Shown: in pieces, positions 1 to 64,000 of the stretch | Layout of the letters: each line of letters starts with the position of its first letter | Position numbering within the stretch: position 1 is the stretch's first letter | NCBI GenBank assembly: GCA_021846515.1 | Contig: JAJZWU010000004.1 | Span: 33,382 to 97,381, forward strand | Reading direction: 5' to 3' | DNA length: 64,000 nucleotides | Source: Actinomycetes bacterium | Lineage (GTDB): Bacteria; Actinomycetota; Acidimicrobiia; Acidimicrobiales; JAMCPL01 | The notes under the pieces: model-generated | What the model saw: only the letters and a program-made list of their open reading frames with translations | What the model was told of the DNA's origin: nothing | Database searches by the model: none | Made by a program: the position numbers and the translations under genes

Positions 1-192
1 AACGATTCCCTCGGCACCCGCAGTAGCGCCATCATAGAAATGACGGGTATGATAGCCAGTAGAAATGGGAAAGCGCTCATTAGGCAAAGTTTGATAGGAA
101 TGAACCCGGAAGAGTTGGGAGTTACGTTGGCTCAGGATCTACTCATTCGACAGGGAGGAAACTCGCTTATGGGCTTAAACACGGAGTATTGA
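1..192 (+). CDS. hemC: Hydroxymethylbilane synthase, C-terminal end (partial)
   Basis: Frame 1 is open from the window edge to TGA at 190-192 and encodes the last 63 residues of a protein. It includes NDSLGTRSSA and, near the end, NPEELGVTLAQDLLIRQGG, which matches the C-terminal helix of porphobilinogen deaminases (the ..ELG..LA..LL..GG pattern). The enzyme condenses four porphobilinogens into hydroxymethylbilane. The catalytic part lies outside the window. The stop codon overlaps the ATG of the next gene (TGATG), and the following genes supply the next and earlier steps of the pathway, so an operon is very likely. Confidence 0.82.
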   Translation, partial: NDSLGTRSSAIIEMTGMIASRNGKALIRQSLIGMNPEELGVTLAQDLLIRQGGNSLMGLNTEY

Positions 193-1790
193 TGACTGTT
201 TATCTGGTAGGTGCAGGCCCTGGAGATCCAGGTCTTATCACGCGACGAGGATATGATTTGCTGACTCGTGCAGATGTATTGCTTTACGATCGATTGGTGG
301 ATAAGAGATTACTTTTAGCTGCACGAAAGGACGCTATATTGGTATACACGGGCAAACAGCCCGGCCACGCTGACCGCCAGCCGGATCTGAACAGGCAACT
401 AATTGATTACGGAAGCTCTTACGATATAGTTGTCCGTTTAAAGGGTGGTGACCCATTTGTATTCGGCAGGGGGGGAGAAGAGGTTCAAGCTCTGCAGGAA
501 GCGGGCATTAACGTAGAAGTCGTTCCCGGAGTAACTTCCGCCATAGGTGTACTTACCTCTGCGGGAATACCGGCAACCTATCGAAACATGGCAAGAAGCA
601 TTACGATCGTCACAGGACATACCGGTGCTGAACGGTCCAATAAAGAAAATCCACTGAAAAATATCGTAAGTCCATCCGGGATCGCTGAGTATGACGATAT
701 AGAAGTCCGTACAAAAAAGGGGAGGGAAGACGAAATAGACTGGGACTGCCTGGCAAGACTCAAGGGAACGCTGGTCATACTTATGGGAGTAGACAACCGA
801 GCAGAAATAGCATCTCGCCTTATGGCAGGAGGATTGCCAAGATCGACTCCGGTAGCAGCCGTAGAAAACGGTACTACAATAAACAGGAGAACCGTACATA
901 CGACCTTGGGTCACCTTGCAGATACCGAACTTAAAGCACCTGCCGTAATCGCAATTGGGCAGACGGCCGAGCTGGATCTAACCAATTATACCCAGCTTCC
1001 CCTAAGCGGGCTGTCTATAGTAAATACTAGAAGCCGCAACCAGGCAGAACCGCTCAGCTCTCTGCTGACAGATGCAGGCGCACAGGTAATAGAATTGCCT
1101 GCAATCACCTTCCATGCTCCAGACGACGGTGGTTTGGACCTAAGACGACATGCCGCTTGGCTAAATCGTTACGATTGGATCGTATTCACCTCTTCCAATG
1201 CGGTAGATGCATTCTTTGCATGCCTGCGGGATGCTCGTGATCTGGGCAATCTAAAGGTAGCCTCCGTAGGGACAACAACAGCAACTACGCTGCGTGAACA
1301 CAACATCGTAGCTGATATCATTCCAGACAGGGAACAGAGTACGGCAGGACTGCTGAATATCATGCCGGCTGCCGGCCCTATATCCGGGCGCAAGGAAACT
1401 GGAAGGGTACTCTATCCAAAAGCAGCCGATGCACCTCCTGCTCTGGCGGAGGGACTGAGGAAAAAGGGATGGTTGGTAGACGAAGTAATCGCATACAAGA
1501 CCGTTCCCACATCCAAAGATACCTCCAGGGAGAGTGGTGTCACACCTGAATTGATAGAAATGGCCAAACAGGCAGATGCTATAACTTTCACCTCGCCTTC
1601 TGCGGTACATGGATACCTGGAGTTGGTAGAGGATGGAAAAGTTCCATCCGTAGTCGCATGTATAGGCAACACAACAGCAAGTGCGGCCAGAAGTTCTGGA
1701 ATGGCAGTAGACGTAGTAGCAGAAGAGCAGAGTGCAGAGGGCATAGTAAGGGGACTCATAGATTTCAGAAATAGGCTGACGCGTAAGTGA
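192..1790 (+). CDS. cobA-hemD: Uroporphyrinogen-III C-methyltransferase / uroporphyrinogen-III synthase fusion
   Basis: A two-domain protein. Residues ~1-275 are a SUMT methyltransferase, with YLVGAGPGDPGLIT at the N-terminus, GGDPFVFGRGGEE, and PAVIAIGQ at the end. Residues ~285-530 are a HemD uroporphyrinogen-III synthase, starting SIVNTRSRNQAEPL and carrying WIVFTSSNAV. HemD closes and inverts ring D of hydroxymethylbilane; SUMT methylates C2 and C7 to precorrin-2 using SAM. The fused form is common in actinobacteria. The ORF track starts at TTG 189, but ATG 192 overlaps the hemC stop as TGATG and is preferred. Odd point: between VTGH and WDCLARLKGTLV the SUMT half carries a charged insert about 25 residues longer than usual. 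The product feeds both heme (next genes) and sirohaem/cobalamin. Confidence 0.93.
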   Translation: MTVYLVGAGPGDPGLITRRGYDLLTRADVLLYDRLVDKRLLLAARKDAILVYTGKQPGHADRQPDLNRQLIDYGSSYDIVVRLKGGDPFVFGRGGEEVQALQEAGINVEVVPGVTSAIGVLTSAGIPATYRNMARSITIVTGHTGAERSNKENPLKNIVSPSGIAEYDDIEVRTKKGREDEIDWDCLARLKGTLVILMGVDNRAEIASRLMAGGLPRSTPVAAVENGTTINRRTVHTTLGHLADTELKAPAVIAIGQTAELDLTNYTQLPLSGLSIVNTRSRNQAEPLSSLLTDAGAQVIELPAITFHAPDDGGLDLRRHAAWLNRYDWIVFTSSNAVDAFFACLRDARDLGNLKVASVGTTTATTLREHNIVADIIPDREQSTAGLLNIMPAAGPISGRKETGRVLYPKAADAPPALAEGLRKKGWLVDEVIAYKTVPTSKDTSRESGVTPELIEMAKQADAITFTSPSAVHGYLELVEDGKVPSVVACIGNTTASAARSSGMAVDVVAEEQSAEGIVRGLIDFRNRLTRK

Positions 1791-1820
1791 ACTGTCTTCC
1801 GGGTAAAAAATATTGCAGTA

Positions 1821-2852
1821 GTGAAAATGGATTCTACCGATAAACCCAGAAACATAGCTGAATTGTTTGGTAATACGGGAGGATTCCCAGAAAGACGCAT
1901 GCGTAGACTACGCCGTAGCAGGCCATTTAGAGATCTTCTTTCAGAGACACAGCTAACTGTTAACGATATGATATTTCCTATCTTTGTACGAGAAGACATT
2001 GATAGTCCTACGCCAATTGATAGCCTGCCTGGCCATGTTCAGCATACTGCACAATCAGCCGTAGAGGAGTGTAAGAAGCTGGTATCGCTGGGTATACCGG
2101 GGGTTATACTTTTTGGTATTCCCGCTGACAAAGATCCACAGGGTACAGGTGCTTGGGATCCATCTGGAATAATCCAAATAGCTATATCTGAGACGCGTAA
2201 TGCCATAGGGGAGGATCTGGTTATAATTTCCGATCTCTGCCTTGACGAATACACCAGCCATGGTCATTGTGGAGTACTTGATGACAAGGGTAGGGTAGAC
2301 AATGATACAACCCTGGAGCTTTACCAGAAAATCGCTGTAGCGCAGGCACGGGCGGGCACTGATATGGTAGCTCCAAGCGGAATGATGGATGGGCAGGTAT
2401 CTGCTATCAGGTCAGCTCTCGATACATCCGGCTTTCCGGATATCCCCATACTAGCCTATGCGGCAAAATACGCCTCGTCTCTATATGGGCCATTTCGTGA
2501 TGCAGTAAACGTGCACATAAGCGGTGACCGCAAGTCGTACCAGGAAGATATCCGTAACGCGCGCGAAGCAATCTTGGAAACGACTCTGGACATAGCTGAG
2601 GGGGCCGACATCGTCATGATTAAACCAGCTATCTCGTATTTAGACATTATAGCGCAAGTCTCTTCCGTGACCAATGTGCCTATAGCTGCCTATCAAGTAA
2701 GTGGAGAGTATTCCATGATAAAAGCTGCCGGTGAGCGTGGATGGATAGATGCAGATGCGGTAATGCTGGAGGAACTCACCTCCATAAAAAGAGCCGGCGC
2801 TCGTTTCATCATAACTTATGCAGCCAGGGAGGTTGGGGAAATGCTATCATGA
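1821..2852 (+). CDS. hemB: Delta-aminolevulinic acid dehydratase (porphobilinogen synthase)
   Basis: Condenses two 5-aminolevulinates into porphobilinogen. The 343-residue length is normal for the family. Visible motifs are the Schiff-base lysine regions YAAKYASSLYGPFRDA and IVMIKPAISYLDII, and MVAPSGMMDGQV. The metal site reads CLDEYTSHGHC: two of the three zinc cysteines of the E. coli enzyme are kept and the middle one is Asp, a pattern I associate with actinobacterial HemB. Start is GTG 1821, with ATG 1827 as an in-frame alternative; no strong Shine-Dalgarno is seen before either. The stop overlaps the hemL start (ATGA), implying translational coupling. Confidence 0.95.
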   Translation: MKMDSTDKPRNIAELFGNTGGFPERRMRRLRRSRPFRDLLSETQLTVNDMIFPIFVREDIDSPTPIDSLPGHVQHTAQSAVEECKKLVSLGIPGVILFGIPADKDPQGTGAWDPSGIIQIAISETRNAIGEDLVIISDLCLDEYTSHGHCGVLDDKGRVDNDTTLELYQKIAVAQARAGTDMVAPSGMMDGQVSAIRSALDTSGFPDIPILAYAAKYASSLYGPFRDAVNVHISGDRKSYQEDIRNAREAILETTLDIAEGADIVMIKPAISYLDIIAQVSSVTNVPIAAYQVSGEYSMIKAAGERGWIDADAVMLEELTSIKRAGARFIITYAAREVGEMLS

Positions 2853-4219
2853 CCGGCAACTCCGATAATCAGCTTCCACCCATAAGCGCACTCAAGAATA
2901 CACTTGCGGATAACACTACATATAAAAATACCAATATAGCGTGGTTTGATAGGGCAAAGCACGTAATCCCTGGAGGCGTGGACTCTCCGGTACGATCTTT
3001 CAACTCTGTAGGCGGTACTCCTGTTACGGTGGCCAAGGGTCAGGGTGCATATCTATTTGACGTGGAAGGCAACAGATACGTAGATCTGATTCAATCATAT
3101 GGAGCTATAATCATGGGTCATGCCGACCCGGATACCTTAGATGCAATCAGGAATGCAATGTCAAGGGGTACTACCTTTGGAGCACCCACTACAGGTGAGG
3201 TTCTGTTGGCAGAAGAAATATGTTCAAGAGTGCCGGGATGCAACCTTATACGCTTTGTATCCTCCGGTACTGAGGCGGCAATGAGTGCTGTCCGGCTGGC
3301 AAGAGGCTATACCGGCAGGAGCCGTGTCATTAAGTTTGCGGGGTGCTACCACGGACACTCGGATGGCCTGCTAGCTGCAGGAGGAAGTGGCATTGCAACT
3401 ATAGGACTACCTGATTCTGCCGGCGTACCGCCATCAAGCGTAAACGATACGATTATCTGTCCATACAACCAGGTACCACCCCCAGACATCCTGGATGAAA
3501 ACATAGCGTGTGTAATAGTAGAACCAATCGCAGCCAACATGGGTGTAGTTCCCCCTGTTCCCGGATTCCTGGAAGGGCTTCGTAAGGCCTGTAACTCTGT
3601 AGGTGCATTACTGATCTTTGATGAAGTTATTACTGGATTTCGTATTGCTTACAGCAATGCAACTGCTCTGTGCGAAGTAACACCGGATCTGTACTGTTTT
3701 GGAAAAATAATCGGAGGAGGACTTCCTCTTGCGGCATTTGGTGGTAGATCTGATATTTTTTCTATGCTTGCCCCGGAAGGCCCCGTATACCAGGCAGGGA
3801 CGCTGTCAGGGAACCCCCTGGCTACAGCAGCAGGTCTTAGCGTCTTGCGTCGCCTTAATAGGGATGCTTATTCAAGGCTACAGGCTAAGGTAAAGCAATT
3901 CGCCACCGAGTTGCAAAGCTGCTTCGTAGCCGCCGGAACAAAGGCATGGGTATCGCAATACGGTACACTATGTAGTATATTTTTCGGCGCCGGCAGCGAG
4001 GTACATAATTATGAGGAGTCTCGTATCGCAGCATCAACTGTCACTTCCGATGGTACCGGCATGTACGCAGCCTTCTTCCATCGTATGCTCAAACAAGGGG
4101 TTATGCTTGCTCCAGGGCCATATGAAGCAATGTTTATAGGCATGGCTCACAGTGACAGCGATTTGGAATATATACTAAATGCCGCCAAAAAAGCTTCCAG
4201 CGGTCTTTGTGCAGCTTAA
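2849..4219 (+). CDS. hemL: Glutamate-1-semialdehyde 2,1-aminomutase
   Basis: PLP-dependent class-III aminotransferase fold that converts glutamate-1-semialdehyde into 5-aminolevulinate, the C5 route to tetrapyrroles. The N-terminal SPVRSFNSVGGTP and the PLP-lysine segment YCFGKIIGGGLPLAAFGGR are diagnostic, as is FVSSGTEAAMSAVRLARG for cofactor binding. The ORF track begins at 2741 inside hemB. The ATG at 2849 overlaps the hemB stop (ATGA) and gives a 456-residue protein of normal length, so it is the better start. It is the last gene of the operon; the next gene is convergent, with only ~45 bp between. Confidence 0.94.
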   Translation: MTGNSDNQLPPISALKNTLADNTTYKNTNIAWFDRAKHVIPGGVDSPVRSFNSVGGTPVTVAKGQGAYLFDVEGNRYVDLIQSYGAIIMGHADPDTLDAIRNAMSRGTTFGAPTTGEVLLAEEICSRVPGCNLIRFVSSGTEAAMSAVRLARGYTGRSRVIKFAGCYHGHSDGLLAAGGSGIATIGLPDSAGVPPSSVNDTIICPYNQVPPPDILDENIACVIVEPIAANMGVVPPVPGFLEGLRKACNSVGALLIFDEVITGFRIAYSNATALCEVTPDLYCFGKIIGGGLPLAAFGGRSDIFSMLAPEGPVYQAGTLSGNPLATAAGLSVLRRLNRDAYSRLQAKVKQFATELQSCFVAAGTKAWVSQYGTLCSIFFGAGSEVHNYEESRIAASTVTSDGTGMYAAFFHRMLKQGVMLAPGPYEAMFIGMAHSDSDLEYILNAAKKASSGLCAA

Positions 4220-4263
4220 TATTATGTAGACAATGTCCGTAGAGTCAGGAAATGTATTGATTG

Positions 4264-5151
4264 TCAACTGCCAACAACCTGCCAGTTAGCCAAAATGTCA
4301 TCCCGGTTGCCGGTAACAACCTTGCCCTCCTCAGCCAACTTTCTCAGGTGTGCCCACAGAGAATAGCGCGCTATCGGATGCAACTGCTCTGCTGTATCAC
4401 TATAGGCGCTTGGCAATATGTCGTCCAACTGCACCCATCGATCAAGCCCCTTTTCGTGCAGATTAGACAATGCATCCAGCACCATCTGCTCACGCATTTC
4501 ACGATGGGAGATAACAGAAGATACCACCTCTTGCGGATCGTCCATCCACATACCGTGCCCTGGGAGTAAAGCTACTGGCGAGGGATCCAGGTCACGCACC
4601 ATTCTCAGGCTCTCTATATATTGCTTCATATCACCATCTGGAGGAGCTATCACTACCGTAGATCCTTGCATAATATGATCTCCTGTAAACAGCAGGTTCT
4701 CTTTTACAAGCAAATAACAGAGGTGATCAGACGAATGTCCCGGAGTATAAATAGCACGCAGGGTTACACCGCCTATCTCAATAGTATCGCTATCTGATAT
4801 ATGCCTGGCAATATCAAGATAAGAAAATCCTGAATCAGAAGGTGTGGGACGACCGATAATCTCGGCGCCTGTCAATTCAGCCAAACGTCGTGCCCCGGGA
4901 GCATGATCGGGATGTCCGTGAGTAATGGCTATCCGGCTTATCCTCCCATCACCCACTTCCACAAGCCTCTGAATATGCCCAGGGTCGTCGGGACCTGGAT
5001 CCAATACCAATAGTTCATCTTTACCAATTAGGTAGCTATTGGTGCCAGGACCTGTCATTACACTGGGATTGGGCGCTACTACCCTTATTACTAACGGAGT
5101 TAGCTGAGTGAGCTCGCCGGGTACACAGGAAGCATGATAGTCGTATTCCAC
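4264..5151 (-). CDS. MBL-fold hydrolase, LACTB2-like
   Basis: Metallo-beta-lactamase fold protein of 295 residues. The dinuclear zinc motif THGHPDHAPGA lies at residues 77-87, with further ligands in YTPGHSSDHLCY and LLPGHG. The C-terminus (HPIARYSLWAHLRKLAEEGKV) looks like the winged-helix extension of the LACTB2/endoribonuclease-like branch. The N-terminal NPSVMTGPGTNSYLIG is typical of that branch. Substrate cannot be told; hydrolysis of a thioester, lactone or RNA are all possible. The start is GTG. The upstream alpha/beta hydrolase gene ends 3 bp before it, so the two are probably co-transcribed. Confidence 0.82.
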   Translation of the reverse strand: MEYDYHASCVPGELTQLTPLVIRVVAPNPSVMTGPGTNSYLIGKDELLVLDPGPDDPGHIQRLVEVGDGRISRIAITHGHPDHAPGARRLAELTGAEIIGRPTPSDSGFSYLDIARHISDSDTIEIGGVTLRAIYTPGHSSDHLCYLLVKENLLFTGDHIMQGSTVVIAPPDGDMKQYIESLRMVRDLDPSPVALLPGHGMWMDDPQEVVSSVISHREMREQMVLDALSNLHEKGLDRWVQLDDILPSAYSDTAEQLHPIARYSLWAHLRKLAEEGKVVTGNRDDILANWQVVGS

Positions 5152-5154
5152 TTA

Positions 5155-6105
5155 CTATATTATATCCCTCAAGTTGCCTGAAAATAGCGCTGGATCGATT
5201 CCCATATCTACCATCGCTCTAAGCACTACATCGGCAAACATATCTGGCTCTGAAATAAGCCATGTATGACTTCCCTCCACCACCACACTACGCACACCGG
5301 CGGCACGGCAAAGGCCGGTAACGGCTCCATGGGGCACAAGTCTATCGCGATCAGACCATACTATGGAAATTGGAACACCCGCATTCGATGCCTTCTCAAT
5401 TTCTTTTAGGAGGTCTGCATTACGTACAATATTTACCACCTTAAGTACTTCAGGCAAGTTCCTCAATAGGTTCGGTACAGCTCCCTCAGCAACAGCAGGG
5501 AGAACCCTTGCCGGCGATGAACCGCTTAGCAGATCCACCCCAAGTTCCTGTCCCCATTCCCAAATGGGCCTATTGGACATAGACTCCACTTCACCATTGG
5601 GGCCACACCTCACCGGTCCTCCCACAGGATTACATAGAATCGCAGAACGAACACTGTTGGGATAGTCGTGAGCTACCTGTATTGCTATGCCACCACCAAA
5701 GGAATGGCCGATCACCACAGGAAAATCACTCATCTCCACAGCCTCCAGGAATCTCATTGCCCATTCGGCGTAGAGCTGAAAGGATCGCTCTCGCTTGGTA
5801 AGTGTCGGAGCACCTCCAAATCCTGGAAGCGCCGGCGCAATAACCCTACAGCCGAGACCAGCCAGAGAGGCTACAGCTTCCTTATAAGTCTTGTGACTGA
5901 CGCCCCATCCATGTAGAAATAGAACCGGTAAGCCTTCTCCTGCAACTGCATAGTTAAAATTCCCTTCCTCCATCTTGACAACCTGCCAATTGACCCTGCC
6001 GGTCGACTTGCTGGGATCAGGTGCGGAAGGACCCCATGGAATGGAGACGCGTGAAAACACAATATCCTTAGGCAGTTTTATGCCCATTTTGGGCGTGCTT
6101 ACCAT
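5155..6105 (-). CDS. Alpha/beta hydrolase
   Basis: A 316-residue alpha/beta-hydrolase fold protein. The oxyanion-hole segment is LFLHGWGVSHKTY, the nucleophile elbow is VIGHSFGGG (Ser near residue 135), an acid candidate lies in SIVWSDRDRLVP, and the catalytic His is in VEGSHTWL. No signal peptide is seen, so it is probably cytosolic. The substrate is unknown. It lies just upstream of the MBL hydrolase and is divergent from the DUF929-like gene, with a short shared promoter gap (6106-6183). Confidence 0.82.
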   Translation of the reverse strand: MVSTPKMGIKLPKDIVFSRVSIPWGPSAPDPSKSTGRVNWQVVKMEEGNFNYAVAGEGLPVLFLHGWGVSHKTYKEAVASLAGLGCRVIAPALPGFGGAPTLTKRERSFQLYAEWAMRFLEAVEMSDFPVVIGHSFGGGIAIQVAHDYPNSVRSAILCNPVGGPVRCGPNGEVESMSNRPIWEWGQELGVDLLSGSSPARVLPAVAEGAVPNLLRNLPEVLKVVNIVRNADLLKEIEKASNAGVPISIVWSDRDRLVPHGAVTGLCRAAGVRSVVVEGSHTWLISEPDMFADVVLRAMVDMGIDPALFSGNLRDII

Positions 6106-6183
6106 AATTTATATTATACAACACTCCAGCAAGCACAGTCCAGTATTCTACCAGCATCAACGCCGACCAGCCGCTCCCTGTTC

Positions 6184-7113
6184 ATGCTAAATTATCTATT
6201 CATGGAGCCTGACACACTTGGACATGTAAGACGAAAGGTACCTACAGCTTTAATTACCTGGATAGTCATAGTTGTAGTTGGCATAGTTGCCCTTTCGCTT
6301 ATAGGATTCAAGCTATTTACTTCACCAATTGTCACAAAAGTCAATCCATTCCCCTCGGCATCGCCACATACGCTTAGCTCCATTGGCAATGCATCTATAT
6401 CCAGCCTGAACAATACTGGAGCATATGAAGTTGCCGACTTGGGTATACCTACAGCATTGAATAATCAGGCTGTCTTGACGGGCAGGTCTACCGGCGGTCA
6501 GAATGCAACTGCCGGAAGCAGGCAACTGCCGGAAGTGGCTTTTGTCGGAAGCGAATATTGCCCCTACTGTGCCGCGGCCAGTTGGCCTTTGGTTGTTGCA
6601 CTAAGCAGGTTCGGCAGTTTCAAAAAATTAAATATAGCTACATCCTCCAGCTCTGAGATCTTTTCGGGTATTAACGGATTTTCATTTTACATGACATCAT
6701 ACAGCAGCAAATACATATACTTTGATGGGACAGAGGAGGCTTCTTCCGTTCCGTCAAGTAATCCATACAGTGGATTCACTCCTTTGGGCAAGCCGGTAAC
6801 AGCCCTTATGTCCCTTATAATGCACTACGATCAGCCACCCTTCATCAATTCCGCGAAAGCCGGTGAGCTGCCCTTTATTGACATCGCAAACAAAAGCATC
6901 TTGAACGGTGCGCTATTTCCGGCAGAGTTACTACAGGGGAAGGGATACGGCACCCTAATATACGATATTGCTCACCCCTCTCACTCATATGCGGGACAGG
7001 CAATCCTTACCGCCGCCAATGTATTGACCGCCTCCATATGCACAATCACCGGTAATGCTCCAGAAAACGTCTGCGACTCCACGGCGATCCATCAGGCTTC
7101 AGCCCTATTGTGA
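6184..7113 (+). CDS. DUF929-like membrane-anchored thioredoxin-fold protein
   Basis: A 309-residue protein with one N-terminal membrane segment (ALITWIVIVVVGIVALSLIGF, about residues 22-42). An external domain follows that contains VAFVGSEYCPYCAAASWPLVVALSRFG. The CPYC pair in this context matches the DUF929 family, whose fold resembles thioredoxin. A disulfide or redox role outside the membrane is an inference. ATG 6184 is used here; ATG 6202 (MEPDTLGH) is equally possible and shortens the cytosolic tail. The next gene, a cell-wall peptidase, starts ~100 bp downstream on the same strand. Confidence 0.68.
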   Translation: MLNYLFMEPDTLGHVRRKVPTALITWIVIVVVGIVALSLIGFKLFTSPIVTKVNPFPSASPHTLSSIGNASISSLNNTGAYEVADLGIPTALNNQAVLTGRSTGGQNATAGSRQLPEVAFVGSEYCPYCAAASWPLVVALSRFGSFKKLNIATSSSSEIFSGINGFSFYMTSYSSKYIYFDGTEEASSVPSSNPYSGFTPLGKPVTALMSLIMHYDQPPFINSAKAGELPFIDIANKSILNGALFPAELLQGKGYGTLIYDIAHPSHSYAGQAILTAANVLTASICTITGNAPENVCDSTAIHQASALL

Positions 7114-7209
7114 TTACTGCTGTACCTGCTGGGAACTACCCAACGACCACTTGTATCCAAATACACTGCCGTCTACACAACGTGCTTATAATAGGCTATT
7201 CTATTTGCC

Positions 7210-8544
7210 ATGGCTCAACACGGTAAATACGGACAAAGAGGTAGAATGGCGGATGAAAGCTCACTTACTGGGCTATCTGCACTTAGTGCACCAAGTCGCG
7301 CACCTGTGGTAGGTGCAGGAATAATCATCATAATCGCCATACTGGTAATTGTTCAGATGCTCCGGGGTGTCCCGAGTGCTTCACTTACGCTTACGAGTTC
7401 GAGCGCGCCACTGAGCTTTCCTGGAACTCTTCCGGCGCTCCCCTGGTCTCCAACTGGAGAAGAGGCATTGGCAATAAGTGGTATAGGTACTATAGGTACA
7501 CACGGAGGCAACCAGCCGGAAGAAACCTGGAGCGTGGCAAAGCTAATGACCGCTTACATCGTACTGAAGGCGCACCCTTTGGCACCTGCAACACCTGGAC
7601 CTACCCTGTCTGTTACACCGGCAGATGTGGCAACATATAACAGCGATGTAGCTAATGGGGATTCTGTCGTGCCAGTTGCTGCCGGAGAGACCCTTACCGA
7701 ACGCCAGGCTCTGGAAGCGCTCCTTATCCCATCGGGAGATAATATTGCTGCACTGCTTGCTAACTGGGTATCGGGGTCGGAGACGGCATTCGTAGCCAAG
7801 ATGAATGCCGAGGCAGCCTCATTGGGCATGAACAACACGCACTATGCCGATGCAAGTGGAGTAAATCCGGCTACAGTAAGTACAGCAACCGATCAGCTCA
7901 AGCTGCTGGAAACTGTATGGAAGGTACCGACCATAAGACATATTACGGAAATGGCTCAAGTCACCAACCTGCCGGCGCCTTCCAACTGCCCATCATGTAT
8001 CTACAACAATGATGCTATGATAGGACACTACGGATTTCTGGGAGGAAAAACTGGATCATCTACAAATGGATCTTTTTCTTTCGTTGCACAAAAGACCATT
8101 GGAGGTGAATCAAGACTGATATTTGGTTCTGTTATGGGACAAATAGGGCAGTCAACTCCTTCACTTCCAATGCCACCAAATGCCAACGATTCGCTAAGCG
8201 TGATCGACCAGGCAGAAGCAGCTGCTTACAACCTTGTACAGGCCATGGGAAGCTTTCCTCTGGGTGAGTCCTCCTTGCCCTCTGGTTCTACGCTCGGTTC
8301 CATATCCTCAGCCTGGGCAACCGGGCTCAAGGCAGTAACTTCGAAGCCACTTTCTTTCTATGGCTATCCTGGCATACATACCTCCATGACCGTGCGTAAG
8401 GACAAGCTGGGAACGACTTTGGCGGCTCATCAGGTAGTAGCAACCCTCACCATCACCGTAGGATACAATAGTACGACTGTAAATCTTGTCTCCACAAAAG
8501 CATTGCCTGCCCCGTCTCTTACCTGGAAACTCACTCGCCTGTAA
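7210..8544 (+). CDS. D-alanyl-D-alanine carboxypeptidase family protein (PBP5-like)
   Basis: A serine peptidase of the penicillin-binding S11 type that trims peptidoglycan stem peptides. All three active-site motifs are visible: SxxK as WSVAKLMTAY, SxN as PSGDNIAALLANW, and KTG as GGKTGSSTNGSFSF. An N-terminal hydrophobic helix (APVVGAGIIIIIAILVIVQML) anchors the domain outside the cell. The C-terminal ~100 residues form a separate beta-rich tail. Start ATG 7210 or ATG 7246 (MADESS); the track start is kept. Its stop codon lies inside an 8-bp inverted repeat. Confidence 0.86.
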   Translation: MAQHGKYGQRGRMADESSLTGLSALSAPSRAPVVGAGIIIIIAILVIVQMLRGVPSASLTLTSSSAPLSFPGTLPALPWSPTGEEALAISGIGTIGTHGGNQPEETWSVAKLMTAYIVLKAHPLAPATPGPTLSVTPADVATYNSDVANGDSVVPVAAGETLTERQALEALLIPSGDNIAALLANWVSGSETAFVAKMNAEAASLGMNNTHYADASGVNPATVSTATDQLKLLETVWKVPTIRHITEMAQVTNLPAPSNCPSCIYNNDAMIGHYGFLGGKTGSSTNGSFSFVAQKTIGGESRLIFGSVMGQIGQSTPSLPMPPNANDSLSVIDQAEAAAYNLVQAMGSFPLGESSLPSGSTLGSISSAWATGLKAVTSKPLSFYGYPGIHTSMTVRKDKLGTTLAAHQVVATLTITVGYNSTTVNLVSTKALPAPSLTWKLTRL

Positions 8545-8562
8545 CTCACTCGCCTACAGGCG
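8536..8562 (+). terminator. Weak hairpin at the end of the carboxypeptidase gene
   Basis: CGCCTGTA (8536-8543) pairs exactly with TACAGGCG (8555-8562) and overlaps the TAA stop. No T-tract follows, so intrinsic termination is uncertain. Confidence 0.3.
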
Positions 8563-9039
8563 GAACGACTGGGAGCATAAATCAGAAACCTGTTACGATA
8601 TAATCTGGCCACAATATACGTTATGGATAATTGAGAATGTAATCACAGAACGTGGTGCGCAACAGTCCGGTACGCAACAGTCCGGCGGACTGTTGCGTGG
8701 ACGAGATGGCAAAACACGACTTTGCGTGGACAGGCGTAGCGAAGCACGACTTTACGTTTCTGACACCCGCTCTTGGAGCGGAACCGAATCATAGTACCTC
8801 CGCAAATGCGCGGTATCCATCGGTGAACTTCATACCAGTCACCTGGTATATTCAACCGCTAAAAGTCTCGGTACTCGATCCGGTTCCTTCCTTTTACCAC
8901 TATTTCATTATACTCCTATAGCCTCGCTTTTACAACAGCCGGGAGCAGGCAATTTGTTAGAAGTAATCAAAGCAAACGCAGACCTTGGCAGTGAGGTAGC
9001 GCTTGCAACAAAGTACAGCTGCCCAAAACCACTAACATA
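8545..9039. other. Gene-poor gap with short repeats
   Basis: About 495 bp between two convergent genes. I see no convincing gene: the ORF-track entries here overlap one another in several frames, follow the repeats, and have no recognisable domain. The left half holds the short direct and inverted repeats listed separately. The right half (8765-9039) shows nothing I recognise. Confidence 0.5.
8658..8757. repeat. Nested direct and inverted repeats
   Basis: CGCAACAGTCCGG occurs at 8658-8670 and again at 8673-8685. The second copy is followed at once by CGGACTGTTGCG (8686-8697), giving a 12-bp perfect inverted repeat with a one-base centre. Then two ~30-bp units follow, each beginning GCGTGGAC and ending CACGACTTT-CGT. 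This looks like a small palindromic intergenic repeat unit rather than coding DNA. Confidence 0.6.
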
Positions 9040-10782
9040 TTACTTGGGAAAATATGTCGCCAAATCACTTCCGTTGCCGGTAATAGCCAGATCAAGCTTG
9101 GCCAAGCTGGAACCATCCAAATTCCCTCTTGTACAGGCAATTAATTTATCCTTGGCAACCTCAGTCGGCCCATTTTCTCTATTGCCGGCAGCTCCCTTTG
9201 GCACATCAGCTTTTGCCAGCAATTCTGAGCCGTCCTTCAGCCTAACAATCACCCTGGAAGGAAATTTCATTGTAAAAGAATCAATAGCACTGGCATCCCA
9301 CCAAGATTGTTTAGCATCTACTCTTTGGGAGGCACTATTTGTCATAGTATCGTAGTGGGAGCTACTTCTCCTGTAGCCAGGATCTCCGCCAATCCTATCA
9401 AGGACACCACTTGGCGCAACAGGCATTCTGGCTGCCGCCCTGGCAGCTGTCTTTCTCGCTATTCCTTTTACCATTCTAGCCGCAATACGAGCTACTTCCA
9501 GCTCGTTCATGCCCTGAGGGCGCTCCCTTCCCAGCACAACACCCGCACGCAACAGCCGTCCAATACCGGCATCTGTAGCTACGGACTTAGTAGGTAGAAT
9601 GTTCTCAAATGACTCAGCTGCCTCGACACTTAAAGCTGGATCGTGGACAACGGTAGTATTTCCAGCAATTTTACGCAACCTAACTGCATTTTTAGCCAGT
9701 TGATCCGATTGTAAATCGGTGTAACTTACACCCCCATTGAGCAATGCCAAGGCTGCCATCCAGCGTAGGGAAAATGTCATGGTGACAGGAGTAGGCAGTG
9801 CATCTATTCCAGCCAACTCATCATACTCGCTGTCCGGTTGCCGATGTCCGTTCAACCTGGCATACGGCTTGGACATCAAATCCATCACGTAGCTAAGAAC
9901 GCTGGTCTCTATCCTGACCCCAGAAATCATATCGGAATCATCAATATCCAACGATAGTATCGCATCAATTAAAGTATCTACGTAAGCGCAACCTGGATAA
10001 GGCTTTATTGAAATAGTCCTGGTAACCCAAACCTCACCCAGTCCACTCAGCGCCCCTCTCAATGGAGCCTCTGAAAACGCATGCAGGAACCCGAAACTGC
10101 TATCAAGTACATCCAACGGCCCTGTAACCCCCACTGAGGCCAACCTGGCAGCTCGCAAGCCGGCACAAGTAGGTTCAGCCGCTGTAATAAGTTTGGAGTC
10201 CGGCATAAAAAATCCTGGAGTAGTCGCCCTGGGCGGAGCATATAGTGACAGTGCCAATGCATGAGCAGTCTGCTTGACGCTGAGTCTCATAAGTCTGGAG
10301 CAGACTGCTGCTGCAGCTGCAGAGTGCACAAACGACCACATTTGCCCATTCTGCCGACCTATAAGGCAAGTACCCCCCAGCCGACCTGCAATCTCATTGG
10401 CAATCACCTGTGTAATCAACTGTTCAATACCCGTGGATCCACTTTCATAGCCAACTATTGCAGGAACCAAGACAGCCGAATGTCCGGTATGAGCAAAACA
10501 TAGATAGTCGTCATAATCTTGAGCTATGGACAGAACGGTAGCTGCATAAAGAGCGTCCTCGGCACGCACCGATAGGTCGGTCCCTGCCATAGGAACATTT
10601 CCAGGAGCTGACCATTCTTTTACGGCAGCCAGCACTCGCTGAGATGCTGAATCGCCAAGTGAGGCATATATGGCTGCAACTACTGATCTCTTCTGTGCCT
10701 GTGCAAGTTCAATCACATCCGGAGGAATATCTTCAATCTTCACCGACTGGATCCACTGTGCCATCTCTTCTACTATCGCCAT
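9040..10782 (-). CDS. MmgE/PrpD family protein
   Basis: Member of the 2-methylcitrate dehydratase / cis-aconitate decarboxylase fold. AQDYDDYLCFAHTGHSA near the N-terminus matches the family signature (DxDD..HxGH). ISIKPYPGCAYVDTLIDAIL and DGSELLAKADVPKGA fit the later parts of the domain. At 580 residues it is longer than the usual ~450, partly because of an Arg/Ala-rich insert around VKGIARKTAARAAARM. The track start (10863) lies inside dnaB; ATG 10782 (MAIVEEM) or 10794 (MVYVM) follow the dnaB stop and are preferred. Substrate unknown: propionate-type 2-methylcitrate dehydration cannot be assumed, because no prpC or prpB neighbour is present. Confidence 0.78.
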   Translation of the reverse strand: MAIVEEMAQWIQSVKIEDIPPDVIELAQAQKRSVVAAIYASLGDSASQRVLAAVKEWSAPGNVPMAGTDLSVRAEDALYAATVLSIAQDYDDYLCFAHTGHSAVLVPAIVGYESGSTGIEQLITQVIANEIAGRLGGTCLIGRQNGQMWSFVHSAAAAAVCSRLMRLSVKQTAHALALSLYAPPRATTPGFFMPDSKLITAAEPTCAGLRAARLASVGVTGPLDVLDSSFGFLHAFSEAPLRGALSGLGEVWVTRTISIKPYPGCAYVDTLIDAILSLDIDDSDMISGVRIETSVLSYVMDLMSKPYARLNGHRQPDSEYDELAGIDALPTPVTMTFSLRWMAALALLNGGVSYTDLQSDQLAKNAVRLRKIAGNTTVVHDPALSVEAAESFENILPTKSVATDAGIGRLLRAGVVLGRERPQGMNELEVARIAARMVKGIARKTAARAAARMPVAPSGVLDRIGGDPGYRRSSSHYDTMTNSASQRVDAKQSWWDASAIDSFTMKFPSRVIVRLKDGSELLAKADVPKGAAGNRENGPTEVAKDKLIACTRGNLDGSSLAKLDLAITGNGSDLATYFPK

Positions 10783-10819
10783 TACATACACCATTCTACG
10801 CTCATATCTGTTACAAGTA

Positions 10820-12202
10820 TCACATAGTAGCGATGTTGCCAAAGCGAGCATAGCGATCCACAAATGACAGCTTTACGGATCCGGTAGGACCATTTCGGTG
10901 TTTTGCAATAATTATTTCAGCTGTACCTCTATCCGGTGAATCCTGATTATATACCTCATCACGATATATAAAAAGAACCACATCGGCATCCTGCTCTATG
11001 GAACCAGACTCACGCAAATCTGCCAACATGGGTCGCTTGTCCTGACGCATCTCCAACCCTCTGGAGAGCTGAGAAAGTGCAACTACCGGTACATTGAGCT
11101 CCCTGGCCAGTATCTTCAAGCCTCTTGATATCTCCGATACTTCAACCTGCCTGTTTTCTACATTGTGCCTACCTGTCATCAGCTGCATATAGTCGACTAC
11201 AATCATTCCGAGGCCATTGTTTGAAGACATGAGCCTTCGAGATTTTGCCCTTATATCCATGACTGTCAAATTCGGATTATCATCTATAAAAATCGGTGCA
11301 TCGTCAAGCTTACTTATAGCATTCCATATCTTTGACCAGTCAGATTGGCTCAGGTGACCACTTCTCAGGTGCTTAACATCCACCTGCGCTTCAGAAGAAA
11401 TTATACGCTGGGATAACTCCAGGTGACTCATCTCCAGTGAGAATAGGAGAACTGGTATCTTCTTGTGAATGGCCGCATTTGTCAATGCGCCCAACGCCCA
11501 CGAGGTTTTACCCATCGACGGACGAGCACCTACTACTATCAAATTTGACTTTTGCAACCCTGAAAGATAGCTATCTACCTCCGTATACCCAGTAGGTATG
11601 CCGGTAATAGCACGTCCCTCTTCTTGTATGCGTTCGAGCGTTTCAACGCTGAACTGAAGCAGGTCTTTGATTGGTTTAAGGCTGTCTATCACTCGCCTGC
11701 TGGCAACCTCAAAAATCATAGATTCTGCCCTATCTACCACCTCGGCAACATCCTCGGAATACTCAAAACCCATCTCGACTATATCACTTGCAACAGAAAT
11801 AAGCTTGCGTAGTAAGGAGCGCTCTTCCACTATAGTTGCGTAGTAAGACGCAGACCCCATAGAAGGTGTGGATGCCTGTAGTGAAAGTAGGACCGAGGGG
11901 TCCTCTACTGCTTCTGCAAAACCCTTGCACCGCAATTCCTCTGCCACGGTTACCGGATCAACGGGCTCTCCCTTCCCATAAAGGGAACAAATTGCTAAAA
12001 ATATCGTGCCATGTACTGGCTTATAAAAATCCTCCGGCTGGCAGTGCTCTACTGCCGTTGCAATAGCATCTCGCGATAAAAGCATCGATCCAATCAGGGC
12101 TTCTTCGGCTTCAAGATTATGCGGTGGTATACGACCACCCAACGTACCTGCCTGACGGCGCTTGGGACTATCAAAATGTGGTGTACTAATTACCTGTACC
12201 AT
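10820..12202 (-). CDS. dnaB: Replicative DNA helicase DnaB
   Basis: Hexameric 5'-3' helicase at the replication fork. The N-terminal domain starts IPPHNLEAEEALIGSMLLSRDAI. The RecA-like domain has Walker A GARPSMGKTSWALG, Walker B-region MIVVDYMQLM, and the arginine-finger region LSQLSRGLEMRQDKRPMLADLRESGSIEQDADVV. At 460 residues it is standard and intein-free. It sits ~41 kb from dnaA rather than behind rplI. The upstream gap carries a TGTGGAAAA sequence like those at dnaA (see findings). Confidence 0.97.
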   Translation of the reverse strand: MVQVISTPHFDSPKRRQAGTLGGRIPPHNLEAEEALIGSMLLSRDAIATAVEHCQPEDFYKPVHGTIFLAICSLYGKGEPVDPVTVAEELRCKGFAEAVEDPSVLLSLQASTPSMGSASYYATIVEERSLLRKLISVASDIVEMGFEYSEDVAEVVDRAESMIFEVASRRVIDSLKPIKDLLQFSVETLERIQEEGRAITGIPTGYTEVDSYLSGLQKSNLIVVGARPSMGKTSWALGALTNAAIHKKIPVLLFSLEMSHLELSQRIISSEAQVDVKHLRSGHLSQSDWSKIWNAISKLDDAPIFIDDNPNLTVMDIRAKSRRLMSSNNGLGMIVVDYMQLMTGRHNVENRQVEVSEISRGLKILARELNVPVVALSQLSRGLEMRQDKRPMLADLRESGSIEQDADVVLFIYRDEVYNQDSPDRGTAEIIIAKHRNGPTGSVKLSFVDRYARFGNIATM

Positions 12203-12376
12203 TAACTACCATCCTGCTCCTTTTGACTGTGGAAAAACAACGGGAAAGTACTGTGGAATGTCTGTGTACTTTGTCCATTCACCTATGGAAAACCTGTGCA
12301 TTATGTAATTTATAATACAGGTGGCCTGTATCACTAACGTTCACTGGTGCCAAATACGATCAAGGCTACCACTGAA
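12203..12376 (-). promoter_or_regulatory. dnaB upstream region with DnaA-box-like sites
   Basis: On the minus strand the dnaB start is preceded by AAAGGAGCAGGA. TGTGGAAAA on the plus strand (12228-12236) is the reverse complement of TTTTCCACA, one base from a standard DnaA box. ACCTGT...ACAGGT arms (about 12291-12321) flank an AT-rich stretch that could hold the -10 element. The exact promoter is not determined. Confidence 0.35.
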
Positions 12377-12523
12377 ATGGCGACAAAATTGGAGTCCTAT
12401 AACCTGGCCTGTGCATTGCGTGATCTGAAGAGTGATGTTACGCTGTTTGCCAATGACCTTGCCGTTCAGTTTACAAACAACAAAGCGGAGTCCGACCTGC
12501 GTATGGTTAAGCTCCAGCTTTAG
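12377..12523 (+). pseudogene. IS66-family transposase C-terminal remnant
   Basis: A 48-codon frame ending in TAG contains LFANDLAVQFTNNKAESDLR followed by MVKLQ. This corresponds to the F..D..VPF.NN.AERDLRMVK.Q block of IS66-type DDE transposases. Neither the catalytic upstream part nor the KISGCFRS continuation is present, and the frame stops at once. It is a fossil on the strand opposite to its neighbours. The rest of the gap (12524-12587) shows nothing else. No IS ends were found. Confidence 0.65.
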
Positions 12524-12587
12524 CCGTGGAAATGAGGTCAAGATTGCAATGACTCACCTCATACTCAGGTCATGGTCAGGATAAGGC

Positions 12588-14108
12588 TCAGGACAGTGCT
12601 TTTAACAATGCAGCAGCCTCGGGATCTCCAAACTCACTAAAGGCCACGGTAGCAGCATGAACCCTCATGGAATAATCATTGTCTGCATCTCTGGCTATAG
12701 CCATAAGAGGGCATAGCTCAGACAGTCCCATGGATCGCATCCTCTGCGACCAGCGCCGTGCTGTGTCAATATCCAAACGGGGAGCAATTCTGGATGCTAC
12801 AGCCAGTGTTGCAAGGATTTCCTCTTCACCTTGAAAAAATTTGTACGCCCCTTCAAGTAGGCTATTTGCACAGTTCTTCCCTATATTTAGAGCTTGTGCT
12901 ACTACAAGGCGGCGCGTAGAGGTATCCAACTTAGCAGCAATTTCCAATACAGAACGATTATAGCCGGTGTTTGCTGCGGACTCTCCGTCTGCTCTGTCAC
13001 CACCTGCAGCATTTGGACTGCCCGCGCCGCCGTCATTCTTGGCATCATTCCCAGTCGTTTTCACCTCGCTAGAATCGTACCCGGTGCTGCCAGCATTGCC
13101 GATAACTCCCATAATACATGCGATAATAAAAGATAGTACGTTCCAGGGAAGTCCCTCGCTTGGATAGTTTTGAGGGGGGAACTCGGCATTCAACTGCCCA
13201 TACAGCTCAATAGCCTTATCAGCATCATCCATCCAGAGAGCTACCTGCAATGCAGATTTCAAGGCCATCCAAGCCAGTACGCCGTGCTGGTCGTCTGCGG
13301 AGGCTGCTGCAAGAAGATCCTCCAGCGCTTCGTTAAGCTGATTTGCCGCCCAGCGTGCCTTGCCGATTTTTAATAGCATAATGGCTCGCTCATAGCCGGA
13401 CATCTGGTAGTTGATCGATTCCTTGATCGATTCCTCAAGTATTGCCAGTTTAAGATTTCTTTCTGCTTTTTTCTTTGAGTCTGCACGCGAAATTGCATAT
13501 CCGAAATGAATAATTTCACATGTATGATCCTCTTGTATCAGGAGCTGCCGACCGGGTATCTTGCTTACGACTCGCTCATGCAATCTACCCGACCAGCATG
13601 CCTCTTCCCTTCTGAACAACCTAACAGCCGGATGAGTTACTGCAGGCGCATCACTCCAGAACACGCTCGACACATCGGCACTACCGTCTACTTCGCCATG
13701 GCTACCAACCATCACAGCCCTACTGCTACTATCCAAACTGTCGGCCACCAAGACGTTACGAATATTTACTTCAAAAGCCTGTGCGTATCCATTATCAAGA
13801 AGGAGGCGTCGTATCCCATTTTCTACCTTACAATACAACACTTCGTCGGCATCTATTGACAGAATCCATTCCGAGTTACATAATTCAAGCGCCCTGTTAC
13901 GAGCGGCAGCAAAATCGTCATCCCAGTAACCTTGAACTGTCTTTGCTCCACACCTTCCAGCAATACCAAGAGTTTCATCATGCGATCCTGTATCGTAGAC
14001 CAATACACTGTCGACCAGACCGCTCAATGACTCCAAACAGGCAGAAATGTTATCAGCTTCGTCCAATGTTATTATACAGGCTTGAAGAAGCTCAGGCCTG
14101 ATGGACAT
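12588..14108 (-). CDS. Family-2 glycosyltransferase with TPR-like C-terminus
   Basis: N-terminal ~230 residues form a GT2 domain: ACIITLDEADNISACLESL, VLVYDTGSHDET, and the DxD metal/nucleotide-sugar motif in WILSIDADEVLY. The remaining ~270 residues are helical and repeat-like (RAIMLLKIGKARWAANQLNEALEDLLAAA), resembling TPRs. A low-complexity Gly/Asp/Asn segment (SSEVKTTGNDAKNDGGAGSP) sits between. No membrane helix is seen. Acceptor unknown. The start overlaps the end of the CDF gene by 17 bp, so it is the second gene of an operon. Confidence 0.82.
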   Translation of the reverse strand: MSIRPELLQACIITLDEADNISACLESLSGLVDSVLVYDTGSHDETLGIAGRCGAKTVQGYWDDDFAAARNRALELCNSEWILSIDADEVLYCKVENGIRRLLLDNGYAQAFEVNIRNVLVADSLDSSSRAVMVGSHGEVDGSADVSSVFWSDAPAVTHPAVRLFRREEACWSGRLHERVVSKIPGRQLLIQEDHTCEIIHFGYAISRADSKKKAERNLKLAILEESIKESINYQMSGYERAIMLLKIGKARWAANQLNEALEDLLAAASADDQHGVLAWMALKSALQVALWMDDADKAIELYGQLNAEFPPQNYPSEGLPWNVLSFIIACIMGVIGNAGSTGYDSSEVKTTGNDAKNDGGAGSPNAAGGDRADGESAANTGYNRSVLEIAAKLDTSTRRLVVAQALNIGKNCANSLLEGAYKFFQGEEEILATLAVASRIAPRLDIDTARRWSQRMRSMGLSELCPLMAIARDADNDYSMRVHAATVAFSEFGDPEAAALLKALS

Positions 14109-15009
14109 TATGACTCTCGTCTACCTGTTCGCAGGGCTCGCATTCAAGCTCAAGCGTGGCATGAGCTATCCCATATGACGTGCTCAATACAGTCTTCAAG
14201 GCATCCGACACGATTTGTGCCTCCTCAAGGCTCGGGTGCCCCTGAACCACTACGTGACCCGAAAGAACTCTGTATTCACGAGAGAGGCTCCAGATATGTA
14301 GGTCGTGCACGCCTGCCACTCCCACAACCGCCTCCATCCCTGCCTGAATTACTGATGGGTCGATATCTGCCGGGGTATTCTCCATAAGAACACCTACGCT
14401 CTCTTTCAGTAGCCCATAGGCAATATAAAGTATGAACACTGCAACAAATAACGGCACAATGGCATCTATCTGCACAAATGATGGGTCTATAATGAGTACG
14501 ACACCGGCCACAATGACAGCCAGTGATGCCATGACATCAGCCACCGCATGAAACAGAGAGGTTCTCATATTGAGATCAAGTGTCTTATCGTTTAGCACAA
14601 ACGCTGCGGCGCCATTCAGTATAAAAGCACCCAAAGCAGCAAGCATGAGAACAAGCCCATCAACTTTCTCGGGATGCAGCAACCTGACAATACTTTCGGC
14701 AATAATGCCTACCGTAACTATACTGATTAAAGCCATATTGGCCAGCGCTGCAAGTACTGTTGCCCGATGTCCTCCGTAGGATCTTCTCTCGTCACGAGGT
14801 GCAGCAGCCCAATACACTGCAAACAGAGAGAGAATTATGCCACCGGCATCAACCAAATTATGTCCGGCATCAGCCAAAAGTGCTACCGAATTGGCAAACA
14901 GGCCAAAAACGATCTCGCCGGCGGCAATAAAAATCTGCAATGCAACCGCTGCCGTCAAGCGCTGCCTCCTGCTCATCTCCCGTCCTTCCCAGGAAAAGCC
15001 TGGGGCCAT
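14092..15009 (-). CDS. Cation diffusion facilitator (CDF) metal exporter, CzcD-like
   Basis: A 305-residue proton-coupled divalent-metal exporter with six predicted membrane helices and a cytoplasmic C-terminal metal-binding domain. The zinc-site helices carry LLADAGHNLVDAGG (helix 2) and LFHAVADVMAS (helix 5), the HxxxD/DxxxD arrangement typical of Zn/Co/Cd exporters. The C-terminal domain contains GVHDLHIWSLS and ends Cys/Glu/His-rich (LECEPCEQVDESHNVH), which may add metal ligands. Start 15009, or ATG 14976 (MSRRQRL). Confidence 0.9.
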   Translation of the reverse strand: MAPGFSWEGREMSRRQRLTAAVALQIFIAAGEIVFGLFANSVALLADAGHNLVDAGGIILSLFAVYWAAAPRDERRSYGGHRATVLAALANMALISIVTVGIIAESIVRLLHPEKVDGLVLMLAALGAFILNGAAAFVLNDKTLDLNMRTSLFHAVADVMASLAVIVAGVVLIIDPSFVQIDAIVPLFVAVFILYIAYGLLKESVGVLMENTPADIDPSVIQAGMEAVVGVAGVHDLHIWSLSREYRVLSGHVVVQGHPSLEEAQIVSDALKTVLSTSYGIAHATLELECEPCEQVDESHNVHQA

Positions 15010-15111
15010 ACTCTTATTTTAGCCACAACCATCCAAGTGCTCCGAAAAGGCATTTCAAAGGTTTGATAGTCGCCAACATCGCCAATTGCACCATTGCCAC
15101 TCACACTAAGA

Positions 15112-16905
15112 CTATCCGAGCGGTCCAAACCATTTCGTATCAGTGTTTCCACTACGGTAACAGTTGACCAGATGCTCAAACCACTTACTGCTTTCATCCA
15201 ATCCACCGTTGCGATTACGCCTAAGCCAGAGCGATCTATATATTTCCTGTATATGGGCCAGATTGGAAATGAGTTCGTCGCGTTGCGTACTTGGAACAGA
15301 TGAAAGACTGCCGTCACGTTCCAGTCTGAAACCGGCATCTTTAATGGCAAGCTTCAACCAGTCTGCTCCAGCTCTTATTTCGTCTACGACATAATCTATG
15401 TTCCGCGCATCACCTGCAGCACAATCATATGAGCTACAAGAAGCGATACTCTCGTCTATAAAACAAGCTATTCTTTCCAGGTCTTCAAGTGTAAGGCCGG
15501 TGGTAAGACCCGACCCTACCGGAAACTGAGGTAACAACAGATGAAGCACCAACGCAGACATGTTGGGAGGTTTGGGCACAACCATATCATGGACTTGGCC
15601 AAGAGAGACCAGCGCTTCTCCTACCTCTGGACATGGAGAACCAAACATATGTATACCTGTCAACCTTCCCAAAGATGAAATATCTATCCAACTATTATCG
15701 TTATACGACCATGACATTGCTGCTGCTATAAGCAGGCCGGGAAACATAACGGGAAGCTGCTGATGGTGTCCCATATCTCCCCAGTCACAAATCATGAGCC
15801 CCTGTGAACCATACTCTATCCCAGCTTGAGCCGCTTCACTAATATTTCTCAAAGCATTGCTCAATCTGCCGGTTAAAGATAGCCAGCTTGAAGTACCGCA
15901 GCAGGTGTAAGTGGGTATTTCTCGTGATGAGAGTTGTTCCAGATGAGAGGCAAACGGGTGCCCGGCATCATAGCCCCATTCGCACACAGTAGTGCCATCC
16001 GGCAATTCATCTATCAGATTGGGATGTGAGTTCAAGTAGTCGCCCCAGACCATAACCTGACGATCCCTCAGCGGGCTGGTCTCTCTCAGTCGCTTCAGCC
16101 AATCCACCCACTGATGGGAACGCTCTCCCTTAAGTTCCCAGGGCTCATCCATGCCCACATGAGCATAAGGACTGTCAAACAACGGAAGAAGCTCTTCCAG
16201 AAGCTGCGATACGAGCAAGAACGATCCTGGCTTCTCCGGATCAATTGTCGTAGGCTTCCGTTCAATGCCAAACAGCCAGTAAAATCCATCTGGCTCAATA
16301 GCCAGCTGCCTGTAACGATCGTGTACAAGCCAGCGCTCCATGTGACCCAGGGTATTTTGATGAGGAACCAGATCTATACCAAATTCACGGCATGTTGCCT
16401 TCACGTGCTCTATGTCGTCAGCGGTATAGGGATCGGCATATTTCCATACTTCATCGTGTCCGGTGTAGGCAAAAGTATGTTCCATATATAGATGTAACTG
16501 ATTAAATTTAAGCCTGGCGAGTAGCTCAATAATGTAATCCATAGTTTCGAGGGTAGGAACTTTGGTACGCGATATATCCAGCATGACGCTTCTAACAAGG
16601 AAGTCTGGCCAATCCGTAATACGGCAGGCTGGAATCAGATTACCGGAGCTACTATCTCCCTCGTTCCCCCCAGATAGCGACAGGTCTGACAGGCGAATCA
16701 ACTGCCCCAGGGTAACTTCCGCGTACCTAAGACCATCTTCATCGGCAGCCATAATAGTTACTCCTGCTTCTGCGGCAATAATTCTATACCCTTGAGAGGG
16801 TAGGGAGTCATCCATTACTACATTGGTTATCGTCGCACCGACCAACTTACCGGATGGATCGAGATGAACACTACGAGGATAAGGAATTAGCTCAATTTCA
16901 GGCAT
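15112..16905 (-). CDS. Glycoside hydrolase family 20-like (beta-N-acetylhexosaminidase type)
   Basis: A 597-residue protein with an N-terminal GH20 domain-2-like (zincin-like) part followed by a TIM barrel. MLDISRTKVPTLETMDYIIE opens the barrel, and LARLKFNQLHLYMEHTFAY follows. The catalytic Asp-Glu pair is in YAHVGMDEPWEL (near residue 250), where family members usually read HxGxDE. No signal peptide is visible, so it may act on imported amino sugars. The C-terminal ~150 residues are helical. The downstream CDF gene starts ~100 bp after its stop. Confidence 0.82.
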   Translation of the reverse strand: MPEIELIPYPRSVHLDPSGKLVGATITNVVMDDSLPSQGYRIIAAEAGVTIMAADEDGLRYAEVTLGQLIRLSDLSLSGGNEGDSSSGNLIPACRITDWPDFLVRSVMLDISRTKVPTLETMDYIIELLARLKFNQLHLYMEHTFAYTGHDEVWKYADPYTADDIEHVKATCREFGIDLVPHQNTLGHMERWLVHDRYRQLAIEPDGFYWLFGIERKPTTIDPEKPGSFLLVSQLLEELLPLFDSPYAHVGMDEPWELKGERSHQWVDWLKRLRETSPLRDRQVMVWGDYLNSHPNLIDELPDGTTVCEWGYDAGHPFASHLEQLSSREIPTYTCCGTSSWLSLTGRLSNALRNISEAAQAGIEYGSQGLMICDWGDMGHHQQLPVMFPGLLIAAAMSWSYNDNSWIDISSLGRLTGIHMFGSPCPEVGEALVSLGQVHDMVVPKPPNMSALVLHLLLPQFPVGSGLTTGLTLEDLERIACFIDESIASCSSYDCAAGDARNIDYVVDEIRAGADWLKLAIKDAGFRLERDGSLSSVPSTQRDELISNLAHIQEIYRSLWLRRNRNGGLDESSKWFEHLVNCYRSGNTDTKWFGPLG

Positions 16906-16993
16906 ATGCCCACTTTACCATTGCCTGTGGCGCGTAATGTTGGGTTGAACTATTAGCTACCACATGTAAGCAATAAATTTCCCTTGATGGACA

Positions 16994-17836
16994 TCACCAC
17001 AATGACCCAGGCCTATCTCCTGCCCCTATCATCGCCTGCAGCATATTGCTGACGATCTCAAGGTCAGTCGCATGGGTAACCCCTATACAACGACCCCTAC
17101 CGGTTAGCACCTTAAAAGTTTCCGCTACGCCTCCTCCAAGCATATCGCCAACCACATCAGGCAAAAGTATCTCCTCGGTACCATTATTGCTGGCAAGCCC
17201 TCTCTCTACTGCTGCTGCCAGGTAATCTAACATGCCGGGTTGAAAGCCCCATAGATTCATAGATACCGGCACATCGGGATCGAGCACCGATGGCACAAGG
17301 CCGTCTTTTGAAATATACTCGTCTTTATTTATACGACTTACCTGTTTGCGTTCGGTAATTGACCTCAAGGCACCGTCATCACCGACAAGGCATATCCCTC
17401 TTGTAACCGGAGCATCAGTAATAATAGTATTGCTCAGGGAAAAAGCCACCAGGCAATTAGAATCGGATGTGTTCAAATGTTCTTTTAGCTTGGCTAAAGC
17501 ATCGGCGCCATAAATGTCGTCTCCGTTGACTATCCCAAATGGCCCCTTATCTTTCAATTCTTTTTCGGCACATACTATCGCATGTGCAGTTCCCAGTGGT
17601 ACCTCTTGATGAGCAAAAGACACATCTATCTTCCCTCTCCAACATCGCGATATATGGTAACGGATTGCAGGACCGGTTTTCGGGCCCGTAATAACCGTTA
17701 TGCCATCAAAGCCCGCCCTTAGCGCGTCAGACGCTGTAATGTCAATAAGGGCATCACCATCAGAACCTACCGGGGCCAAAGGTTTGCAGCCTCCAAAGCG
17801 TTTACCCATGCCTGCTGCGAGCATTACCAGTTGCAT
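16994..17836 (-). CDS. Sugar-phosphate nucleotidyltransferase-like protein
   Basis: Rossmann-like NTP-transferase domain: MLAAGMGKRFGGCKPLAPVG is the nucleotide-binding signature (GxGxR...K), and FGIVNGDDIYGADAL holds the metal Asp. About 280 residues. The activated sugar cannot be named. ATG 17836 gives MQLVMLAAG; TTG 17842, directly after the fabH stop, is the alternative start. It is third in an apparent operon thiolase-fabH-nucleotidyltransferase, with essentially no spacing. Confidence 0.8.
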   Translation of the reverse strand: MQLVMLAAGMGKRFGGCKPLAPVGSDGDALIDITASDALRAGFDGITVITGPKTGPAIRYHISRCWRGKIDVSFAHQEVPLGTAHAIVCAEKELKDKGPFGIVNGDDIYGADALAKLKEHLNTSDSNCLVAFSLSNTIITDAPVTRGICLVGDDGALRSITERKQVSRINKDEYISKDGLVPSVLDPDVPVSMNLWGFQPGMLDYLAAAVERGLASNNGTEEILLPDVVGDMLGGGVAETFKVLTGRGRCIGVTHATDLEIVSNMLQAMIGAGDRPGSLW

Positions 17837-17842
17837 CCGCAA

Positions 17843-18790
17843 TCAGCCTCCAAAACGCAGCAATGCACTACCCCATGTCATACCTGCACCAAATCCAGAA
17901 AGGAGAACTGTATCACCCTTTTTCAATTTCCCCTCTTGAATAGCAGCCACCAGGGCAAGCGGTATGGACGAGGAAGAGGTATTCCCGTAACGATCTATAG
18001 TAATCATGGCCTTCTCGGGAGGTATGCCCAATCTCTCTCGGGCAGCTTCTACAATTCGTGCGTTTGCCTGATGGGGAACAAAAAGATCGATACTTTCACT
18101 GCTTATGCCGGCTCTACTCAGTGCATTTTGCGCTGAGTTTACAATTATCCTGACCGCCCGCCGGAATACCTCCTTGCCATCCATAAATAGATACCCTCCA
18201 TGGTCGCAATAGAGAAGATGCTTCAGAGAACCATCAGCGCCAAGATCCCATGAAAGCAACTCACCGGGGCCCTCGGTGGCCTCCAAAACTATTCCTGCGG
18301 CACCGTCGCCAATTACTACCGCCAATGTACGCTCATCCATGTTTGTAATAGATGACAGGGTCTCCGACCCTATAAGAAGTATGCGCTTGGCACCTACACT
18401 TATAAGGCCATGCGCCACTACCATTGAATAGACAAAGCCCGAACAGGCCGCATTGAGATCAAAAGCGCCTCCAGCGATACCCAGAGCATTCTGAACTGTA
18501 GCTGAGGTACCAGGAACACGTTCGTCCGGCGTAGTGGTTGCAAGAAGCAGTATATCTATATCCTCAGGCAATACTCCGGCTGACTCCAGGGCTTCCTTCC
18601 CGGCCATAATTGCCAATTCTGCAGTAGTGCCTCCAATATGGCGCTCTTTTATGCCAGTACGCTCGGTGATCCACTCATCGCTGGTATCCAGCCGAGCTTC
18701 CAGGTCGGCATTGGTTACTATCGTCGGAGGGAGACCTACTCCCCAGCCGGTAGTCACCGCACCTGAATGCTTATGGTTAGAGAGTGTCAT
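17843..18790 (-). CDS. fabH: Beta-ketoacyl-ACP synthase III (FabH-type)
   Basis: Condensing enzyme of the KAS III family, 315 residues. The Cys-His-Asn triad is complete: NAACSGFVYSMV (Cys near residue 115), PHQANARIVEA (His), and DRYGNTSSSSIPLAL (Asn). The N-terminus has DEWITERTGIKERHI, and the C-terminus ends SGFGAGMTWGSALLRF. It starts acyl chains from acyl-CoA plus malonyl-ACP. Pairing with a thiolase rather than fabD/acpP suggests a side role in acyl or polyketide-like metabolism. The start overlaps the thiolase stop by 4 bp. Confidence 0.92.
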   Translation of the reverse strand: MTLSNHKHSGAVTTGWGVGLPPTIVTNADLEARLDTSDEWITERTGIKERHIGGTTAELAIMAGKEALESAGVLPEDIDILLLATTTPDERVPGTSATVQNALGIAGGAFDLNAACSGFVYSMVVAHGLISVGAKRILLIGSETLSSITNMDERTLAVVIGDGAAGIVLEATEGPGELLSWDLGADGSLKHLLYCDHGGYLFMDGKEVFRRAVRIIVNSAQNALSRAGISSESIDLFVPHQANARIVEAARERLGIPPEKAMITIDRYGNTSSSSIPLALVAAIQEGKLKKGDTVLLSGFGAGMTWGSALLRFGG

Positions 18791-19947
18791 TGTCTTTCAA
18801 TAATTGTAATACTGGTAGCAGCTGCATCTCCATATACTATACCGCCTGTGTTCACAGCCATACCACATCGGGCATTGGCTCTCTGCCTGGTACCCGATTG
18901 CCCGGTAACCTGCTGCACCAGCTCTATAATCTGGAAAATACCGGTCGCACCAATAGGATGCCCTCTTGCCACAAGCCCACCACTTGGATTTACGCATACC
19001 GCTGAACCGGTCGGCAGGGTGGCACCGGCCAATACTGCTCTACCCGCCTCCCCGGTTTCAAAATATCCCAACGCTTCAAGTGCATAAAGCTCTTCGGCAC
19101 TGGTAGCATCGTGCAACTCCAGTACATCTATATCACCATACTCCATACCAGAAACCTTCCAGGCTTCCTGGATGGTATCAGCCAACCTGTTATGATACTC
19201 AAACTGTCCTGTGCCGGATCTCAATACGCTGGCTACTACGCGAGGGTGTATAGACGAATTGCTGTTGCCAAGTACCATAGCGGCTGCACCGTCTGTAAAT
19301 GATGAGCACATGAGCCTGGTCAGGGGTTCTGCTATTACCCTGGATGCCAGAACGTCTTCCACCGTAACCGGCTTGGTATGCTGAGCCGTAGGATTCTCTA
19401 CTCCCAAATTGTGTGCCTTGGCGGCAGTGGCAGCAATCTCTTCAAGGGTCGTTCCGCGCTCTTTAAGTTGGGTATTTGCCCACTGAGCATTAAATCCCAT
19501 AAACACACTGCCGGATGCTCGGCTACCCACAGTATCTTTCAGTCCAGGCCTCTCAGCTGCAGTAAGGGCATCCTCTATGGCAGCAATGGTAGCATCCCGA
19601 TCGCCTGTCCACATTTTTTCCGCTCCCACTACCAGTACAGGAGATTCGTTGGCTTGGACGCTGTTATATGCCATATGAAAAGCTGTAGAGCCGCTGGCAC
19701 ATGAGTTATCGATATTGACCATTCCAGCCCTATCGAGACCGGCGTTTACCAAATATGACTGAGCACGTACACATCCCTGATCAAGTAACTTACCTGCCAG
19801 AGCATTAGCGAAGACCACAAGGCTTACATCCCTGGCGTCAATCTCGGCATCTCTAAGGGCAGCAGATACTGCATGCATAGCCATTTCTTCCAGCGTCATG
19901 TCACGCCGGTTGCATGAGGTCATTCCTATGCCAAGTATAGATACCAT
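18787..19947 (-). CDS. Thiolase family protein (SCP-x-like)
   Basis: A 386-residue thiolase. The nucleophilic Cys is in NIDNSCASGSTAFHMAY (near residue 82), the His is in NPSGGLVARGHPIGATG, and the second Cys-containing loop is CGMAVNTGGIVYGDAAA. The LHDATSAEELYALEALGY segment and the SCASG context place it with SCP2/SCP-x-type thiolases. It cleaves or forms 3-ketoacyl-CoA; direction unknown. First gene of the operon with fabH. Confidence 0.88.
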   Translation of the reverse strand: MVSILGIGMTSCNRRDMTLEEMAMHAVSAALRDAEIDARDVSLVVFANALAGKLLDQGCVRAQSYLVNAGLDRAGMVNIDNSCASGSTAFHMAYNSVQANESPVLVVGAEKMWTGDRDATIAAIEDALTAAERPGLKDTVGSRASGSVFMGFNAQWANTQLKERGTTLEEIAATAAKAHNLGVENPTAQHTKPVTVEDVLASRVIAEPLTRLMCSSFTDGAAAMVLGNSNSSIHPRVVASVLRSGTGQFEYHNRLADTIQEAWKVSGMEYGDIDVLELHDATSAEELYALEALGYFETGEAGRAVLAGATLPTGSAVCVNPSGGLVARGHPIGATGIFQIIELVQQVTGQSGTRQRANARCGMAVNTGGIVYGDAAATSITIIERQ

Positions 19948-20016
19948 ATTACGTAATACTACCTTCCCGTAAGCTCTTGGGCATTACAAACCATTTTGTT
20001 ATAGCCTACAAACACC

Positions 20017-20730
20017 CTACACCCGTGGTGAGCCCGAATAAATAGCCGAAACAGTTACCTGGCCACCGTTGCAGGGTGCAATTGAGTCGGTAATAGTCAG
20101 GTAAGAGGGATAGTGAAAGCTGCCCTGCGGTAGGGCAACACTGATTTGAGCTGATGAAGGACAGCTATTCGAAGTGCCAGTGGAAATAGCAGAGAATCCT
20201 ATGGTAAAGGCCGCAGAACTACCTGGATTAAGAGTAACAGTAGTGGGAACTTCAGAGGTAAAGCCATATCCACCATTTCTTACAACCGTCGTCTGCATTG
20301 GTTGACCTGAGCTGTTATAGAGTTGCATGTCCGGGTAACCGTCAATCATACAGACAGTAGACGAAACGTTTTTCAGGGTAAATCCCTGACCTACGGTTCC
20401 GGCGGCAATATTTGGCGCTGCGTGTGAAAGAGCCAATTGCGAAGCGGTGCAGCGCGTCGAGCTGCTCGAATTATTGTTGCCAGGACTACCGCCGCCGGTA
20501 GTGGTCGAACTTGGCACAGTAGTTGTAGTCGTGCTGTTTGGCAGGGAATTGGTGGTAGACGGAGTCTTGGGATGGTGAGTACTGGGGCGACTGGAATGAC
20601 GTGCCGGGGTTACAAAATATACAGCTGCGCCCGCGGCTACTAGGGCTACGAGTACCACCAGTATGGTTGTACCAAGGACGCTGCCGGCAGAGCCGGTCTG
20701 TGGATGGTATGTTCTCACATACACCATCAT
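20017..20730 (-). CDS. DUF4232-containing secreted/membrane-anchored protein
   Basis: An N-terminal membrane helix (SVLGTTILVVLVALVAAGAAVYFV) is followed by a Ser/Thr/Pro linker of ~70 residues. A beta-rich domain then begins CTASQLALSHA and contains FTLKNVSSTVCMIDGYPDMQLY. That pattern is the actinobacterial DUF4232 domain, of unknown function. Two Cys pairs could form disulfides outside the cell. The track start is 20775; MMVYVRT at 20730 or 20727 gives a more usual N-terminus. Confidence 0.75.
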   Translation of the reverse strand: MMVYVRTYHPQTGSAGSVLGTTILVVLVALVAAGAAVYFVTPARHSSRPSTHHPKTPSTTNSLPNSTTTTTVPSSTTTGGGSPGNNNSSSSTRCTASQLALSHAAPNIAAGTVGQGFTLKNVSSTVCMIDGYPDMQLYNSSGQPMQTTVVRNGGYGFTSEVPTTVTLNPGSSAAFTIGFSAISTGTSNSCPSSAQISVALPQGSFHYPSYLTITDSIAPCNGGQVTVSAIYSGSPRV

Positions 20731-20878
20731 AGCTTCCTGAAGTGGCCTACATATTGCATACCTGAATGTGACCACCGAAATGTGCCAGGCGGGCCTGCGG
20801 ATAAATGAACTGAGGATGACCTGCTATATTGTATATTTGAATATGACTACTGATCTTGTGGCTGCTACAATGACGGGA

Positions 20879-20953
20879 ATGTCCAAGAAAACATCCAAAC
20901 GCAAGCTAAAGAAAAAGAAGAAAGCAAACCACGGCAAAAGGCCCAACTCTTAG
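20879..20953 (+). CDS. Large-subunit ribosomal protein bL37 (24 residues)
   Basis: ATG 20879 to TAG 20953 encodes exactly 24 residues: MSKKTSKRKLKKKKK and then ANHGKRPNS. Known bL37, first seen in the Mycobacterium smegmatis ribosome structure, is also 24 residues with a strongly basic N-terminus and the ending ANHGKRPN-. The match to that tail is decisive for so small a protein. The ORF track extends it upstream to 20768 with no homology; in-frame ATGs at 20843 and 20870 are possible but less likely. It stands alone, convergent with the glycerophosphodiesterase gene. Confidence 0.82.
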   Translation: MSKKTSKRKLKKKKKANHGKRPNS

Positions 20954-20962
20954 TTACGGTGG

Positions 20963-21844
20963 TTACGGCCTCCAGGCCGCCCCTCTGTCATTGAGTATGC
21001 CTATGAGAACGCTTGGCCTATCGGTGATAATACCATCCACCCCCAGGTCGATAAGCCTCTCCATCTTCGCGGTATCATTGATTGTCCACACGTGTACTGC
21101 CAACCCATGACTATGAGCAGCTTCAATAAAGTTGGCATCTACTATCGTAACCGAGAAGGTAGGACCCGTAAATCCGGTAGGTACCTGAAATGATACTTGA
21201 TTCAGCCCGATATTCACTTCGGGATTCTGCCCTGCCTGTAGCTCTCTGACGAAATCTGCCACAAAAGAAGGACCTGCTGCGGTAGAAATTTCTGGAGCAT
21301 AAGCGTGAAAACGCTCCAATGCGGAGTCTAAAAAAGAAGCTACTATTGTTCTATCCTCGAATGAACTACGGCGAATAAGGTCCGCCAGTCTTTCCTCATA
21401 TGGCTCCACGTCCGGATAGGTCTGCTTTATGTCCAGGTTGATCAACACCCCGGGGTAATCTTGCATCAACTCAATTACCTCATCCAGACGAGCAATCCTA
21501 AAGTCAGGATCAGTCTTTGCCCTTCCCCGTAACGAGTAATCCTCCTCCGGTAGATCTCTTGTAATCTCTCTGCCGGGTGCAAACCAATAGGCGTTGTCCA
21601 GCCTGGAAATATCTTTCCACGTCATTGAGGCAATTTTCCCAGAACCGTTAGTCGTACGATCTACTTCCGGGTCATGGCAGACCACAAGGTAGCCATCAAG
21701 AGTTGCATGCACATCCAGCTCTATGCCGGTAGCACCCTGTTTCAGTGCATTGCGAATGGCAGACATAGTAGAAGACGGACCCTCATAGCTTCCTCCCTGG
21801 TGAGCATATGAGATTATTCTCCTTTGAAGCCAATCGGTAGCCAC
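20963..21844 (-). CDS. Glycerophosphodiester phosphodiesterase
   Basis: A TIM-barrel GDPD of 293 residues without a signal peptide, so cytosolic. It cleaves glycerophosphodiesters to glycerol-3-phosphate and an alcohol. Catalytic features are ISYAHQGGSYEGPSSTMSA (the first His, in place of the usual HRG), GIELDVHATLDGYLVVCHDP (metal Glu/Asp and second His), and GVDGIITDRPSVL at the end. HQG rather than HRG is seen in an actinobacterial subgroup. GTG start. Confidence 0.88.
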   Translation of the reverse strand: MATDWLQRRIISYAHQGGSYEGPSSTMSAIRNALKQGATGIELDVHATLDGYLVVCHDPEVDRTTNGSGKIASMTWKDISRLDNAYWFAPGREITRDLPEEDYSLRGRAKTDPDFRIARLDEVIELMQDYPGVLINLDIKQTYPDVEPYEERLADLIRRSSFEDRTIVASFLDSALERFHAYAPEISTAAGPSFVADFVRELQAGQNPEVNIGLNQVSFQVPTGFTGPTFSVTIVDANFIEAAHSHGLAVHVWTINDTAKMERLIDLGVDGIITDRPSVLIGILNDRGAAWRP

Positions 21845-21888
21845 AAACGCTACGTTATCACATTACATCAAGGTATTTTGTAAGCAGA

Positions 21889-23022
21889 TCACTTGGGAGA
21901 CGAATACTCCCCAATTAAAGCGCCATTGTCTTCGGCCAATGCCCGAAGGTCTTTCTTGGGCGTAGAGCCCAAGTGAGTAACGGTCTCCGAAGCGCACACG
22001 CTTCCAAGCCTGGCGCAATCCACCAGATTGCCACCGTGCAATAAGCCGTAGAGAAAACCAGCGGCGAAAATATCTCCCGCCCCCGTACTGTCCACCACTC
22101 TTTCAGCCGGTACGGCATCTATATCAAATATCTGACCAGCCGGACTCACAACCAATGAACCCTTATCGCCCGCAGTCAAAGCTGCCGTAATTCCCGACGC
22201 GGCTGCCTCTTCTGCGGCCTTAGCTATATTAGAGACCGAAAATAAAGTAGTAAATTCGCTGGAATTGCCAAACAAAATATCCACATAGCCAGAGATGAAT
22301 TGAAGTAGTTCAGCACGATGGCGAACTACACACGATTTGTCTGACAAGCTAAGCGCCACCTTGTTTCCAGACCGCCTGGCTTGTTCCATGGCATTGGTAA
22401 TACCCGAAATGGCCGCCGGTATGTCCAACAAATAAGCTTCTACGTAAAATACAGCGCAATCACTAGCCAGAGTAGCATCAATTTCATCAGATACGAGCGT
22501 ACTTGCCGCTCCCAAGTTGGTCGCCATTGTGCGCTCACCATCAGGGGTTGCCAACACTACGCAACTACCAGTGGAAACACTACGGTCACTATCCTGATGA
22601 AGTCTGTCCTTACGGGATCCGTCTATCGAAGATACTGCTACGGTGGTGACTGGAAAAAACTTAACACCATAGTTGTCCATGCCCTTGGCAAACATCTCCC
22701 CTAAGTGGTCGTCTGCGATCTTTCCAATAAAGGCGCTCGATCCTCCAAGCATGGAAAAGCCTATTGCCGTATTGGCTGCAGATCCGCCACAGGACTTTAC
22801 GCCGGAGCCTACTGAGTCGATAATCTCTCCTGACCTTGCATCGCCTACCAATGCCATCTGGCCCTTGGTAAGCCCAAGCCTATCTATAGAGCTGTCGTCT
22901 GAAGTAACTATAACATCTACTATCGCCGAGCCCAATGCCAGCAATTCAAATCTACGTTTTCCCTGTTTATCCGATTCCTTCAGCTTTCCAAGTCCATCCG
23001 GCTTTCCTGCCAAGTCCGTCAT
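21889..23022 (-). CDS. PfkB-family sugar/nucleoside kinase (adenosine-kinase-like)
   Basis: Ribokinase-fold kinase of 377 residues. N-terminal signature: CGGSAANTAIGFSMLGGSSAFIGKI. C-terminal signature: DSTGAGDIFAAGFLYGLL, with the catalytic Asp and the anion-hole glycines. The opening FELLALGSAIVDVIVT and overall layout resemble the adenosine kinase-like branch of PfkB proteins. The phosphorylated substrate is not certain. Confidence 0.85.
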   Translation of the reverse strand: MTDLAGKPDGLGKLKESDKQGKRRFELLALGSAIVDVIVTSDDSSIDRLGLTKGQMALVGDARSGEIIDSVGSGVKSCGGSAANTAIGFSMLGGSSAFIGKIADDHLGEMFAKGMDNYGVKFFPVTTVAVSSIDGSRKDRLHQDSDRSVSTGSCVVLATPDGERTMATNLGAASTLVSDEIDATLASDCAVFYVEAYLLDIPAAISGITNAMEQARRSGNKVALSLSDKSCVVRHRAELLQFISGYVDILFGNSSEFTTLFSVSNIAKAAEEAAASGITAALTAGDKGSLVVSPAGQIFDIDAVPAERVVDSTGAGDIFAAGFLYGLLHGGNLVDCARLGSVCASETVTHLGSTPKKDLRALAEDNGALIGEYSSPK

Positions 23023-23091
23023 GCCTTCCCTGTTCCTTTCTTGCTACTGGCATCTTGCATGCCATATGCTTTTTCACAATACCATTTCCGT

Positions 23092-23097
23092 TATAAT
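23092..23097 (+). promoter_or_regulatory. Possible -10 element for the aminopeptidase gene
   Basis: TATAAT lies 62 bp before the ATG. No good -35 hexamer is seen at 16-18 bp spacing, so this is tentative. Confidence 0.25.
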
Positions 23098-23158
23098 AGT
23101 ACACCATGTACTATCCAGCTCCCAGAATGACAATGCCTAAAAACTTCAGGGGCTTAAG

Positions 23159-25870
23159 ATGAGTGGTTCCACCGATACAAACATTTCGGCTACTACTACT
23201 GATACCAGCGCCTACAGGTTGACACGCCTATTCGAGCCAGAGCATTATGTCATACGCCTTAGTCCCGATCTGGACAGTGCAACGTTTGCCGGTGTCGTTA
23301 GAATAGAGGGACAAATAACTTCCTCCACCAAAATACTGGAGCTACATGCGGCCGACCTCTCTATCGATAAAGCCTCCATCCAAATAAATCCGGCTCACAA
23401 AGAATACGACAGTCCATCCGATGCTGCACTGGATGATGGCCTGCCGGCAGAAAAAATAGAGCTCGATCCCAGCAAGCAGCTACTCCGACTCAGCTTTACC
23501 GATTCGCTACAACCTGGCAACGTTGCACTGTCATTAGCTTTTGACGGAAAATTAAATAATGCCCTAAGAGGCTTTTACCTCTCATCCTACAAGGACACCA
23601 GCGGAGATGAACAGGCATTGGCTACTACTCAATTTGAAGCTACCGACGCGCGCCGTGCCTTTCCGTGCATAGATGAACCCGACTGCAAGGCAAGATTCAC
23701 CATCAACCTCGAAATAGACGAAGAACTTGAAGCAGTATCAAACTGGCCAATAAAAAGCACTGTTAAAACAAATAACGGCAAAAAACTAGTCTCATTTCTT
23801 CCCACCATGCCAATGTCTACCTATCTGGTGGCCTTTGTGGTAGGCAAACTCGTCTCGAGTAAGACCAGAATGGTTGGCAAAGTGCCTGTTCGGGTAATAC
23901 ACGTGCCAGGCAAAGAAGGATTGACGGACTACGCCCTGGATGTAGCAGAACATGCCCTTGTGTTCTTCACTGATTATTTTGGTATCGAATATCCCGGTGA
24001 AAAGCTGGATCTTGTGGGCATACCCGATTTTGCCTTTGGGGCAATGGAGAATCTTGGCTGTATCACATTCAGGGAATCCCTTCTTCTGCTTGATACCGAT
24101 CGCTCGTCAAAGCCTGAACTGGAGAGGGCTGCCGATGTTATAGCTCACGAAATAGCTCACATGTGGTTTGGCGATTTGGTTACCATGAAGTGGTGGAACG
24201 GTATATGGCTGAACGAGGCATTTGCAACCTTTATGGAGTTGCTGTGCGTAGATGCATTCAGGCCAAACTGGCAACGGTGGGTCAGCTTTGGAATTGAGCG
24301 TGAGCAGGCAATGGACGTAGACAGTCTTGGCAGCACTAGACCCATCGAATATCCTGTAGGGCCGCCCGAAGAAGCACAGAGTATGTTTGACGTGATCACA
24401 TACCAAAAGGGTGCTTCTGTCCTTCGAATGCTGGAACAGCATCTTGGAGGCGAAACTTTCAGAAGGGGAGTAAGCGATTATCTGAAAAGCCATGCCTACT
24501 CAAATACCGAAACATTGGATCTGTGGAAAGCATTGGAAGCCGCATCCGGGCAACCGGTGAATGCAATGATGGAGTCCTGGATATACCAGGGCGGATTTCC
24601 CATAGTATCTATAGACGATACTTATACCAACATTTCTCAGTCACGATTCCGGTATATGCCGGCCGATACAGATGAAGAGTCTGCTGAAAGTTGGCTAACA
24701 CCGATTGCTGCAAGGCAACTTGGAGAATCAGTGCAAGATAGTACCATCCTATACGAATTGCTCAACGGACAGGATACTTCGGCAGCCAATTCCGTAAAAG
24801 ATGTTTCCAACGCCGTACTGGCAAACACCGGCAATGCCGGCAACGAGCATAACAACTCATGGATACTAAATGCCAGTGGGTGGGGATTTTATCGGACACG
24901 CTATCCAGGCAATCATCTTAGGCACTTGGCAAATTCAATGCCCAATATGGATAGACTGGAACGCTTTAACTTTATCAGCGATACTTGGGCACTACTTATT
25001 GCAGAGCACTACGACCTGGAGGATATGTTGGCAGTAATAAACTCCTTGGGATCATACGAGGAGTTGGATCCGGATATATGGTCAGTTGCGATCAAAGCAC
25101 TACAGTTTATGTCCACGGTATTCCCCGAAAAATCCTCCGAGGCCGATCTGCTCTCTACTTACCTAAACAGGTTCCTTCGCCCCGTTCTCGATCAAATTGG
25201 AATCTCTCCATCCGGCGCCGAGGATGAAAGGGTCGCCATACTTAGATCATATTTAATAACCACTCTTGGAACTATTGCAAAAGACGCTGATGTAATCCAG
25301 TTTGCAAAATCTACATACACAGATTTTGTTGACAGGCAGGTACCAATATCTCCAGACATATCTGCTGCCATATTACGGGTGGTGGCAAGATGGGGTGGTG
25401 CCACTGAGTTCAGTCAGCTGCTGGACCTCTACAGAAAACCGAGTACACCACAAGAAGAAAATCGCTACTTGTACTCTCTGGGTGAATTCCATGTAGAAGA
25501 ACTTTCGTTACGTTCCTTCGACTTAACAATGACTGAGGTCAGAACTCAAAATGCACCATTTCTCATCCGCGAACTGCTGGCTAATACGAGCTGCAATGAA
25601 CGAATATGGGGGCAAATAGTGGAACGCTGGGACGACATATTGGCCCGCATCCCGGAAAATACGATCTCGCGTATGGTAGAAGGCGCAAAATCTCTTTATT
25701 CCAATAAGGAGCTTGTAGAGAGTGTAACCAGCTTTCTGGCTGAACACCCGGTAGAGTCAGCAAAAAGATCATTTGCTCAGACATCAGAAAAGCTCTCAGT
25801 CAATTATCATCTGGCACAACGAATAATGGCTCAGGGGGAAAACGCCCTCCAATCATCTCTGCAATCATAA
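23159..25870 (+). CDS. pepN: Aminopeptidase N-like M1 metallopeptidase
   Basis: A 903-residue zinc aminopeptidase that removes N-terminal residues from peptides in the cytosol. The substrate-recognition motif is FGAMENLGCITFRE. The zinc site is HEIAHMWFGDLVTMKWW with the third ligand in NEAFATFMELL (HExxH-18-E). The C-terminal half (ILNASGWGFYRTRYPG onward) is the ERAP1_C-like helical domain. No signal sequence. The stop is one base before the ATG of the next gene, so the two are co-expressed. Confidence 0.94.
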   Translation: MSGSTDTNISATTTDTSAYRLTRLFEPEHYVIRLSPDLDSATFAGVVRIEGQITSSTKILELHAADLSIDKASIQINPAHKEYDSPSDAALDDGLPAEKIELDPSKQLLRLSFTDSLQPGNVALSLAFDGKLNNALRGFYLSSYKDTSGDEQALATTQFEATDARRAFPCIDEPDCKARFTINLEIDEELEAVSNWPIKSTVKTNNGKKLVSFLPTMPMSTYLVAFVVGKLVSSKTRMVGKVPVRVIHVPGKEGLTDYALDVAEHALVFFTDYFGIEYPGEKLDLVGIPDFAFGAMENLGCITFRESLLLLDTDRSSKPELERAADVIAHEIAHMWFGDLVTMKWWNGIWLNEAFATFMELLCVDAFRPNWQRWVSFGIEREQAMDVDSLGSTRPIEYPVGPPEEAQSMFDVITYQKGASVLRMLEQHLGGETFRRGVSDYLKSHAYSNTETLDLWKALEAASGQPVNAMMESWIYQGGFPIVSIDDTYTNISQSRFRYMPADTDEESAESWLTPIAARQLGESVQDSTILYELLNGQDTSAANSVKDVSNAVLANTGNAGNEHNNSWILNASGWGFYRTRYPGNHLRHLANSMPNMDRLERFNFISDTWALLIAEHYDLEDMLAVINSLGSYEELDPDIWSVAIKALQFMSTVFPEKSSEADLLSTYLNRFLRPVLDQIGISPSGAEDERVAILRSYLITTLGTIAKDADVIQFAKSTYTDFVDRQVPISPDISAAILRVVARWGGATEFSQLLDLYRKPSTPQEENRYLYSLGEFHVEELSLRSFDLTMTEVRTQNAPFLIRELLANTSCNERIWGQIVERWDDILARIPENTISRMVEGAKSLYSNKELVESVTSFLAEHPVESAKRSFAQTSEKLSVNYHLAQRIMAQGENALQSSLQS

Positions 25871-25871
25871 T

Positions 25872-26507
25872 ATGTTACCCGAACAGGCACAACTGGCCAG
25901 AGAGACGCGCGGCTTCATGCCCGAGAACGAAGGAATGGCACTCTATGATACAGCATCTACCATAGGTCTTACAGCACCTGAGGATAGGCAGCCGATCATA
26001 GTAGAAATAGGTGCATGGTGCGGAAAATCTACAGTATATTTGGGTGTTGGAGCCAAGCAATGTGGGGCACTCCTTATTAGCCTGGATCACCATCGTGGAT
26101 CAGAAGAGCAACAACCTGGGTGGGAGCACTTTGATGACACAGTGGTGGATTCCGATACAGGACGTATAGATACTCTGTCATTCTGGCGCCGTACGGTTGA
26201 ACGTGCCGGGATCGAGGATTGCGTAATCGGCATCGTAGGTAATTCGGCTACCGTTGCCGGCATATGGAATACACCGATAGACATGTGCTTCATAGATGGC
26301 GGGCACAGCAAAGCCGCTGCATGGGGAGACTTCAATGGTTGGAGCCCCTTTGTACGTATAGGTGGCCTGCTGGCTATACACGATGTTTTTCCTGACCCCA
26401 AGGATGGAGGCAGGCCACCCTTCGAGATTTACCAAACTGCCATGGAATCCGGCAACTGGATAGAACATCTATCCGAAGGATCCCTGCGAATACTGAAAAG
26501 GGTGTAA
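25872..26507 (+). CDS. Class I SAM-dependent methyltransferase-like protein
   Basis: A 211-residue Rossmann-fold protein of the Methyltransf_24 kind. IVEIGAWCGKSTVYLGVGA is the SAM-binding loop, LISLDHHRG the second strand acid, and DMCFIDGGHSKAAAWGDF the metal/SAM-associated FIDGxH motif. The methyl acceptor is unknown. It lies 1 bp after pepN and is convergent with the toroid-fold gene; similar methyltransferase/toroid pairs occur in other actinobacteria, hinting at a shared pathway. Confidence 0.75.
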   Translation: MLPEQAQLARETRGFMPENEGMALYDTASTIGLTAPEDRQPIIVEIGAWCGKSTVYLGVGAKQCGALLISLDHHRGSEEQQPGWEHFDDTVVDSDTGRIDTLSFWRRTVERAGIEDCVIGIVGNSATVAGIWNTPIDMCFIDGGHSKAAAWGDFNGWSPFVRIGGLLAIHDVFPDPKDGGRPPFEIYQTAMESGNWIEHLSEGSLRILKRV

Positions 26508-26681
26508 GCCACTTCTGGCAAGTGACAGGTGAGTACCGAAGCAGTAGCTATATACATTCTACGATATAATCTTATTGTAGCATATTATGACCGGAAGATG
26601 GGCGGGAAAGAAACGGCTGTGTGACATAGAAGCGTAAGACTGTATTGCATGACCACCGGCCATACCCTGCCGGTCGCAGCG

Positions 26682-27752
26682 TTAAGAAAATGGCGGAGAA
26701 AATACCCTACTGGTCGGACTGTCCTCTTTGAGCGAGTCGACTGCAAGAATAATAGCGGCTGCAGTATAGGTAGTGCTCTCACCGACTGGAAATGTCACCT
26801 GTTCAGGGTAGACCATACCCGTCCAATATGAGCCATCTTCGCGACGTAGGTTGCGAGACCAGAGAATTAAATCACGAGCCATTTCGCCAAATTGATCTGT
26901 GCTGGCGGTCGAATTAGCAGCTCCAGAAACTATTTTAGAAAGGGAGATTGCGCATTCTGCAGTCTCTGCGGCGGTCACCCATGGACCGGTAGATACACAT
27001 TTAACTCCCAACCCATCCATAACAAATGTACCCCAGTCGCTTTTCATGCGATCGACGGCGGCACCTTGGTCTAGAGCACCACAGAGTACGGGATAGTACC
27101 AGTCCATGGCAAACTCTCGCTTCGGTTCAAAGCCCTCATCAAGGTTGCATAACGATTGGCCAAGCATGCGGGCAGCTGCCTTCCAGTCGCCACGATCATA
27201 GCCCAAAGTATCCGCAGAGGCTATAGCACAGCGCAATGCATGATATATGGAACTGGATCCTGTAAGAAGAGCGTAACGCCCAGAGTGCCCATCTGGGTCC
27301 ACTGACCACAGTATTGTACCGTTACTCGTCTGGTAACGAAGCACAAAAGCTATGGCTCTATCCAGAATTTTCCATATCCACTCCAAAAATCCCAAATCAC
27401 CGGTTACCAGGTAGTGGTGCCACGTACCCACTGCAATATATGCACACACATTTGTATCTATACGCTGATCAACTACTCCGGCAAGATCCGTATAATAGTT
27501 AAACCATGAACCATCAGGTAATTGACTAGATACCAACCATTCATAGGCACGAGTGGCCTCTTCCCACATTCCTGCAGTAGAAAGCGCCATAGCAGCCTCT
27601 ACATGGTTCCAGGGATCACTATGACCGTTCTCGAACCAGGGAATCATGCCGTTCTTACATTGAACAGAGGCTATCGAATACGCTGTCTGCAGCACCTCAT
27701 CCTGCGTAATTATCCCCGGCAACTCCGGAATAGTAAGTCGATCAAACGGCAT
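26682..27752 (-). CDS. Alpha/alpha-toroid protein (prenyltransferase/terpenoid-cyclase-like)
   Basis: A 356-residue helical protein with repeated toroid motifs: QCKNGMIPWFENGHSDPWNHVEAAMAL, SQLPDGSWFNYYTD, and REDGSYWTGMVYPE. The DG-[ST]-W repeats are typical of the six-hairpin/prenyltransferase toroid fold. Actinobacterial relatives are often annotated 'prenyltransferase', but no catalytic metal site or cyclase DxDD motif is evident, so the activity remains open. A glycan-processing toroid is an alternative. Confidence 0.6.
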   Translation of the reverse strand: MPFDRLTIPELPGIITQDEVLQTAYSIASVQCKNGMIPWFENGHSDPWNHVEAAMALSTAGMWEEATRAYEWLVSSQLPDGSWFNYYTDLAGVVDQRIDTNVCAYIAVGTWHHYLVTGDLGFLEWIWKILDRAIAFVLRYQTSNGTILWSVDPDGHSGRYALLTGSSSIYHALRCAIASADTLGYDRGDWKAAARMLGQSLCNLDEGFEPKREFAMDWYYPVLCGALDQGAAVDRMKSDWGTFVMDGLGVKCVSTGPWVTAAETAECAISLSKIVSGAANSTASTDQFGEMARDLILWSRNLRREDGSYWTGMVYPEQVTFPVGESTTYTAAAIILAVDSLKEDSPTSRVFSPPFS

Positions 27753-27782
27753 TCTGAATATACTATCAGTTAAGTTGCTGCA

Positions 27783-29717
27783 TCACCAGATAGTAGGAGT
27801 CTTAAACCATTTCTTCACGTGGGTACTCGATCTATTAAAGAAAAATGCCCATATAAGCAAGCACAATCCAAGCAGAGCTGCAAGGCCGACTGCCCACCAC
27901 CACAACCAGCCTTTCCATGGCTTACCGGTAGAAACAACCGGCACTGTAGGTTGAATGGTACTTGTATTATCGGAATGGGTCCCAGTGCTGCCGGTGCTAC
28001 CGGCAGGTGCGGCTGGGTTGTGCGTGGAAGGAGGTGTTACGGTTGTCAATTTGGTTGGTGGTGGACAGGTAGGCTTCTCTGATGTAGCAGACGTTGATGG
28101 AGAGGTGCTTGCTACAATCAACTGGCACCCTGCAGGCACATTTACAGAGATCATACATCCATCCAGAAAAACACTGCTGGTCTTATACGAAACGAGTTGA
28201 CAACTGGGTTTAACTGGGTGATCGTTAATGCTGACGTATCTTATGGTGTGAGGCTGAAGGGTACTTCCACCACTATGTACCACCACGCCTCCCCAAAATG
28301 TAGCAATCCCCCCTGGGCCGTCTATAGTAGCACTCAGCTTGCCCGCGGATGAAAGCATAGATACCAACCTTCCGGGTACGCTATCTATGTGCGGAAGACC
28401 CAAAATTTGGGCACGTATACTGTCAGGATGAAGCGATCCATCAAGATTGACAAGCGACCAATTGTACCAATAGCCCGTTCTCTGTTTCCATAGCCAGAAT
28501 GCAGATCCGACCCGATAGGTATTTTGCAGTGAGATTTGATCGTAAAGCCACTTATTCCATGCAGTAGTTGGGTTTGATCCAAATTCATCTACTACCAACG
28601 GAGCGCCAAAAACGGCAGCTTCTTGAGCAGCATATGAATACGATGATTGTAGGTCAGAAAATGTGACCGACGAGCTGAATGGGGGAGAGAACACCCCCGT
28701 ATACATGTGAACTGCATATACGAGATTGGAATCACTGGAGAACTTTACTGCATCTGGCAATGCATCGTTTAGGAAATTACGAATTACTGAAGGTTCAAAC
28801 CATATAGGAGCTACGATGCCAGCACCTCTCAGGCCATTGATCATTCTACGATAGAATGGGTAGAGTGACTGCTGCTCAAAAATGCCAGGACCGGTAGGAT
28901 TTGGCTCGTTCATCAGTTCCACGCCCACGATATTGTTGGATCGTGCCGTTGCACCTGCCGCCTTGGCAACTGCAACGGCTGCCTGTAGGTACCACTGTTG
29001 CAACGGTTTACCATGAACGGTTATATCTGCCCAGAAATTGCGAAATGCGTTATATACACAGGGTGTATCTATAACGTTGGGAGTACAGGATGCACCGTCG
29101 TCTACTACCGCCCATGATGGTGCGCCGTCACATTCACGTCTTGTACAGAGCGTGGCGCTGTAATTATCTTGATGCATATCTACCAGTACTCCGATACCGT
29201 ATGTAGCTGCCCAGTTGACTACTTGGACTACTTTGTCCAGATACTGTTGATTGATTACACCCGGCGAGGGCATTATCTCGCTCCATGATACAGGCAACCT
29301 CAAGAAATTAAACCCCAGGGCAGCCATCTCTGCGAGGTCACTTGAGTCTACGGGCGGTGCTTCACCGTAGTCGCTGGGATACTGGACGAGAGCATTATCG
29401 GCAACTCCACGTAGTAGAACGAAGTTACCCTGTCCGTTGGCAAGGTATGGGGTGTATCCGTATGGATGCTCGACGTGCAGACCGGTAACGGTACACTTAA
29501 TTTGATGACAACCGGAATTGGACACTTGGACAGATGAACTTCCATAAGACGAGGTTACATATTGAAGATGCCGAGGCGCAGAAGAGGACAACTGTGTATA
29601 TATTGCAGAACTCGGATGAGTGTGTGCAGGAGACACACCTACAGTATAGATACTCAACGCTTCTGCCAGCACGCAAAGACCAATCAGAGAGCCTCTTGCT
29701 TTGGTAAATATCTCCAT
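27783..29717 (-). CDS. Membrane-anchored glycoside hydrolase family 5 (endoglycoceramidase-like)
   Basis: GH5 TIM barrel with conserved parts in order: GFNFLRLPVSWSEIMP, GVLVDMHQDNYSATLC, VGVELMNEPNPTG (acid/base Glu), VYAVHMYTG, and PLVVDEFGSNP (nucleophile Glu). DMHQDNYS is typical of the endoglycoceramidase-like branch. A hydrophobic N-terminus (SLIGLCVLAEALSIYTVGVS) serves as signal, and a C-terminal helix (WWWAVGLAALLGLCLLIWAFFF) followed by basic residues should retain the enzyme at the membrane after a Ser/Thr/Pro linker. The track start is 29777; ATG 29717 places the signal correctly. Substrate: glycolipid or glycan outside the cell. Confidence 0.82.
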   Translation of the reverse strand: MEIFTKARGSLIGLCVLAEALSIYTVGVSPAHTHPSSAIYTQLSSSAPRHLQYVTSSYGSSSVQVSNSGCHQIKCTVTGLHVEHPYGYTPYLANGQGNFVLLRGVADNALVQYPSDYGEAPPVDSSDLAEMAALGFNFLRLPVSWSEIMPSPGVINQQYLDKVVQVVNWAATYGIGVLVDMHQDNYSATLCTRRECDGAPSWAVVDDGASCTPNVIDTPCVYNAFRNFWADITVHGKPLQQWYLQAAVAVAKAAGATARSNNIVGVELMNEPNPTGPGIFEQQSLYPFYRRMINGLRGAGIVAPIWFEPSVIRNFLNDALPDAVKFSSDSNLVYAVHMYTGVFSPPFSSSVTFSDLQSSYSYAAQEAAVFGAPLVVDEFGSNPTTAWNKWLYDQISLQNTYRVGSAFWLWKQRTGYWYNWSLVNLDGSLHPDSIRAQILGLPHIDSVPGRLVSMLSSAGKLSATIDGPGGIATFWGGVVVHSGGSTLQPHTIRYVSINDHPVKPSCQLVSYKTSSVFLDGCMISVNVPAGCQLIVASTSPSTSATSEKPTCPPPTKLTTVTPPSTHNPAAPAGSTGSTGTHSDNTSTIQPTVPVVSTGKPWKGWLWWWAVGLAALLGLCLLIWAFFFNRSSTHVKKWFKTPTIW

Positions 29718-29775
29718 TGGCAAAATAATAGTATAAATTGTGGCTAATTTGGAACGATGGAAGAAGCGAGCAGTC

Positions 29776-29938
29776 ATGAGTGGTGCATATCAGGTAGTAG
29801 TGGGAGACAGAGGGCGAGTGGTTATTCCCCAGGAACTAGCTACGCGATATGGTACGCTCAAATTTGAAAGACATTAACCCTTTGGATGAACTCTTGGCCG
29901 AACGGCGTGCCAACGCGCTGAGGGAGGAACTCGACTGA
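29776..29938 (+). pseudogene. AbrB/VapB-type antitoxin remnant
   Basis: ATG 29776 opens a frame reading YQVVVGDRGRVVIPQELATR, the N-terminal beta-hairpin of AbrB/MazE/VapB antitoxins. It stops at 29875-29877. A different frame then reads LDELLAERRANALREELD up to TGA 29936-29938, which is the typical C-terminal tail of VapB proteins. The middle of the gene is gone, leaving a frame shift. No toxin (PIN) gene follows. It overlaps the upstream region of the GH5 gene. Confidence 0.6.
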
Positions 29939-29970
29939 ACGTGTTTGATGCTTTTGCAAGATAGTTCCCG

Positions 29971-32040
29971 TCAGAGCTCAGCTTTTGCCAGATCAGCAAT
30001 CGTGAGTCCCAATTTTGCTGCTGCCGATTGAATGGAATCCGATATACCCTGAGCAGAGATCCCGGCTGATTCAAGAATCTGATCAGGCTTGCCGTGCTTA
30101 AGGTGTTCTCTTGGCAACCCTAGGCAGAGGTGATATGGCGGTCTGCTCCGGCTGTCGATTATGCTCAGGCTACCATCTGCACTTAGATCATTAACCGCAA
30201 CCATGCTACTATTTGCAGCCAGCCTGTCCGAATTAGCGGAAAGAAACAGATCCATAAGCGACTGGTACAGGTAACTGCCTGCGCCCCCATACTTTATTCC
30301 ATCCTCTACGGTTACGACCAGAGAGTGTCCCATGGCATCGGCAAGCATAGCCGCATCTGGTGGAAATACTGCCTGCACATCCCACAGGGTAGCGCTAATG
30401 CCCTGCTGCGATAGCAGTTTTAATGCTTCTTGGGCATACGGTACAACCTTACCAACGGCCATGATGCATACCTGACTGCCGTGGTTGAGTAGGCGGGCAT
30501 GTAGTCCATCAGTAGAAGGCTTTTCAAATTCAATGGGTGGTGTTTTTGGAAAACGAATAGCCACTGGCCCTCCCAGCTTATATGCTTCTTTCAACATTTG
30601 CTCTATATCTTCAGGACATGAGGGTGTCAAAATGGTCATACCGGGAATTGCGGTGAGCAGAGCAAGGTCATAAGCACCGTTATGGGAGGGGCCGTCATCT
30701 CCGGTAATCCCGGCACGATCCAGAGTCAGTATTACAGGAAGATTGTGCAGTGAAATATCCAGATTGGCCTGATCAAATGCCCTACTGAAAAATGTTGAGT
30801 ATATTGCCACCACGGGCCTCATGCCTACCATGGCCATTCCCCCTGCAGCGATCAGGGCGTGTTCCTCGGCAATACCAACGTCAAAGAAACGTTCAGGAAA
30901 TAAATCTTTGAAGGGCAATAGGCCGGTAGGTCCCGGCATGGCTGCTGTGATGGCGACGACCTCTTTGTGAAGTTTCCCCAATTCGACGAGGGCGTTGGAG
31001 AATGCCTCGGTATAGGTCTGGATATGAGACCTGTGGTTAAGAGCTTGCTGTGATGCAGCAGACGGGGCAGTGGAAGAAGTGGTAGATGAAATGGAGATGC
31101 CTGATGAGGCTGTGGATAAGGCATCATCTTCGTTGATCGTATTGGGTTTTACGTCATGAAGTCGCTGAATATTATCATTCTCCGCTGGAGCATATCCCTT
31201 ACCTTTCATGGTCAATACGTGTAATAAAATGGGACCTTGCCAGATAGATGCCCGCCTGAGAGCTTCTTCCAGTTGGGATAAATTGCTGGAATCAATGGGA
31301 CCTGCATACCTTATGCCCAGGGCCTCAAAGAATTGATGGGGAGCGGCCATTTCGCGCAATGCCGAGGTTACCCGGTGGATGGATTCGTATGCCGCATCAC
31401 CGATAGCAGGCATATTTTTTACAACTTGGCGAAACCTTTCACGAGTTTTCACGTAATTCGGGTAGAGTCTGAGAGAAGTAAGCCCGCTCGAAAGTCTGGA
31501 GATGGTTGGAGCGTACGATCTTCCGTTGTCGTTCAGCACGATCATTACCCGCTCCTGTGAGTGGCCTATGTTATTGAGAGCTTCATAGGCTATTCCACCG
31601 GTAAGCGATCCGTCTCCCACAACCGCGATAACTTTTCGATCGTCTGCCATTAGCCGCAGTGAGGCTGCCATACCATATGCATACGATAGTGCCGTAGAGG
31701 CATGTGAATTTTCTATCCAATCATGTGGTGATTCTGTTCGAGAAGGGTATCCTGACATGCCGCCGGGTTGCCTAAGGGTAGAGAACTCCCTTGTTCTGCC
31801 GGTAAGCAACTTATGAACATAGGCCTGATGACCGGTGTCAAAAAGAAGTATATCGCGTGGCGAGTTGAATACCCTATGGAGCGCGATAGTAAGTTCTACA
31901 ATTCCGAGGTTTGACCCCAGATGTCCACCGTTTTTGATTACCGTTGCTATGATAGTTTGGCGAATTTCTTCAGCCAACGTGATTAAATCATCATAGGAAA
32001 CAGTGCGCAGGTCGTCAGGGCTGTTGATTAGCTCCAGCAT
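29971..32040 (-). CDS. dxs: 1-deoxy-D-xylulose-5-phosphate synthase
   Basis: Thiamine-diphosphate enzyme that joins pyruvate and glyceraldehyde-3-phosphate, the first step of the MEP isoprenoid pathway. The TPP site is VVGDGSLTGGIAYEALNN, the N-terminus has GGHLGSNLGIVELTIALH, and the transketolase pyrimidine domain contains FDVGIAEEHALIAAGGMAM. Odd point: a Ser/Thr-rich insert of ~30 residues (STASSGISISSTTSSTAPSA) separates the two domains. The track start 32100 is extended; ATG 32040 (MLELINSPDDL) fits the family N-terminus. Confidence 0.95.
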   Translation of the reverse strand: MLELINSPDDLRTVSYDDLITLAEEIRQTIIATVIKNGGHLGSNLGIVELTIALHRVFNSPRDILLFDTGHQAYVHKLLTGRTREFSTLRQPGGMSGYPSRTESPHDWIENSHASTALSYAYGMAASLRLMADDRKVIAVVGDGSLTGGIAYEALNNIGHSQERVMIVLNDNGRSYAPTISRLSSGLTSLRLYPNYVKTRERFRQVVKNMPAIGDAAYESIHRVTSALREMAAPHQFFEALGIRYAGPIDSSNLSQLEEALRRASIWQGPILLHVLTMKGKGYAPAENDNIQRLHDVKPNTINEDDALSTASSGISISSTTSSTAPSAASQQALNHRSHIQTYTEAFSNALVELGKLHKEVVAITAAMPGPTGLLPFKDLFPERFFDVGIAEEHALIAAGGMAMVGMRPVVAIYSTFFSRAFDQANLDISLHNLPVILTLDRAGITGDDGPSHNGAYDLALLTAIPGMTILTPSCPEDIEQMLKEAYKLGGPVAIRFPKTPPIEFEKPSTDGLHARLLNHGSQVCIMAVGKVVPYAQEALKLLSQQGISATLWDVQAVFPPDAAMLADAMGHSLVVTVEDGIKYGGAGSYLYQSLMDLFLSANSDRLAANSSMVAVNDLSADGSLSIIDSRSRPPYHLCLGLPREHLKHGKPDQILESAGISAQGISDSIQSAAAKLGLTIADLAKAEL

Positions 32041-32167
32041 GTGCAAGTTCCAGTTTTGCAGTTTGTAATGCTCATAACTATAAGTTAGCGCGTTTGGCAT
32101 ATAGGGAATAATCGCCCCTGAATCGACCCTTATTGCCCAACGGTGACTCTCCGTGGCATGCCGTCAC

Positions 32168-33352
32168 TCAATAATGGTTCTTCGTGCTTGCTATACCTGC
32201 AGTGACGTCCTCGAGTTTGGAAATAAGTATTTTTATATCCTGTTCACGGGTTGCCCAACCTATTGAAACCCTCAATGTCGAATCGGCATCTATTCCAAGA
32301 GCAGAGAATCCGCTGGGAGGAGAGAACGGCTCTGCCGAGCACGACGAACCGGAGTGAACCGATATACCTTCTTTGTCCAGTCCGATCAACACAGCTTCAG
32401 CCCTGACGCCGCGCAATGAAACCAATAGGTAGTTGGAAGCCATATTGTAATCGAATGAGAGTAAATCCATATACGGACTCTGCTCAACGAATATACGCAG
32501 CGGTTTCAATAACTCACGGTAATTTTCCAGCTCCGAAGCAATAAGGTTGCCTTCTGACAACTGGCGGCAAACAGCGCCAAAGGCATGAATGCCCAGGTAA
32601 TTCTCCATGCCGGCTCTTCTCATGCGCTCTTGAGAAGCACCTACAATGATCGGCTTAACTCGAATATTCCGCTTGACAATCAATGCACCGGCACCTGGAA
32701 ATGCACCCAGCTTATGTGCCGTCATGCTCACGTAATCTGCATCACGCAATCTCCCTTCGAGCAGCTCATAGCCGACACCATTGCAGGCATCTACATGAAC
32801 GGGAGTTTCAAATTGCCTACATATGTCAATTATCTCTTGAAATGGCTGGACGGCGCCAGTTTCATGATTGATTACCTGGCAGTTTACCATGCCCACAGTG
32901 ACCTTCTTGCGCCTGAAATCTACAAGTATACTTCGTAATGCGTCTATATCTGGCTGTGCTGTAGCTGAATTGATTGGGACGTAGTGTGGAGTTCCCCATA
33001 GCTTTGCTGCCAGCCGAACCGACGAGTGATCAAGCTCGGTACACAAAATTGCATTCCTGGGTTCATCAGAATTATGACGAGCGGCATTGTATACAGCCAA
33101 GTTGACCGCCTCGGTACCTGAAGAGGTAAAGACTACATTGCGTGCTTTGGCGCCCATAAGACCACCCACGTCTTCACGGGCATGTTCTATGCACTCTCTT
33201 ATTGCCATTGCTTCATAGTAGTTGCGCGATGGATCGCCAAACTCTCCCATATCAAGAAGTTCAGCTATAGCATTAACTGCTACATTACGAGGTGGAGATG
33301 TAGATGCATAATCGAGATAGATACGATCCAATTTCTCATGCTGATAGGCCAT
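32168..33352 (-). CDS. Cysteine desulfurase (NifS/IscS-like)
   Basis: PLP enzyme that takes sulfur from cysteine for Fe-S clusters or thio-cofactors. Signature parts: IYLDYASTSPP, FTSSGTEAVNLAVYNAA, the PLP Lys in MTAHKLGAFPGAGAL, and the persulfide Cys in VHSGSSCSAEP. The usual NNETG loop reads NHETGAVQPF here, a departure from most IscS proteins. The track start gives a 21-residue extension; ATG 33352 (MAYQHEK) is the likelier start. Its proximity to dxs makes supply of sulfur to Fe-S MEP enzymes conceivable, but that is only inference. Confidence 0.88.
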   Translation of the reverse strand: MAYQHEKLDRIYLDYASTSPPRNVAVNAIAELLDMGEFGDPSRNYYEAMAIRECIEHAREDVGGLMGAKARNVVFTSSGTEAVNLAVYNAARHNSDEPRNAILCTELDHSSVRLAAKLWGTPHYVPINSATAQPDIDALRSILVDFRRKKVTVGMVNCQVINHETGAVQPFQEIIDICRQFETPVHVDACNGVGYELLEGRLRDADYVSMTAHKLGAFPGAGALIVKRNIRVKPIIVGASQERMRRAGMENYLGIHAFGAVCRQLSEGNLIASELENYRELLKPLRIFVEQSPYMDLLSFDYNMASNYLLVSLRGVRAEAVLIGLDKEGISVHSGSSCSAEPFSPPSGFSALGIDADSTLRVSIGWATREQDIKILISKLEDVTAGIASTKNHY

Positions 33353-33421
33353 GCACCATTTTAACCCAGTGAGTAAAACTGCGGTTATTTTATGCCGCGC
33401 ACCGAGTACCGACAAGGCATG

Positions 33422-35959
33422 TCATTCCGCGGCGATGGCCGCCAGGACATCCAACTTTGCCGCCCGGCGGGCCGGCCAACTGGCGGCCACAAGTCCGAGC
33501 AGAACCGAGATGACCAAGAAGGCCACCATACTTGGCACGGGTACTACGATATCAGTGATCCCACTTGATTGAAGCGAATAAGCCAGGGCTATGCCGATGC
33601 CCGTTCCTACAATAATGCCGATAATAGCTCCGAACATGGAAAGGATTACCGATTCGCTCCGGATCATGGTACGAACTTGTCTCCTTTTCATACCAACAGC
33701 ACGAAGCAGCCCAATCTCGTGGGTGCGCTCAAAAACTGACAATACCAGCATATTCGCTATCCCTATTAACGCTATGAGTACCGCTAAAGCCAACAAGGCA
33801 TAGACCAATCCAAGCAACTTGTCGATCTGAGCCAGTTGGGACTTTTCGAACTGTGTTCTGGTTTGAACCCATACATTTGGATAGGGTACCAGCACATGCT
33901 CGATTTTTTGCTGAACCGCCGGATGGCCATTGGTCTTCAATAACACTGCAGTCGGAAGTGGGTTCTGATAATGATGCAGGTAAAATGAATTGCTTACAAG
34001 GTAGCTCCCGATAAGCGAGTTTGGTTGATAGATCCCGCCAATGCGCATCGTTGAGCGACCTGTAAGTGCAAATTTAACCGGAACCTTATCGCCGACCGAA
34101 AGGTGATCGGACTTGGACGTAGAGGAGCTAATGAGCAAGTCGCCAGAGGAAAGTGCCTGGGAGGTACCTGCTACTATATGTAGGACTACTGTACCGGCCA
34201 AATGGTGGGTCGACACTGACTCAAGAGTCTCTAAGGTATGCCGGAATCTAAACTGGCCAGTCAGAGGCGTGCCGCCGTAGATCATGTCCGTCGAAACAAC
34301 ACCGGGTATAGTAGACACTGCCTTCGGTATTGCAGAGCTAAATCCGACTGATGCTACACTGCTTGTCCTACTTGAAACGATCAAATTAGCGGTAACGGCG
34401 TTATCCACGCTGCTGGTAGCTGTTCCGGACATTGATGCACCAAGAACTGCAACGGCAGATACGACCGCTAAACCGACCATAAGAGCAGAAGCGGTTTGTG
34501 CGGTGCGTCTTGGGTTGCGCATAGAGTTTTCATGACCCAGCTTGCCTGCCACTCCCAAGGTTCGAACGAGAAAACTCCCTATTACATTTGCAAAAGGACG
34601 GGAAAGCGCTGGAGCAAGCATTGCCACGCCAATGAAAATACTTAGTGCACCAATACCCACAAATAAGATGGTCGATAGCACGAGCCCAAGTCCAAGAGCA
34701 GCCATACCGAGCAAAGAAACGAAAGCTCCCCATATAAAACGGTGGTGAAACAACAGGCTATCTGATTGCTGGCCGCCCATAGCAATGACCGGAGAAATCC
34801 GTGTGGCACGATGGGCTGGAATGATGGCTGCGATCACCGTCACTCCCATACCGCCTATAATCGACACAACAATGGTACGCGCGGCAATAACCGGAGTTCC
34901 AGAAGGAAGCGAGATGCCAAATCCTCTCAAAAGCACCTCGATACCGATAGCAGCAAGCACACCCAGACCAAGACCGGCAAGGGACGAGAAGAGTCCCAGG
35001 ATCGCGGCCTCCAGAAGCACTGAACTAAATACTTGTCTACGGCTCGCGCCGACAATACGCAGGAGCGCCAGTTCCCGTATTCGCTGGCTTACAATTATAG
35101 AAAAAGTGTTTAGTATAGTAAATGCACCGACAAAGAGAGAAATAAGGGCAAAAATAAGCAGAACCGTCGAGAAAAACGAAAGTCCCTGATCAATAACCGT
35201 GGTCTCTTCATTTACAACAGTTTGACGCGTTGCCACATCCACACCACGAGGAAGAATGCGATCTATGCTTCGTTCGACAACGGCCTTGTTCGCATTCGGA
35301 GCTGCAACCACGTAAATGTCGTTAAATAGACCGGTCTCTCCAAAGATTGACTGAGCAGTGGGAGTATTAAATCCGGCTAAGGTTGCCCCAGCCAGATTAG
35401 TGGCAGCACCAAAACGGGTGATGCCAGTTATTGTAAAGGTTCTCGGTGGACCGGCAAGAAGTATTCTGACCTGCTGACCCACCTTGAAGTGGTATTTCTG
35501 TGCAGTAGCTGCATCCATAACGACATCGTTAGAGGTCGTAGGCATTCTGCCTTCTGCTACATGTAAATAGGATATATGAGAATTGAGGGCAAGGGACACC
35601 CCTATGGTGGGGGCACCACTATTCGATATAGCCTTACCTTTGTGTGATACAAACTGCGCATAGCCTATTACGGAACCACTGGCATACTTGACACCCGGTA
35701 CTTTCTTGATTTTGGGAAGAAGCGACTCAGGAATAGGATTGCGTACCGCTCCTCCAGCATCGTTGAGCTGGGCAACGCCGCGCACCTGAAAATCGAACCC
35801 CTGGTATACATTACTGAAAATCGACGCGAAAGTACTATGCAGAGTGTCATTTAATATGTATGTTCCAGAGACAAAGGTGACTCCAAGTATTATAGCAATA
35901 GCAGTCAGAGCTAGACGCATCTTGTGTGCAAGAATGCCTTTTACGGTTATCCTCCACAC
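33422..35959 (-). CDS. ABC transporter permease, FtsX/MacB type
   Basis: An 845-residue permease with two FtsX domains. N-terminal helix (HKMRLALTAIAIILGVTFVSGTYIL), large external MacB-like domain, a cluster of three helices (residues ~260-400), a second external domain, and three final helices with LLRAVGMKRRQVRTMI. ELALLRIVGASRRQVF in the first half is the matching coupling segment. Such proteins export lipids, peptides or lipoproteins, or transmit signals to wall hydrolases. GTG start one base after the ATPase stop. Confidence 0.9.
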   Translation of the reverse strand: MWRITVKGILAHKMRLALTAIAIILGVTFVSGTYILNDTLHSTFASIFSNVYQGFDFQVRGVAQLNDAGGAVRNPIPESLLPKIKKVPGVKYASGSVIGYAQFVSHKGKAISNSGAPTIGVSLALNSHISYLHVAEGRMPTTSNDVVMDAATAQKYHFKVGQQVRILLAGPPRTFTITGITRFGAATNLAGATLAGFNTPTAQSIFGETGLFNDIYVVAAPNANKAVVERSIDRILPRGVDVATRQTVVNEETTVIDQGLSFFSTVLLIFALISLFVGAFTILNTFSIIVSQRIRELALLRIVGASRRQVFSSVLLEAAILGLFSSLAGLGLGVLAAIGIEVLLRGFGISLPSGTPVIAARTIVVSIIGGMGVTVIAAIIPAHRATRISPVIAMGGQQSDSLLFHHRFIWGAFVSLLGMAALGLGLVLSTILFVGIGALSIFIGVAMLAPALSRPFANVIGSFLVRTLGVAGKLGHENSMRNPRRTAQTASALMVGLAVVSAVAVLGASMSGTATSSVDNAVTANLIVSSRTSSVASVGFSSAIPKAVSTIPGVVSTDMIYGGTPLTGQFRFRHTLETLESVSTHHLAGTVVLHIVAGTSQALSSGDLLISSSTSKSDHLSVGDKVPVKFALTGRSTMRIGGIYQPNSLIGSYLVSNSFYLHHYQNPLPTAVLLKTNGHPAVQQKIEHVLVPYPNVWVQTRTQFEKSQLAQIDKLLGLVYALLALAVLIALIGIANMLVLSVFERTHEIGLLRAVGMKRRQVRTMIRSESVILSMFGAIIGIIVGTGIGIALAYSLQSSGITDIVVPVPSMVAFLVISVLLGLVAASWPARRAAKLDVLAAIAAE

Positions 35960-35960
35960 G

Positions 35961-36731
35961 TCAGCTTGCCAGGTTCCTCATTTGCTCAAGAACCGAATCG
36001 GCAGTGGGGTGTTCGAGACTACCAACCACATTTCCGTCGGCTAAAAAGACGACTCGATCTGCATATACTGCGCTTCGTGGATCGTGGGTAACCATTACTA
36101 TAGACTGGTGCAGCTCGTCTACCGACATACGTAGAAACGACAAGACTCCGGTAGAGGTATTTGAATCGAGATTCCCGGTTGGTTCGTCGGCAAATACAAG
36201 ATCTGGCCGATTGATAAGTGCACGGGCACATGCGATTCGTTGTTGTTGACCTCCTGAAAGTTCACTTGGATGCCTGGCAAGCCAATCACCAATTCCAATT
36301 TGTCCCACCAAGTAATCAAACCAATCCTTATCGGCTTTCTTGCCGGCAAGATCAAGGGGCAATGTGAGGTTCTCAGCTGCAGTCAGAGTCGGTACAAGGT
36401 TGAAAGATTGAAAAACAAAGCCCACCCGATCACGGCGTAATTGAGTCAATTCTACATCGTTCAGACCGCTGATATCTATACCCCCGATAAATGACTTGCC
36501 CGAAGTGGGGCTGTCCAGACCGGCCATACAATGCATAAGTGTGGATTTTCCTGATCCCGACGGGCCCATAACCGCAGTAAAGCGACTCTGCTCAAACGCT
36601 ATAGTAACGTTGGCCAGAGCGTTGACTGCGGTCTGGCCTGTTCCGTAGATCTTATGTAAATCTACCGCATGTGCTGCGGGAGTAGGAGATATATCGTTCA
36701 AAGGCTTTTCAGGGGAAACAAAGGTATTCAT
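35961..36731 (-). CDS. ABC transporter ATP-binding protein, LolD/MacB type
   Basis: ATPase partner of the downstream permease. Walker A is GPSGSGKST, the Q-loop region is FVFQSFNLVPTLTAAENL, the signature is ELSGGQQQRIACARAL, and Walker B is LVFADEPTGNLD. ATG 36731 (MNTFVSPEK) gives a 256-residue protein; the longer track start adds 26 residues without homology. With the permease 1 bp away the pair is a complete type-VII exporter of unknown cargo. Confidence 0.92.
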   Translation of the reverse strand: MNTFVSPEKPLNDISPTPAAHAVDLHKIYGTGQTAVNALANVTIAFEQSRFTAVMGPSGSGKSTLMHCMAGLDSPTSGKSFIGGIDISGLNDVELTQLRRDRVGFVFQSFNLVPTLTAAENLTLPLDLAGKKADKDWFDYLVGQIGIGDWLARHPSELSGGQQQRIACARALINRPDLVFADEPTGNLDSNTSTGVLSFLRMSVDELHQSIVMVTHDPRSAVYADRVVFLADGNVVGSLEHPTADSVLEQMRNLAS

Positions 36732-37061
36732 GATGGTATTATCCAATGCTAGCAGACGAGGTTTCAAGTCAATCTCTCTTCGTGGTATTTCGCGAAAAAC
36801 ACCAATCACCTGGCGCCAGCGAGTGCTCCTTCTTCTCTGAAGGGCAAGCTGACTGCAGTGGCAAGGACTGCATGTGATGAGGAACGTCTCTTCTCGACCG
36901 GTGAAACCTGGAAGGTCTCATGACTACCGTCCCTTTGGTAGTTATCACGGCAGCCAAAAATCAGGATATGATGTGAAAATGAACAATCCAATAAAGTCCA
37001 AGATGGACTTAGTCTTCCAGCGAATAATTACGGTTTCCGAAGCTACTGAGGCTATTAGCTG
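36732..37061. other. Divergent gap between the ABC ATPase and mrp
   Basis: About 330 bp. It contains several small hairpins, e.g. ACTACC/GGTAGT near 36924-36943. I compared it by eye with SAM, FMN, TPP, cobalamin and c-di-GMP riboswitch cores and saw no match. It also holds the micro-ORF listed next. Confidence 0.4.
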
Positions 37062-37062
37062 A
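36979..37062 (+). CDS. Possible 27-residue leader ORF coupled to mrp
   Basis: ATG 36979 to TGA 37060-37062 would encode MNNPIKSKMDLVFQRIITVS and a short tail. Its stop overlaps the mrp ATG as TGATG, the same junction seen at hemC/cobA. No homology is recognised. It could couple translation of mrp or be chance. Confidence 0.3.
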   Translation: MNNPIKSKMDLVFQRIITVSEATEAIS

Positions 37063-37901
37063 TGTCCATTACAGACAAGGACTCCCCTACCAGGATAATT
37101 GCCATATCGTCCGGCAAGGGAGGAGTCGGCAAATCTACAGTATCAATCAATCTGGCGCTGGCTATGGCAGAACGTTCGTTAAGTGTGGGATTGCTGGATG
37201 CCGATATATACGGCTCTTCGTTGACCAATATGTTGAGCACGAACGAGCAACAACTTACCTCTCATGCCGATAGTTTGGCGCCGCCAATAATTCATGGCAT
37301 AAAATGCCTGTCGATGTCCATGCTGGTAGAAAACAACCAGCCGATTATATGGCGGGGTCCTATGCTCCATGGGATATTACAGCAATTCCTAACTGATGTA
37401 GACTGGGGCGATATTGATTATTTAATAATTGATATGCCTCCCGGCACGGGAGATGTTTTACTGTCGCTTACGGAACTACTGCCACGAATGGAGGTCGTAC
37501 TTGTAACCACCCCCAAACACGATGCACGCGTCATAGCATCCAGAGCTGCTGCCGCATCCATCAAGCTAAAGATCAAGCTTCAGGGCGTGGTCGAAAATAT
37601 GTCCTGGCTTACCGGTCATGATGGTACAAAATACACCCTATTTGGTCAGGGCGGTGGCCAGAGACTCGCAGACGAGTACTCTGTCCCCTTGCTGGCGCAG
37701 ATTCCACTCTATTACAACTCAGATGAAAAAAGCCTAGAGAATAACCGCTCAGAGGATGGTCATAAAACCGACCCCACAACCAAACCGATTATGCTAAGTG
37801 CCCCTGAAAATGAGGTAGCCAATACGTACAGAACTCTCTCAGAGAAAATAACTGCGATGAAGCCCTCCAAGATACGTAAGAGAGAATTGCGAATCAACTA
37901 A
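37062..37901 (+). CDS. mrp: Mrp/NBP35-family P-loop ATPase (Fe-S carrier type)
   Basis: P-loop ATPase that carries or loads Fe-S clusters. The deviant Walker A is SSGKGGVGKSTVSINLALAM, the switch regions are LLDADIYGSSL and LIIDMPPGTGDVLLSL, and VENMSWLTGHDGTKYTLFGQ occupies the place of the CxxC motif. The CxxC is absent; I associate this with actinobacterial Mrp proteins. At 279 residues it lacks the N-terminal MIP18/DUF59 domain found in most actinobacterial Mrp proteins of ~370-380 residues. Confidence 0.87.
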   Translation: MSITDKDSPTRIIAISSGKGGVGKSTVSINLALAMAERSLSVGLLDADIYGSSLTNMLSTNEQQLTSHADSLAPPIIHGIKCLSMSMLVENNQPIIWRGPMLHGILQQFLTDVDWGDIDYLIIDMPPGTGDVLLSLTELLPRMEVVLVTTPKHDARVIASRAAAASIKLKIKLQGVVENMSWLTGHDGTKYTLFGQGGGQRLADEYSVPLLAQIPLYYNSDEKSLENNRSEDGHKTDPTTKPIMLSAPENEVANTYRTLSEKITAMKPSKIRKRELRIN

Positions 37902-37979
37902 CCATCATCAACGTGTACGTTTATTCGACCCCTATGTTTTCGCCTTTATGGGCAAAGTGTAGCGGGAATCTGCTAAAAA

Positions 37980-39005
37980 TCACGAACGGGTAACATCTTT
38001 TAATGCCTCCCCGGCCAACTCTATATCTTCAGTGTTAACGGGATTGGGAAAGTTGAAAATAAGGCCATCCAGACCGGCATCGAGATACTCCCTGCACTTC
38101 TCTGCAACGGTCGGCGGGTCTCCCCACACAACAGTAGAAAGCTGCGCATCATCATAGCCACGAACCCGTGCCAGTGTTTCCAGCCTATCCTTTGCCTCAT
38201 TTGTATTTTCGGCGATCACTAGCGCGCTCAGTCTTGTCTTGCATATCTCGGAAGGATCCCTACCTACACGTTCACAATGCCCTGCCAACACATCAAGTTT
38301 GCGTCTTATCATTGCCACATCCCCAAACACGTTACATGCATCTGCATACATTGCGGTAATTTTGAGCGTGCGCTGCTCACCCCCGCCCCCCACAAGAATA
38401 GGGGGTCCACCAGATTGAACCGGCCTGGGAAAATTAAATGCCTCATGAATCGAAAAATGCTTACCTTCAAAGCTGGGAGCATCTTGGCTAAACATCAACT
38501 TGCAAATCTGTACTGCTTCTTCAAGCATACCCATGCGCTGGGCAACGGGTGGAAAATCAACTCCATAGCTCGAATGTTCCACATCGTGCCAGGCTGCTCC
38601 TATACCCAGTATGGCTCTTCCCGAAGACACCACATCCAGGGTAGTTACAATTTTTGCCAGTATGGCTGGATTCCGGTACGTGACCCCGGAGACCAGGGTT
38701 CCCACATGAATAGTAGAGGTACGGGCAGCCACTCCACCCAAAAGGGTATATGCCTCGGGCATGGGTTCAGTTGCTTGGTCGACCATTGGTATCTGGCGAT
38801 AGTGATCCATTACAAAAAAGGAATCAAATCCCACTCTTTCCGCGGTAGTGGCCACGGTTACCAGATTCTCGAACAAACCATTCCGAGTTCCATTGGTATC
38901 ACGCCTGACAATCGTATCGGGGTTATCGGTACCACCCACCGTAGTACCGCCAACAGCAAAAGAAAAATTGGGCACCTGAATGCCTAAACGAACTGGAGCA
39001 ATCAT
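37980..39005 (-). CDS. LLM-class F420-dependent oxidoreductase
   Basis: Luciferase-like TIM barrel of 341 residues. GFDSFFVMDHYRQIP, TSTIHVGTLVSGVTYRNPA, VVSSGRAILGIGAAWHDVEH and PPILVGGGGEQRTLKI are the standard F420/flavin-binding segments of the Rv1855c-type subgroup. An N-terminal insert (VGGTTVGGTDNPDTIVRRD) is longer than usual. It probably transfers hydride with F420H2; the substrate is unknown. It is upstream of no obvious partner, but lies on the same strand as the acyl-CoA ligase and amidohydrolase genes. Confidence 0.83.
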   Translation of the reverse strand: MIAPVRLGIQVPNFSFAVGGTTVGGTDNPDTIVRRDTNGTRNGLFENLVTVATTAERVGFDSFFVMDHYRQIPMVDQATEPMPEAYTLLGGVAARTSTIHVGTLVSGVTYRNPAILAKIVTTLDVVSSGRAILGIGAAWHDVEHSSYGVDFPPVAQRMGMLEEAVQICKLMFSQDAPSFEGKHFSIHEAFNFPRPVQSGGPPILVGGGGEQRTLKITAMYADACNVFGDVAMIRRKLDVLAGHCERVGRDPSEICKTRLSALVIAENTNEAKDRLETLARVRGYDDAQLSTVVWGDPPTVAEKCREYLDAGLDGLIFNFPNPVNTEDIELAGEALKDVTRS

Positions 39006-39074
39006 AATGACATCTTAGCGGTTCACACCATAAAGTTTAGCGCACACATGCCTTAACCCTTCACAATTAAGCTT

Positions 39075-40583
39075 TCAAAGCTCTTTTTTGGAGACCTTTC
39101 CAGAGGGAGTTAGGGGCAATGCCTCTCGCACCTCCACTATCCTCGGCACCTTAAAGGGCGCCATCCGTTCAGAACACCATTTTATAAGCTCGTCCTCACT
39201 AAGTTGCATACCGGGACGCAGAGATACCACCGCTTTTGGAATTTGCCCTCTACGCGGATCGGTAGCACCCACCACCGCTACCTGTGCTATAGCAGGATGT
39301 TGAGCTACCACGTTTTCAATCTCTGAAGGATATATATTCTCACCTGTCATGATAATCATGTCCTTCAAACGATCTACTATAAACAGATACCCGTCTTCAT
39401 CCAGATAGCCAATGTCTCCCGTGTGCAGCCAGCCATCAGCAGTTAATACTTCTGCGGTCTCTTTTGGTCTTCCCAGGTATCCTTTCATGTTCAGAGCCGT
39501 ACGGATAAGTATTTCTCCGCGTTCATTGACCCCAAGTTTGCGGCCGGAGGAGTCGGCAATCACGACCTCTACCCCGGGCAAGGGCACACCTACAGAACCA
39601 ACCTTTCGCGGCATACCGGGTAATCCGCTGGATGTTCCCGCGGTGGACTCCGTAAGTCCATACCCTTCATAGACAGTACATCCAAAACGCTGTTCGAACT
39701 CGTTGATTGTCTCCAGGGGGATAGACTGGCCACCGGACATAACAAACCGAAGCGAGGATACATCGTAGTCATCTACTCCGGGAGTATTGAGTAACACCCA
39801 GAAAACAGCGGGTACTGCACCCATTATTGTAGCTCTGTATTTCTGTATGGCGTTCAGGACCCTGTGGGGATCAAAGGGGTCTTGTAGTATAAGTGTTCCT
39901 TCACCAAACAGTGTTGGGTGCATCATGGTCATATCCCCGAAGCCATGATAGAGGGGCATAAAGCAAAGTACCCTGTCATCCTCCTGGCGGGGAAATACCT
40001 CGCTCAACGTATCCACAAAGGTAACGATATTTCTGTGCGTATGCATTACTCCCTTTGGATAGCCCGTAGTGCCTGAGGTGTACTTGACTTCAGGCACATC
40101 ATCCCAACCGGAATCATACATCTCCGCTTGGGGCGATCCTGTATTCATTAAGTCCTGCCAATCAAGGGCTCCATTCACCGGCTCTACGGATATAGCCCGG
40201 TCAAAACCATCGAGGGAACTCAGCACAGTATATGCCTCGGAAAAACCTTTGGCATTGGTGATAAGAAGTTTGCACGACGAGTCTCTCAGGATGTATTCAA
40301 TTTCAGGACCCTTCAGTAGGGTGTTTATCAAGACCGCGGTGGCGCCTATCTTTCCGCAGGCATAGTAGGCGATAGGAAACTCGGGTCGATTGTTCAGCAT
40401 TATAGCTACACGATCACCCGGTTTTACTCCCAACTGTTTGAGTCCGTTGGCCATACGATTTACATTTTCCACAAGAGCTGCAAAGCTCATCTCTTGAACC
40501 GGCCCGTCCGCATTGTCCCAGACAATCGCTATACGATCAGGGGAGTTGGCAGCAGCCGATTCCAGGCGTGTTACGTAGTTCAT
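39075..40583 (-). CDS. AMP-dependent acyl-CoA synthetase (ligase)
   Basis: ANL-superfamily ligase of 502 residues that activates a carboxylic acid with ATP and CoA. Motifs: VKYTSGTTGYPKGVMHTHRN (P-loop), YEGYGLTESTAGTSS, GWLHTGDIGYLDEDGYLFIVDR, and the catalytic Lys in LTPSGKVSKKEL at the extreme C-terminus. Chain-length preference cannot be read. Being next to the mutase/carboxylase cluster, it is a candidate to make that pathway's CoA substrate, although it is on the opposite strand. Confidence 0.9.
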   Translation of the reverse strand: MNYVTRLESAAANSPDRIAIVWDNADGPVQEMSFAALVENVNRMANGLKQLGVKPGDRVAIMLNNRPEFPIAYYACGKIGATAVLINTLLKGPEIEYILRDSSCKLLITNAKGFSEAYTVLSSLDGFDRAISVEPVNGALDWQDLMNTGSPQAEMYDSGWDDVPEVKYTSGTTGYPKGVMHTHRNIVTFVDTLSEVFPRQEDDRVLCFMPLYHGFGDMTMMHPTLFGEGTLILQDPFDPHRVLNAIQKYRATIMGAVPAVFWVLLNTPGVDDYDVSSLRFVMSGGQSIPLETINEFEQRFGCTVYEGYGLTESTAGTSSGLPGMPRKVGSVGVPLPGVEVVIADSSGRKLGVNERGEILIRTALNMKGYLGRPKETAEVLTADGWLHTGDIGYLDEDGYLFIVDRLKDMIIMTGENIYPSEIENVVAQHPAIAQVAVVGATDPRRGQIPKAVVSLRPGMQLSEDELIKWCSERMAPFKVPRIVEVREALPLTPSGKVSKKEL

Positions 40584-40661
40584 CTCTCCGAATCCCCATT
40601 GGAATCCTGCACGTTTATCATATTACGATTACACTGCACAATCATCATAAAATACGTCCAG

Positions 40662-41516
40662 TCATATTGCCAGCAGCTTTCGGGCGTTATCCAAAATTAC
40701 CTTTTGCCTGGTCTCGGGTAAAATCTCGAGTGTATCGAACGATTCAAACCACTTAGTGGGATGAATCATTGGATAGTCGGTACCAAACAATGCCCTATTT
40801 TGGAGTTCTCTGTTTAGCGCTCTGACCAACTCCCTGCTGAATCTCTTTGGGCTCCATCCCGATAAATCGAGATAACAGTTTGCCTTGTGCATTGCCACTG
40901 CAAGAGTTTCGGATTCCCATGGCCAACCGGGATGGGCCAGTATAATATCCATCTCGGGAAAGTCGGCAGCTACATCATCAACATAGATGGGACGAGCATA
41001 GTCCAGTTTTATACCCATGCCTCCTCTTGTTCCTGCCCCAAATCCAGTGGTTCCCATATGGAAGAGGGCGGGTACACCCAGGTCTGCGATGGCTTCCCAC
41101 AGCGGGTAAAATTGGTGATCGTTCGGGCGAAATGCCTGGGCACATTGCTGAAACTTAAATCCCTTCAATCCAAGTTCATTTACTGCTCTCTTGGCCTCTG
41201 AAATGGCCATCTTTCCTTTCCAGGGATCTACGCTTGCAAACCCCATAAAGATATCCGGGAACTTGGATACAGCAGAAGCCACATCGTCATTGGAATATCT
41301 GGGATTACCGGTACCTGATTCTGCGTCCCATCCCAGAAGAACCGCCATTATGCCCTGGGATTCATAGTCCTGTGCTACAGCCTCCAGCGGCATAGCTATC
41401 GGCTCGTCAATCTGAATGCCAAAACTTCGTGCCGCGGCCAATGCCAAATCTCCTCCGGCCGCGTTCATCTCTGCAACCGGGGGATGTACGTGTATGTCTA
41501 TTGCTTTTATTTCCAA
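40662..41516 (-). CDS. Amidohydrolase family 2 protein
   Basis: TIM-barrel metal hydrolase/decarboxylase (ACMSD-like branch) of 284 residues. IDIHVHPPVAEM gives the N-terminal HxH ligands, PALFHMGTTG the next His, MDIILAHPGWPWESE the following one, and LFGTDYPMIHP the Asp. It may hydrolyse, hydrate or decarboxylate a carboxylate substrate. The start is TTG 41516, supported by an AGGAGGT Shine-Dalgarno 7 bp upstream; no in-frame ATG fits better. Confidence 0.82.
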   Translation of the reverse strand: MEIKAIDIHVHPPVAEMNAAGGDLALAAARSFGIQIDEPIAMPLEAVAQDYESQGIMAVLLGWDAESGTGNPRYSNDDVASAVSKFPDIFMGFASVDPWKGKMAISEAKRAVNELGLKGFKFQQCAQAFRPNDHQFYPLWEAIADLGVPALFHMGTTGFGAGTRGGMGIKLDYARPIYVDDVAADFPEMDIILAHPGWPWESETLAVAMHKANCYLDLSGWSPKRFSRELVRALNRELQNRALFGTDYPMIHPTKWFESFDTLEILPETRQKVILDNARKLLAI

Positions 41517-41532
41517 GGCATCTACCTCCTAA

Positions 41533-41631
41533 CTATCGTGATCTTATTCCAGTCTTTTTGTCTCTGCACCCTGACAGCATAATACCGGCATAATACTAAT
41601 TGGTGCTCTATCGTGATCTTATTACAGTCTT
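41533..41631. repeat. Spaced direct repeat CTATCGTGATCTTATT-CAGTCTT
   Basis: Two 24-bp copies at 41533-41556 and 41608-41631 differ at one base. The second runs into GTCTTCCAGTTG, which recurs at about 41700-41710. The 75-bp spacing and position between divergent genes suggest regulator sites or a duplication scar. Confidence 0.6.
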
Positions 41632-41851
41632 CCAGTTGAGAACCCTAGGCTAAAAGTATCGCTCTCTGCCAAATTATAATCCTGTGCCCATCCTGACGGT
41701 CTTCCAGTTGTTGCAACAGCTTTCATGCCTCTAGCTTCATCTCCAATCGTTACTGACTGATCTATCAATTAGTAATTATAGGTAATGTTAAACCAATTAA
41801 ATAGCTCACACCAGACAAACTCGCAAAATGTGACAGAAGTCCCTTGCGGAT

Positions 41852-41898
41852 TTCAATAAAAAGGTTCAAACTGATAAGATAACCTAATTGATTAGGTT
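41852..41898 (+). promoter_or_regulatory. Candidate promoter with palindromic operator
   Basis: TTCAAT (41852-41857), 17 bp, TAAGAT (41875-41880) forms a plausible housekeeping promoter. Directly after it lies AACCTAATTGATTAGGTT (41881-41898), whose eight-base arms are perfectly inverted. It lies where a bound TetR/FadR-like repressor would block transcription of the acyl-CoA dehydrogenase operon. Confidence 0.45.
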
Positions 41899-41941
41899 GT
41901 CAATAAGGTATTTACAGTGTCCTACATGGGTTCGGAATGGA

Positions 41942-43099
41942 ATGATGTTTTTGCTAACAGAAGAACAAGTTGATTTCAAGAAGTCTGTCCGTAGATTTGC
42001 CCGCGACAAGGTTGCCCCACGGGCAGCGGAGATAGATGAGCGGAGCGAATTCCCAAAAGATCTTTACCAATTACTCGGCAACCAGGGTCTACTTGGTCTC
42101 ACCGTTTCAGAGACATACGGAGGGGCAGGTGGTGACTTAATTGCGGCCTGCCTTGCGGCCGAAGAGCTTGGACGGGCAAGCGGCAGTTTTGCGCCAAGAG
42201 TAGGGGTTGCAACCATGATAGCCGAAACTATCATAGAGGGAGGCACCCCAGAGCAGGTCGACCGATGGGTAAAGCCAATAGTAAGCGGAGAATGCATGCC
42301 GGCCATAGCTCTTACGGAACCGGAAGCGGGATCAGACGCATTGTCTCTGCAAACCACAGCAATCAAGGGCGATAGGGGCTGGAATATAAGTGGCGCCAAG
42401 CGATTCATTACCAATGCAGATATTGCCGATGTCATACTCATGCTATGTCGCTTGGGAAAGGACGGTACAGACGGATTTGGCGCATTCCTAATAGAGAAAG
42501 ATACGCCCGGGGTCGAGGTAACGACCGTCTATCCCAAAATGGCAGGTGCAGCACTTCACGCCTGCGAAGTCGTGATAGATAACGCGCCTGTATCGGGTAG
42601 CAACCTACTGGGCGAAAGTTCTCTACCGCCAGGTTTTATACATTCTATGAGCAAGGGCCGTCTCATTGTATCGGCGGTCGGAATAGGCATAGCCGCGGAA
42701 GCAACCGGAATCGCCGCTCAATATGCCACGGAAAGAAAGCAGTTTGGACGCCCAATAATGAGGTTTCAGGGTATATCTTTCATGCTTGCAGACATGCTCA
42801 CAAAGGTGGAAGCGGCACGAGCACTGCTCTACGAAGCCGCGGCGATATACGCCAACAATCCCGATCGGGGTGCGGGATTTGCTTCGATGGCAAAGATTCT
42901 TGCAACAGATACTGCGATGGAAGCAACCACCAATGCAGTCCAAGTGCTGGGGGGGGCAGGGTATACCAAATCATTTCCACTGGAGAGAATGATGCGTGAA
43001 GCCAAGTTGCTTCAAATATACGAAGGAACCAACCAGATCCAAAGAATGCTGGTAGCAAGACACCTGGAGCAATGGAATGAGACACTGGAAAGTATATGA
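41942..43099 (+). CDS. Acyl-CoA dehydrogenase
   Basis: FAD enzyme of ~385 residues that makes an alpha,beta-double bond in an acyl-CoA. N-terminus LLTEEQVDFKKSVRRFARDK; FAD/substrate signature ALTEPEAGSD; helical C-terminus with QVLGGAGYTKSFPLERMMRE; catalytic Glu in LLQIYEGTNQIQRMLVARHL. The track start (TTG 41888) falls inside the operator; ATG 41942 or 41945 after GGAATGGA is preferred. First gene of the + strand cluster leading into the mutase. Confidence 0.92.
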   Translation: MMFLLTEEQVDFKKSVRRFARDKVAPRAAEIDERSEFPKDLYQLLGNQGLLGLTVSETYGGAGGDLIAACLAAEELGRASGSFAPRVGVATMIAETIIEGGTPEQVDRWVKPIVSGECMPAIALTEPEAGSDALSLQTTAIKGDRGWNISGAKRFITNADIADVILMLCRLGKDGTDGFGAFLIEKDTPGVEVTTVYPKMAGAALHACEVVIDNAPVSGSNLLGESSLPPGFIHSMSKGRLIVSAVGIGIAAEATGIAAQYATERKQFGRPIMRFQGISFMLADMLTKVEAARALLYEAAAIYANNPDRGAGFASMAKILATDTAMEATTNAVQVLGGAGYTKSFPLERMMREAKLLQIYEGTNQIQRMLVARHLEQWNETLESI

Positions 43100-43204
43100 A
43101 CATGTTTTGGAAAATGCCAATACTAACATGTGGGCAGGACATTACACACGGTGATAATACGGGTAGAAACATCTTACGGACAAACAAAGTGAACGGAGGA
43201 GCTC

Positions 43205-44911
43205 ATGACAGACAATACCAATACAGCTAACAGCCCAGAGGGAGATATTCCGAGTCAAACCCTGGAGGACATAGCCAAAGCCAGGCAAGAGTGGCTGACC
43301 TCAAGAGATTTTACCGGGGTAAGAGAAGCACACACCCTACTCGACGACATTCCACTTGACCTCATATACACGCCGGCAGATCTACCGGGTTACAACTATC
43401 TTGAGAAACTGGGCTTTCCCGGGGAGTTCCCCTTTGCGAGAGGAAGCTACCCTGCCATGTACAGGAGAAGGCCGTGGCTTATGAACCAATACTCGGGATT
43501 TGGAACGGCCGACGACACCAATGCTCGGTGGAAGCGGTTACTTGCCTCGGGGCAGTGGAGCGTAAATTTAGCCTTTGATCTCCCTTCACATCTTGGTTTG
43601 GACTCTGATAATCCGATGGCCGAGGATGAGGTCGGGCGTTTGGGTTGCGCCATCGACACCTTGAGAGATTTTGAAATTCTTTTTGATGGGATAGACCTTG
43701 CTACCACACCCGCTTCTTTCAACACTGTGGGTATAGCACCCATCGTAATAGCTATGCTCATAGCCGTAGCCGAAAAGCAGGGTCTTCAGGCTTCAGATGT
43801 CATGGGCACTATTACCAACGACATCCTATCGGTCTACTGCTCTAGGGGAACCTGGATTTATCCCCCGGAACACTCCATGCGCCTTGCCACTGATTTGATT
43901 GAGTATGCCTGCAGAAACATGCCAAGGTTTAATCCGTTAAATGTCCAGCCTGTATATATGCGAGAAACGGGGGCATCCACGGCACAAGAGGGGGGATACG
44001 GTCTGGCGTTCTCATTGGCATACGCAGAAAGCGCAATGGCCAGAGGTCTAAGTGTAGACGAGGTAGCTCCTCGCCTTACCATATTCTTTGGCGCGTCATT
44101 TCGTGTATTTGAAGAGGCAGCAAAAATAAGGGCTGCCCGTAGAGTGTGGGCTGACACTATTCAAAGCAGGTATTCACCGGGCAAAAAGTCCTCTATGGGA
44201 CTACGGATTACCGGATCCTCCGGTGGAAGTGGCTTTATTGCGGAAGAGCCCCTTACAAATGTAATAAGAGGTACGCTTGGATGCCTGGCCCTGGTACTCG
44301 GTGGCGTACAGGGTATCCTGCTTGCATCCTACGACGAGGCTTATGCTATCCCCACCGAAGAGGCATCAAAACTGGGGCTGCGCACACAGCAGATCATCTA
44401 TGAGGAAAGTGGATGTGCCGATGTGGCCGACCCATTGGGTGGCTCTTACTATATGGAGTGGCTTACCGACCAGATGGAGGAGAGAATAAGACACTACTTG
44501 GAAGAGGTCGAGAATGCAGGAGGTGCACTACATGCCGTATCGTCAGGATGGCTAAGATCGCGCATGGATCCAAACATAGTAAAACTTCAACGCCAGGCCG
44601 AGGAGGGACTATTAAAGATTGTCGGAAAGAACGCATATATAGAAGAACGGCCATCCGAACCAGATATAGAACTATTCAAAGTAGACCCGCAGTCGGTGTC
44701 AAAGCAGCTCCAGCGGCTCAATGCGATCAAAAAAGAGCGCAACGAACGTGATGTAAATGAGGTCCTGGCAAAACTTAGAAAGCAGGCCAAAGATTCAAAT
44801 ACAAATTTGATGCCAATACTTATAGAAGCCGTAAAGGCTTACGCTACCGTAGGCGAAATATCAGCAGTATTCAAAGAAGAGTTCGGTGAGTGGTCGGAAC
44901 CCGCGGCATAG
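43205..44911 (+). CDS. B12-dependent acyl-CoA mutase, large subunit, with atypical active site
   Basis: A 568-residue TIM-barrel subunit of the methylmalonyl-CoA mutase family, in the split form. Fold markers are clear: AMYRRRPW, AFDLPSHLGLDSDNP, GTWIYPPEHSMR, and ESGCADVADPLGGSYYMEWL. Alignment by eye with Propionibacterium MutB keeps Arg82 (R89 here), Tyr89 (Y96) and Arg207 (R214). It replaces Thr85 with Leu92, Arg87 with Asn94, Gln197 with Thr204, His244 with Tyr251, His328 with Thr336, Gln330 with Ser338, and Asn366 with Ala374; the usual TQSLHTN block reads VQGILLA. The reaction is probably non-standard. GGAGGAG precedes ATG 43205. Confidence 0.85.
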   Translation: MTDNTNTANSPEGDIPSQTLEDIAKARQEWLTSRDFTGVREAHTLLDDIPLDLIYTPADLPGYNYLEKLGFPGEFPFARGSYPAMYRRRPWLMNQYSGFGTADDTNARWKRLLASGQWSVNLAFDLPSHLGLDSDNPMAEDEVGRLGCAIDTLRDFEILFDGIDLATTPASFNTVGIAPIVIAMLIAVAEKQGLQASDVMGTITNDILSVYCSRGTWIYPPEHSMRLATDLIEYACRNMPRFNPLNVQPVYMRETGASTAQEGGYGLAFSLAYAESAMARGLSVDEVAPRLTIFFGASFRVFEEAAKIRAARRVWADTIQSRYSPGKKSSMGLRITGSSGGSGFIAEEPLTNVIRGTLGCLALVLGGVQGILLASYDEAYAIPTEEASKLGLRTQQIIYEESGCADVADPLGGSYYMEWLTDQMEERIRHYLEEVENAGGALHAVSSGWLRSRMDPNIVKLQRQAEEGLLKIVGKNAYIEERPSEPDIELFKVDPQSVSKQLQRLNAIKKERNERDVNEVLAKLRKQAKDSNTNLMPILIEAVKAYATVGEISAVFKEEFGEWSEPAA

Positions 44912-44955
44912 AGGCATAGAAAATTCGAGATCACCAAGACAGGAAGGGAGTATCT

Positions 44956-45417
44956 ATGATCAGCACAGATAGCGTTACCACAACTAATACAACATTCAAA
45001 GAACCAGGCGGCACTACAACCAGAGGCAGAATACTGGTAGCAAAACCGGGCCTGGATGGACACGACAGAGGTGCTCGGCTCGTTGCTCTGGTGTTGCGAG
45101 ATGCCGGTTTCGAGGTTATTTACACAGGCATCAGGCAGACACCGGCAACAATTGCCAGTGCCGCAGTACAAGAAGACGTAGATGTAGTTGGTCTATCCAT
45201 ACTGTCAGGAGCTCACCTATCCCTGAGCAAAAAAGTTCTGGAAGCCCTCAAAGAAGCGGGTGGAGGCGATATACCCGTAGTAGTCGGTGGACTGATACAC
45301 CCGCCGGATGTACCTGTGTTAATGGAAATGGGTGTAGCCGCAGTGTTTCCAAGCGGCACAAGGCTTGATGAGGTGGTGCGAGGAATAGGCGAAGCATGTA
45401 CAGGAAGGAGATTGTAA
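44956..45417 (+). CDS. B12-binding small subunit of the acyl-CoA mutase
   Basis: A 153-residue cobalamin-binding Rossmann domain. GLDGHDRGA is the DxHxxG motif whose His ligates cobalt from below, SILSGAHLSL and VVVGGLIHPP complete the B12 pocket. Unlike the large subunit, nothing key is missing, so the holoenzyme should bind adenosylcobalamin. Start ATG 44956 follows GGAAGGGAG. The stop overlaps the next ATG as TAATG, so mutase and carboxylase-like genes are translationally coupled. Confidence 0.92.
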   Translation: MISTDSVTTTNTTFKEPGGTTTRGRILVAKPGLDGHDRGARLVALVLRDAGFEVIYTGIRQTPATIASAAVQEDVDVVGLSILSGAHLSLSKKVLEALKEAGGGDIPVVVGGLIHPPDVPVLMEMGVAAVFPSGTRLDEVVRGIGEACTGRRL

Positions 45418-47555
45418 TGGAAGCGACAGCGCAAAGCACAACCGAGGAATACTATATAGGATCGGACATTGGAGGTACCTTTACAGATGTAGTTGTACTT
45501 GATGCAACCGGCAGGATTGTCCAAGCCAAATCGTCCTCTACTCCTCCAGAGTTCGACAGGGGATTAATTAACGCCCTGAGTGAAGCTGCTACGTCCCTGG
45601 GTACCACACTGCCCGGTATGCTTGAAAATACCAAAATTTTTGCACATGGTTGTACGGTAGCTACCAATGTTCTGGTTTCACGCCGTGGCGTCAAGGTGGG
45701 GGTTATTACCACAAAAGGCTTCGAAGAAACGCTGGGAATAATGAGGGGGAGTGCTTTTTGCCAGGGATTGCCCGTTGAGGATTGGTACCACAAATCAACC
45801 AACGAACGACCCTTTGAAATCGTAGCATCAAACGATATTATTGGAGTAACTGAACGAACGGACAAGTATGGCGAGATACTGGCTCCCCTGGCCGAAGACG
45901 AGGTACTGGAAGCCGCCGACCGTCTTATAAACAACCATGGATGTAAAGCCATAGCCGTATGTTTTTTGTGGTCTCACGTCAATCAACAAAACGAGAATAG
46001 GGCGGCCTCTTTGATACTGGAGAGATGGCCAGAAATGGCTGTAGATACAAGTTCTTCTACTTTGAAGATTTTGGGTGAATACGAACGCTTCTCCACTACG
46101 GTAATAAGCTCCTACGTCAGACCGGAGTTGGAACACTACACAACCAACCTGGCACGCACCCTGAGTGATACCGGTCTTGGTAAAAGGTTGCTAATAATGC
46201 AGGCATCCGGCGGTTTGACACCGGAGAAAAAGGCTACCTCCAGAGCGGTAAGCGTCCTCCACTCAGGACCGGTTGGTGGGGTAGCGGCGGCAATACAGGT
46301 TGCGTCGCTCTTGGGTGAGACCGAGGTCATTACGGCAGACATGGGAGGTACGTCTTTTGATGTAAGTGTTGTAGCAAATGGGCGTCCTCGCTATGCAACG
46401 CGATCGTTTCATGAGAGACATGTAGTAGCCGCTCCAATGGTCGATGTTGCCTCCATCGGAGCGGGCGGAGGGTCAATAGCTCGCGTGGCCGGTGGAAGAC
46501 TTACCGTAGGTCCGGAAAGTGCGGGCGCCAACCCCGGGCCAGTCTGTTACGGCAGGGGAGGAACCGAGCTCACCGTTACAGATGCAAACCTCGTACTGGG
46601 CTATATAAATCCGGAGTTCTTTCTGGGAGGTAAGATGCCTGTACAGGTAAGGCCATCTGTAGATGCAATGGATAGCCTAATAGCAAAACCACTATCTATG
46701 AGCACCAGTGAAGCTGCTTATGCCATACACAGAATAGCTAATGCACACATGGTTGACTTGATGCGCTTCTACCTAATACAGCGCGGATACAATCCGGCAG
46801 ATTTTACTCTGTTTGTTTTTGGAGGTGCTACGGGATTACATGCGTGCAGCCTAGCGGAGGAATTGGGGGCAAAGGAGGCCATTGTTCCCCTGGCTGGTCT
46901 GGCCACTGTAATGTCGGCATTTGGAATTGCCAACTCGGACGTGCTTCGAGTCACCTCGGCTGCAAATGCCATGCCGTTTCCACCGGAAGATCCTGAGATT
47001 ATCCGATCTTTGTATCTCTCTCTTGAAAAGGAGGCTGTATCGGACCTGGAAGAAGATGGGTTCACGGCTTCACAAATTAACATCGACAGGATAGCCTCTA
47101 TGCGTTACCACCTGCAGCTGACAGACGTGGAAGTGGACATTCCTTCCGGTGACATCAATTCCGGCACCCTAAAAGAAGTAATCAACCGGTTTGATGAACG
47201 TTATGCCAAGCTGTATGGCCCGGATGCCGGCTTTAGGGAGGCCGGACGTGACCTTATGGGTGAGTTTGTACATGCCAGAGGTAGGACCCCGAAGGGGAAA
47301 ATAGACATGTTGCCACTGGAGGGCAGCGACCCATCTTATGCCATAAAAGGCGAACGCGAGTGTTACTTTGGAGACCCAGAAGGTACTACCAGAACCACAG
47401 CATTTTATGACGGCGACAAACTTCAACCCGGAGCACATATAGTAGGGCCGGCCATTCTTGAGATGTCCGGTACAACGGTAGTGATTACACCCAGTTTTTC
47501 AGCTACTTATGATGAATACCGCAACATCCACCTCAATAAAACCAAGAAGGCTTGA
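45417..47555 (+). CDS. HyuA/acetone carboxylase beta-like subunit
   Basis: A 712-residue hydantoinase/oxoprolinase A-type protein with an actin-like ATPase fold. SDIGGTFTDVVVLD is the phosphate-1 loop, ATNVLVSRRGVKVGVITTKG follows, then HSGPVGGVAAA, DMGGTSFDVSVV and VASIGAGGGSIARV. In the acetone carboxylase complex this subunit phosphorylates the ketone (enol) and/or bicarbonate; in other branches it opens hydantoins or 5-oxoproline. The partner gene (next) favours the carboxylase branch. The track start is 45396; ATG 45417 after AGGAAGGAGA is preferred. Confidence 0.85.
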   Translation: MEATAQSTTEEYYIGSDIGGTFTDVVVLDATGRIVQAKSSSTPPEFDRGLINALSEAATSLGTTLPGMLENTKIFAHGCTVATNVLVSRRGVKVGVITTKGFEETLGIMRGSAFCQGLPVEDWYHKSTNERPFEIVASNDIIGVTERTDKYGEILAPLAEDEVLEAADRLINNHGCKAIAVCFLWSHVNQQNENRAASLILERWPEMAVDTSSSTLKILGEYERFSTTVISSYVRPELEHYTTNLARTLSDTGLGKRLLIMQASGGLTPEKKATSRAVSVLHSGPVGGVAAAIQVASLLGETEVITADMGGTSFDVSVVANGRPRYATRSFHERHVVAAPMVDVASIGAGGGSIARVAGGRLTVGPESAGANPGPVCYGRGGTELTVTDANLVLGYINPEFFLGGKMPVQVRPSVDAMDSLIAKPLSMSTSEAAYAIHRIANAHMVDLMRFYLIQRGYNPADFTLFVFGGATGLHACSLAEELGAKEAIVPLAGLATVMSAFGIANSDVLRVTSAANAMPFPPEDPEIIRSLYLSLEKEAVSDLEEDGFTASQINIDRIASMRYHLQLTDVEVDIPSGDINSGTLKEVINRFDERYAKLYGPDAGFREAGRDLMGEFVHARGRTPKGKIDMLPLEGSDPSYAIKGERECYFGDPEGTTRTTAFYDGDKLQPGAHIVGPAILEMSGTTVVITPSFSATYDEYRNIHLNKTKKA

Positions 47556-47627
47556 AGCAATGTGTAATGAAACGCTAACGATGGTTAACGGGTAGCACCC
47601 AAAAAACCGACAGAAAGGAGAATTAAG

Positions 47628-50105
47628 ATGTTAGTTCGTCAATTTGGAACGCCGGTAAACGATCTTCCTCCGGTAGAAAAATTTACAGTGGAGTATACAG
47701 ACAAGACCCCCCCGGTGGACGTAGATCCTGCAACCTATGAAGTACTGAGACACCGGCTATGGTGGGCTTTAATAACCGTGTCAGAGACCCTGAAAAAGGT
47801 ATCAGGGACTATTGTTACCGCAGAAGGCAATGACATGAGCACCTACATATCGCTTGAGGATGGATCTCCAGTGTATCTCGGTCCATACGTGGCGTTGCAT
47901 TCCGGTATTGCAGACCTGCTAATCTCCAGAACCATAGAGACAGCCGGTGACGAAATAGAGCCCGGGGATATGATTTTGTGCAACGACCCTTGGATGGGGC
48001 CCGTACATCAGCCCGATTGCGCGGTGATTGCACCCCTGTTTGTAGACGGTACAATATTTTCATGGGTGGGGGTAACGCTTCATCAGTTGGATATGGGAGG
48101 AATTGACCCCGGTGGCCTATGTCCCAATGCCCACGACGCCTTTGGTGAACCTCACATATATCCCGCAGTGAAGTTGGTAGAACATGGAAAGATGCGTCGT
48201 GACATAGATCGGATGCTCCGGCGCAATTCACGAATGCCCGACATAGTTGCTCTTGATATGCGTTCCATGGTTTCCGGCAACCACGCCGCGCTGCAGGAAT
48301 TGCAGTCACTGATTTCTACATACTCCCCGGAAGTAGTGCGTTCGGTCATGATAGAAATACAGGAAGATGCAAAGCGGCAATTTCGCGAACGACTACAGTC
48401 GCTTCCGAGAGGGCAGTTCAGCGGAATAGATCGTAATGAAGTGGGCGGCGCCGATCAATCATTGCAAGACGACGTTTATGAAGTTCAATGCACCCTACGC
48501 AATACCGGAGAAAAATTGATATTCGACTTCTCTGGTACATCAAAACAGTCCGGTGGCTTTGCCAACTGCGGGTATGGGGGGTTACGAAGTGCATGTCTTA
48601 TGTCGCTTATGGAATCTGCCGCCCTTAATATGCCCTGGAATGCTGGGGTGTCGTCCTGTGTAGAGATATGGACACAGCCCGGAACGGTTAACAACCCCAC
48701 GTGGCCGGCGGCGGTTTCTGATGGAATTACAGAGGGTGCCGTTACTACCGCTTTGGCGGCATCACAAGCCGTCTCGAATTGGTTGTTGGCATCAAAAAAC
48801 ATGAAGGACAGAGCGGGAGCAAACGGTGGAAACTTTCTTGGTAATACCCTTGGTGGTATTGATGAGAACGGAAAGCTGTGGGGCACGCTGCTTTTGGACA
48901 GCCTTGTACAGTCGTACGGGCCTACGTTGAACAGAGATGCCATTGATATGGCTGGGGCTCCCGGAATCCCATATACCCAAATTATAAACGTCGAGCAAAA
49001 TGAACAACACTATCCTCTTTTGTACCTATTTCGCCGAACCGGTCGTGGTACGGGAGGAGCTGGAAAGCACAGAGGGGGTAACGCTATCGAGTTCGCCTTT
49101 ACTCCTCACGGTGTTGATTTTGCGTATCTATTACTGTGGAATCATGGAGCTGAGTTCCCAAACACCGCACCAATGGATGGAGGGCTCCCCAATGGCGCAA
49201 ATCGCTTTCTTGTGGCGTCGGTACCCGATCTGGCTGATCGCATGAGGCATGGAATGTTGCCCCTTGACTTCAATGAACTCGGTGTAAGGGTGGATCACCT
49301 ACCAGCCAAATCCGACCGTCTGATCGTTCCCGGTGACCTTGTGCTCTTTGGTGCACAGGGAACCCCCGGATTTGGTGACCCCCTTGAACGTGATCCCGAT
49401 CTGGTGGCAAAGGACGTCGCAACAGGGCAATACACCGAAGATGTGGCTCGCTGCCTATATGGAGTGGTCCTGACGGAGGCCAATTTGAACGGGGGGGGTG
49501 ATTCAGCAGGTTCTGGAACCACCAATACCCTACGGGCAGACGGACAAGCCACCGAATCCCTCAGAAAGGATTACATCACTGCCCGCCTGGCAGCGTCCAG
49601 ACCGGTAATGGAATTAAACGACATGACTACCTGGATAAATACAGACAAACTGGGATGGGACTCTCTGTTGGACTACCTTTCGCAGGCAGAGAATAAGGCA
49701 GGTGAAACCATACTTAACGGCAACGGCAATCATCCGATTGACACCAACGAGAAAGGTGTATCTAACGGAAACGACGTACTGGTAAGTTATGGAGATTCTT
49801 TGCAGTTGTATTCAAACAAAGACGGTTCCTATGCCTGGAAATGTGCATCATGTGGAAATACCTACTGTGATCATACCGGTAATCCAAAACTGCACTCCAA
49901 TGTAGTGGTGTTGCCATTGAATTCGGTACATCCCTGGGCAAGCACGGTAAGGTTGGACAATCAACGGTTCTTCTGCAGAATATACCTCTGCCCGTCGTGT
50001 GGCCGGTCGTTTGCCTCCGAAATAAGCCGACCGGATGACCCCGTAATTCCTGATGCGCTACTGGACACCGAGTGGTTGGAGGATATTGCACCTGCCGGTG
50101 TCTGA
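47628..50105 (+). CDS. HyuB/acetone carboxylase alpha-like subunit fused to a gamma-like zinc domain
   Basis: An 825-residue protein. Residues ~30-640 are a hydantoinase-B domain with ILCNDPWMGPVHQPD, the W/HQ form typical of acetone/acetophenone carboxylases rather than the NDP-GGTHLPD of hydantoinases. A linker follows, then residues ~730-820: WKCASCGNTYCDHTGNPKL and IYLCPSCGRSFASEI, then a PDDPVIPD stretch. This closely resembles the separate gamma subunit of acetone carboxylase (CxCGxxxCDxxxNxKL ... CPxCG). A natural alpha-gamma fusion is therefore proposed. AAAGGAGAA precedes ATG 47628. It is the last gene of the cluster. Confidence 0.82.
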   Translation: MLVRQFGTPVNDLPPVEKFTVEYTDKTPPVDVDPATYEVLRHRLWWALITVSETLKKVSGTIVTAEGNDMSTYISLEDGSPVYLGPYVALHSGIADLLISRTIETAGDEIEPGDMILCNDPWMGPVHQPDCAVIAPLFVDGTIFSWVGVTLHQLDMGGIDPGGLCPNAHDAFGEPHIYPAVKLVEHGKMRRDIDRMLRRNSRMPDIVALDMRSMVSGNHAALQELQSLISTYSPEVVRSVMIEIQEDAKRQFRERLQSLPRGQFSGIDRNEVGGADQSLQDDVYEVQCTLRNTGEKLIFDFSGTSKQSGGFANCGYGGLRSACLMSLMESAALNMPWNAGVSSCVEIWTQPGTVNNPTWPAAVSDGITEGAVTTALAASQAVSNWLLASKNMKDRAGANGGNFLGNTLGGIDENGKLWGTLLLDSLVQSYGPTLNRDAIDMAGAPGIPYTQIINVEQNEQHYPLLYLFRRTGRGTGGAGKHRGGNAIEFAFTPHGVDFAYLLLWNHGAEFPNTAPMDGGLPNGANRFLVASVPDLADRMRHGMLPLDFNELGVRVDHLPAKSDRLIVPGDLVLFGAQGTPGFGDPLERDPDLVAKDVATGQYTEDVARCLYGVVLTEANLNGGGDSAGSGTTNTLRADGQATESLRKDYITARLAASRPVMELNDMTTWINTDKLGWDSLLDYLSQAENKAGETILNGNGNHPIDTNEKGVSNGNDVLVSYGDSLQLYSNKDGSYAWKCASCGNTYCDHTGNPKLHSNVVVLPLNSVHPWASTVRLDNQRFFCRIYLCPSCGRSFASEISRPDDPVIPDALLDTEWLEDIAPAGV

Positions 50106-50165
50106 TCGGTGTCTGACCCACCACTTGCCAACGAAGGGATGGCCTTCGAAATAAATATCCGACCG

Positions 50166-50582
50166 TTAAAGTTTCTCGAGTAGTTCTTCAACTAGCTTGT
50201 CTATATCATCTCTGATCCTTCTTACCGCATCTATGTCTTTGCCGGACGGATCTTCAACGTCCCAACTAAGATAACGCTTTCCCGGGTAAACGGGGCATGC
50301 GTCGCCGCATCCCATAGTAATGACAATATCGGCCTCTCTGGCATCTGCGTCGGTAAGTAGTTTTGGTTTTGCCAATGACATATCAATGCCGATCTCCAGC
50401 ATGGCTTCTACGGCTACCGGGTTTATCTCACTGGCTGGTGCCGATCCAGCAGAGCGCACATCTACTCGGTCTTTTGCTCTCACTTTCAATAACGAGGCGG
50501 CCATCTGTGATCTGCCCGCATTGTGTGTACACACAAACAACACCAAAGGTTTGTTTTCGGTATAACTGTTACCTTCTACCAC
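50166..50582 (-). CDS. arsC: Arsenate reductase, LMW phosphatase type
   Basis: A 138-residue reductase of arsenate to arsenite. The P-loop is FVCTHNAGRSQMAASLL, with the first Cys at residue 18 and Arg at 24. The second active region is ITMGCGDACPVYPGKRYLSW, holding the resolving cysteines. In actinobacteria such enzymes may use mycothiol or thioredoxin. It begins 2 bp after the dciA stop, so it is the last gene of the dnaA-side transcript. No arsR or arsenite pump is nearby. Confidence 0.92.
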   Translation of the reverse strand: MVEGNSYTENKPLVLFVCTHNAGRSQMAASLLKVRAKDRVDVRSAGSAPASEINPVAVEAMLEIGIDMSLAKPKLLTDADAREADIVITMGCGDACPVYPGKRYLSWDVEDPSGKDIDAVRRIRDDIDKLVEELLEKL

Positions 50583-50583
50583 T

Positions 50584-51066
50584 TTATTCTCTTGTTATCG
50601 ATTTACCAACTACCACTATCTTAATGTGTTCTACCGCCGCGTTGCTTCCTGGACGGGAGTCGTATGAGGCGTCGGCTGGGGGTTCGCCTGCTTTTGGTAG
50701 TTTACTCATCGGACTGCTGGTAGTACTTTGACCACCCGAAAAATTGCTCTTTTCGATTATTTCGTTAATTCTATCTATTATATCGCAATATACAGTTTTT
50801 ATATAAGCTGCTACATTGGTGTCACTGGCTATAATTACCATTTCATTCCCGTGTATGTTTGCAAATGCAACTTTTTCGTTTAACGGCTCTCCCCATATAT
50901 TATTCCAATTAGCCATAATCACTTTTACCAGGTCAAGCTGTTTATCTCCATTGTTTCCTCCCTCCTCAGAAGTTTTATTGATGGCTTTACCTGTGCTTAC
51001 AAGGTGATCGTTACTGTCTTCACCTAGATTCAAGTAGGTATAAATTGATTCTTTTATGCTCCTCAT
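50584..51066 (-). CDS. dciA: DUF721/DciA-like replication protein
   Basis: About 160 residues. The central block VIMANWNNIWGEPLNEKVAFAN followed by MVIIASDTNVAAYIKTVYCDII matches DUF721/DciA (W..I.G..L...... L.V...S..WA..L). DciA loads or assists DnaB in bacteria lacking DnaC/DnaI. The N- and C-terminal regions are Ser/Gly/Asn-rich and disordered. ATG 51066 (MRSIKES) avoids the overlap with dnaN given by the track start. Its place after dnaN also fits, except that recF is not between them. Confidence 0.62.
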   Translation of the reverse strand: MRSIKESIYTYLNLGEDSNDHLVSTGKAINKTSEEGGNNGDKQLDLVKVIMANWNNIWGEPLNEKVAFANIHGNEMVIIASDTNVAAYIKTVYCDIIDRINEIIEKSNFSGGQSTTSSPMSKLPKAGEPPADASYDSRPGSNAAVEHIKIVVVGKSITRE

Positions 51067-51094
51067 TATAAGTATATTAGTATCCGCGCTATTT

Positions 51095-52222
51095 TTAATC
51101 CTTAATCCTAATTGGCATAAGATAGTATTTAAAGTTGCTATCATCAGGAGATGATATTAGGGCAGCATACTTACTATCATCAAACGATATTTCTATAGTA
51201 TCCCCATCCAATACTTCCACTCCGTCGATTACGAAATTGGGATTGAATCCTATGCTAAAGGATTCGTCCCCTTCATATGTTGCTTCTACCTGTTCGTTTG
51301 CTTTTCCCAGTGTAACAGAGTTTATATATAACTCTATTCCTATCTCTGACCAGGATAGGTTTACTTTTGATGTATCGTCTTTTGCCAGTATACTAATCCG
51401 CTTAAGAGAATCGATTAGGTGTGATTTACTTATAGTAATTTTATTCTTGTAGGTATGATTGGTTACCGACTCAAATGAAGGAAACTTTCCATTAACCAGC
51501 CTACTGTATATTTCTATGTTATCAAATATAAAGTTTATGTCTGTATCAGAAACGTTTATAGATAGTTTGTCTTCACCGCTACTGTCGTTATTGGATGAAC
51601 CAATTAGTCTAGCCACATCAGTCAATACTTTTGATGGAATTAGGATTTCGCTATCCAGAATTGAAGTGGTGTCTACTCCGGACATTCGTGCAAATGAAAG
51701 TCTATAGGAATCGGTAGATGTAAATTGCAATTCGTCTGTTAGTGCCTTCATGTGAATGCTTGTCAGTATTGGCCTTGTATCATCTTTAGACGATGCTTTC
51801 AGTATTTGGCGTGTCAGGTTAACAAATGTATTTTTTGGCAATTCAATAGGGTTACCCGTAGGAAATACTATGGGAGGAAATTCATTGATATCCATAGTTC
51901 TAAGTTCAAACTGCATGTTCTTTTCCTTAACAAATAACATACTGTCTACAAGCGAAATTTCTATTGCACCAGGGGGCATAGCTGCTACTATGTCTGCCAG
52001 TAATCTAGATGAAACTACACATGCACCGTTTTCTGAAGACTGTACCCGTACTGAACACCTGGTTGCTGAATCCAAATCGGTGGTAAGTAGATTTAACACG
52101 TTATCCTCCATGGTAATTCGTACAAGGCCGGGTAGTTGGCTGAATTGAGAACGTGTACCACCCTGTCTGGATACCTTCTTCATAGCATCAGCTAAAATAG
52201 ACTGTTCGGCTATTAAATTCAT
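51095..52222 (-). CDS. dnaN: DNA polymerase III sliding clamp (beta subunit)
   Basis: A 375-residue three-domain ring clamp. N-terminus FDS-free start MNLIAEQSILADAMKKVSRQ; TTDLDSATRCSVRV, then RPILTSIHMKALTDELQFTSTDSYRL in the middle domain, and SDDSNFKYYLMPIRI at the C-terminus, the last corresponding to the ..YLIMPVRI end typical of clamps. It lies directly downstream of dnaA with the presumed origin in the gap. Confidence 0.95.
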   Translation of the reverse strand: MNLIAEQSILADAMKKVSRQGGTRSQFSQLPGLVRITMEDNVLNLLTTDLDSATRCSVRVQSSENGACVVSSRLLADIVAAMPPGAIEISLVDSMLFVKEKNMQFELRTMDINEFPPIVFPTGNPIELPKNTFVNLTRQILKASSKDDTRPILTSIHMKALTDELQFTSTDSYRLSFARMSGVDTTSILDSEILIPSKVLTDVARLIGSSNNDSSGEDKLSINVSDTDINFIFDNIEIYSRLVNGKFPSFESVTNHTYKNKITISKSHLIDSLKRISILAKDDTSKVNLSWSEIGIELYINSVTLGKANEQVEATYEGDESFSIGFNPNFVIDGVEVLDGDTIEISFDDSKYAALISSPDDSNFKYYLMPIRIKD

Positions 52223-52447
52223 ATTGTGTATATTCTCCTAAGTAATCTATATTTATATATTAGTAGTAGTAGTAGTAGGTGTGAATTGTGCATTCTTTAA
52301 CGTATTACCTGGTAATTACAATACTTTCACTTTCTCAACCAAGTGTACTGATTGTGGAAAACTATCAGCTTTAGTAATTACACCTTGATCATATGTGTAT
52401 ATACACCATATTATACATAGTAATATCCACAGGTTTACCACCATATT
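52223..52447. other. oriC: Candidate replication origin (dnaN-dnaA gap)
   Basis: 225 bp, AT-rich. An AT stretch (52247-52260) is followed by TAG repeated six times (52261-52278), then TGTGAATTG. Further on are near-match DnaA boxes: TGTGGAAAA (52353-52361), TTATACATA (52411-52419) and ATATCCACA (52423-52431). The order AT-rich / TAG triplets / DnaA boxes is that of the bacterial basal unwinding system. The flanking gene strands also diverge around this region. Confidence 0.65.
52261..52278 (+). repeat. (TAG)6 DnaA-trio-like tract
   Basis: Six perfect TAG triplets. Read 3'-5' this is repeated GAT, the DnaA-trio that binds a DnaA filament on single-stranded DNA. Confidence 0.6.
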
Positions 52448-53872
52448 TTAACTGTACTCTTTTATCATTTTAGTTAACATCATAATTTGATTGTATAGTT
52501 CCCGATCATTATTCATATCGTTGGTTATTTTTTCTACGGCATGTATTACAGTGGTATGGTCGCGATCACCAAAATGGCGTGCGATTGCCGGATAAGAGTA
52601 ATCAGTGAGTTCTCTTATGAGATACATAGCCAGCTGCCTGGCGCGTACAAGTGGACGATTTCGTGCTGGACCGGATAAATCTGAAGAGCTGTAACCCAAT
52701 TGTGCTGAGACTATATACTTGATTTTTTCTGGAGTTATTATTTGAGTAGCGGATGTAAATATATCGGTCAGTGTCGATTTGGCCAACTCTATATCAAGCG
52801 TTTTGTTGGTAAGTCGTGCATAAGCAGTTACGCGTGTCAGAGCACCTTCCAGTTCACGTATATTCGTGGTTATATGGGTAGCTATAAACTCGTATACATC
52901 TTGTGGTACCGGTATTGTCAAGTTGTCAAGTTGTGATTTGTTTTGCAAAATGGCTATTCTGGTTTCCAGCTCCGGAGGTTGTACGTCTGTTATTAAACCA
53001 GACATAAACCTACTGCGTAAACGATGCTCCAGGGTAGACAGGGAACTTGGTGGTTTGTCAGAGGTAAATACCAATTGCTTTGAAGCGCCGTATAGGTCGG
53101 CAAACGTATAAAAGAACTCCTCCTGTAACTGTTCCTTACCTCCAAGAAATTGAACATCGTCTACCAGAAGAACGTCGCACTCACGATAACGTTTTTTGAA
53201 AAAAATCTGAGTGTTGTTTCTTATTGCTTCGACAAATTCATTCAAGAATTGTTCTGTTGATACATATCGTATTATACTATTAGTTGTGCTGTGTATGTAG
53301 TTTCCTATTGCGTGTAAGAGGTGTGTTTTACCAAGTCCAGTACCCCCGTGAATTAGTAGTGGGTTGTACGACCTGGCTGGTGATTCAGCTACTGCCATCG
53401 CTGCTGCATGGGCAAATCTATTGGAAGAGCCTATTACAAAATTGTCAAACGTATAACGAGGGTCAAGTTCGTTATTGTCTCGAGATACAGCTATATGGTC
53501 TTGGTAATTATTTTGAATGTCCTGAGTTTCACGTCCCTCATGCTCCCCTGTTTGGATATACTGCAATTCATCGTACTGATTTCCGTTGTGTTGCCTCACC
53601 AGAAGCTGTATTTCAGGAGTACTTCCAAGGGTTTCCTCAACGGCTTTATGTAGTAACGGTAAAAACGCGGATTCTATTTTTGATTTAACAATTCCGCTTG
53701 GCAATGTCAGGATTACGCGTGATGAAGATATATTATCGCATTTGATATTTGCCAACCAGGTTTTCCAGACAGCATCAGAAACCATTGTACGTATGGTCTG
53801 TGTACAAAGTTTCCACAGCTCATCTTGATCACCCAACTCGGATAACTTGGTGCTTGTGTTGATGGTATCCAC
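52448..53872 (-). CDS. dnaA: Chromosomal replication initiator DnaA
   Basis: A 474-residue AAA+ initiator. Domain I ~1-90, a short Asn/Gln/Glu-rich domain II, then YTFDNFVIGSSNRFAHAAAMAV opening domain III. Walker A is IHGGTGLGKTHLLHAIGNY, Walker B is VLLVDDVQFLGGK. The domain IV DNA-binding signature is GDRDHTTVIHAVEKI. GTG start at 53872; the box TGTGGATAC (minus strand of 53865-53873) overlaps that start codon, suggesting autoregulation. Confidence 0.98.
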   Translation of the reverse strand: MDTINTSTKLSELGDQDELWKLCTQTIRTMVSDAVWKTWLANIKCDNISSSRVILTLPSGIVKSKIESAFLPLLHKAVEETLGSTPEIQLLVRQHNGNQYDELQYIQTGEHEGRETQDIQNNYQDHIAVSRDNNELDPRYTFDNFVIGSSNRFAHAAAMAVAESPARSYNPLLIHGGTGLGKTHLLHAIGNYIHSTTNSIIRYVSTEQFLNEFVEAIRNNTQIFFKKRYRECDVLLVDDVQFLGGKEQLQEEFFYTFADLYGASKQLVFTSDKPPSSLSTLEHRLRSRFMSGLITDVQPPELETRIAILQNKSQLDNLTIPVPQDVYEFIATHITTNIRELEGALTRVTAYARLTNKTLDIELAKSTLTDIFTSATQIITPEKIKYIVSAQLGYSSSDLSGPARNRPLVRARQLAMYLIRELTDYSYPAIARHFGDRDHTTVIHAVEKITNDMNNDRELYNQIMMLTKMIKEYS

Positions 53873-53895
53873 AGCTTTTCAACTCTTGTGGAAAA
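53865..53895 (-). promoter_or_regulatory. DnaA-box-like pair at the dnaA start
   Basis: GTATCCACA (53865-53873) and TGTGGAAAA (53887-53895) each differ by one base from TTATCCACA or its complement. They flank the GTG start of dnaA. Confidence 0.5.
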
Positions 53896-54258
53896 CGTAC
53901 TTTGGTATTCCCAAAACCACCCTAAACATGTCAAACCATGACACAAAATCGACACCCTTGTATGTATCGTAGAAACGTCTGAAAATATTAATATTCACAT
54001 GTTGGAAGTTACACCACCTGAGACCGACTTGCTAGCGGATCGTTAAAATCACCGTGTAACTGGCAAAATACCATGCTGTCGTTTATCTTGGATAACGTTC
54101 TATGGACGGGCAAGAACAAAAACCCGTACTGCCCGCGATGGGTGTTTATTTCTGGTATAGTGAAACAGTGTGCCGAGAGCATACCGGGTGCTATAATTTT
54201 GGCTCCCGTTGGTACTGTAAGAAGTGGTATATATTTTAGATTAAAGGCAAGACATAGT
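53873..54258. other. Gap between dnaA and rpmH
   Basis: About 386 bp. It holds the two DnaA-box-like sites next to dnaA, an AT-rich patch (AATATTAATATT, near 53980), and TATAAT at 54192-54197 as a possible rpmH -10 without a clear -35. The ORF-track extension from 54073 is only the open frame upstream of rpmH. No other gene is seen. Confidence 0.5.
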
Positions 54259-54405
54259 ATGAAAAGAACTTATCAGCCAAAGACACGCCGCAGGTTGCGA
54301 AAGCATGGATTTAGACACAGGATGGCAACAAAGGCCGGAAGACGCATTCTTCAAAGCAGAAGACTGAAGGCCAGAAAAAAGTTAACGGTCCAACGAGCAG
54401 CGTAA
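54259..54405 (+). CDS. rpmH: 50S ribosomal protein bL34
   Basis: A 48-residue basic protein: [19 protein letters not shown] and [20 protein letters not shown] are the invariant bL34 segments. ATG 54259 is the family start; the longer track ORF from 54073 is spurious. It is first of the rpmH-rnpA-yidD-yidC-jag-rsmG set. Confidence 0.97.
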
Positions 54406-54479
54406 AAATTGGTGCAGTAAGCGACCAAGCTACCTTCAGACAGCTTCTGCGCGGCGCCAGAGCTATAAAGCCAGGAGTA

Positions 54480-54782
54480 ATGTCGGTAAAATTTGCGCCA
54501 ACAGAAGAGCCCTTTACCGGTGTGCGTGTTGCGTTTTCTGTACCGGCACGAATTGGTTGCGCTGTAGTAAGGAACCGTATAAAGAGGAGAATACGAGCTG
54601 TTATACGTCAAAACGGTGATCATATAGTCAGTGGCGCTTATTTGATAAGGGTTCACGATAGATTGGATGGGTTAAATCACAGTGAACTATCTGCTTTGGT
54701 CAATCAGTTAATGCGTGAGTCCAGCATAAAACCAAGATGTTCCGTAGGCAAAAATAGAAATGAATTACTTTTAGGTAAATAA
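54480..54782 (+). CDS. rnpA: Ribonuclease P protein component
   Basis: Binds RNase P RNA and assists 5' maturation of tRNAs. VVRNRIKRRIRAVIRQ is the hallmark RNR motif helix, and VAFSVPARIGCAVVRN is the strand before it. The first ATG is 54480 (100 residues), but the same frame upstream reads SDQATFRQLLRGARAIKPG, which matches the normal N-terminal helix of RnpA. No ATG, GTG or TTG lies in frame between the rpmH stop and 54480, so a non-canonical start (e.g. ATT 54408) may be used. Confidence 0.9.
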   Translation: MSVKFAPTEEPFTGVRVAFSVPARIGCAVVRNRIKRRIRAVIRQNGDHIVSGAYLIRVHDRLDGLNHSELSALVNQLMRESSIKPRCSVGKNRNELLLGK

Positions 54783-54803
54783 AAAGTTAGTCGTGAATAA
54801 ACA

Positions 54804-55109
54804 ATGAAATTATTAAAAAATAAATCTGAATATAATAGTTCAATAAGTGTAATAAAAAAAGAACAGCTACCACTAACTACTAGTATTGGACTGTTGCCGA
54901 TAAAGGTATATAGAATTTTACGTGCGGGTAGGCCATCGCCGTGTAGGTATATTCCGAGCTGCTCGGAGTATACCTTACAGGCTATTACTAGATTTGGGGT
55001 GTTGCGTGGCTGGTGGATGGGGGTTTTACGTGTTACAAAATGCAGACCGGGTGGTGGGTTTGGCTTTGATCCCGTGCCCGATAAAGATTCGATAACCGAT
55101 AAAGATTAA
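54804..55109 (+). CDS. yidD: Membrane protein insertion efficiency factor YidD
   Basis: YidD/Haemolytic-domain protein, 101 residues. YRILRAGRPSPCRYIPSCSE followed by YTLQAITRFGVLRG, and RVTKCRPGGGFGFDPVP, are diagnostic, with the conserved cysteines present. An N-terminal extension of ~30 residues is unlike most YidDs. It lies between rnpA and yidC as in most bacteria. Confidence 0.93.
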   Translation: MKLLKNKSEYNSSISVIKKEQLPLTTSIGLLPIKVYRILRAGRPSPCRYIPSCSEYTLQAITRFGVLRGWWMGVLRVTKCRPGGGFGFDPVPDKDSITDKD

Positions 55110-55121
55110 GGAAATGTTGGC

Positions 55122-56336
55122 GTGATAATTGCAAGTACACTAGGGCAAATATTTCAACCAATTTTTGAACTATTTGCATATACAATAGCATTTTTTTATG
55201 CAATAATACCTAATTACGCAATAGCTATAACACTATTAACTATTGCGGTAATGGTAATAACTGCTCCACTAACCATCAAGGGAACCGTATCCATGATGGC
55301 CATGCAAAGATTTGCTCCCGAGATGAAGAAGATTCAACAAAAATACAAGGGAGACAAGGTAAAGCAAAACGAAGAGCTCATGGCGTTGTACAAGAAGCAT
55401 AACATCAGTCCCATGGGGGGATGCCTACCGCTACTATTGCAATTACCAGTATTTTTTATACTTTATGGGGTAATTGACGGACTTATTAATACAGTACGCA
55501 ACAAACACCATCAGATTGTTGCAGAACCCAGATATATAGGACACAGTACGTCTCTTTACCATCATCTGATAGTTACCCCCGGTAGGATCATGTCGTTCGG
55601 TATTAATTTGGCCAGTAAGGCACTTGCCCATCATTCATCGGTTGTGGCATCACTTCCGTTTTGGCTGCTTGTTGCTGCTGCTATAGCTGCACAGTACTAC
55701 CAGATGCGGCAAATGAATAGATGGAACCCAGATGCCGCCAAAGCAAATCCACAGGCCCAAATGATGCAAAAGTATATGCCGGTAATTATGGCAATAATAT
55801 ATATCAATATTCCTGCCGGAGTAAATGTCTATTTTATTATATCCAGTTTGTGTCGTATAGGCCTGCAAGAGGGCATTTATAGGTTTGGCTGGGGAATGAA
55901 AGCCCTGAATGCCGAGCAGTCAAAATCGGAATCGGACAATCCTGATAAAGTGGTTAATGGTACGGTAAAACCAAAACGACCATCTATTATGGAGCGCATG
56001 CTTGAAGCCCAACAGAGAGCCATGACCAATTCTAAACAACTGGAAGAGAAGAAACAAGCCATGTTGACCGAAGCCAGAGATGTTAGGAGTGACGACGGTA
56101 TAGTTCCAAAAAACAATAACAGTGCAGATAAAAATACGCTCAGAGATACAGAAACGGGCACTCAGGATACAAACGGGCACTCAGGAAAAAACGGAGCGCC
56201 AGACAGAGAGTCAGGTTCATCTTACGGTGCTCCTCAATCGGACAAACGTATAAAAAATATCCCTACCGATCAATCGTTGGAACGGAAAAACGTCCATCCA
56301 CGTTCCAGGGATAAACGTACCAGAAAACCAAGGTAA
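55122..56336 (+). CDS. yidC: Membrane protein insertase YidC
   Basis: YidC/Oxa1-type insertase of 404 residues that places proteins in the cytoplasmic membrane. An N-terminal helix leads to NYAIAITLLTIAVMVITAPLTIKGTVSM. The cytosolic hairpin follows (FAPEMKKIQQKYKGDKVKQN), then the second helix MGGCLPLLLQLPVFFILYGVI, and later helices. Gram-positive layout without the large periplasmic domain. The C-terminal ~150 residues are a charged, ribosome-binding-like tail. GTG start. Confidence 0.95.
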   Translation: MIIASTLGQIFQPIFELFAYTIAFFYAIIPNYAIAITLLTIAVMVITAPLTIKGTVSMMAMQRFAPEMKKIQQKYKGDKVKQNEELMALYKKHNISPMGGCLPLLLQLPVFFILYGVIDGLINTVRNKHHQIVAEPRYIGHSTSLYHHLIVTPGRIMSFGINLASKALAHHSSVVASLPFWLLVAAAIAAQYYQMRQMNRWNPDAAKANPQAQMMQKYMPVIMAIIYINIPAGVNVYFIISSLCRIGLQEGIYRFGWGMKALNAEQSKSESDNPDKVVNGTVKPKRPSIMERMLEAQQRAMTNSKQLEEKKQAMLTEARDVRSDDGIVPKNNNSADKNTLRDTETGTQDTNGHSGKNGAPDRESGSSYGAPQSDKRIKNIPTDQSLERKNVHPRSRDKRTRKPR

Positions 56337-56544
56337 AATGGTGCGGGTTAAACAAAACGATAATCGTGTGTGTTGCAAAGTAGGCAACATGCCAGCTTTA
56401 TGTTCTGAAGTTTCACGTTCTGAGTCACAAACTGGCTATTCATTTCAGAAAGTGCATGCACCCACAAGGCGACGTCTATTACCCAATTATATGGTAGCAG
56501 TGCAAGCTTATTGGTTGATAGGATAACATAGGAGAAGAGTAGTG

Positions 56545-57606
56545 ATGGATTGGATTGAAATTAGCGCAAACAACCTAGAAAAGGCCAAAATAGACGCATC
56601 GGTAAGCCTTGGGGTAGCGGTAGGGGACATTGAAGTTGTTGTATTGGAAAACAGGGAGGGATTATTAAATCGAATTTTACATCACGGTGTAAGAATTCGC
56701 GCAAGAATAAAACCGCTTGAAGCCGCCCCTACACGTCGTAAGAGCCGTGGAACAAAGCGGAGTTTACCCGACAAGACCACCAAAGAAAGTAATGGCAGGG
56801 AAAGTACCCGTCGGTCCCCGAAACAAGACACCTCAACTAAAGCCAAAGAACCTGCCGGGGAAAATAAGTCAAAAAACAAGTCTAGAAATGCAAACTACAA
56901 AGAACGAAGCTCACCACAGCGCAAAGCTGGAAACTCTACCACCAACGTAAAGGCCATCGTTAAAGAGAACACGAAAAAGGAAGACATAATGAACAGTAAT
57001 ACCAATGAAAATCAGACCCCAGAAAATAATATTGCAGAGACCAAAGAACAAGCGGAACAAATCAGCAATTTTTTGTTTGGGCTATGCAACGTAATGGGAC
57101 TGAACGCACACTCACGAATTACAACAGAAGGAGAGATGTACGCCGTAGAGCTGCTAGGCGATAACCTCGGTGTACTTATAGGCCGACACGGAGTAGTTTT
57201 TAATGCAATTCAAGACATTTCACGTACAGTAGCTCGTACCAAAAGCAATCAACCCCCTACCGACGTTACTGTAGATATTGCAAATTACAGAAACAGGCGA
57301 ACCACTGCCTTAACCGAGTTCGTTACCAAACAGGCTCAGCGTGTGCTGGAAACCCAGAAACAAGTTGTTCTTGAGCGCATGGACTCAGCGGAACGAAAGA
57401 TAGTACATGAGGTGATTAAAGGGATAGAAGGGGTATCTACCAGGTCAGAGGGGGTTGAGCCCAATAGGGTAGTAATCATAGTTGTTGATAACACGGGCAA
57501 CGACAACCATGAAGGTAGTGGTGGAGATCCTCATGGTGATAACTATCGGGATGCAGGGGATAAAATAGACAATAGCAATATCGAAAGCAGTGACACTACT
57601 AGCTAA
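56545..57606 (+). CDS. jag: Jag/KhpB RNA-binding protein
   Basis: Jag-N domain first (WIEISANNLEKAKIDASVSL to RIRARIKP), then a long Lys/Ser/Asn-rich linker of ~110 residues. A KH domain follows (GDNLGVLIGRHGVVFNAIQD) and then an R3H domain (PMNS-like ERKIVHEVIKGIEGVSTRSEG). It binds RNA and is linked to cell division and wall synthesis in firmicutes. The tail is Asp/Asn/Gly-rich. ATG 56545 after GGAGAAG is preferred to the GTG at 56542. The 200-bp gap before it holds only a doubtful 62-codon frame. Confidence 0.9.
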   Translation: MDWIEISANNLEKAKIDASVSLGVAVGDIEVVVLENREGLLNRILHHGVRIRARIKPLEAAPTRRKSRGTKRSLPDKTTKESNGRESTRRSPKQDTSTKAKEPAGENKSKNKSRNANYKERSSPQRKAGNSTTNVKAIVKENTKKEDIMNSNTNENQTPENNIAETKEQAEQISNFLFGLCNVMGLNAHSRITTEGEMYAVELLGDNLGVLIGRHGVVFNAIQDISRTVARTKSNQPPTDVTVDIANYRNRRTTALTEFVTKQAQRVLETQKQVVLERMDSAERKIVHEVIKGIEGVSTRSEGVEPNRVVIIVVDNTGNDNHEGSGGDPHGDNYRDAGDKIDNSNIESSDTTS

Positions 57607-57700
57607 AAACGTATGCCTTAGCCACACACCAGTAATGACATTGGTCATAAATAGTCATGTCGGTCATCTTTAGTAACTTCACGTTATTATAAATCGCATA

Positions 57701-58438
57701 ATGCACAAAGTTAAATTATCTCTTCCAGATGAGATAGAGAGCTGGATTGACAGAAATCCATCCCTTCCCAAGATGCTACAGCTAAGCAAGACACGGGGGT
57801 TTATTGGCAAGTCTACTGATATTCGTGATGCCATTCGCCACTCAATAGGCTACGCTGTAGTTATCGACTATATTCTTGGTTTTGCGAACGGGACAAGCCG
57901 TCATGGGTGCAACATAATAGATGTAGGAAGTGGAGGTGGCCTACCTGGCATTCCATTGGCGTACTACCTGGCCCGCGAGCATGGTGGCGAGCATGGTGGT
58001 ATGGAGATTACCCTTTTAGATGCGAGCTTAAAAAAAACCAACTTTCTGAAATACGTATTAAATATAGCTTCAAACGAAGAGCATATATTACATAACACAC
58101 TGATTGTGAGTGAGCGAGCAGAGCTATTTGGCCGAGAGCCGTCACGTAGGAACTCATTTCGATTTGCTACAGCACGTAGCCTGGCCAGACCGGCAACTAC
58201 AGTAGAACTTTGCTCCCCACTCCTACAGCCCGGAGGCCATCTTATCGTTTCGTTGGAGCAGCAGAGCGTATCGTCATTGCAAGCATGGTCCGACGATGGT
58301 CTTGATAAGTTTGGTATGGTGAAAATTGATGAAGTAATTGTAGGAGGGTACGGGTATATTGTCATCGCCCAAATATCGCCGTGCCCCAATGACTATCCAA
58401 GAAGGACGGGTATTCCGTCAAAAAAACCAGCATGGTAG
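57701..58438 (+). CDS. rsmG: 16S rRNA (guanine-527-N7) methyltransferase
   Basis: SAM methyltransferase of 245 residues (GidB). NIIDVGSGGGLPGIPLAYYLA is the SAM loop, and FATARSLARPATTVELCSPLLQPGG is the family's RA-hairpin segment. The stop codon is directly adjacent to parS. Confidence 0.93.
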   Translation: MHKVKLSLPDEIESWIDRNPSLPKMLQLSKTRGFIGKSTDIRDAIRHSIGYAVVIDYILGFANGTSRHGCNIIDVGSGGGLPGIPLAYYLAREHGGEHGGMEITLLDASLKKTNFLKYVLNIASNEEHILHNTLIVSERAELFGREPSRRNSFRFATARSLARPATTVELCSPLLQPGGHLIVSLEQQSVSSLQAWSDDGLDKFGMVKIDEVIVGGYGYIVIAQISPCPNDYPRRTGIPSKKPAW

Positions 58439-58454
58439 TGTTTCACGTGAAACA
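58439..58454. promoter_or_regulatory. parS: parS centromere site
   Basis: TGTTTCACGTGAAACA is an exact match to the 16-bp universal parS palindrome bound by ParB. It lies between rsmG and parA. I saw no second perfect copy in the window. Confidence 0.95.
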
Positions 58455-58588
58455 TACTTGACTTTCTTGATTGACTGTAGCAGTATATACTTAAGGCAGT
58501 AGGTGCTAGAATATACGAATGTATCCAGTTCTGTCGACGTAGCTACTTTACCTTGACGGGCAGATCAGTGGAAGGATTTCAGTGAAAC

Positions 58589-59401
58589 ATGGAGACAATG
58601 GATATGCACTCAAATGATAATAAGCATATACATCACGATACCCGAATAATGGTAATTGCCAACCAAAAAGGCGGAGTTGGCAAAACCACGACAGCAGTTA
58701 ACCTCGGAGCTGCACTTGCTGAATTGGGTGTAAGGGTACTTGTAATTGATCTTGATCCACAGGGTAATGCAACTACCGGACTCGGTATAGATGCCAGGAC
58801 GTTTGATGTTTCAATATACGACGTAATGGTTCGTGATGCCAAAATAGAGGACTGCATAGAGCCCACCGGACTAAAGAATCTTTTTATTGTACCATCCACG
58901 ATCAATCTAGCGGGAGCCGAAATTGAATTGGTTCCTGTAATGAGCAGAGAGTTAAGACTTAAAAGGGCGATAGAGTCAGTTACGGATGATTTCGATTACG
59001 TTTTGATTGACTGTCCACCATCGTTGGGTCTGTTAACGTTAAACGGACTTGCAGCAGCTAGAGAAATAGTGGTTCCTATACAGTGCGAGTACTATGCACT
59101 GGAAGGATTGGGACAGCTATTGAAAAATGTACAGTTGGTAAAAACAAATCTTAACTCAGAGCTTGAAATAGGGGCAATTATACTAACCATGTATGATTCG
59201 AGGACCAAACTTTCTGATGAAGTAGTCAAAGAGGTAAGGAAACATTTTGCCGACAAAGTATGTAAGACCATGGTTCCCCGTACAGTGCGCATATCTGAAG
59301 CGCCATCGTTTGGTCAGCCTGTAATTGTCTTTGATCCATTATCAAAAGGTTCTTTGGCATATCGAGAATTAGCAAAGGAGATTCATTATGGCGAGGCGTA
59401 G
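58589..59401 (+). CDS. parA: Chromosome partitioning ATPase ParA
   Basis: ParA/Soj, 270 residues. The deviant Walker A is NQKGGVGKTTTAVNLGAAL, switch I is LVIDLDPQGNATTGLG, and switch II is YVLIDCPPSLGLLTLNGL. It moves ParB-parS complexes apart using nucleoid-bound ATP dimers. The N-terminal 20 residues are His/Asp/Asn-rich. ATG 58589 follows GGAAGGA. parB starts inside its last 14 bp. Confidence 0.96.
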   Translation: METMDMHSNDNKHIHHDTRIMVIANQKGGVGKTTTAVNLGAALAELGVRVLVIDLDPQGNATTGLGIDARTFDVSIYDVMVRDAKIEDCIEPTGLKNLFIVPSTINLAGAEIELVPVMSRELRLKRAIESVTDDFDYVLIDCPPSLGLLTLNGLAAAREIVVPIQCEYYALEGLGQLLKNVQLVKTNLNSELEIGAIILTMYDSRTKLSDEVVKEVRKHFADKVCKTMVPRTVRISEAPSFGQPVIVFDPLSKGSLAYRELAKEIHYGEA

Positions 59402-60359
59402 CGGACTGGGTAAGGGACTTTCTGCTCTTATACCGGCAGAATCTGTCAATTATGGAAATGACATGCTTAAAGAAGTACCTATAGGAAATGTGCGCCCGAA
59501 CCAGTTACAACCCAGAAGCGTTTTCGACGAAGAGAAGATGTCGTCATTGGCTTCTTCGATTCAAGAAGTAGGTCTATTGCAACCGATTTTGGTCAGGCAA
59601 ATTGCACCGGAAGAATATGAGATAATTGCCGGTGAACGAAGATGGCGAGCAGCCAGAAGGGCCGGGTTGCAGACAATAACGGTAATCATTCATGAGGCTG
59701 ACGAGAATGCCAGTCTGGAAAAAGCACTTGTTGAAAATCTACACAGAGAAGACCTGAATGCGCTGGAAGAAGCTGCAGCTTTTCAGCAACTGATTGATGA
59801 TTTTGGCTATACTCATGATCAGGTAGCAAAAAGAGTTGGCAAAAGTAGATCGGTAGTGTCAAATACGCTGCGACTACTACAATTACCTGCAAATGTTCAG
59901 AGGGCATTGGCAGAGAATAAGATTACCACCGGTCATGCGAGAGCACTTTTGTCTACACCGGATAGAGAATTGCAAGAAAAACTGGTAGAGCGCATAGTTG
60001 CAGAAGAGCTCACAGTTAGAATGATCGAAGACACAATAAGAGATTACGCACAGAATCAGAATAATAACTCTATAGAAATAGACGAGCTTGGAAGTAAATT
60101 GACGGACAACGAAGATACGCGTGCGGTGTCTCCAGACACAGAATATATATCTTCAAAAGATAGGAGCAATCACGATCAAGATGATTTACCGTACAGGACC
60201 AAAGATGCTGGCGTACTGGAGCTGGAGCACCTACTTGGTGAATACCTGAACACAAGGGTAAGGGTAAATGTTACCGGTAAAAGAGGGAAGCTGGTTATAG
60301 AGTTTTCTAGTATTGAAGACCTGGAAAGAATATACAAATCGATGATTGTCCAGGAATAA
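59388..60359 (+). CDS. parB: Chromosome partitioning protein ParB
   Basis: CTP-dependent parS-binding clamp of 323 residues. NQLQPRSVFDEEKM and EYEIIAGERRWRAARRAGL belong to the ParB/Srx CTPase domain. VAKRVGKSRSVVSNTLRLLQ is the helix-turn-helix. The C-terminal dimer domain follows a linker rich in Asp/Ser. Overlaps parA by 14 bp. Confidence 0.96.
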   Translation: MARRSGLGKGLSALIPAESVNYGNDMLKEVPIGNVRPNQLQPRSVFDEEKMSSLASSIQEVGLLQPILVRQIAPEEYEIIAGERRWRAARRAGLQTITVIIHEADENASLEKALVENLHREDLNALEEAAAFQQLIDDFGYTHDQVAKRVGKSRSVVSNTLRLLQLPANVQRALAENKITTGHARALLSTPDRELQEKLVERIVAEELTVRMIEDTIRDYAQNQNNNSIEIDELGSKLTDNEDTRAVSPDTEYISSKDRSNHDQDDLPYRTKDAGVLELEHLLGEYLNTRVRVNVTGKRGKLVIEFSSIEDLERIYKSMIVQE

Positions 60360-60713
60360 GCCGGACACCTTGGTATGTAAGTATATAGTGGACGCTTACG
60401 CTAAAGAGGCTATACAGGTTTATGCACAGCATGTGGATAAACCTGTGGATAAACATAGAATCGACATACATACCGACCGTTAGTGGACCAGACGAATAAC
60501 TGGCGCTAGTGAACCTCCTCACCCTCACGGACGAGGCTTCTATCCCCATCCATTGGTCAGAGTTACCGGCAAACACTTCCATCACGCTACCACGGCCAAC
60601 GAGCCTAGCTCTTCCGAGCCGGTAGATGATTTGGCTTTAACCAGCTTGCTTGGTACAGTTTCCTAGCACCAGCCACCTGTTTTCTTTATTCTTGCTCATA
60701 TCAATATTATAAA
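60360..60713. other. Gap after parB with DnaA boxes
   Basis: About 350 bp. DnaA-box cluster at 60419-60452 (listed next). Around 60508-60545 the minus strand reads GAAGCCTCGTCCGTGAGGG then TGAGGAGGTTCAC, which resembles the end hairpin of IS200/IS605 elements; this would be an eroded end at best. No gene is supported; the 92-codon minus ORF here has no recognisable domain. Confidence 0.4.
60419..60452. promoter_or_regulatory. DnaA-box cluster downstream of parB
   Basis: TTATGCACA (60419-60427), then TGTGGATAA at 60432-60440 and again at 60444-60452. The last two are perfect DnaA boxes on the minus strand, 12 bp apart. They are better matches than those in the dnaA-dnaN gap. Confidence 0.7.
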
Positions 60714-61937
60714 TCCCATCTTCGGGACTTTTTGCAAAATCTCTAGTTTTCCTTAAGAAATAATTTACATATTACCAGTTCAGAGGTATTAGCATGTCTT
60801 AACTGAGGTACCCTTTTGGGGTACCTCATGGTATTGTCTAACCTATGTATGTACATGTATCCAAGTACAGAAACACAGCCAGGGTACGATTACTACAAAA
60901 GGTAAGGGTTGACGGCTCTGTAAAGACCGGGCTGGTAAAGCACATTGGCAATGGCAGCTTGATGGGTGCTACAGTGACATAGAAGGTGGACCGAATTATG
61001 GGGGCAAGCCAAAAAGACCACAGAAACGATCTTCCCCAGGTGGTATTGGGGCTGTGTGTTAACGAACTGGGCATGCCCTTGTCCTATCGCCTGTATCCCG
61101 GCAATACCTATGAAGGAACTACTTTGGGCGATGGCATTAAATACGCCAAGAATAAAGCCGGAGCACGTTCAATGACCGTTGTTGCTGATGCAGGCATGCT
61201 GTCCAAAAAGAACCTGGATATTATAAGAGACTCGGAGATGAAATTCATCGTAAGTGCCAGGATAAAGAATCTGAATGCCAACGTTACACGACAAATCACA
61301 GACCATGACTTTGTGGCAAACCCAATAATGGAGCTTGACTATAACGGTGATCGCCTCGTGATAGCCTACTCCAGGAAAAGAGCAGCAGCAGACAGAGCCA
61401 GGCGCAAAAAGTCAATCGCCAGGCTGGAAGGTTTAATAGCGTCCAATAGAGCTGTGAGGAAACACCAGTTTCTAAAGATACCGCTTAGGGGTAACCCTTC
61501 CATAGACGCTATGGCAGTTGAAAGGGCCAGCCAATTTGATGGCTTAAAGGGATATCTAACCAATGATTTTGAATTATCCCAGGATAAAATAATCGAGCAC
61601 TACAGCTACCTTCCCAATGTCGAGCAATCCTTTAGGATGTTCAAATCCGATTTACGGGTAAGGCCTATGTTCCACCAAGTTTCTCAAAGAATTGAGGCGC
61701 ATGTAGTTCTATGCATGGTCTGTCTTTGCCTGATGAGAATTCTTGAACAAAAGGTTAAGCCACTTGGCTATACCTACAAGCAGGCCTTGAGCATAATAAC
61801 GGATGCTCATAGCGTTCTGATAGGCAACACCAAGAAAACCTACCTCATTCCCCCTCTTCTAAGCAACGAGTTCAAGGCAATCCAACAATCTCTGGAAATC
61901 GGTGAGTGATTGGGGTACCTAATTCCCGAAGATGGGA
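60714..61937. mobile_element. Decayed IS1634-like insertion sequence
   Basis: Ends are a perfect 14-bp inverted repeat, TCCCATCTTCGGGA at 60714-60727 and its complement at 61924-61937. Inside is a damaged transposase gene. A hairpin TGAGGTACCC-TTTT-GGGGTACCTCA (about 60804-60828) precedes it and could block read-through. At 1.2 kb it is shorter than intact relatives, so it is probably immobile unless helped in trans. Confidence 0.65.
60845..61909 (+). pseudogene. IS1634/IS4-type transposase, internally deleted and stopped
   Basis: The frame from ATG 60845 starts like IS1634 transposases (KYRNTARVRLLQKVRVDGSV, then GLVKHIGNG). It meets TAG at 60980-60982 and then jumps to QVVLGLCVNELGMPLSYRLY, so roughly 100-150 residues containing the first catalytic Asp region are missing. 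The rest is well kept: VVADAGMLSKKN holds the second Asp, and HYSYLPNVEQSFRMFKSDLR the Glu region. The track ORF from GTG 60986 is the surviving C-terminal part. Confidence 0.78.
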
Positions 61938-62042
61938 GGTGGAAATGAGGGGTAAACGGTTACTTTGATAGCACAACACAGCTGATCCATGGTGGTATAT
62001 ATACTACAGGTAAAACAGCTTGGTATGGTTTTATTTTCCCCT

Positions 62043-62080
62043 GGTGCTCCAGATGGTAAAAGAGGGCATCATGGAGCACC
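62043..62080. repeat. Inverted repeat GGTGCTCCA/TGGAGCACC
   Basis: Nine-base arms at 62043-62051 and 62072-62080. No T-tract on either side, so a terminator is doubtful; it lies between the IS and the Rhs-linked genes. Confidence 0.5.
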
Positions 62081-62091
62081 TTGGAAACAGC

Positions 62092-62166
62092 TCAATATAA
62101 TAGGGATAATAGTCTCACTAATTCAGTAATCCCAGATATACGTGTATTAGTTGTTTGGGTCTTCAT
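62092..62166 (-). pseudogene. Eroded second Rhs-cassette start
   Basis: Directly after the membrane-protein gene the minus strand reads ATG AAG ACC CAA ACA ACT, giving MKTQTTNTRISGITELV and ending at TGA 62092-62094. The intact cassette at 63715 starts MNTQTTKYCL in the same position relative to its repeat. This is therefore the equivalent slot with its Rhs sequence lost. Confidence 0.45.
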
Positions 62167-62474
62167 TGGTTGTATCGCCTCTTGGTGAGTTATATCACTG
62201 TTGGTCTGATTCTGCTGGATGATCCTCTGGTTGAGTTTGTTCAGGTGGTAGTTGCTCTGAGTAAGAGGTAGGTGGTGGATCGCTACCTACTGCAGGTGGT
62301 GATTGATCGATGTTCGCGATAGGGTCATCTTGCTGCTGGGAGACATATGGTGGCTGGGGTTCTTGGTTTGCAGGTTCTGCTACTTGTTGTTGCAGCATAG
62401 GCATAGAGGGAGGTTCGTTGGATAGTATGCCTCTGTTTCTAAGTATCGTCTCTCTCATGGTATGTCCAGGCCAG
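62147..62474. repeat. Direct repeat copy 1 (3' end of membrane-protein gene)
   Basis: Near-identical to 63696-64000 on the same strand. It carries 24 extra bases (residues AVGSDPPP in the protein) and has TGA where copy 2 has CGA. Confidence 0.92.
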
Positions 62475-63178
62475 GGATTCATCTCTGCCTCGTGTATCTC
62501 CTGGGGGGTAGGTGGTGGATCTAGTGGGGTCTTTTCTTCTTCAGGTGTACGATTTTCCAGTTTTGCAGGAGCATAGTTAATAGTTTGAGTGGCTTCAACA
62601 AGAGAGCTACTCCCTGCAGGCTTGATTGACAGCTGCAGTAATCCCTTGACATAGGATGCCTGATTAGCTCCCAACGCGAAAGATGCCGACAATACCCTTT
62701 CTCCCACAGTCGTGATCTCGACCGGAGCAAACTCAGAGACGATCCATCTCTTTACAGCTTCCACAGCAGAGGCATCTTTAAGCGTTATCTTTATAACATT
62801 GTCCGGTTGTGGCTGTTGGATTCCCGGACCGCTTATCTCTGCACCCTGGCTAACTTCCAGTACTTGCAGTGGTACCGCAGGCGTCTCGCCGGAAGCGCTA
62901 TCGGTATGATGGCCTAAGTTGGGAAATGCCGTTGGCGGCAAACGATATATATGCCGTCGGTACCAATCCCGCAACACCAGAATAATGATGAAAGCTGTAA
63001 TAGCTGGAAAGCCAAGGACCCCACTTAGGAACCTGTCATGCAATCCACCATTCGGACCAGAACCTGACGCTGCAAGATAACCCATATAGGAAGACCAGAC
63101 AGCGAACGTTACTACAATAATAGCCAGTAGCGCTAATACAGTCAGAAAGACAACCTTTTTCCATCCAGACAGTGACAT
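62195..63178 (-). CDS. Two-helix membrane protein, candidate immunity/accessory protein of the Rhs cassette
   Basis: A 327-residue protein of no family I recognise. Two hydrophobic helices near the N-terminus (VVFLTVLALLAIIVVTFAVW and FPAITAFIIILVLRDW) enclose a short external loop. A folded cytosolic domain follows (DNVIKITLKDASAVEAVKRW to SYVKGLLQLSIKPAG), then a Pro/Gln-rich tail of ~110 residues. It starts 24 bp after the stop of the Rhs cassette with the hydrophobic tip. A membrane immunity protein is a reasonable inference from that position. The last third is duplicated upstream at 63696-64000. Confidence 0.6.
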   Translation of the reverse strand: MSLSGWKKVVFLTVLALLAIIVVTFAVWSSYMGYLAASGSGPNGGLHDRFLSGVLGFPAITAFIIILVLRDWYRRHIYRLPPTAFPNLGHHTDSASGETPAVPLQVLEVSQGAEISGPGIQQPQPDNVIKITLKDASAVEAVKRWIVSEFAPVEITTVGERVLSASFALGANQASYVKGLLQLSIKPAGSSSLVEATQTINYAPAKLENRTPEEEKTPLDPPPTPQEIHEAEMNPWPGHTMRETILRNRGILSNEPPSMPMLQQQVAEPANQEPQPPYVSQQQDDPIANIDQSPPAVGSDPPPTSYSEQLPPEQTQPEDHPAESDQQ

Positions 63179-63202
63179 GGCAAGTTATGTGTTCATGTAT
63201 AT

Positions 63203-63715
63203 CTAGCACGCATAGATTAGAGCAACAGCAGATGCGCCCACAACAGCCATAGACACAAAACTGAGCTCCATTGGTACTACTGCAGGAAATATCCCAAGTA
63301 CCCCAAGCTCGTCAGCAAACACGCCTAAATAAGCCAATAAAGGAGTGATGAAAATTGATTCGTTCCCTCCCAACACTCCATCTTCAAAATCGGTCAAGGC
63401 TGTCGATGAAGAGATGCACTGGCACTCTCCGGTGGGGTCGGTATTGGAGACGGGGTTGTCACCTGCATACTGGTAGGGCTGATGGGTCACGTTCACCAGG
63501 GGATCGACACTGATGAACTGTGCTGTAGCCGGATCATACCATCTCGCTCTTAGGTAGTAGAGCCCGGATGCTTTGTTCAGGTACTGTCCTGCAAAGTAAA
63601 AGGGATTTGCATTCAGTGCGCTGGAGATACAGGTGCTGGATGGTCTGGATTTTGATCTTACAGGTAGACTGCTGTCAGATCTACGCAAGCAGTATTTAGT
63701 TGTTTGGGTATTCAT
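63203..63715 (-). CDS. Orphan Rhs core/C-terminal cassette with hydrophobic tip
   Basis: The ORF holds the end of an Rhs core: YFAGQYLNKASGLYYLRARW, YDPATAQFISVDPL, and PYQYAGDNPVSNTDPTG, the standard boundary before a variable toxin tip. The tip (residues 97-170, counting from ATG 63715) is ECQCISSSTALTDFEDG and then strongly hydrophobic, e.g. ITPLLAYLGVFADELGVLGI. No nuclease or deaminase motif is seen; membrane or pore action is possible. The long Rhs N-terminus and most YD repeats are absent, so this is a cassette, not a complete secreted protein. The frame upstream of 63715 is out-of-frame repeat DNA. Confidence 0.68.
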   Translation of the reverse strand: MNTQTTKYCLRRSDSSLPVRSKSRPSSTCISSALNANPFYFAGQYLNKASGLYYLRARWYDPATAQFISVDPLVNVTHQPYQYAGDNPVSNTDPTGECQCISSSTALTDFEDGVLGGNESIFITPLLAYLGVFADELGVLGIFPAVVPMELSFVSMAVVGASAVALIYAC

Positions 63716-64000
63716 TGGTTGTATCGCCTCTTGGTGAATTATATCGCTGTTGGTCTGATTCTGCTGGATGATCCTCTGGTGGAGTTTGTTTAGGTGGTAG
63801 TTGATCTGAGTAAGAGGTAGGTGGTGATTGATCGGTGTTCGCGATAGGGTCATCTTGTTGCTGGGAGACATATGGTGGCTGGGGTTCTTGGTTTGCAGGT
63901 ACTGCTACTTGTTGTTGCAGCATAGGCATAGAGGGAGGTTCGTTGGATAGTATGCCTCTGTTTCTAAGTATCGTCTCTCTCATGGTATGTCCAGGCCAGG
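63696..64000 (-). CDS. Second copy of the membrane-protein gene, 3' end (partial)
   Basis: The frame is open from the window edge to 63696. It encodes the same tail as the 62195 gene (MRETILRNRGILSNEPPSM and PPYVSQQQDDPIAN) with eight residues missing. The TGA that ends copy 1 is CGA here, so it reads on through RYNSPRGDTTNEYPNN. Its stop overlaps the start of the Rhs cassette. The N-terminal part lies outside the window. Confidence 0.75.
   Translation of the reverse strand, partial: WPGHTMRETILRNRGILSNEPPSMPMLQQQVAVPANQEPQPPYVSQQQDDPIANTDQSPPTSYSDQLPPKQTPPEDHPAESDQQRYNSPRGDTTNEYPNN

Follow-up and report, generated by a model that had tools for sequence, protein, structure and literature searches.

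In the known enzymes that carboxylate acetone and acetophenone, the HyuB-type and γ pieces are separate subunits (PMC5214803, PMC5543143). The stretch of DNA analysed here (the window; 64,000 nucleotides from a draft-genome contig of an Actinomycetes bacterium) carries a gene that appears to encode both in one polypeptide, and a preliminary description had read it as a fusion of α-like and γ-like subunits of acetone carboxylase (Acx). Is the fusion real, to which branch of the family does it belong, and which reaction may its product catalyse?

A HyuB-type subunit and a γ domain in one gene

The open reading frame, its coordinates and the motifs quoted from it in that description were correct. 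A ribosome binding site (AAAGGAG, at about 47614-47620) lies 5' of the ATG. In Pfam searches the protein matched Hydantoinase_B at residues 33-585 (2.1e-96) and Acetone_carb_G at residues 726-817 (30.5 bits; curated cut-off 21), and it is the only protein in the source genome with a PF08882 match. All four zinc-domain cysteines are present (Cys739, Cys742, Cys788 and Cys791). The linker between the two parts differs in length among homologues, is poorly conserved and has low pLDDT. Features of the gene and its neighbours are collected in Table 1.

Table 1. Coordinates of the fusion gene, its parts and the adjoining catabolic genes in the window
Feature	Position	Strand	Basis
HyuB-γ fusion protein, 825 aa (P0001)	47628..50105	+	ORF, translation, Pfam, ribosome binding site
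HyuB / carboxylase metal-site (α-type) domain, residues 33-618	47724..49481	+	Pfam Hydantoinase_B, 2.1e-96; Foldseek
Metal-ligand set Asp69, His127, Asp130, His152	47832..48083	+	Alignment with CapB and Acx
Variable linker, residues about 619-709	49482..49754	+	Poor conservation, low pLDDT
γ-subunit-like zinc domain, residues about 710-817	49755..50078	+	Pfam Acetone_carb_G, PDB profile, fold
HyuA partner, ATP-binding kinase-like subunit, 719 aa	45396..47555	+	Pfam Hydantoinase_A; ATP motifs
B12-binding small subunit of acyl-CoA mutase	44956..45417	+	Pfam B12-binding, TIGR00640
Acyl-CoA mutase large subunit	43205..44911	+	Best PDB match 2-hydroxyisobutyryl-CoA mutase
Acyl-CoA dehydrogenase, ordinary YEG motif	41888..43099	+	Motif read from translation
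Amidohydrolase-2 family protein	40662..41516	-	Pfam Amidohydro_2, 4.3e-43; syntenic in L036, L037, L038, L081
Acyl-CoA ligase (AMP-binding enzyme)	39075..40583	-	Syntenic in L036, L037, L081

The C-terminal part had been assigned to the zinc γ subunit of acetone carboxylase, an assignment that would fall if an unrelated ribbon family matched better. We found no such match in Pfam, in the PDB or by fold. The last 126 residues alone matched Acetone_carb_G at 1.2e-8, with the best other Pfam family at 0.005. A profile of ten C-terminal domains retrieved the acetone carboxylase γ chains from the PDB at 1.8e-12 and 8.8e-12 and the acetophenone carboxylase (Apc) γ chain at 4.4e-9; the next chain scored 0.16. 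The γ domain was predicted with pLDDT mostly 76-91 over its core, and a fold search with it returned 5m45_C, 5svb_C/F and 5svc_C at 2.7e-8 to 1.4e-7 and 5l9w_C at 3.3e-5, with all other structures at 0.04 or above. An unrelated zinc ribbon is therefore rejected, and the C-terminal residues are a homologue of the γ subunit. AlphaFold gave a poor model of the full-length protein (pLDDT 51). In a Foldseek search it matched, as one chain, the α-type chains 5l9w_A, 5m45_A, 5svb_A and 6yra_B (E <= 1.3e-20) and also γ chains of those complexes (1.7e-6 to 2.1e-4). Both halves thus match separate chains of the same solved complexes, in agreement with the earlier view that one polypeptide holds two otherwise separate subunits.

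The window comes from a draft contig, and a missed stop, an assembly error or a chance match to the zinc motif could in principle mimic such a protein; nothing else was found in favour of an artefact. The same full-length architecture recurs in independently assembled genomes, at 71% overall identity in one (G367/L052), 45% in a second (G322/L053) and 48% over the HyuB part in a third (G533/L081). A same-genus copy (G391) is 95% identical and is ended by a contig edge. Beyond these, Deltaproteobacterium NaphS2 (L054) has a fused protein, and plasmids encode one in Niveispirillum (L114), Mycobacterium branderi and Rhodococcus pseudokoreensis; those of the last two are annotated 'hydantoinase B/oxoprolinase family protein'. 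Recurrence in several independent assemblies and complete plasmids refutes an artefact, and the E-values of the profile and fold searches counter a chance motif, so that we give this explanation practically no weight. HyuB and γ are truly joined in one gene, and other bacteria have the same join.

It is also not unique to the source genome. A γ-like domain was present in 22 of 397 evenly sampled Actinomycetota genomes, and inspection found HyuB fusions in nine of these. Long frames around γ, such as L068 (1266 aa), were read-through frames and were rejected as fusions. A contig profile search with the γ domain alone found no relatives; the same search with the fused alignment A1 found five. 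The haloarchaeon Haloterrigena has the unfused order HyuA-HyuB-γ, with a HyuB 37% identical to that of the window and a separate γ annotated 'acetone carboxylase subunit gamma'. Our search of the open-access literature found no description of a fused γ. On the Rhodococcus pseudokoreensis plasmid (L112), the fused cluster lies beside genes for HMG-CoA lyase and a degradative HMG-CoA reductase, neighbours that hint that the substrate in this lineage is related to mevalonate or isoprenoids.

Metal site and family branch of the N-terminal part

The stretch NDPWMGPVHQPD had been taken as a mark of the carboxylase branch. It holds His127 and Asp130 of the HyuB metal site, which is common to the whole family and occurs in hydantoinases (Hyd) and caprolactamase as well. 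Therefore, it is no evidence for that branch. Asp69, His127, Asp130 and His152 align with Asp41, His99, Asp102 and His124 of the caprolactamase subunit CapB and with Glu89, His150, Asp153 and His175 of Acx (ligands from PMC8453981 and PMC5543143). At position 69 of 59 aligned proteins, Glu is found in 13 rows, all in the Acx-side clade. Asp is the residue in Apc and Hyd, in the branch of the window protein and in one subgroup on the Acx side (L047, L048 and L101). Against solved structures, the N-terminal part scored highest with ApcD (145 bits), followed by CapB and N-methylhydantoinase (123 bits each) and, in fourth place, AcxB (102 bits).

We built IQ-TREE quick trees, first of 51 and later of 59 HyuB domains; the trees are unrooted, so that gain and loss of γ cannot be read from them. 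One clade (SH-aLRT 100) holds the window protein with its four closest relatives and lies within a larger assemblage made up mainly of fused proteins. This assemblage is apart from the Apc clade, which includes ApcD of 5L9W, and from the Acx clade, which includes L110 and L111, whose own or neighbouring genes are annotated as acetone carboxylase. The γ-less hydantoinases and caprolactamase form a single clade (99) on the window branch's side of the tree. The window protein thus belongs to a third γ-bearing, uncharacterised branch of the family, in which γ is usually fused.

A second fusion lineage, comprising proteins of about 950 residues (L084, L085, L087 and L089), is found inside the Acx clade. 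A single clade of all fused proteins was rejected (p-AU 8.5e-48), and with it one origin for all fusions: the second fusion arose separately within the acetone carboxylase clade. Its members come nearer to the wording of the preliminary description than the window protein does.

These data bear directly on whether the protein is a genuine acetone carboxylase with α and γ simply fused. It shares with Acx (αβγ; PDB 5SVB/5M45, Xanthobacter autotrophicus) a metal-site subunit, an ATP-binding partner and a four-cysteine zinc γ located downstream of the α-type part, and Acx γ is the best fold match of its γ domain. The fused proteins of the Acx clade also show that such an arrangement exists. However, in the window protein γ is fused, Asp replaces Glu89, the gating metal ligand of Acx, and the HyuB part ends near residue 618, whereas an Acx metal-site subunit has about 720-776 residues. 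The roughly 85-115-residue Acx C-terminal extension found in L091 and L110 is missing. The protein lies in a separate clade, AcxB is not among the three best matches of its N-terminal part to solved structures, and its gene neighbourhood, unlike that of Acx, has a B12 mutase. We consider a fused acetone carboxylase very unlikely. Of the proposed α-γ fusion, the joining of γ to a HyuB-family subunit stands; the naming of that subunit as acetone carboxylase α-like is not supported. The protein was correctly spotted as a fusion and too specifically described: it is most probably not an acetone carboxylase.

The protein also differs from Apc (PDB 5L9W, Aromatoleum aromaticum), with which it shares the Asp metal ligand and a γ homologue and whose ApcD is the best sequence match of its N-terminal part. 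Apc has the gene order α'-γ-α-β and two ATP-binding subunits. The window cluster has no second ATP-binding α' subunit and no γ gene between two α genes, and its protein does not group with ApcD. In layout it resembles Hyd and caprolactamase (CapAB, PDB 6YRA; N-methylhydantoinase, 7HK5/9H03), with subunits A and B encoded by two genes, the Asp-His-Asp-His metal site, ATP motifs and the same side of the tree. The γ domain sets it apart from them, since characterised members have none. The pairing of Hydantoinase_A and Hydantoinase_B proteins with conserved ATP and metal sites places it within the hydantoinase/ketone-carboxylase superfamily.

The catabolic cluster and its mutase

The fusion gene is the last in a run encoding the acyl-CoA dehydrogenase, the large and B12-binding subunits of the mutase, HyuA and HyuB-γ, in this order. 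Only one HyuA lies beside it, with the ATP motifs DIGGTFTD, DMGGT and GANPGP. The amidohydrolase-2 and acyl-CoA ligase genes are divergent to this run. The entire cluster is retained in L036 and L037. L038 retains HyuA, HyuB-γ, dehydrogenase, amidohydrolase and both mutase subunits in a different order, plus an enoyl-CoA hydratase. L081 keeps HyuA, HyuB-γ, amidohydrolase and ligase and has no mutase within 18 kb. Among genomes of the same family, all drafts of 67-93% completeness, the cluster mutase is present in all three that have the fusion and absent from all three that do not. The source genome has four other mutase paralogues.

The nearest solved relative of the cluster mutase is 2-hydroxyisobutyryl-CoA mutase (HcmAB, PDB 4R3U; 435 bits), which has the same two-subunit layout. 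The four cluster-linked mutases (window, L036, L037 and L038) differ from it in keeping the positions of Tyr89 and Arg207 of methylmalonyl-CoA mutase (MCM) and in replacing Gln197 by Thr, Tyr243 by Val and His244 by Tyr. The other paralogues examined (L121, L124 and L125) keep Gln197 and His244. Arg207 of MCM binds the substrate carboxylate. Its retention therefore makes a carboxylated acyl-CoA a likely substrate. The cluster mutase possibly has a new specificity.

The catabolic cluster (39075-50105) has a G+C content of about 0.50, compared with 0.38-0.42 in dnaN, dnaA and yidC (51095-56336); that of dxs, at 29971, is 0.49. Between the cluster and the replication genes, adjoining dnaN and dnaA, lies a DciA-like gene (50584-51144, minus strand) with a weak Pfam match (25.3 vs 24 bits). 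Further along are a DDE transposase gene (DDE_Tnp_1; 60986-61909, plus strand) and an adjoining 327-residue open reading frame (62195-63178, minus strand) with no Pfam match.

A proposed two-gene enzyme and its possible reaction

In known relatives, the HyuA-type subunit phosphorylates the carbonyl and the intermediate then travels about 40 Å to reach the metal site in the HyuB-type subunit (PMC5543143, PMC8453981). The ATP motifs of HyuA and the metal ligands of the fusion protein lead us to expect the same division of work. HyuA and HyuB-γ are best read as the ATP-dependent carbonyl-activating enzyme that usually has three subunits, here reduced to two genes. The two proteins may form an α2(βγ)2 complex. 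HyuA would phosphorylate the carbonyl, possibly bicarbonate too, and the intermediate would pass to Asp69, His127, Asp130 and His152 of the fused subunit, where the bond would be made or broken. At the subunit interface the γ domain would act as a structural cap; the fusion would keep it at 1:1, and its zinc would not be catalytic. The likeliest reaction would be carboxylation of a ketone-like compound other than acetone, the substrate of known Acx. We propose that activation of the product with CoA, rearrangement by the B12 mutase and oxidation by the acyl-CoA dehydrogenase would follow in this order. Taken as a whole, this explanation is the one we favour, with reservations. It is consistent with the matches of both halves, in sequence and in fold, to separate chains of the same solved complexes, with the presence of all zinc cysteines and metal ligands, with the unfused gene order in Haloterrigena, with the cluster that L036 and L037 retain and L038 has in rearranged form, and with the co-occurrence of the cluster mutase and the fusion.

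The proposed role of γ is consistent with its counterpart in solved Acx, which contacts mainly the α subunit, making an α-γ fusion geometrically reasonable, and whose zinc has no predicted catalytic role (PMC5543143). Three or four zinc cysteines have been lost together in the fused γ of Rhodococcus opacus L109 and of L086, L087, L043 and L044, and in the separate γ of L100 and of Cereibacter sphaeroides L110 (7330-7833), the latter annotated as acetone carboxylase γ. Such repeated joint loss argues that the zinc is not catalytic, in agreement with the structural work. The same losses in L043, L044, L086 and L109, together with the position of L043 and L044 beside the γ-less clade, raise the question of whether the C-terminal domain lacks any catalytic effect, as a general scaffold or a relic on the way to γ-less hydantoinases. 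We think this improbable for the window branch, where overall identity is 45-71% and the four cysteines are retained together with the motif around them; in any case, a relic would be compatible with our preferred explanation.

Whether the reaction is a carboxylation is harder to judge, and we put the chances at about even. The γ domain points to carboxylation because γ has been reported in carboxylases only and is absent from every Hyd complex (PMC5214803). Against this, the window branch lies on the side of the γ-less hydantoinases, not with Acx or Apc, and has the Asp of Hyd and Apc. A serious rival, and one we regard as quite possible, is that HyuA and HyuB-γ form an ATP-dependent hydrolase that opens a lactam, imide or hydantoin ring, with γ as a retained structural part. 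The substituted dicarboxylic acid released would be converted to its CoA ester, which the B12 mutase would rearrange before oxidation, as in indoleacetate degradation by IaaCE, IaaGH and IaaF of A. aromaticum. The gene logic resembles that of the iaa operon, in which a HyuAB-type enzyme is combined with an acyl-CoA dehydrogenase and a B12 acyl-CoA mutase (PMC8360864; for the A. aromaticum γ-lactamase, PMC5214803). The carboxylated acyl-CoA substrate suggested by the mutase likewise points to hydrolysis. In NaphS2, a molybdenum hydroxylase gene lies directly downstream of the fused HyuB-γ gene (L054, 11329-14013), an arrangement that suits the formation and opening of a lactam better than carboxylation. 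The absence of γ from Hyd complexes, noted above, speaks against a hydrolase, we saw no gene for a heterocycle hydroxylase next to the cluster of the window, and the dehydrogenase has YEG where IaaF has the GGG motif described in PMC8360864, which weakens the case for an IaaF-type pathway.

Within the carboxylation reading, the enzyme may be a third kind of γ-bearing ATP-dependent carboxylase, with γ as a domain of the metal-site subunit, that feeds a B12 mutase of new specificity. The cluster would then serve an undescribed catabolic route that leads from a ketone or a cyclic amide by way of a carboxylated acyl-CoA, a proposal that we make tentatively.

The fused γ permits clean domain deletions and cysteine mutants at fixed stoichiometry, with which the role of γ could be probed. 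A γ domain on a hydantoinase-side branch means that γ may fail as a criterion for telling carboxylases from Hyd. The cluster with its linked mutase points to a so far unrecognised pathway of degradation in draft genomes of actinobacteria.

Follow-up and report, generated by a model that had tools for sequence, protein, structure and literature searches.

An orphan Rhs cassette of an acidimicrobial bacterium with a short hydrophobic tip and a candidate membrane immunity protein

Results

A displaced 3′ Rhs cassette lies at a contig end

We analysed a 64,000-nt stretch of DNA (the window) from an Actinomycetes bacterium of the order Acidimicrobiales and found at its end an orphan Rhs cassette, in which a short hydrophobic tip is followed by the gene of a two-helix membrane protein. 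Our reading, to which we assign a probability of roughly 60%, is that this is an exchangeable pair of a membrane-inserting toxin tip and a membrane immunity protein, like Tse5/Tsi5 or the CDI ionophores and their CdiI proteins. The end of the window is also the end of contig C8 (C8:97381) of a draft genome of 2.27 Mb in 77 contigs. Reading on the minus strand from the contig end, the order is copy B, the Rhs core stub, the tip, 24 nt and the copy A gene, and beyond copy A a repeated non-coding stretch of about 260 nt precedes a transposase-like gene on the opposite strand. The features are as follows.

63696..64000, minus strand: copy B, the 3′ part of a further tailed gene for a membrane protein, truncated where the contig stops
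63713..63715, minus strand: putative start codon, the sole plausible ATG near the Rhs stub, with AAGAGG upstream
63428..63625, minus strand: Rhs core 3′ stub, SSALNANPFYFAGQYL...SNTDPTG, about 66 codons (TIGR03696)
63437..63505, minus strand: the two aspartates of the putative self-cleavage site, DPLV-X18-DPTG (Asp codons 63503-63505 and 63437-63439)
63203..63427, minus strand: tip, a hydrophobic acidic peptide of 74 aa plus stop, ECQCISS...LIYAC, proposed membrane-inserting toxin
62195..63178, minus strand: copy A membrane protein, 327 aa, proposed cognate immunity protein
62954..63154, minus strand: two-helix membrane hairpin, the variable, cassette-specific part of copy A (hydropathy, AF2)
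62195..62530, minus strand: constant C-terminal tail of copy A, TPLDPPPTPQEIHEAEMNPWPGHTMRETILRNRG plus a Pro/Gln-rich end
61937..62194, minus strand: non-coding DNA downstream of copy A, within a 594-nt block 94% identical to contig C22 of the same genome

Copy B repeats the 3′ block of copy A in tandem, and this block restarts upstream of the Rhs stub; the in-frame ATG at 63715 falls within the last codons of copy B, in a different frame. Positions 61937-62194 were counted as part of the repeated cassette because they lie inside the 594-nt block. An Rfam scan of window positions 60000-64000 gave no match, no relatives were identified among viral contigs, and plasmid records gave partial matches to the Rhs core region only, with no record covering 80% of the query.

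Several features of the surroundings were also observed. The transposase-like gene that adjoins the cassette (window 60986-61909, plus strand; identified by eye) apparently lacks its N-terminal part. A small dispersed repeat is formed by a non-coding stretch of about 110 bp downstream of the tailed gene (window 61937-62046), which is also present at G000:C22 and, with 87% identity, at the unrelated site G000:C72:7163-7274; 44 bp of the adjoining DNA recur on C9. Window positions 51095-60359 carry dnaN, dnaA, YidC-like, jag-like, rsmG, parA and parB genes, identified by eye from translations. The Rhs cassette therefore sits beside the replication-origin region, with all of these genes within about 12 kb.

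The core stub keeps the self-cleavage aspartates

The initial annotation had placed an Rhs core boundary at NTDPTG ahead of a 74-residue hydrophobic tip, and we confirmed this boundary. The core end ...DNPVSNTDPTG matched TIGR03696 with 70 bits (E=1.5e-19; cut-off 32.5 bits), and NTDPTG ends at position 63428, directly before the variable tip. A second core copy at the start of contig C22 is 91% identical in DNA and 89% identical across 63 residues, and alignment with it put the core/tip boundary at GECxCIS. Between the two copies dN was 0.029 and dS 0.31 (dN/dS about 0.09), and as judged from these substitution rates the core stub is under purifying selection.

The two aspartates are 22 residues apart in the core of the window, in that of C22 and in that of a sister species (G004). 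The first cleavage motif in the window reads DPLV, not DPxG, while the published Rhs self-cleavage motif is DPXG-X18-DPXG (PMC10684867). Because the Asp spacing equals that of the published motif, tip release is expected just after DPTG, and the core may well cleave itself at this point.

The Rhs gene in the window consists of the core stub of about 66 codons only, and no Rhs gene of full length, carrying YD/RHS repeats and an export signal, was found in the assembly of this genome. These missing features exclude a main rhs gene but not an orphan cassette, which by definition has none of them. The locus is thus no working Rhs gene, but an orphan (displaced) 3′ Rhs cassette, a point that the initial annotation had missed.

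The lack of a full-length Rhs gene in the assembly would also suit a membrane complex of tip and membrane protein that acts inside the producer, either as a toxin-antitoxin pair or as locus-stabilising storage, and is not a delivered weapon. The possible ATG with AAGAGG upstream would allow the stub to be synthesised alone, and a Salmonella RHS element has been reported to act as a toxin-antitoxin module (PMC7043789). However, purifying selection on the core and the retained self-cleavage aspartates would be needless for a purely internal module, and we consider this explanation very improbable.

The tip is a coding-like, base-free hydrophobic peptide

Of the 74 residues of the tip, ECQC...IYAC, eight are Asp or Glu and none is Lys, Arg or His; its mean hydropathy is 1.12, and direct reading shows that it contains neither Trp nor Arg. 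Equally hydrophobic, base-free and acidic windows of 74 residues are rare, with none among 15,328 in the other large reading frames of the window and 7 among 54,289 in the other loci compared. The tip frame has the codon usage of a gene (+0.14 bits/codon, on a scale where 5% of real-gene windows score under +0.075 bits/codon), and the other two frames of the strand score -0.31 and -0.37. This coding-like frame, together with a second cassette of like design in the genome, places the cassette design beyond chance. The codon usage speaks against a frame-shifted remnant, which the initial annotation had named as the alternative. The exact tip occurs in no relative among 397 genomes.

The absence of a known toxin motif also held, since neither the tip nor the hairpin of the membrane protein matched a family in Pfam, NCBIfam, PHROG, PADLOC or the PDB. 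The same five resources gave no homology of the tip to Tse5-CT or to another known membrane toxin, and a search of 397 genomes of the order returned only chance-level matches to hydrophobic stretches. AF2 run on the single sequence predicted three helices with low confidence (pLDDT 56, no alignment). The hydropathy and the predicted helices are compatible with membrane insertion, and the tip may insert in membranes and depolarise cells.

The membrane protein combines a variable hairpin with a conserved tail

The ATG of copy A lies 24 nt past the tip stop codon, and no ribosome-binding site is evident for the gene in the window. Both this gap and the two membrane helices had been annotated correctly, but the protein also has a variable cytoplasmic middle and a conserved C-terminal tail. 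Hydropathy analysis located strong membrane segments at residues 9-27 and 51-69, and AF2 on the single sequence predicted hairpin helices at residues 5-38 and 46-77 (pLDDT about 58-82 per 10-residue block). The two helices are joined by a short loop, with K/R after helix 2, an arrangement compatible with both ends being cytoplasmic. In the model of the whole 327-aa protein (pLDDT 53, no alignment), the hairpin and two short tail helices are best predicted and the middle poorly. A Foldseek search of this mostly low-confidence model against the PDB gave nothing under E=0.1, and we therefore claim no fold for the protein. We considered residues about 120-205 as a known effector-associated alpha/beta domain and rejected this, as there was no Pfam match even at E=10. 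In its size and tail copy A is unlike the two-helix CdiI proteins, it matched no profile, and a search of 377 genomes gave no convincing relative of its hairpin or middle.

The tail carries a motif of about 33 residues, DPPPTPxExxxAxxNPWPGHTxxETIxRNR, that is common to the membrane proteins of all three cassettes described here and has no match in Pfam or NCBIfam. We observed this undescribed motif at window 62429-62530 (minus strand), at L007 about 868-981 (plus strand), at L035 5772-5885 (minus strand) and in L051, L052, G462:C108 and G462:C38, both at membrane-protein C-termini and in short soluble ORFs. The tail is present in three families of the order, in two of which no Rhs gene is nearby. 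Copies of the tail are much closer to each other at silent sites (dS about 0.02-0.08) than the core is (dS 0.31), which suggests a recent duplication or conversion of the 3′ block.

The distribution of the tail raises the question of whether copy A simply belongs to an order-specific tail-bearing family, for example of adaptors recruited via the NPWPGH tail, that stands beside Rhs stubs by chance. Without Rhs genes nearby, the tail is found on two-helix proteins with a large inter-helix loop (G393, G288 and G511), on a one-helix protein (G511) and on short soluble ORFs (G462). On the other hand, every tailed gene of the genus that is seen in full lies directly after a short hydrophobic tip or tip-like ORF, and the membrane half of these genes changes whenever the tip changes, so that a chance association appears unlikely. 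As the tail also occurs on Rhs-free proteins, it is no immunity domain as such, and the hairpin alone is cassette-specific. The initial annotation had named a wide occurrence of the protein without Rhs genes as grounds for refutation; such an occurrence applies to the tail, which is found in other families, but not to the hairpin, for which 377 genomes gave nothing convincing. We regard the hairpin as the candidate specificity part of a membrane protein that probably protects the producer of the tip.

Parallel cassettes differ in tip and hairpin between constant flanks

Contig C22, which begins inside the Rhs core, carries a second cassette with a different hydrophobic tip of 81 aa. Its membrane gene overlaps the tip stop (-4 nt) and encodes a different two-helix protein with the same tail as copy A, and the 594-nt block shared with the window comprises this tail and the downstream DNA. 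A third cassette was identified in the sister species (G004:C88), where a free-standing hydrophobic ORF of 61 aa in a coding-like frame is followed 20 nt on by a tailed membrane protein. The gaps between tip and membrane gene are thus 24 nt (window), -4 nt (C22) and 20 nt (G004). Tip and hairpin differ between the cassettes, and the core and tail flanks are constant, as is typical of a polymorphic toxin-immunity cassette. The pairing of a membrane-acting tip with a membrane immunity protein, first proposed as a coherent pair, is strengthened by this second pair in the same genome and the third in the sister species, with both parts varying together.

We further compared the variable parts with each other. 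The tips of C22 and G004 resemble each other more than shuffled sequences of preserved composition and hydropathy do (z=3.75, 0/1000), whereas no similarity was seen between those of the window and G004 (z about 0.4). Homology between the window and C22 tips is not claimed, since BLASTP gave E=2.5, shuffles gave z about 2 and the likeness lies mainly beside the core. Homology among the hairpins of the three cassettes was likewise rejected, as they score no better than hydropathy-preserving shuffles. No convincing relatives were found for the C22 tip and the C22 hairpin.

Rhs 3′ cassettes are numerous in the genus, with 16 core matches in three sister genomes. Most complete tips in the genus are 142-195 aa long and not hydrophobic, and of the open tips read that have an intact neighbour, the two of the present genome are the shortest and also the most hydrophobic. 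Two longer hydrophobic tips in G004 (C32 and C88) also precede membrane proteins. In addition, we noted that the sister species carry tandem Rhs 3′ cassettes with many unrelated tips, mostly at contig ends, several of the tips being hydrophobic with membrane neighbours and others Gly-rich; such tandem loci are L036 6920-10998 (minus strand), L035 838-3573 (minus strand), L039 and L042.

Many Rhs tips carry a hydrophobic pre-toxin segment right behind the core, and the window tip could be what is left of such a segment after the toxin domain was lost on displacement, in which case the peptide would be inert. In keeping with this, the cassette is an orphan stub and possibly decaying, in one G004 tip a hydrophobic stretch leads into a toxin-like part that is not hydrophobic, and stubs of 5-30 aa occur at other loci of the genus. 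Against such a truncation, two unrelated tips of the same genome have nearly equal short lengths and each abuts an intact membrane-protein gene, the tip frames are coding-like, and the short G004 tip is similarly complete. We consider a truncated remnant doubtful, if somewhat less so than a chance association with a tail-bearing family, and we retain the toxin-immunity cassette as the preferred reading.

Long Rhs genes cut by contig ends are present in G001 and G003, and they encode an N-terminal hydrophobic, signal-like segment, a DUF6531 plug and many RHS repeats. The N-terminal segment points to export probably by Sec rather than by T6SS, and extrapolating from these sister species, delivery in the present genome is probably by Sec as well.

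Discussion

Rhs tips that act on membranes and are paired with two-helix immunity proteins have been described before, and the window cassette resembles them in plan with no shared sequence. The statement of the initial annotation that such a tip is unlike most characterised ones is true, but its kind is represented by Tse5/Tsi5 and Tox-WTIP, with the CDI ionophores close to it. Tse5/Tsi5 of Pseudomonas aeruginosa, an Rhs pore-forming toxin and its membrane immunity protein (PMC9637101), resembles the window cassette in the Rhs shell with DPxG-X18/19-DPxG cleavage (PMC9637101, PMC10684867), in a C-terminal membrane-active tip without an enzyme motif and in an adjacent immunity gene with two predicted membrane helices (PMC9637101). 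However, Tse5-CT has 149 residues and is T6SS-delivered, whereas the window tip has 74 residues, no indicated T6SS route and no sequence similarity to any solved chain. The immunity candidate of the window differs from Tsi5 in its long cytoplasmic portion and its conserved tail.

The CDI ionophores of E. coli share with the proposed tip a hydrophobic helical toxin domain, which in their case dissipates the membrane potential, and their CdiI proteins are small polymorphic two-helix hairpins with both ends cytoplasmic (PMC11630599). They differ in being part of CdiA and not of Rhs; the tips described here do not include an entry domain of their own, their length seems insufficient for a five-helix bundle like the published one, and CdiI proteins have 72-100 residues (PMC11630599) compared with 327 in the window protein. 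Tox-WTIP (PMC3482391) is a short module of two membrane helices in Rhs proteins that is predicted to form pores, but its Wx[ST]IP and RxxR motifs are absent from the window tip, which has no Trp and no Arg.

For the arrangement of the locus, the closest likeness is the Salmonella orphan rhs-CT/rhsI, a displaced 3′ rhs fragment with its immunity gene that can re-fuse to the main rhs gene by recombination (PMC3967940). In contrast to the Salmonella orphans, the cassette described here has a constant immunity-gene 3′ end as well, which gives homology on both sides. The esaG/tipC arrays (PMC9484751) similarly have blocks of near-identity at immunity-gene 3′ ends that drive recombination between paralogues, but these belong to the T7SS, and the recombination takes place between immunity genes and not with tip and immunity gene as a unit. 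Tse5/Tsi5, the CDI ionophores with CdiI and the recombination from orphan to main Rhs gene are experimentally established (PMC9637101, PMC11630599, PMC3967940). On these precedents and that of esaG/tipC, we read the locus as a stored, exchangeable membrane-toxin/immunity cassette.

We propose the following mechanism. The full-length form, which is not in this assembly and is partly encoded by the sister species, would be an Rhs shell protein that begins with a signal-like segment and is presumably exported by Sec with the tip enclosed. Cut free after DPTG by the conserved aspartates, the hydrophobic, base-free peptide of 74 residues would enter the cytoplasmic membrane of a nearby cell, and that membrane would be depolarised. 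In the producer, the two-helix hairpin encoded 24 bp downstream would meet the tip within the membrane and so protect the cell, the immunity protein bearing the constant cytoplasmic tail. The cassettes are nearly identical to each other in the core stub and in the tail with the DNA behind it, so that homologous recombination could swap tip and hairpin as one unit, possibly into a full-length gene.

A further and rather doubtful extension of this proposal is that Rhs tips of about 60-80 aa that are base-poor, acidic and bracketed by cysteines form a distinct class. These tips would be soluble when deprotonated and insert when their acidic residues are protonated in an acid habitat of these bacteria, NPWPGH-tailed hairpins would neutralise them, and the double homology of core and tail would make each pair one exchangeable unit. 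Acid-triggered insertion is speculation from the base-free acidic composition and the presumed acid habitat of a close relative, which seems to fit the Fankou acid mine drainage sediment core (PMC7779479).

Most Rhs tips known to act on membranes come from T6SS effectors of Gram-negative bacteria. If our reading is true, this mechanism would reach further, to a tip with half the length of Tse5-CT from a Gram-positive lineage in which sister species have Rhs proteins that begin with a signal-like segment, and the tip would provide a very small model pore or ionophore. The combination of a variable hairpin with a tail that is used outside Rhs in the order would make the role of the tail testable, and the constant 3′ ends would do the same for the joint exchange of toxin and immunity.
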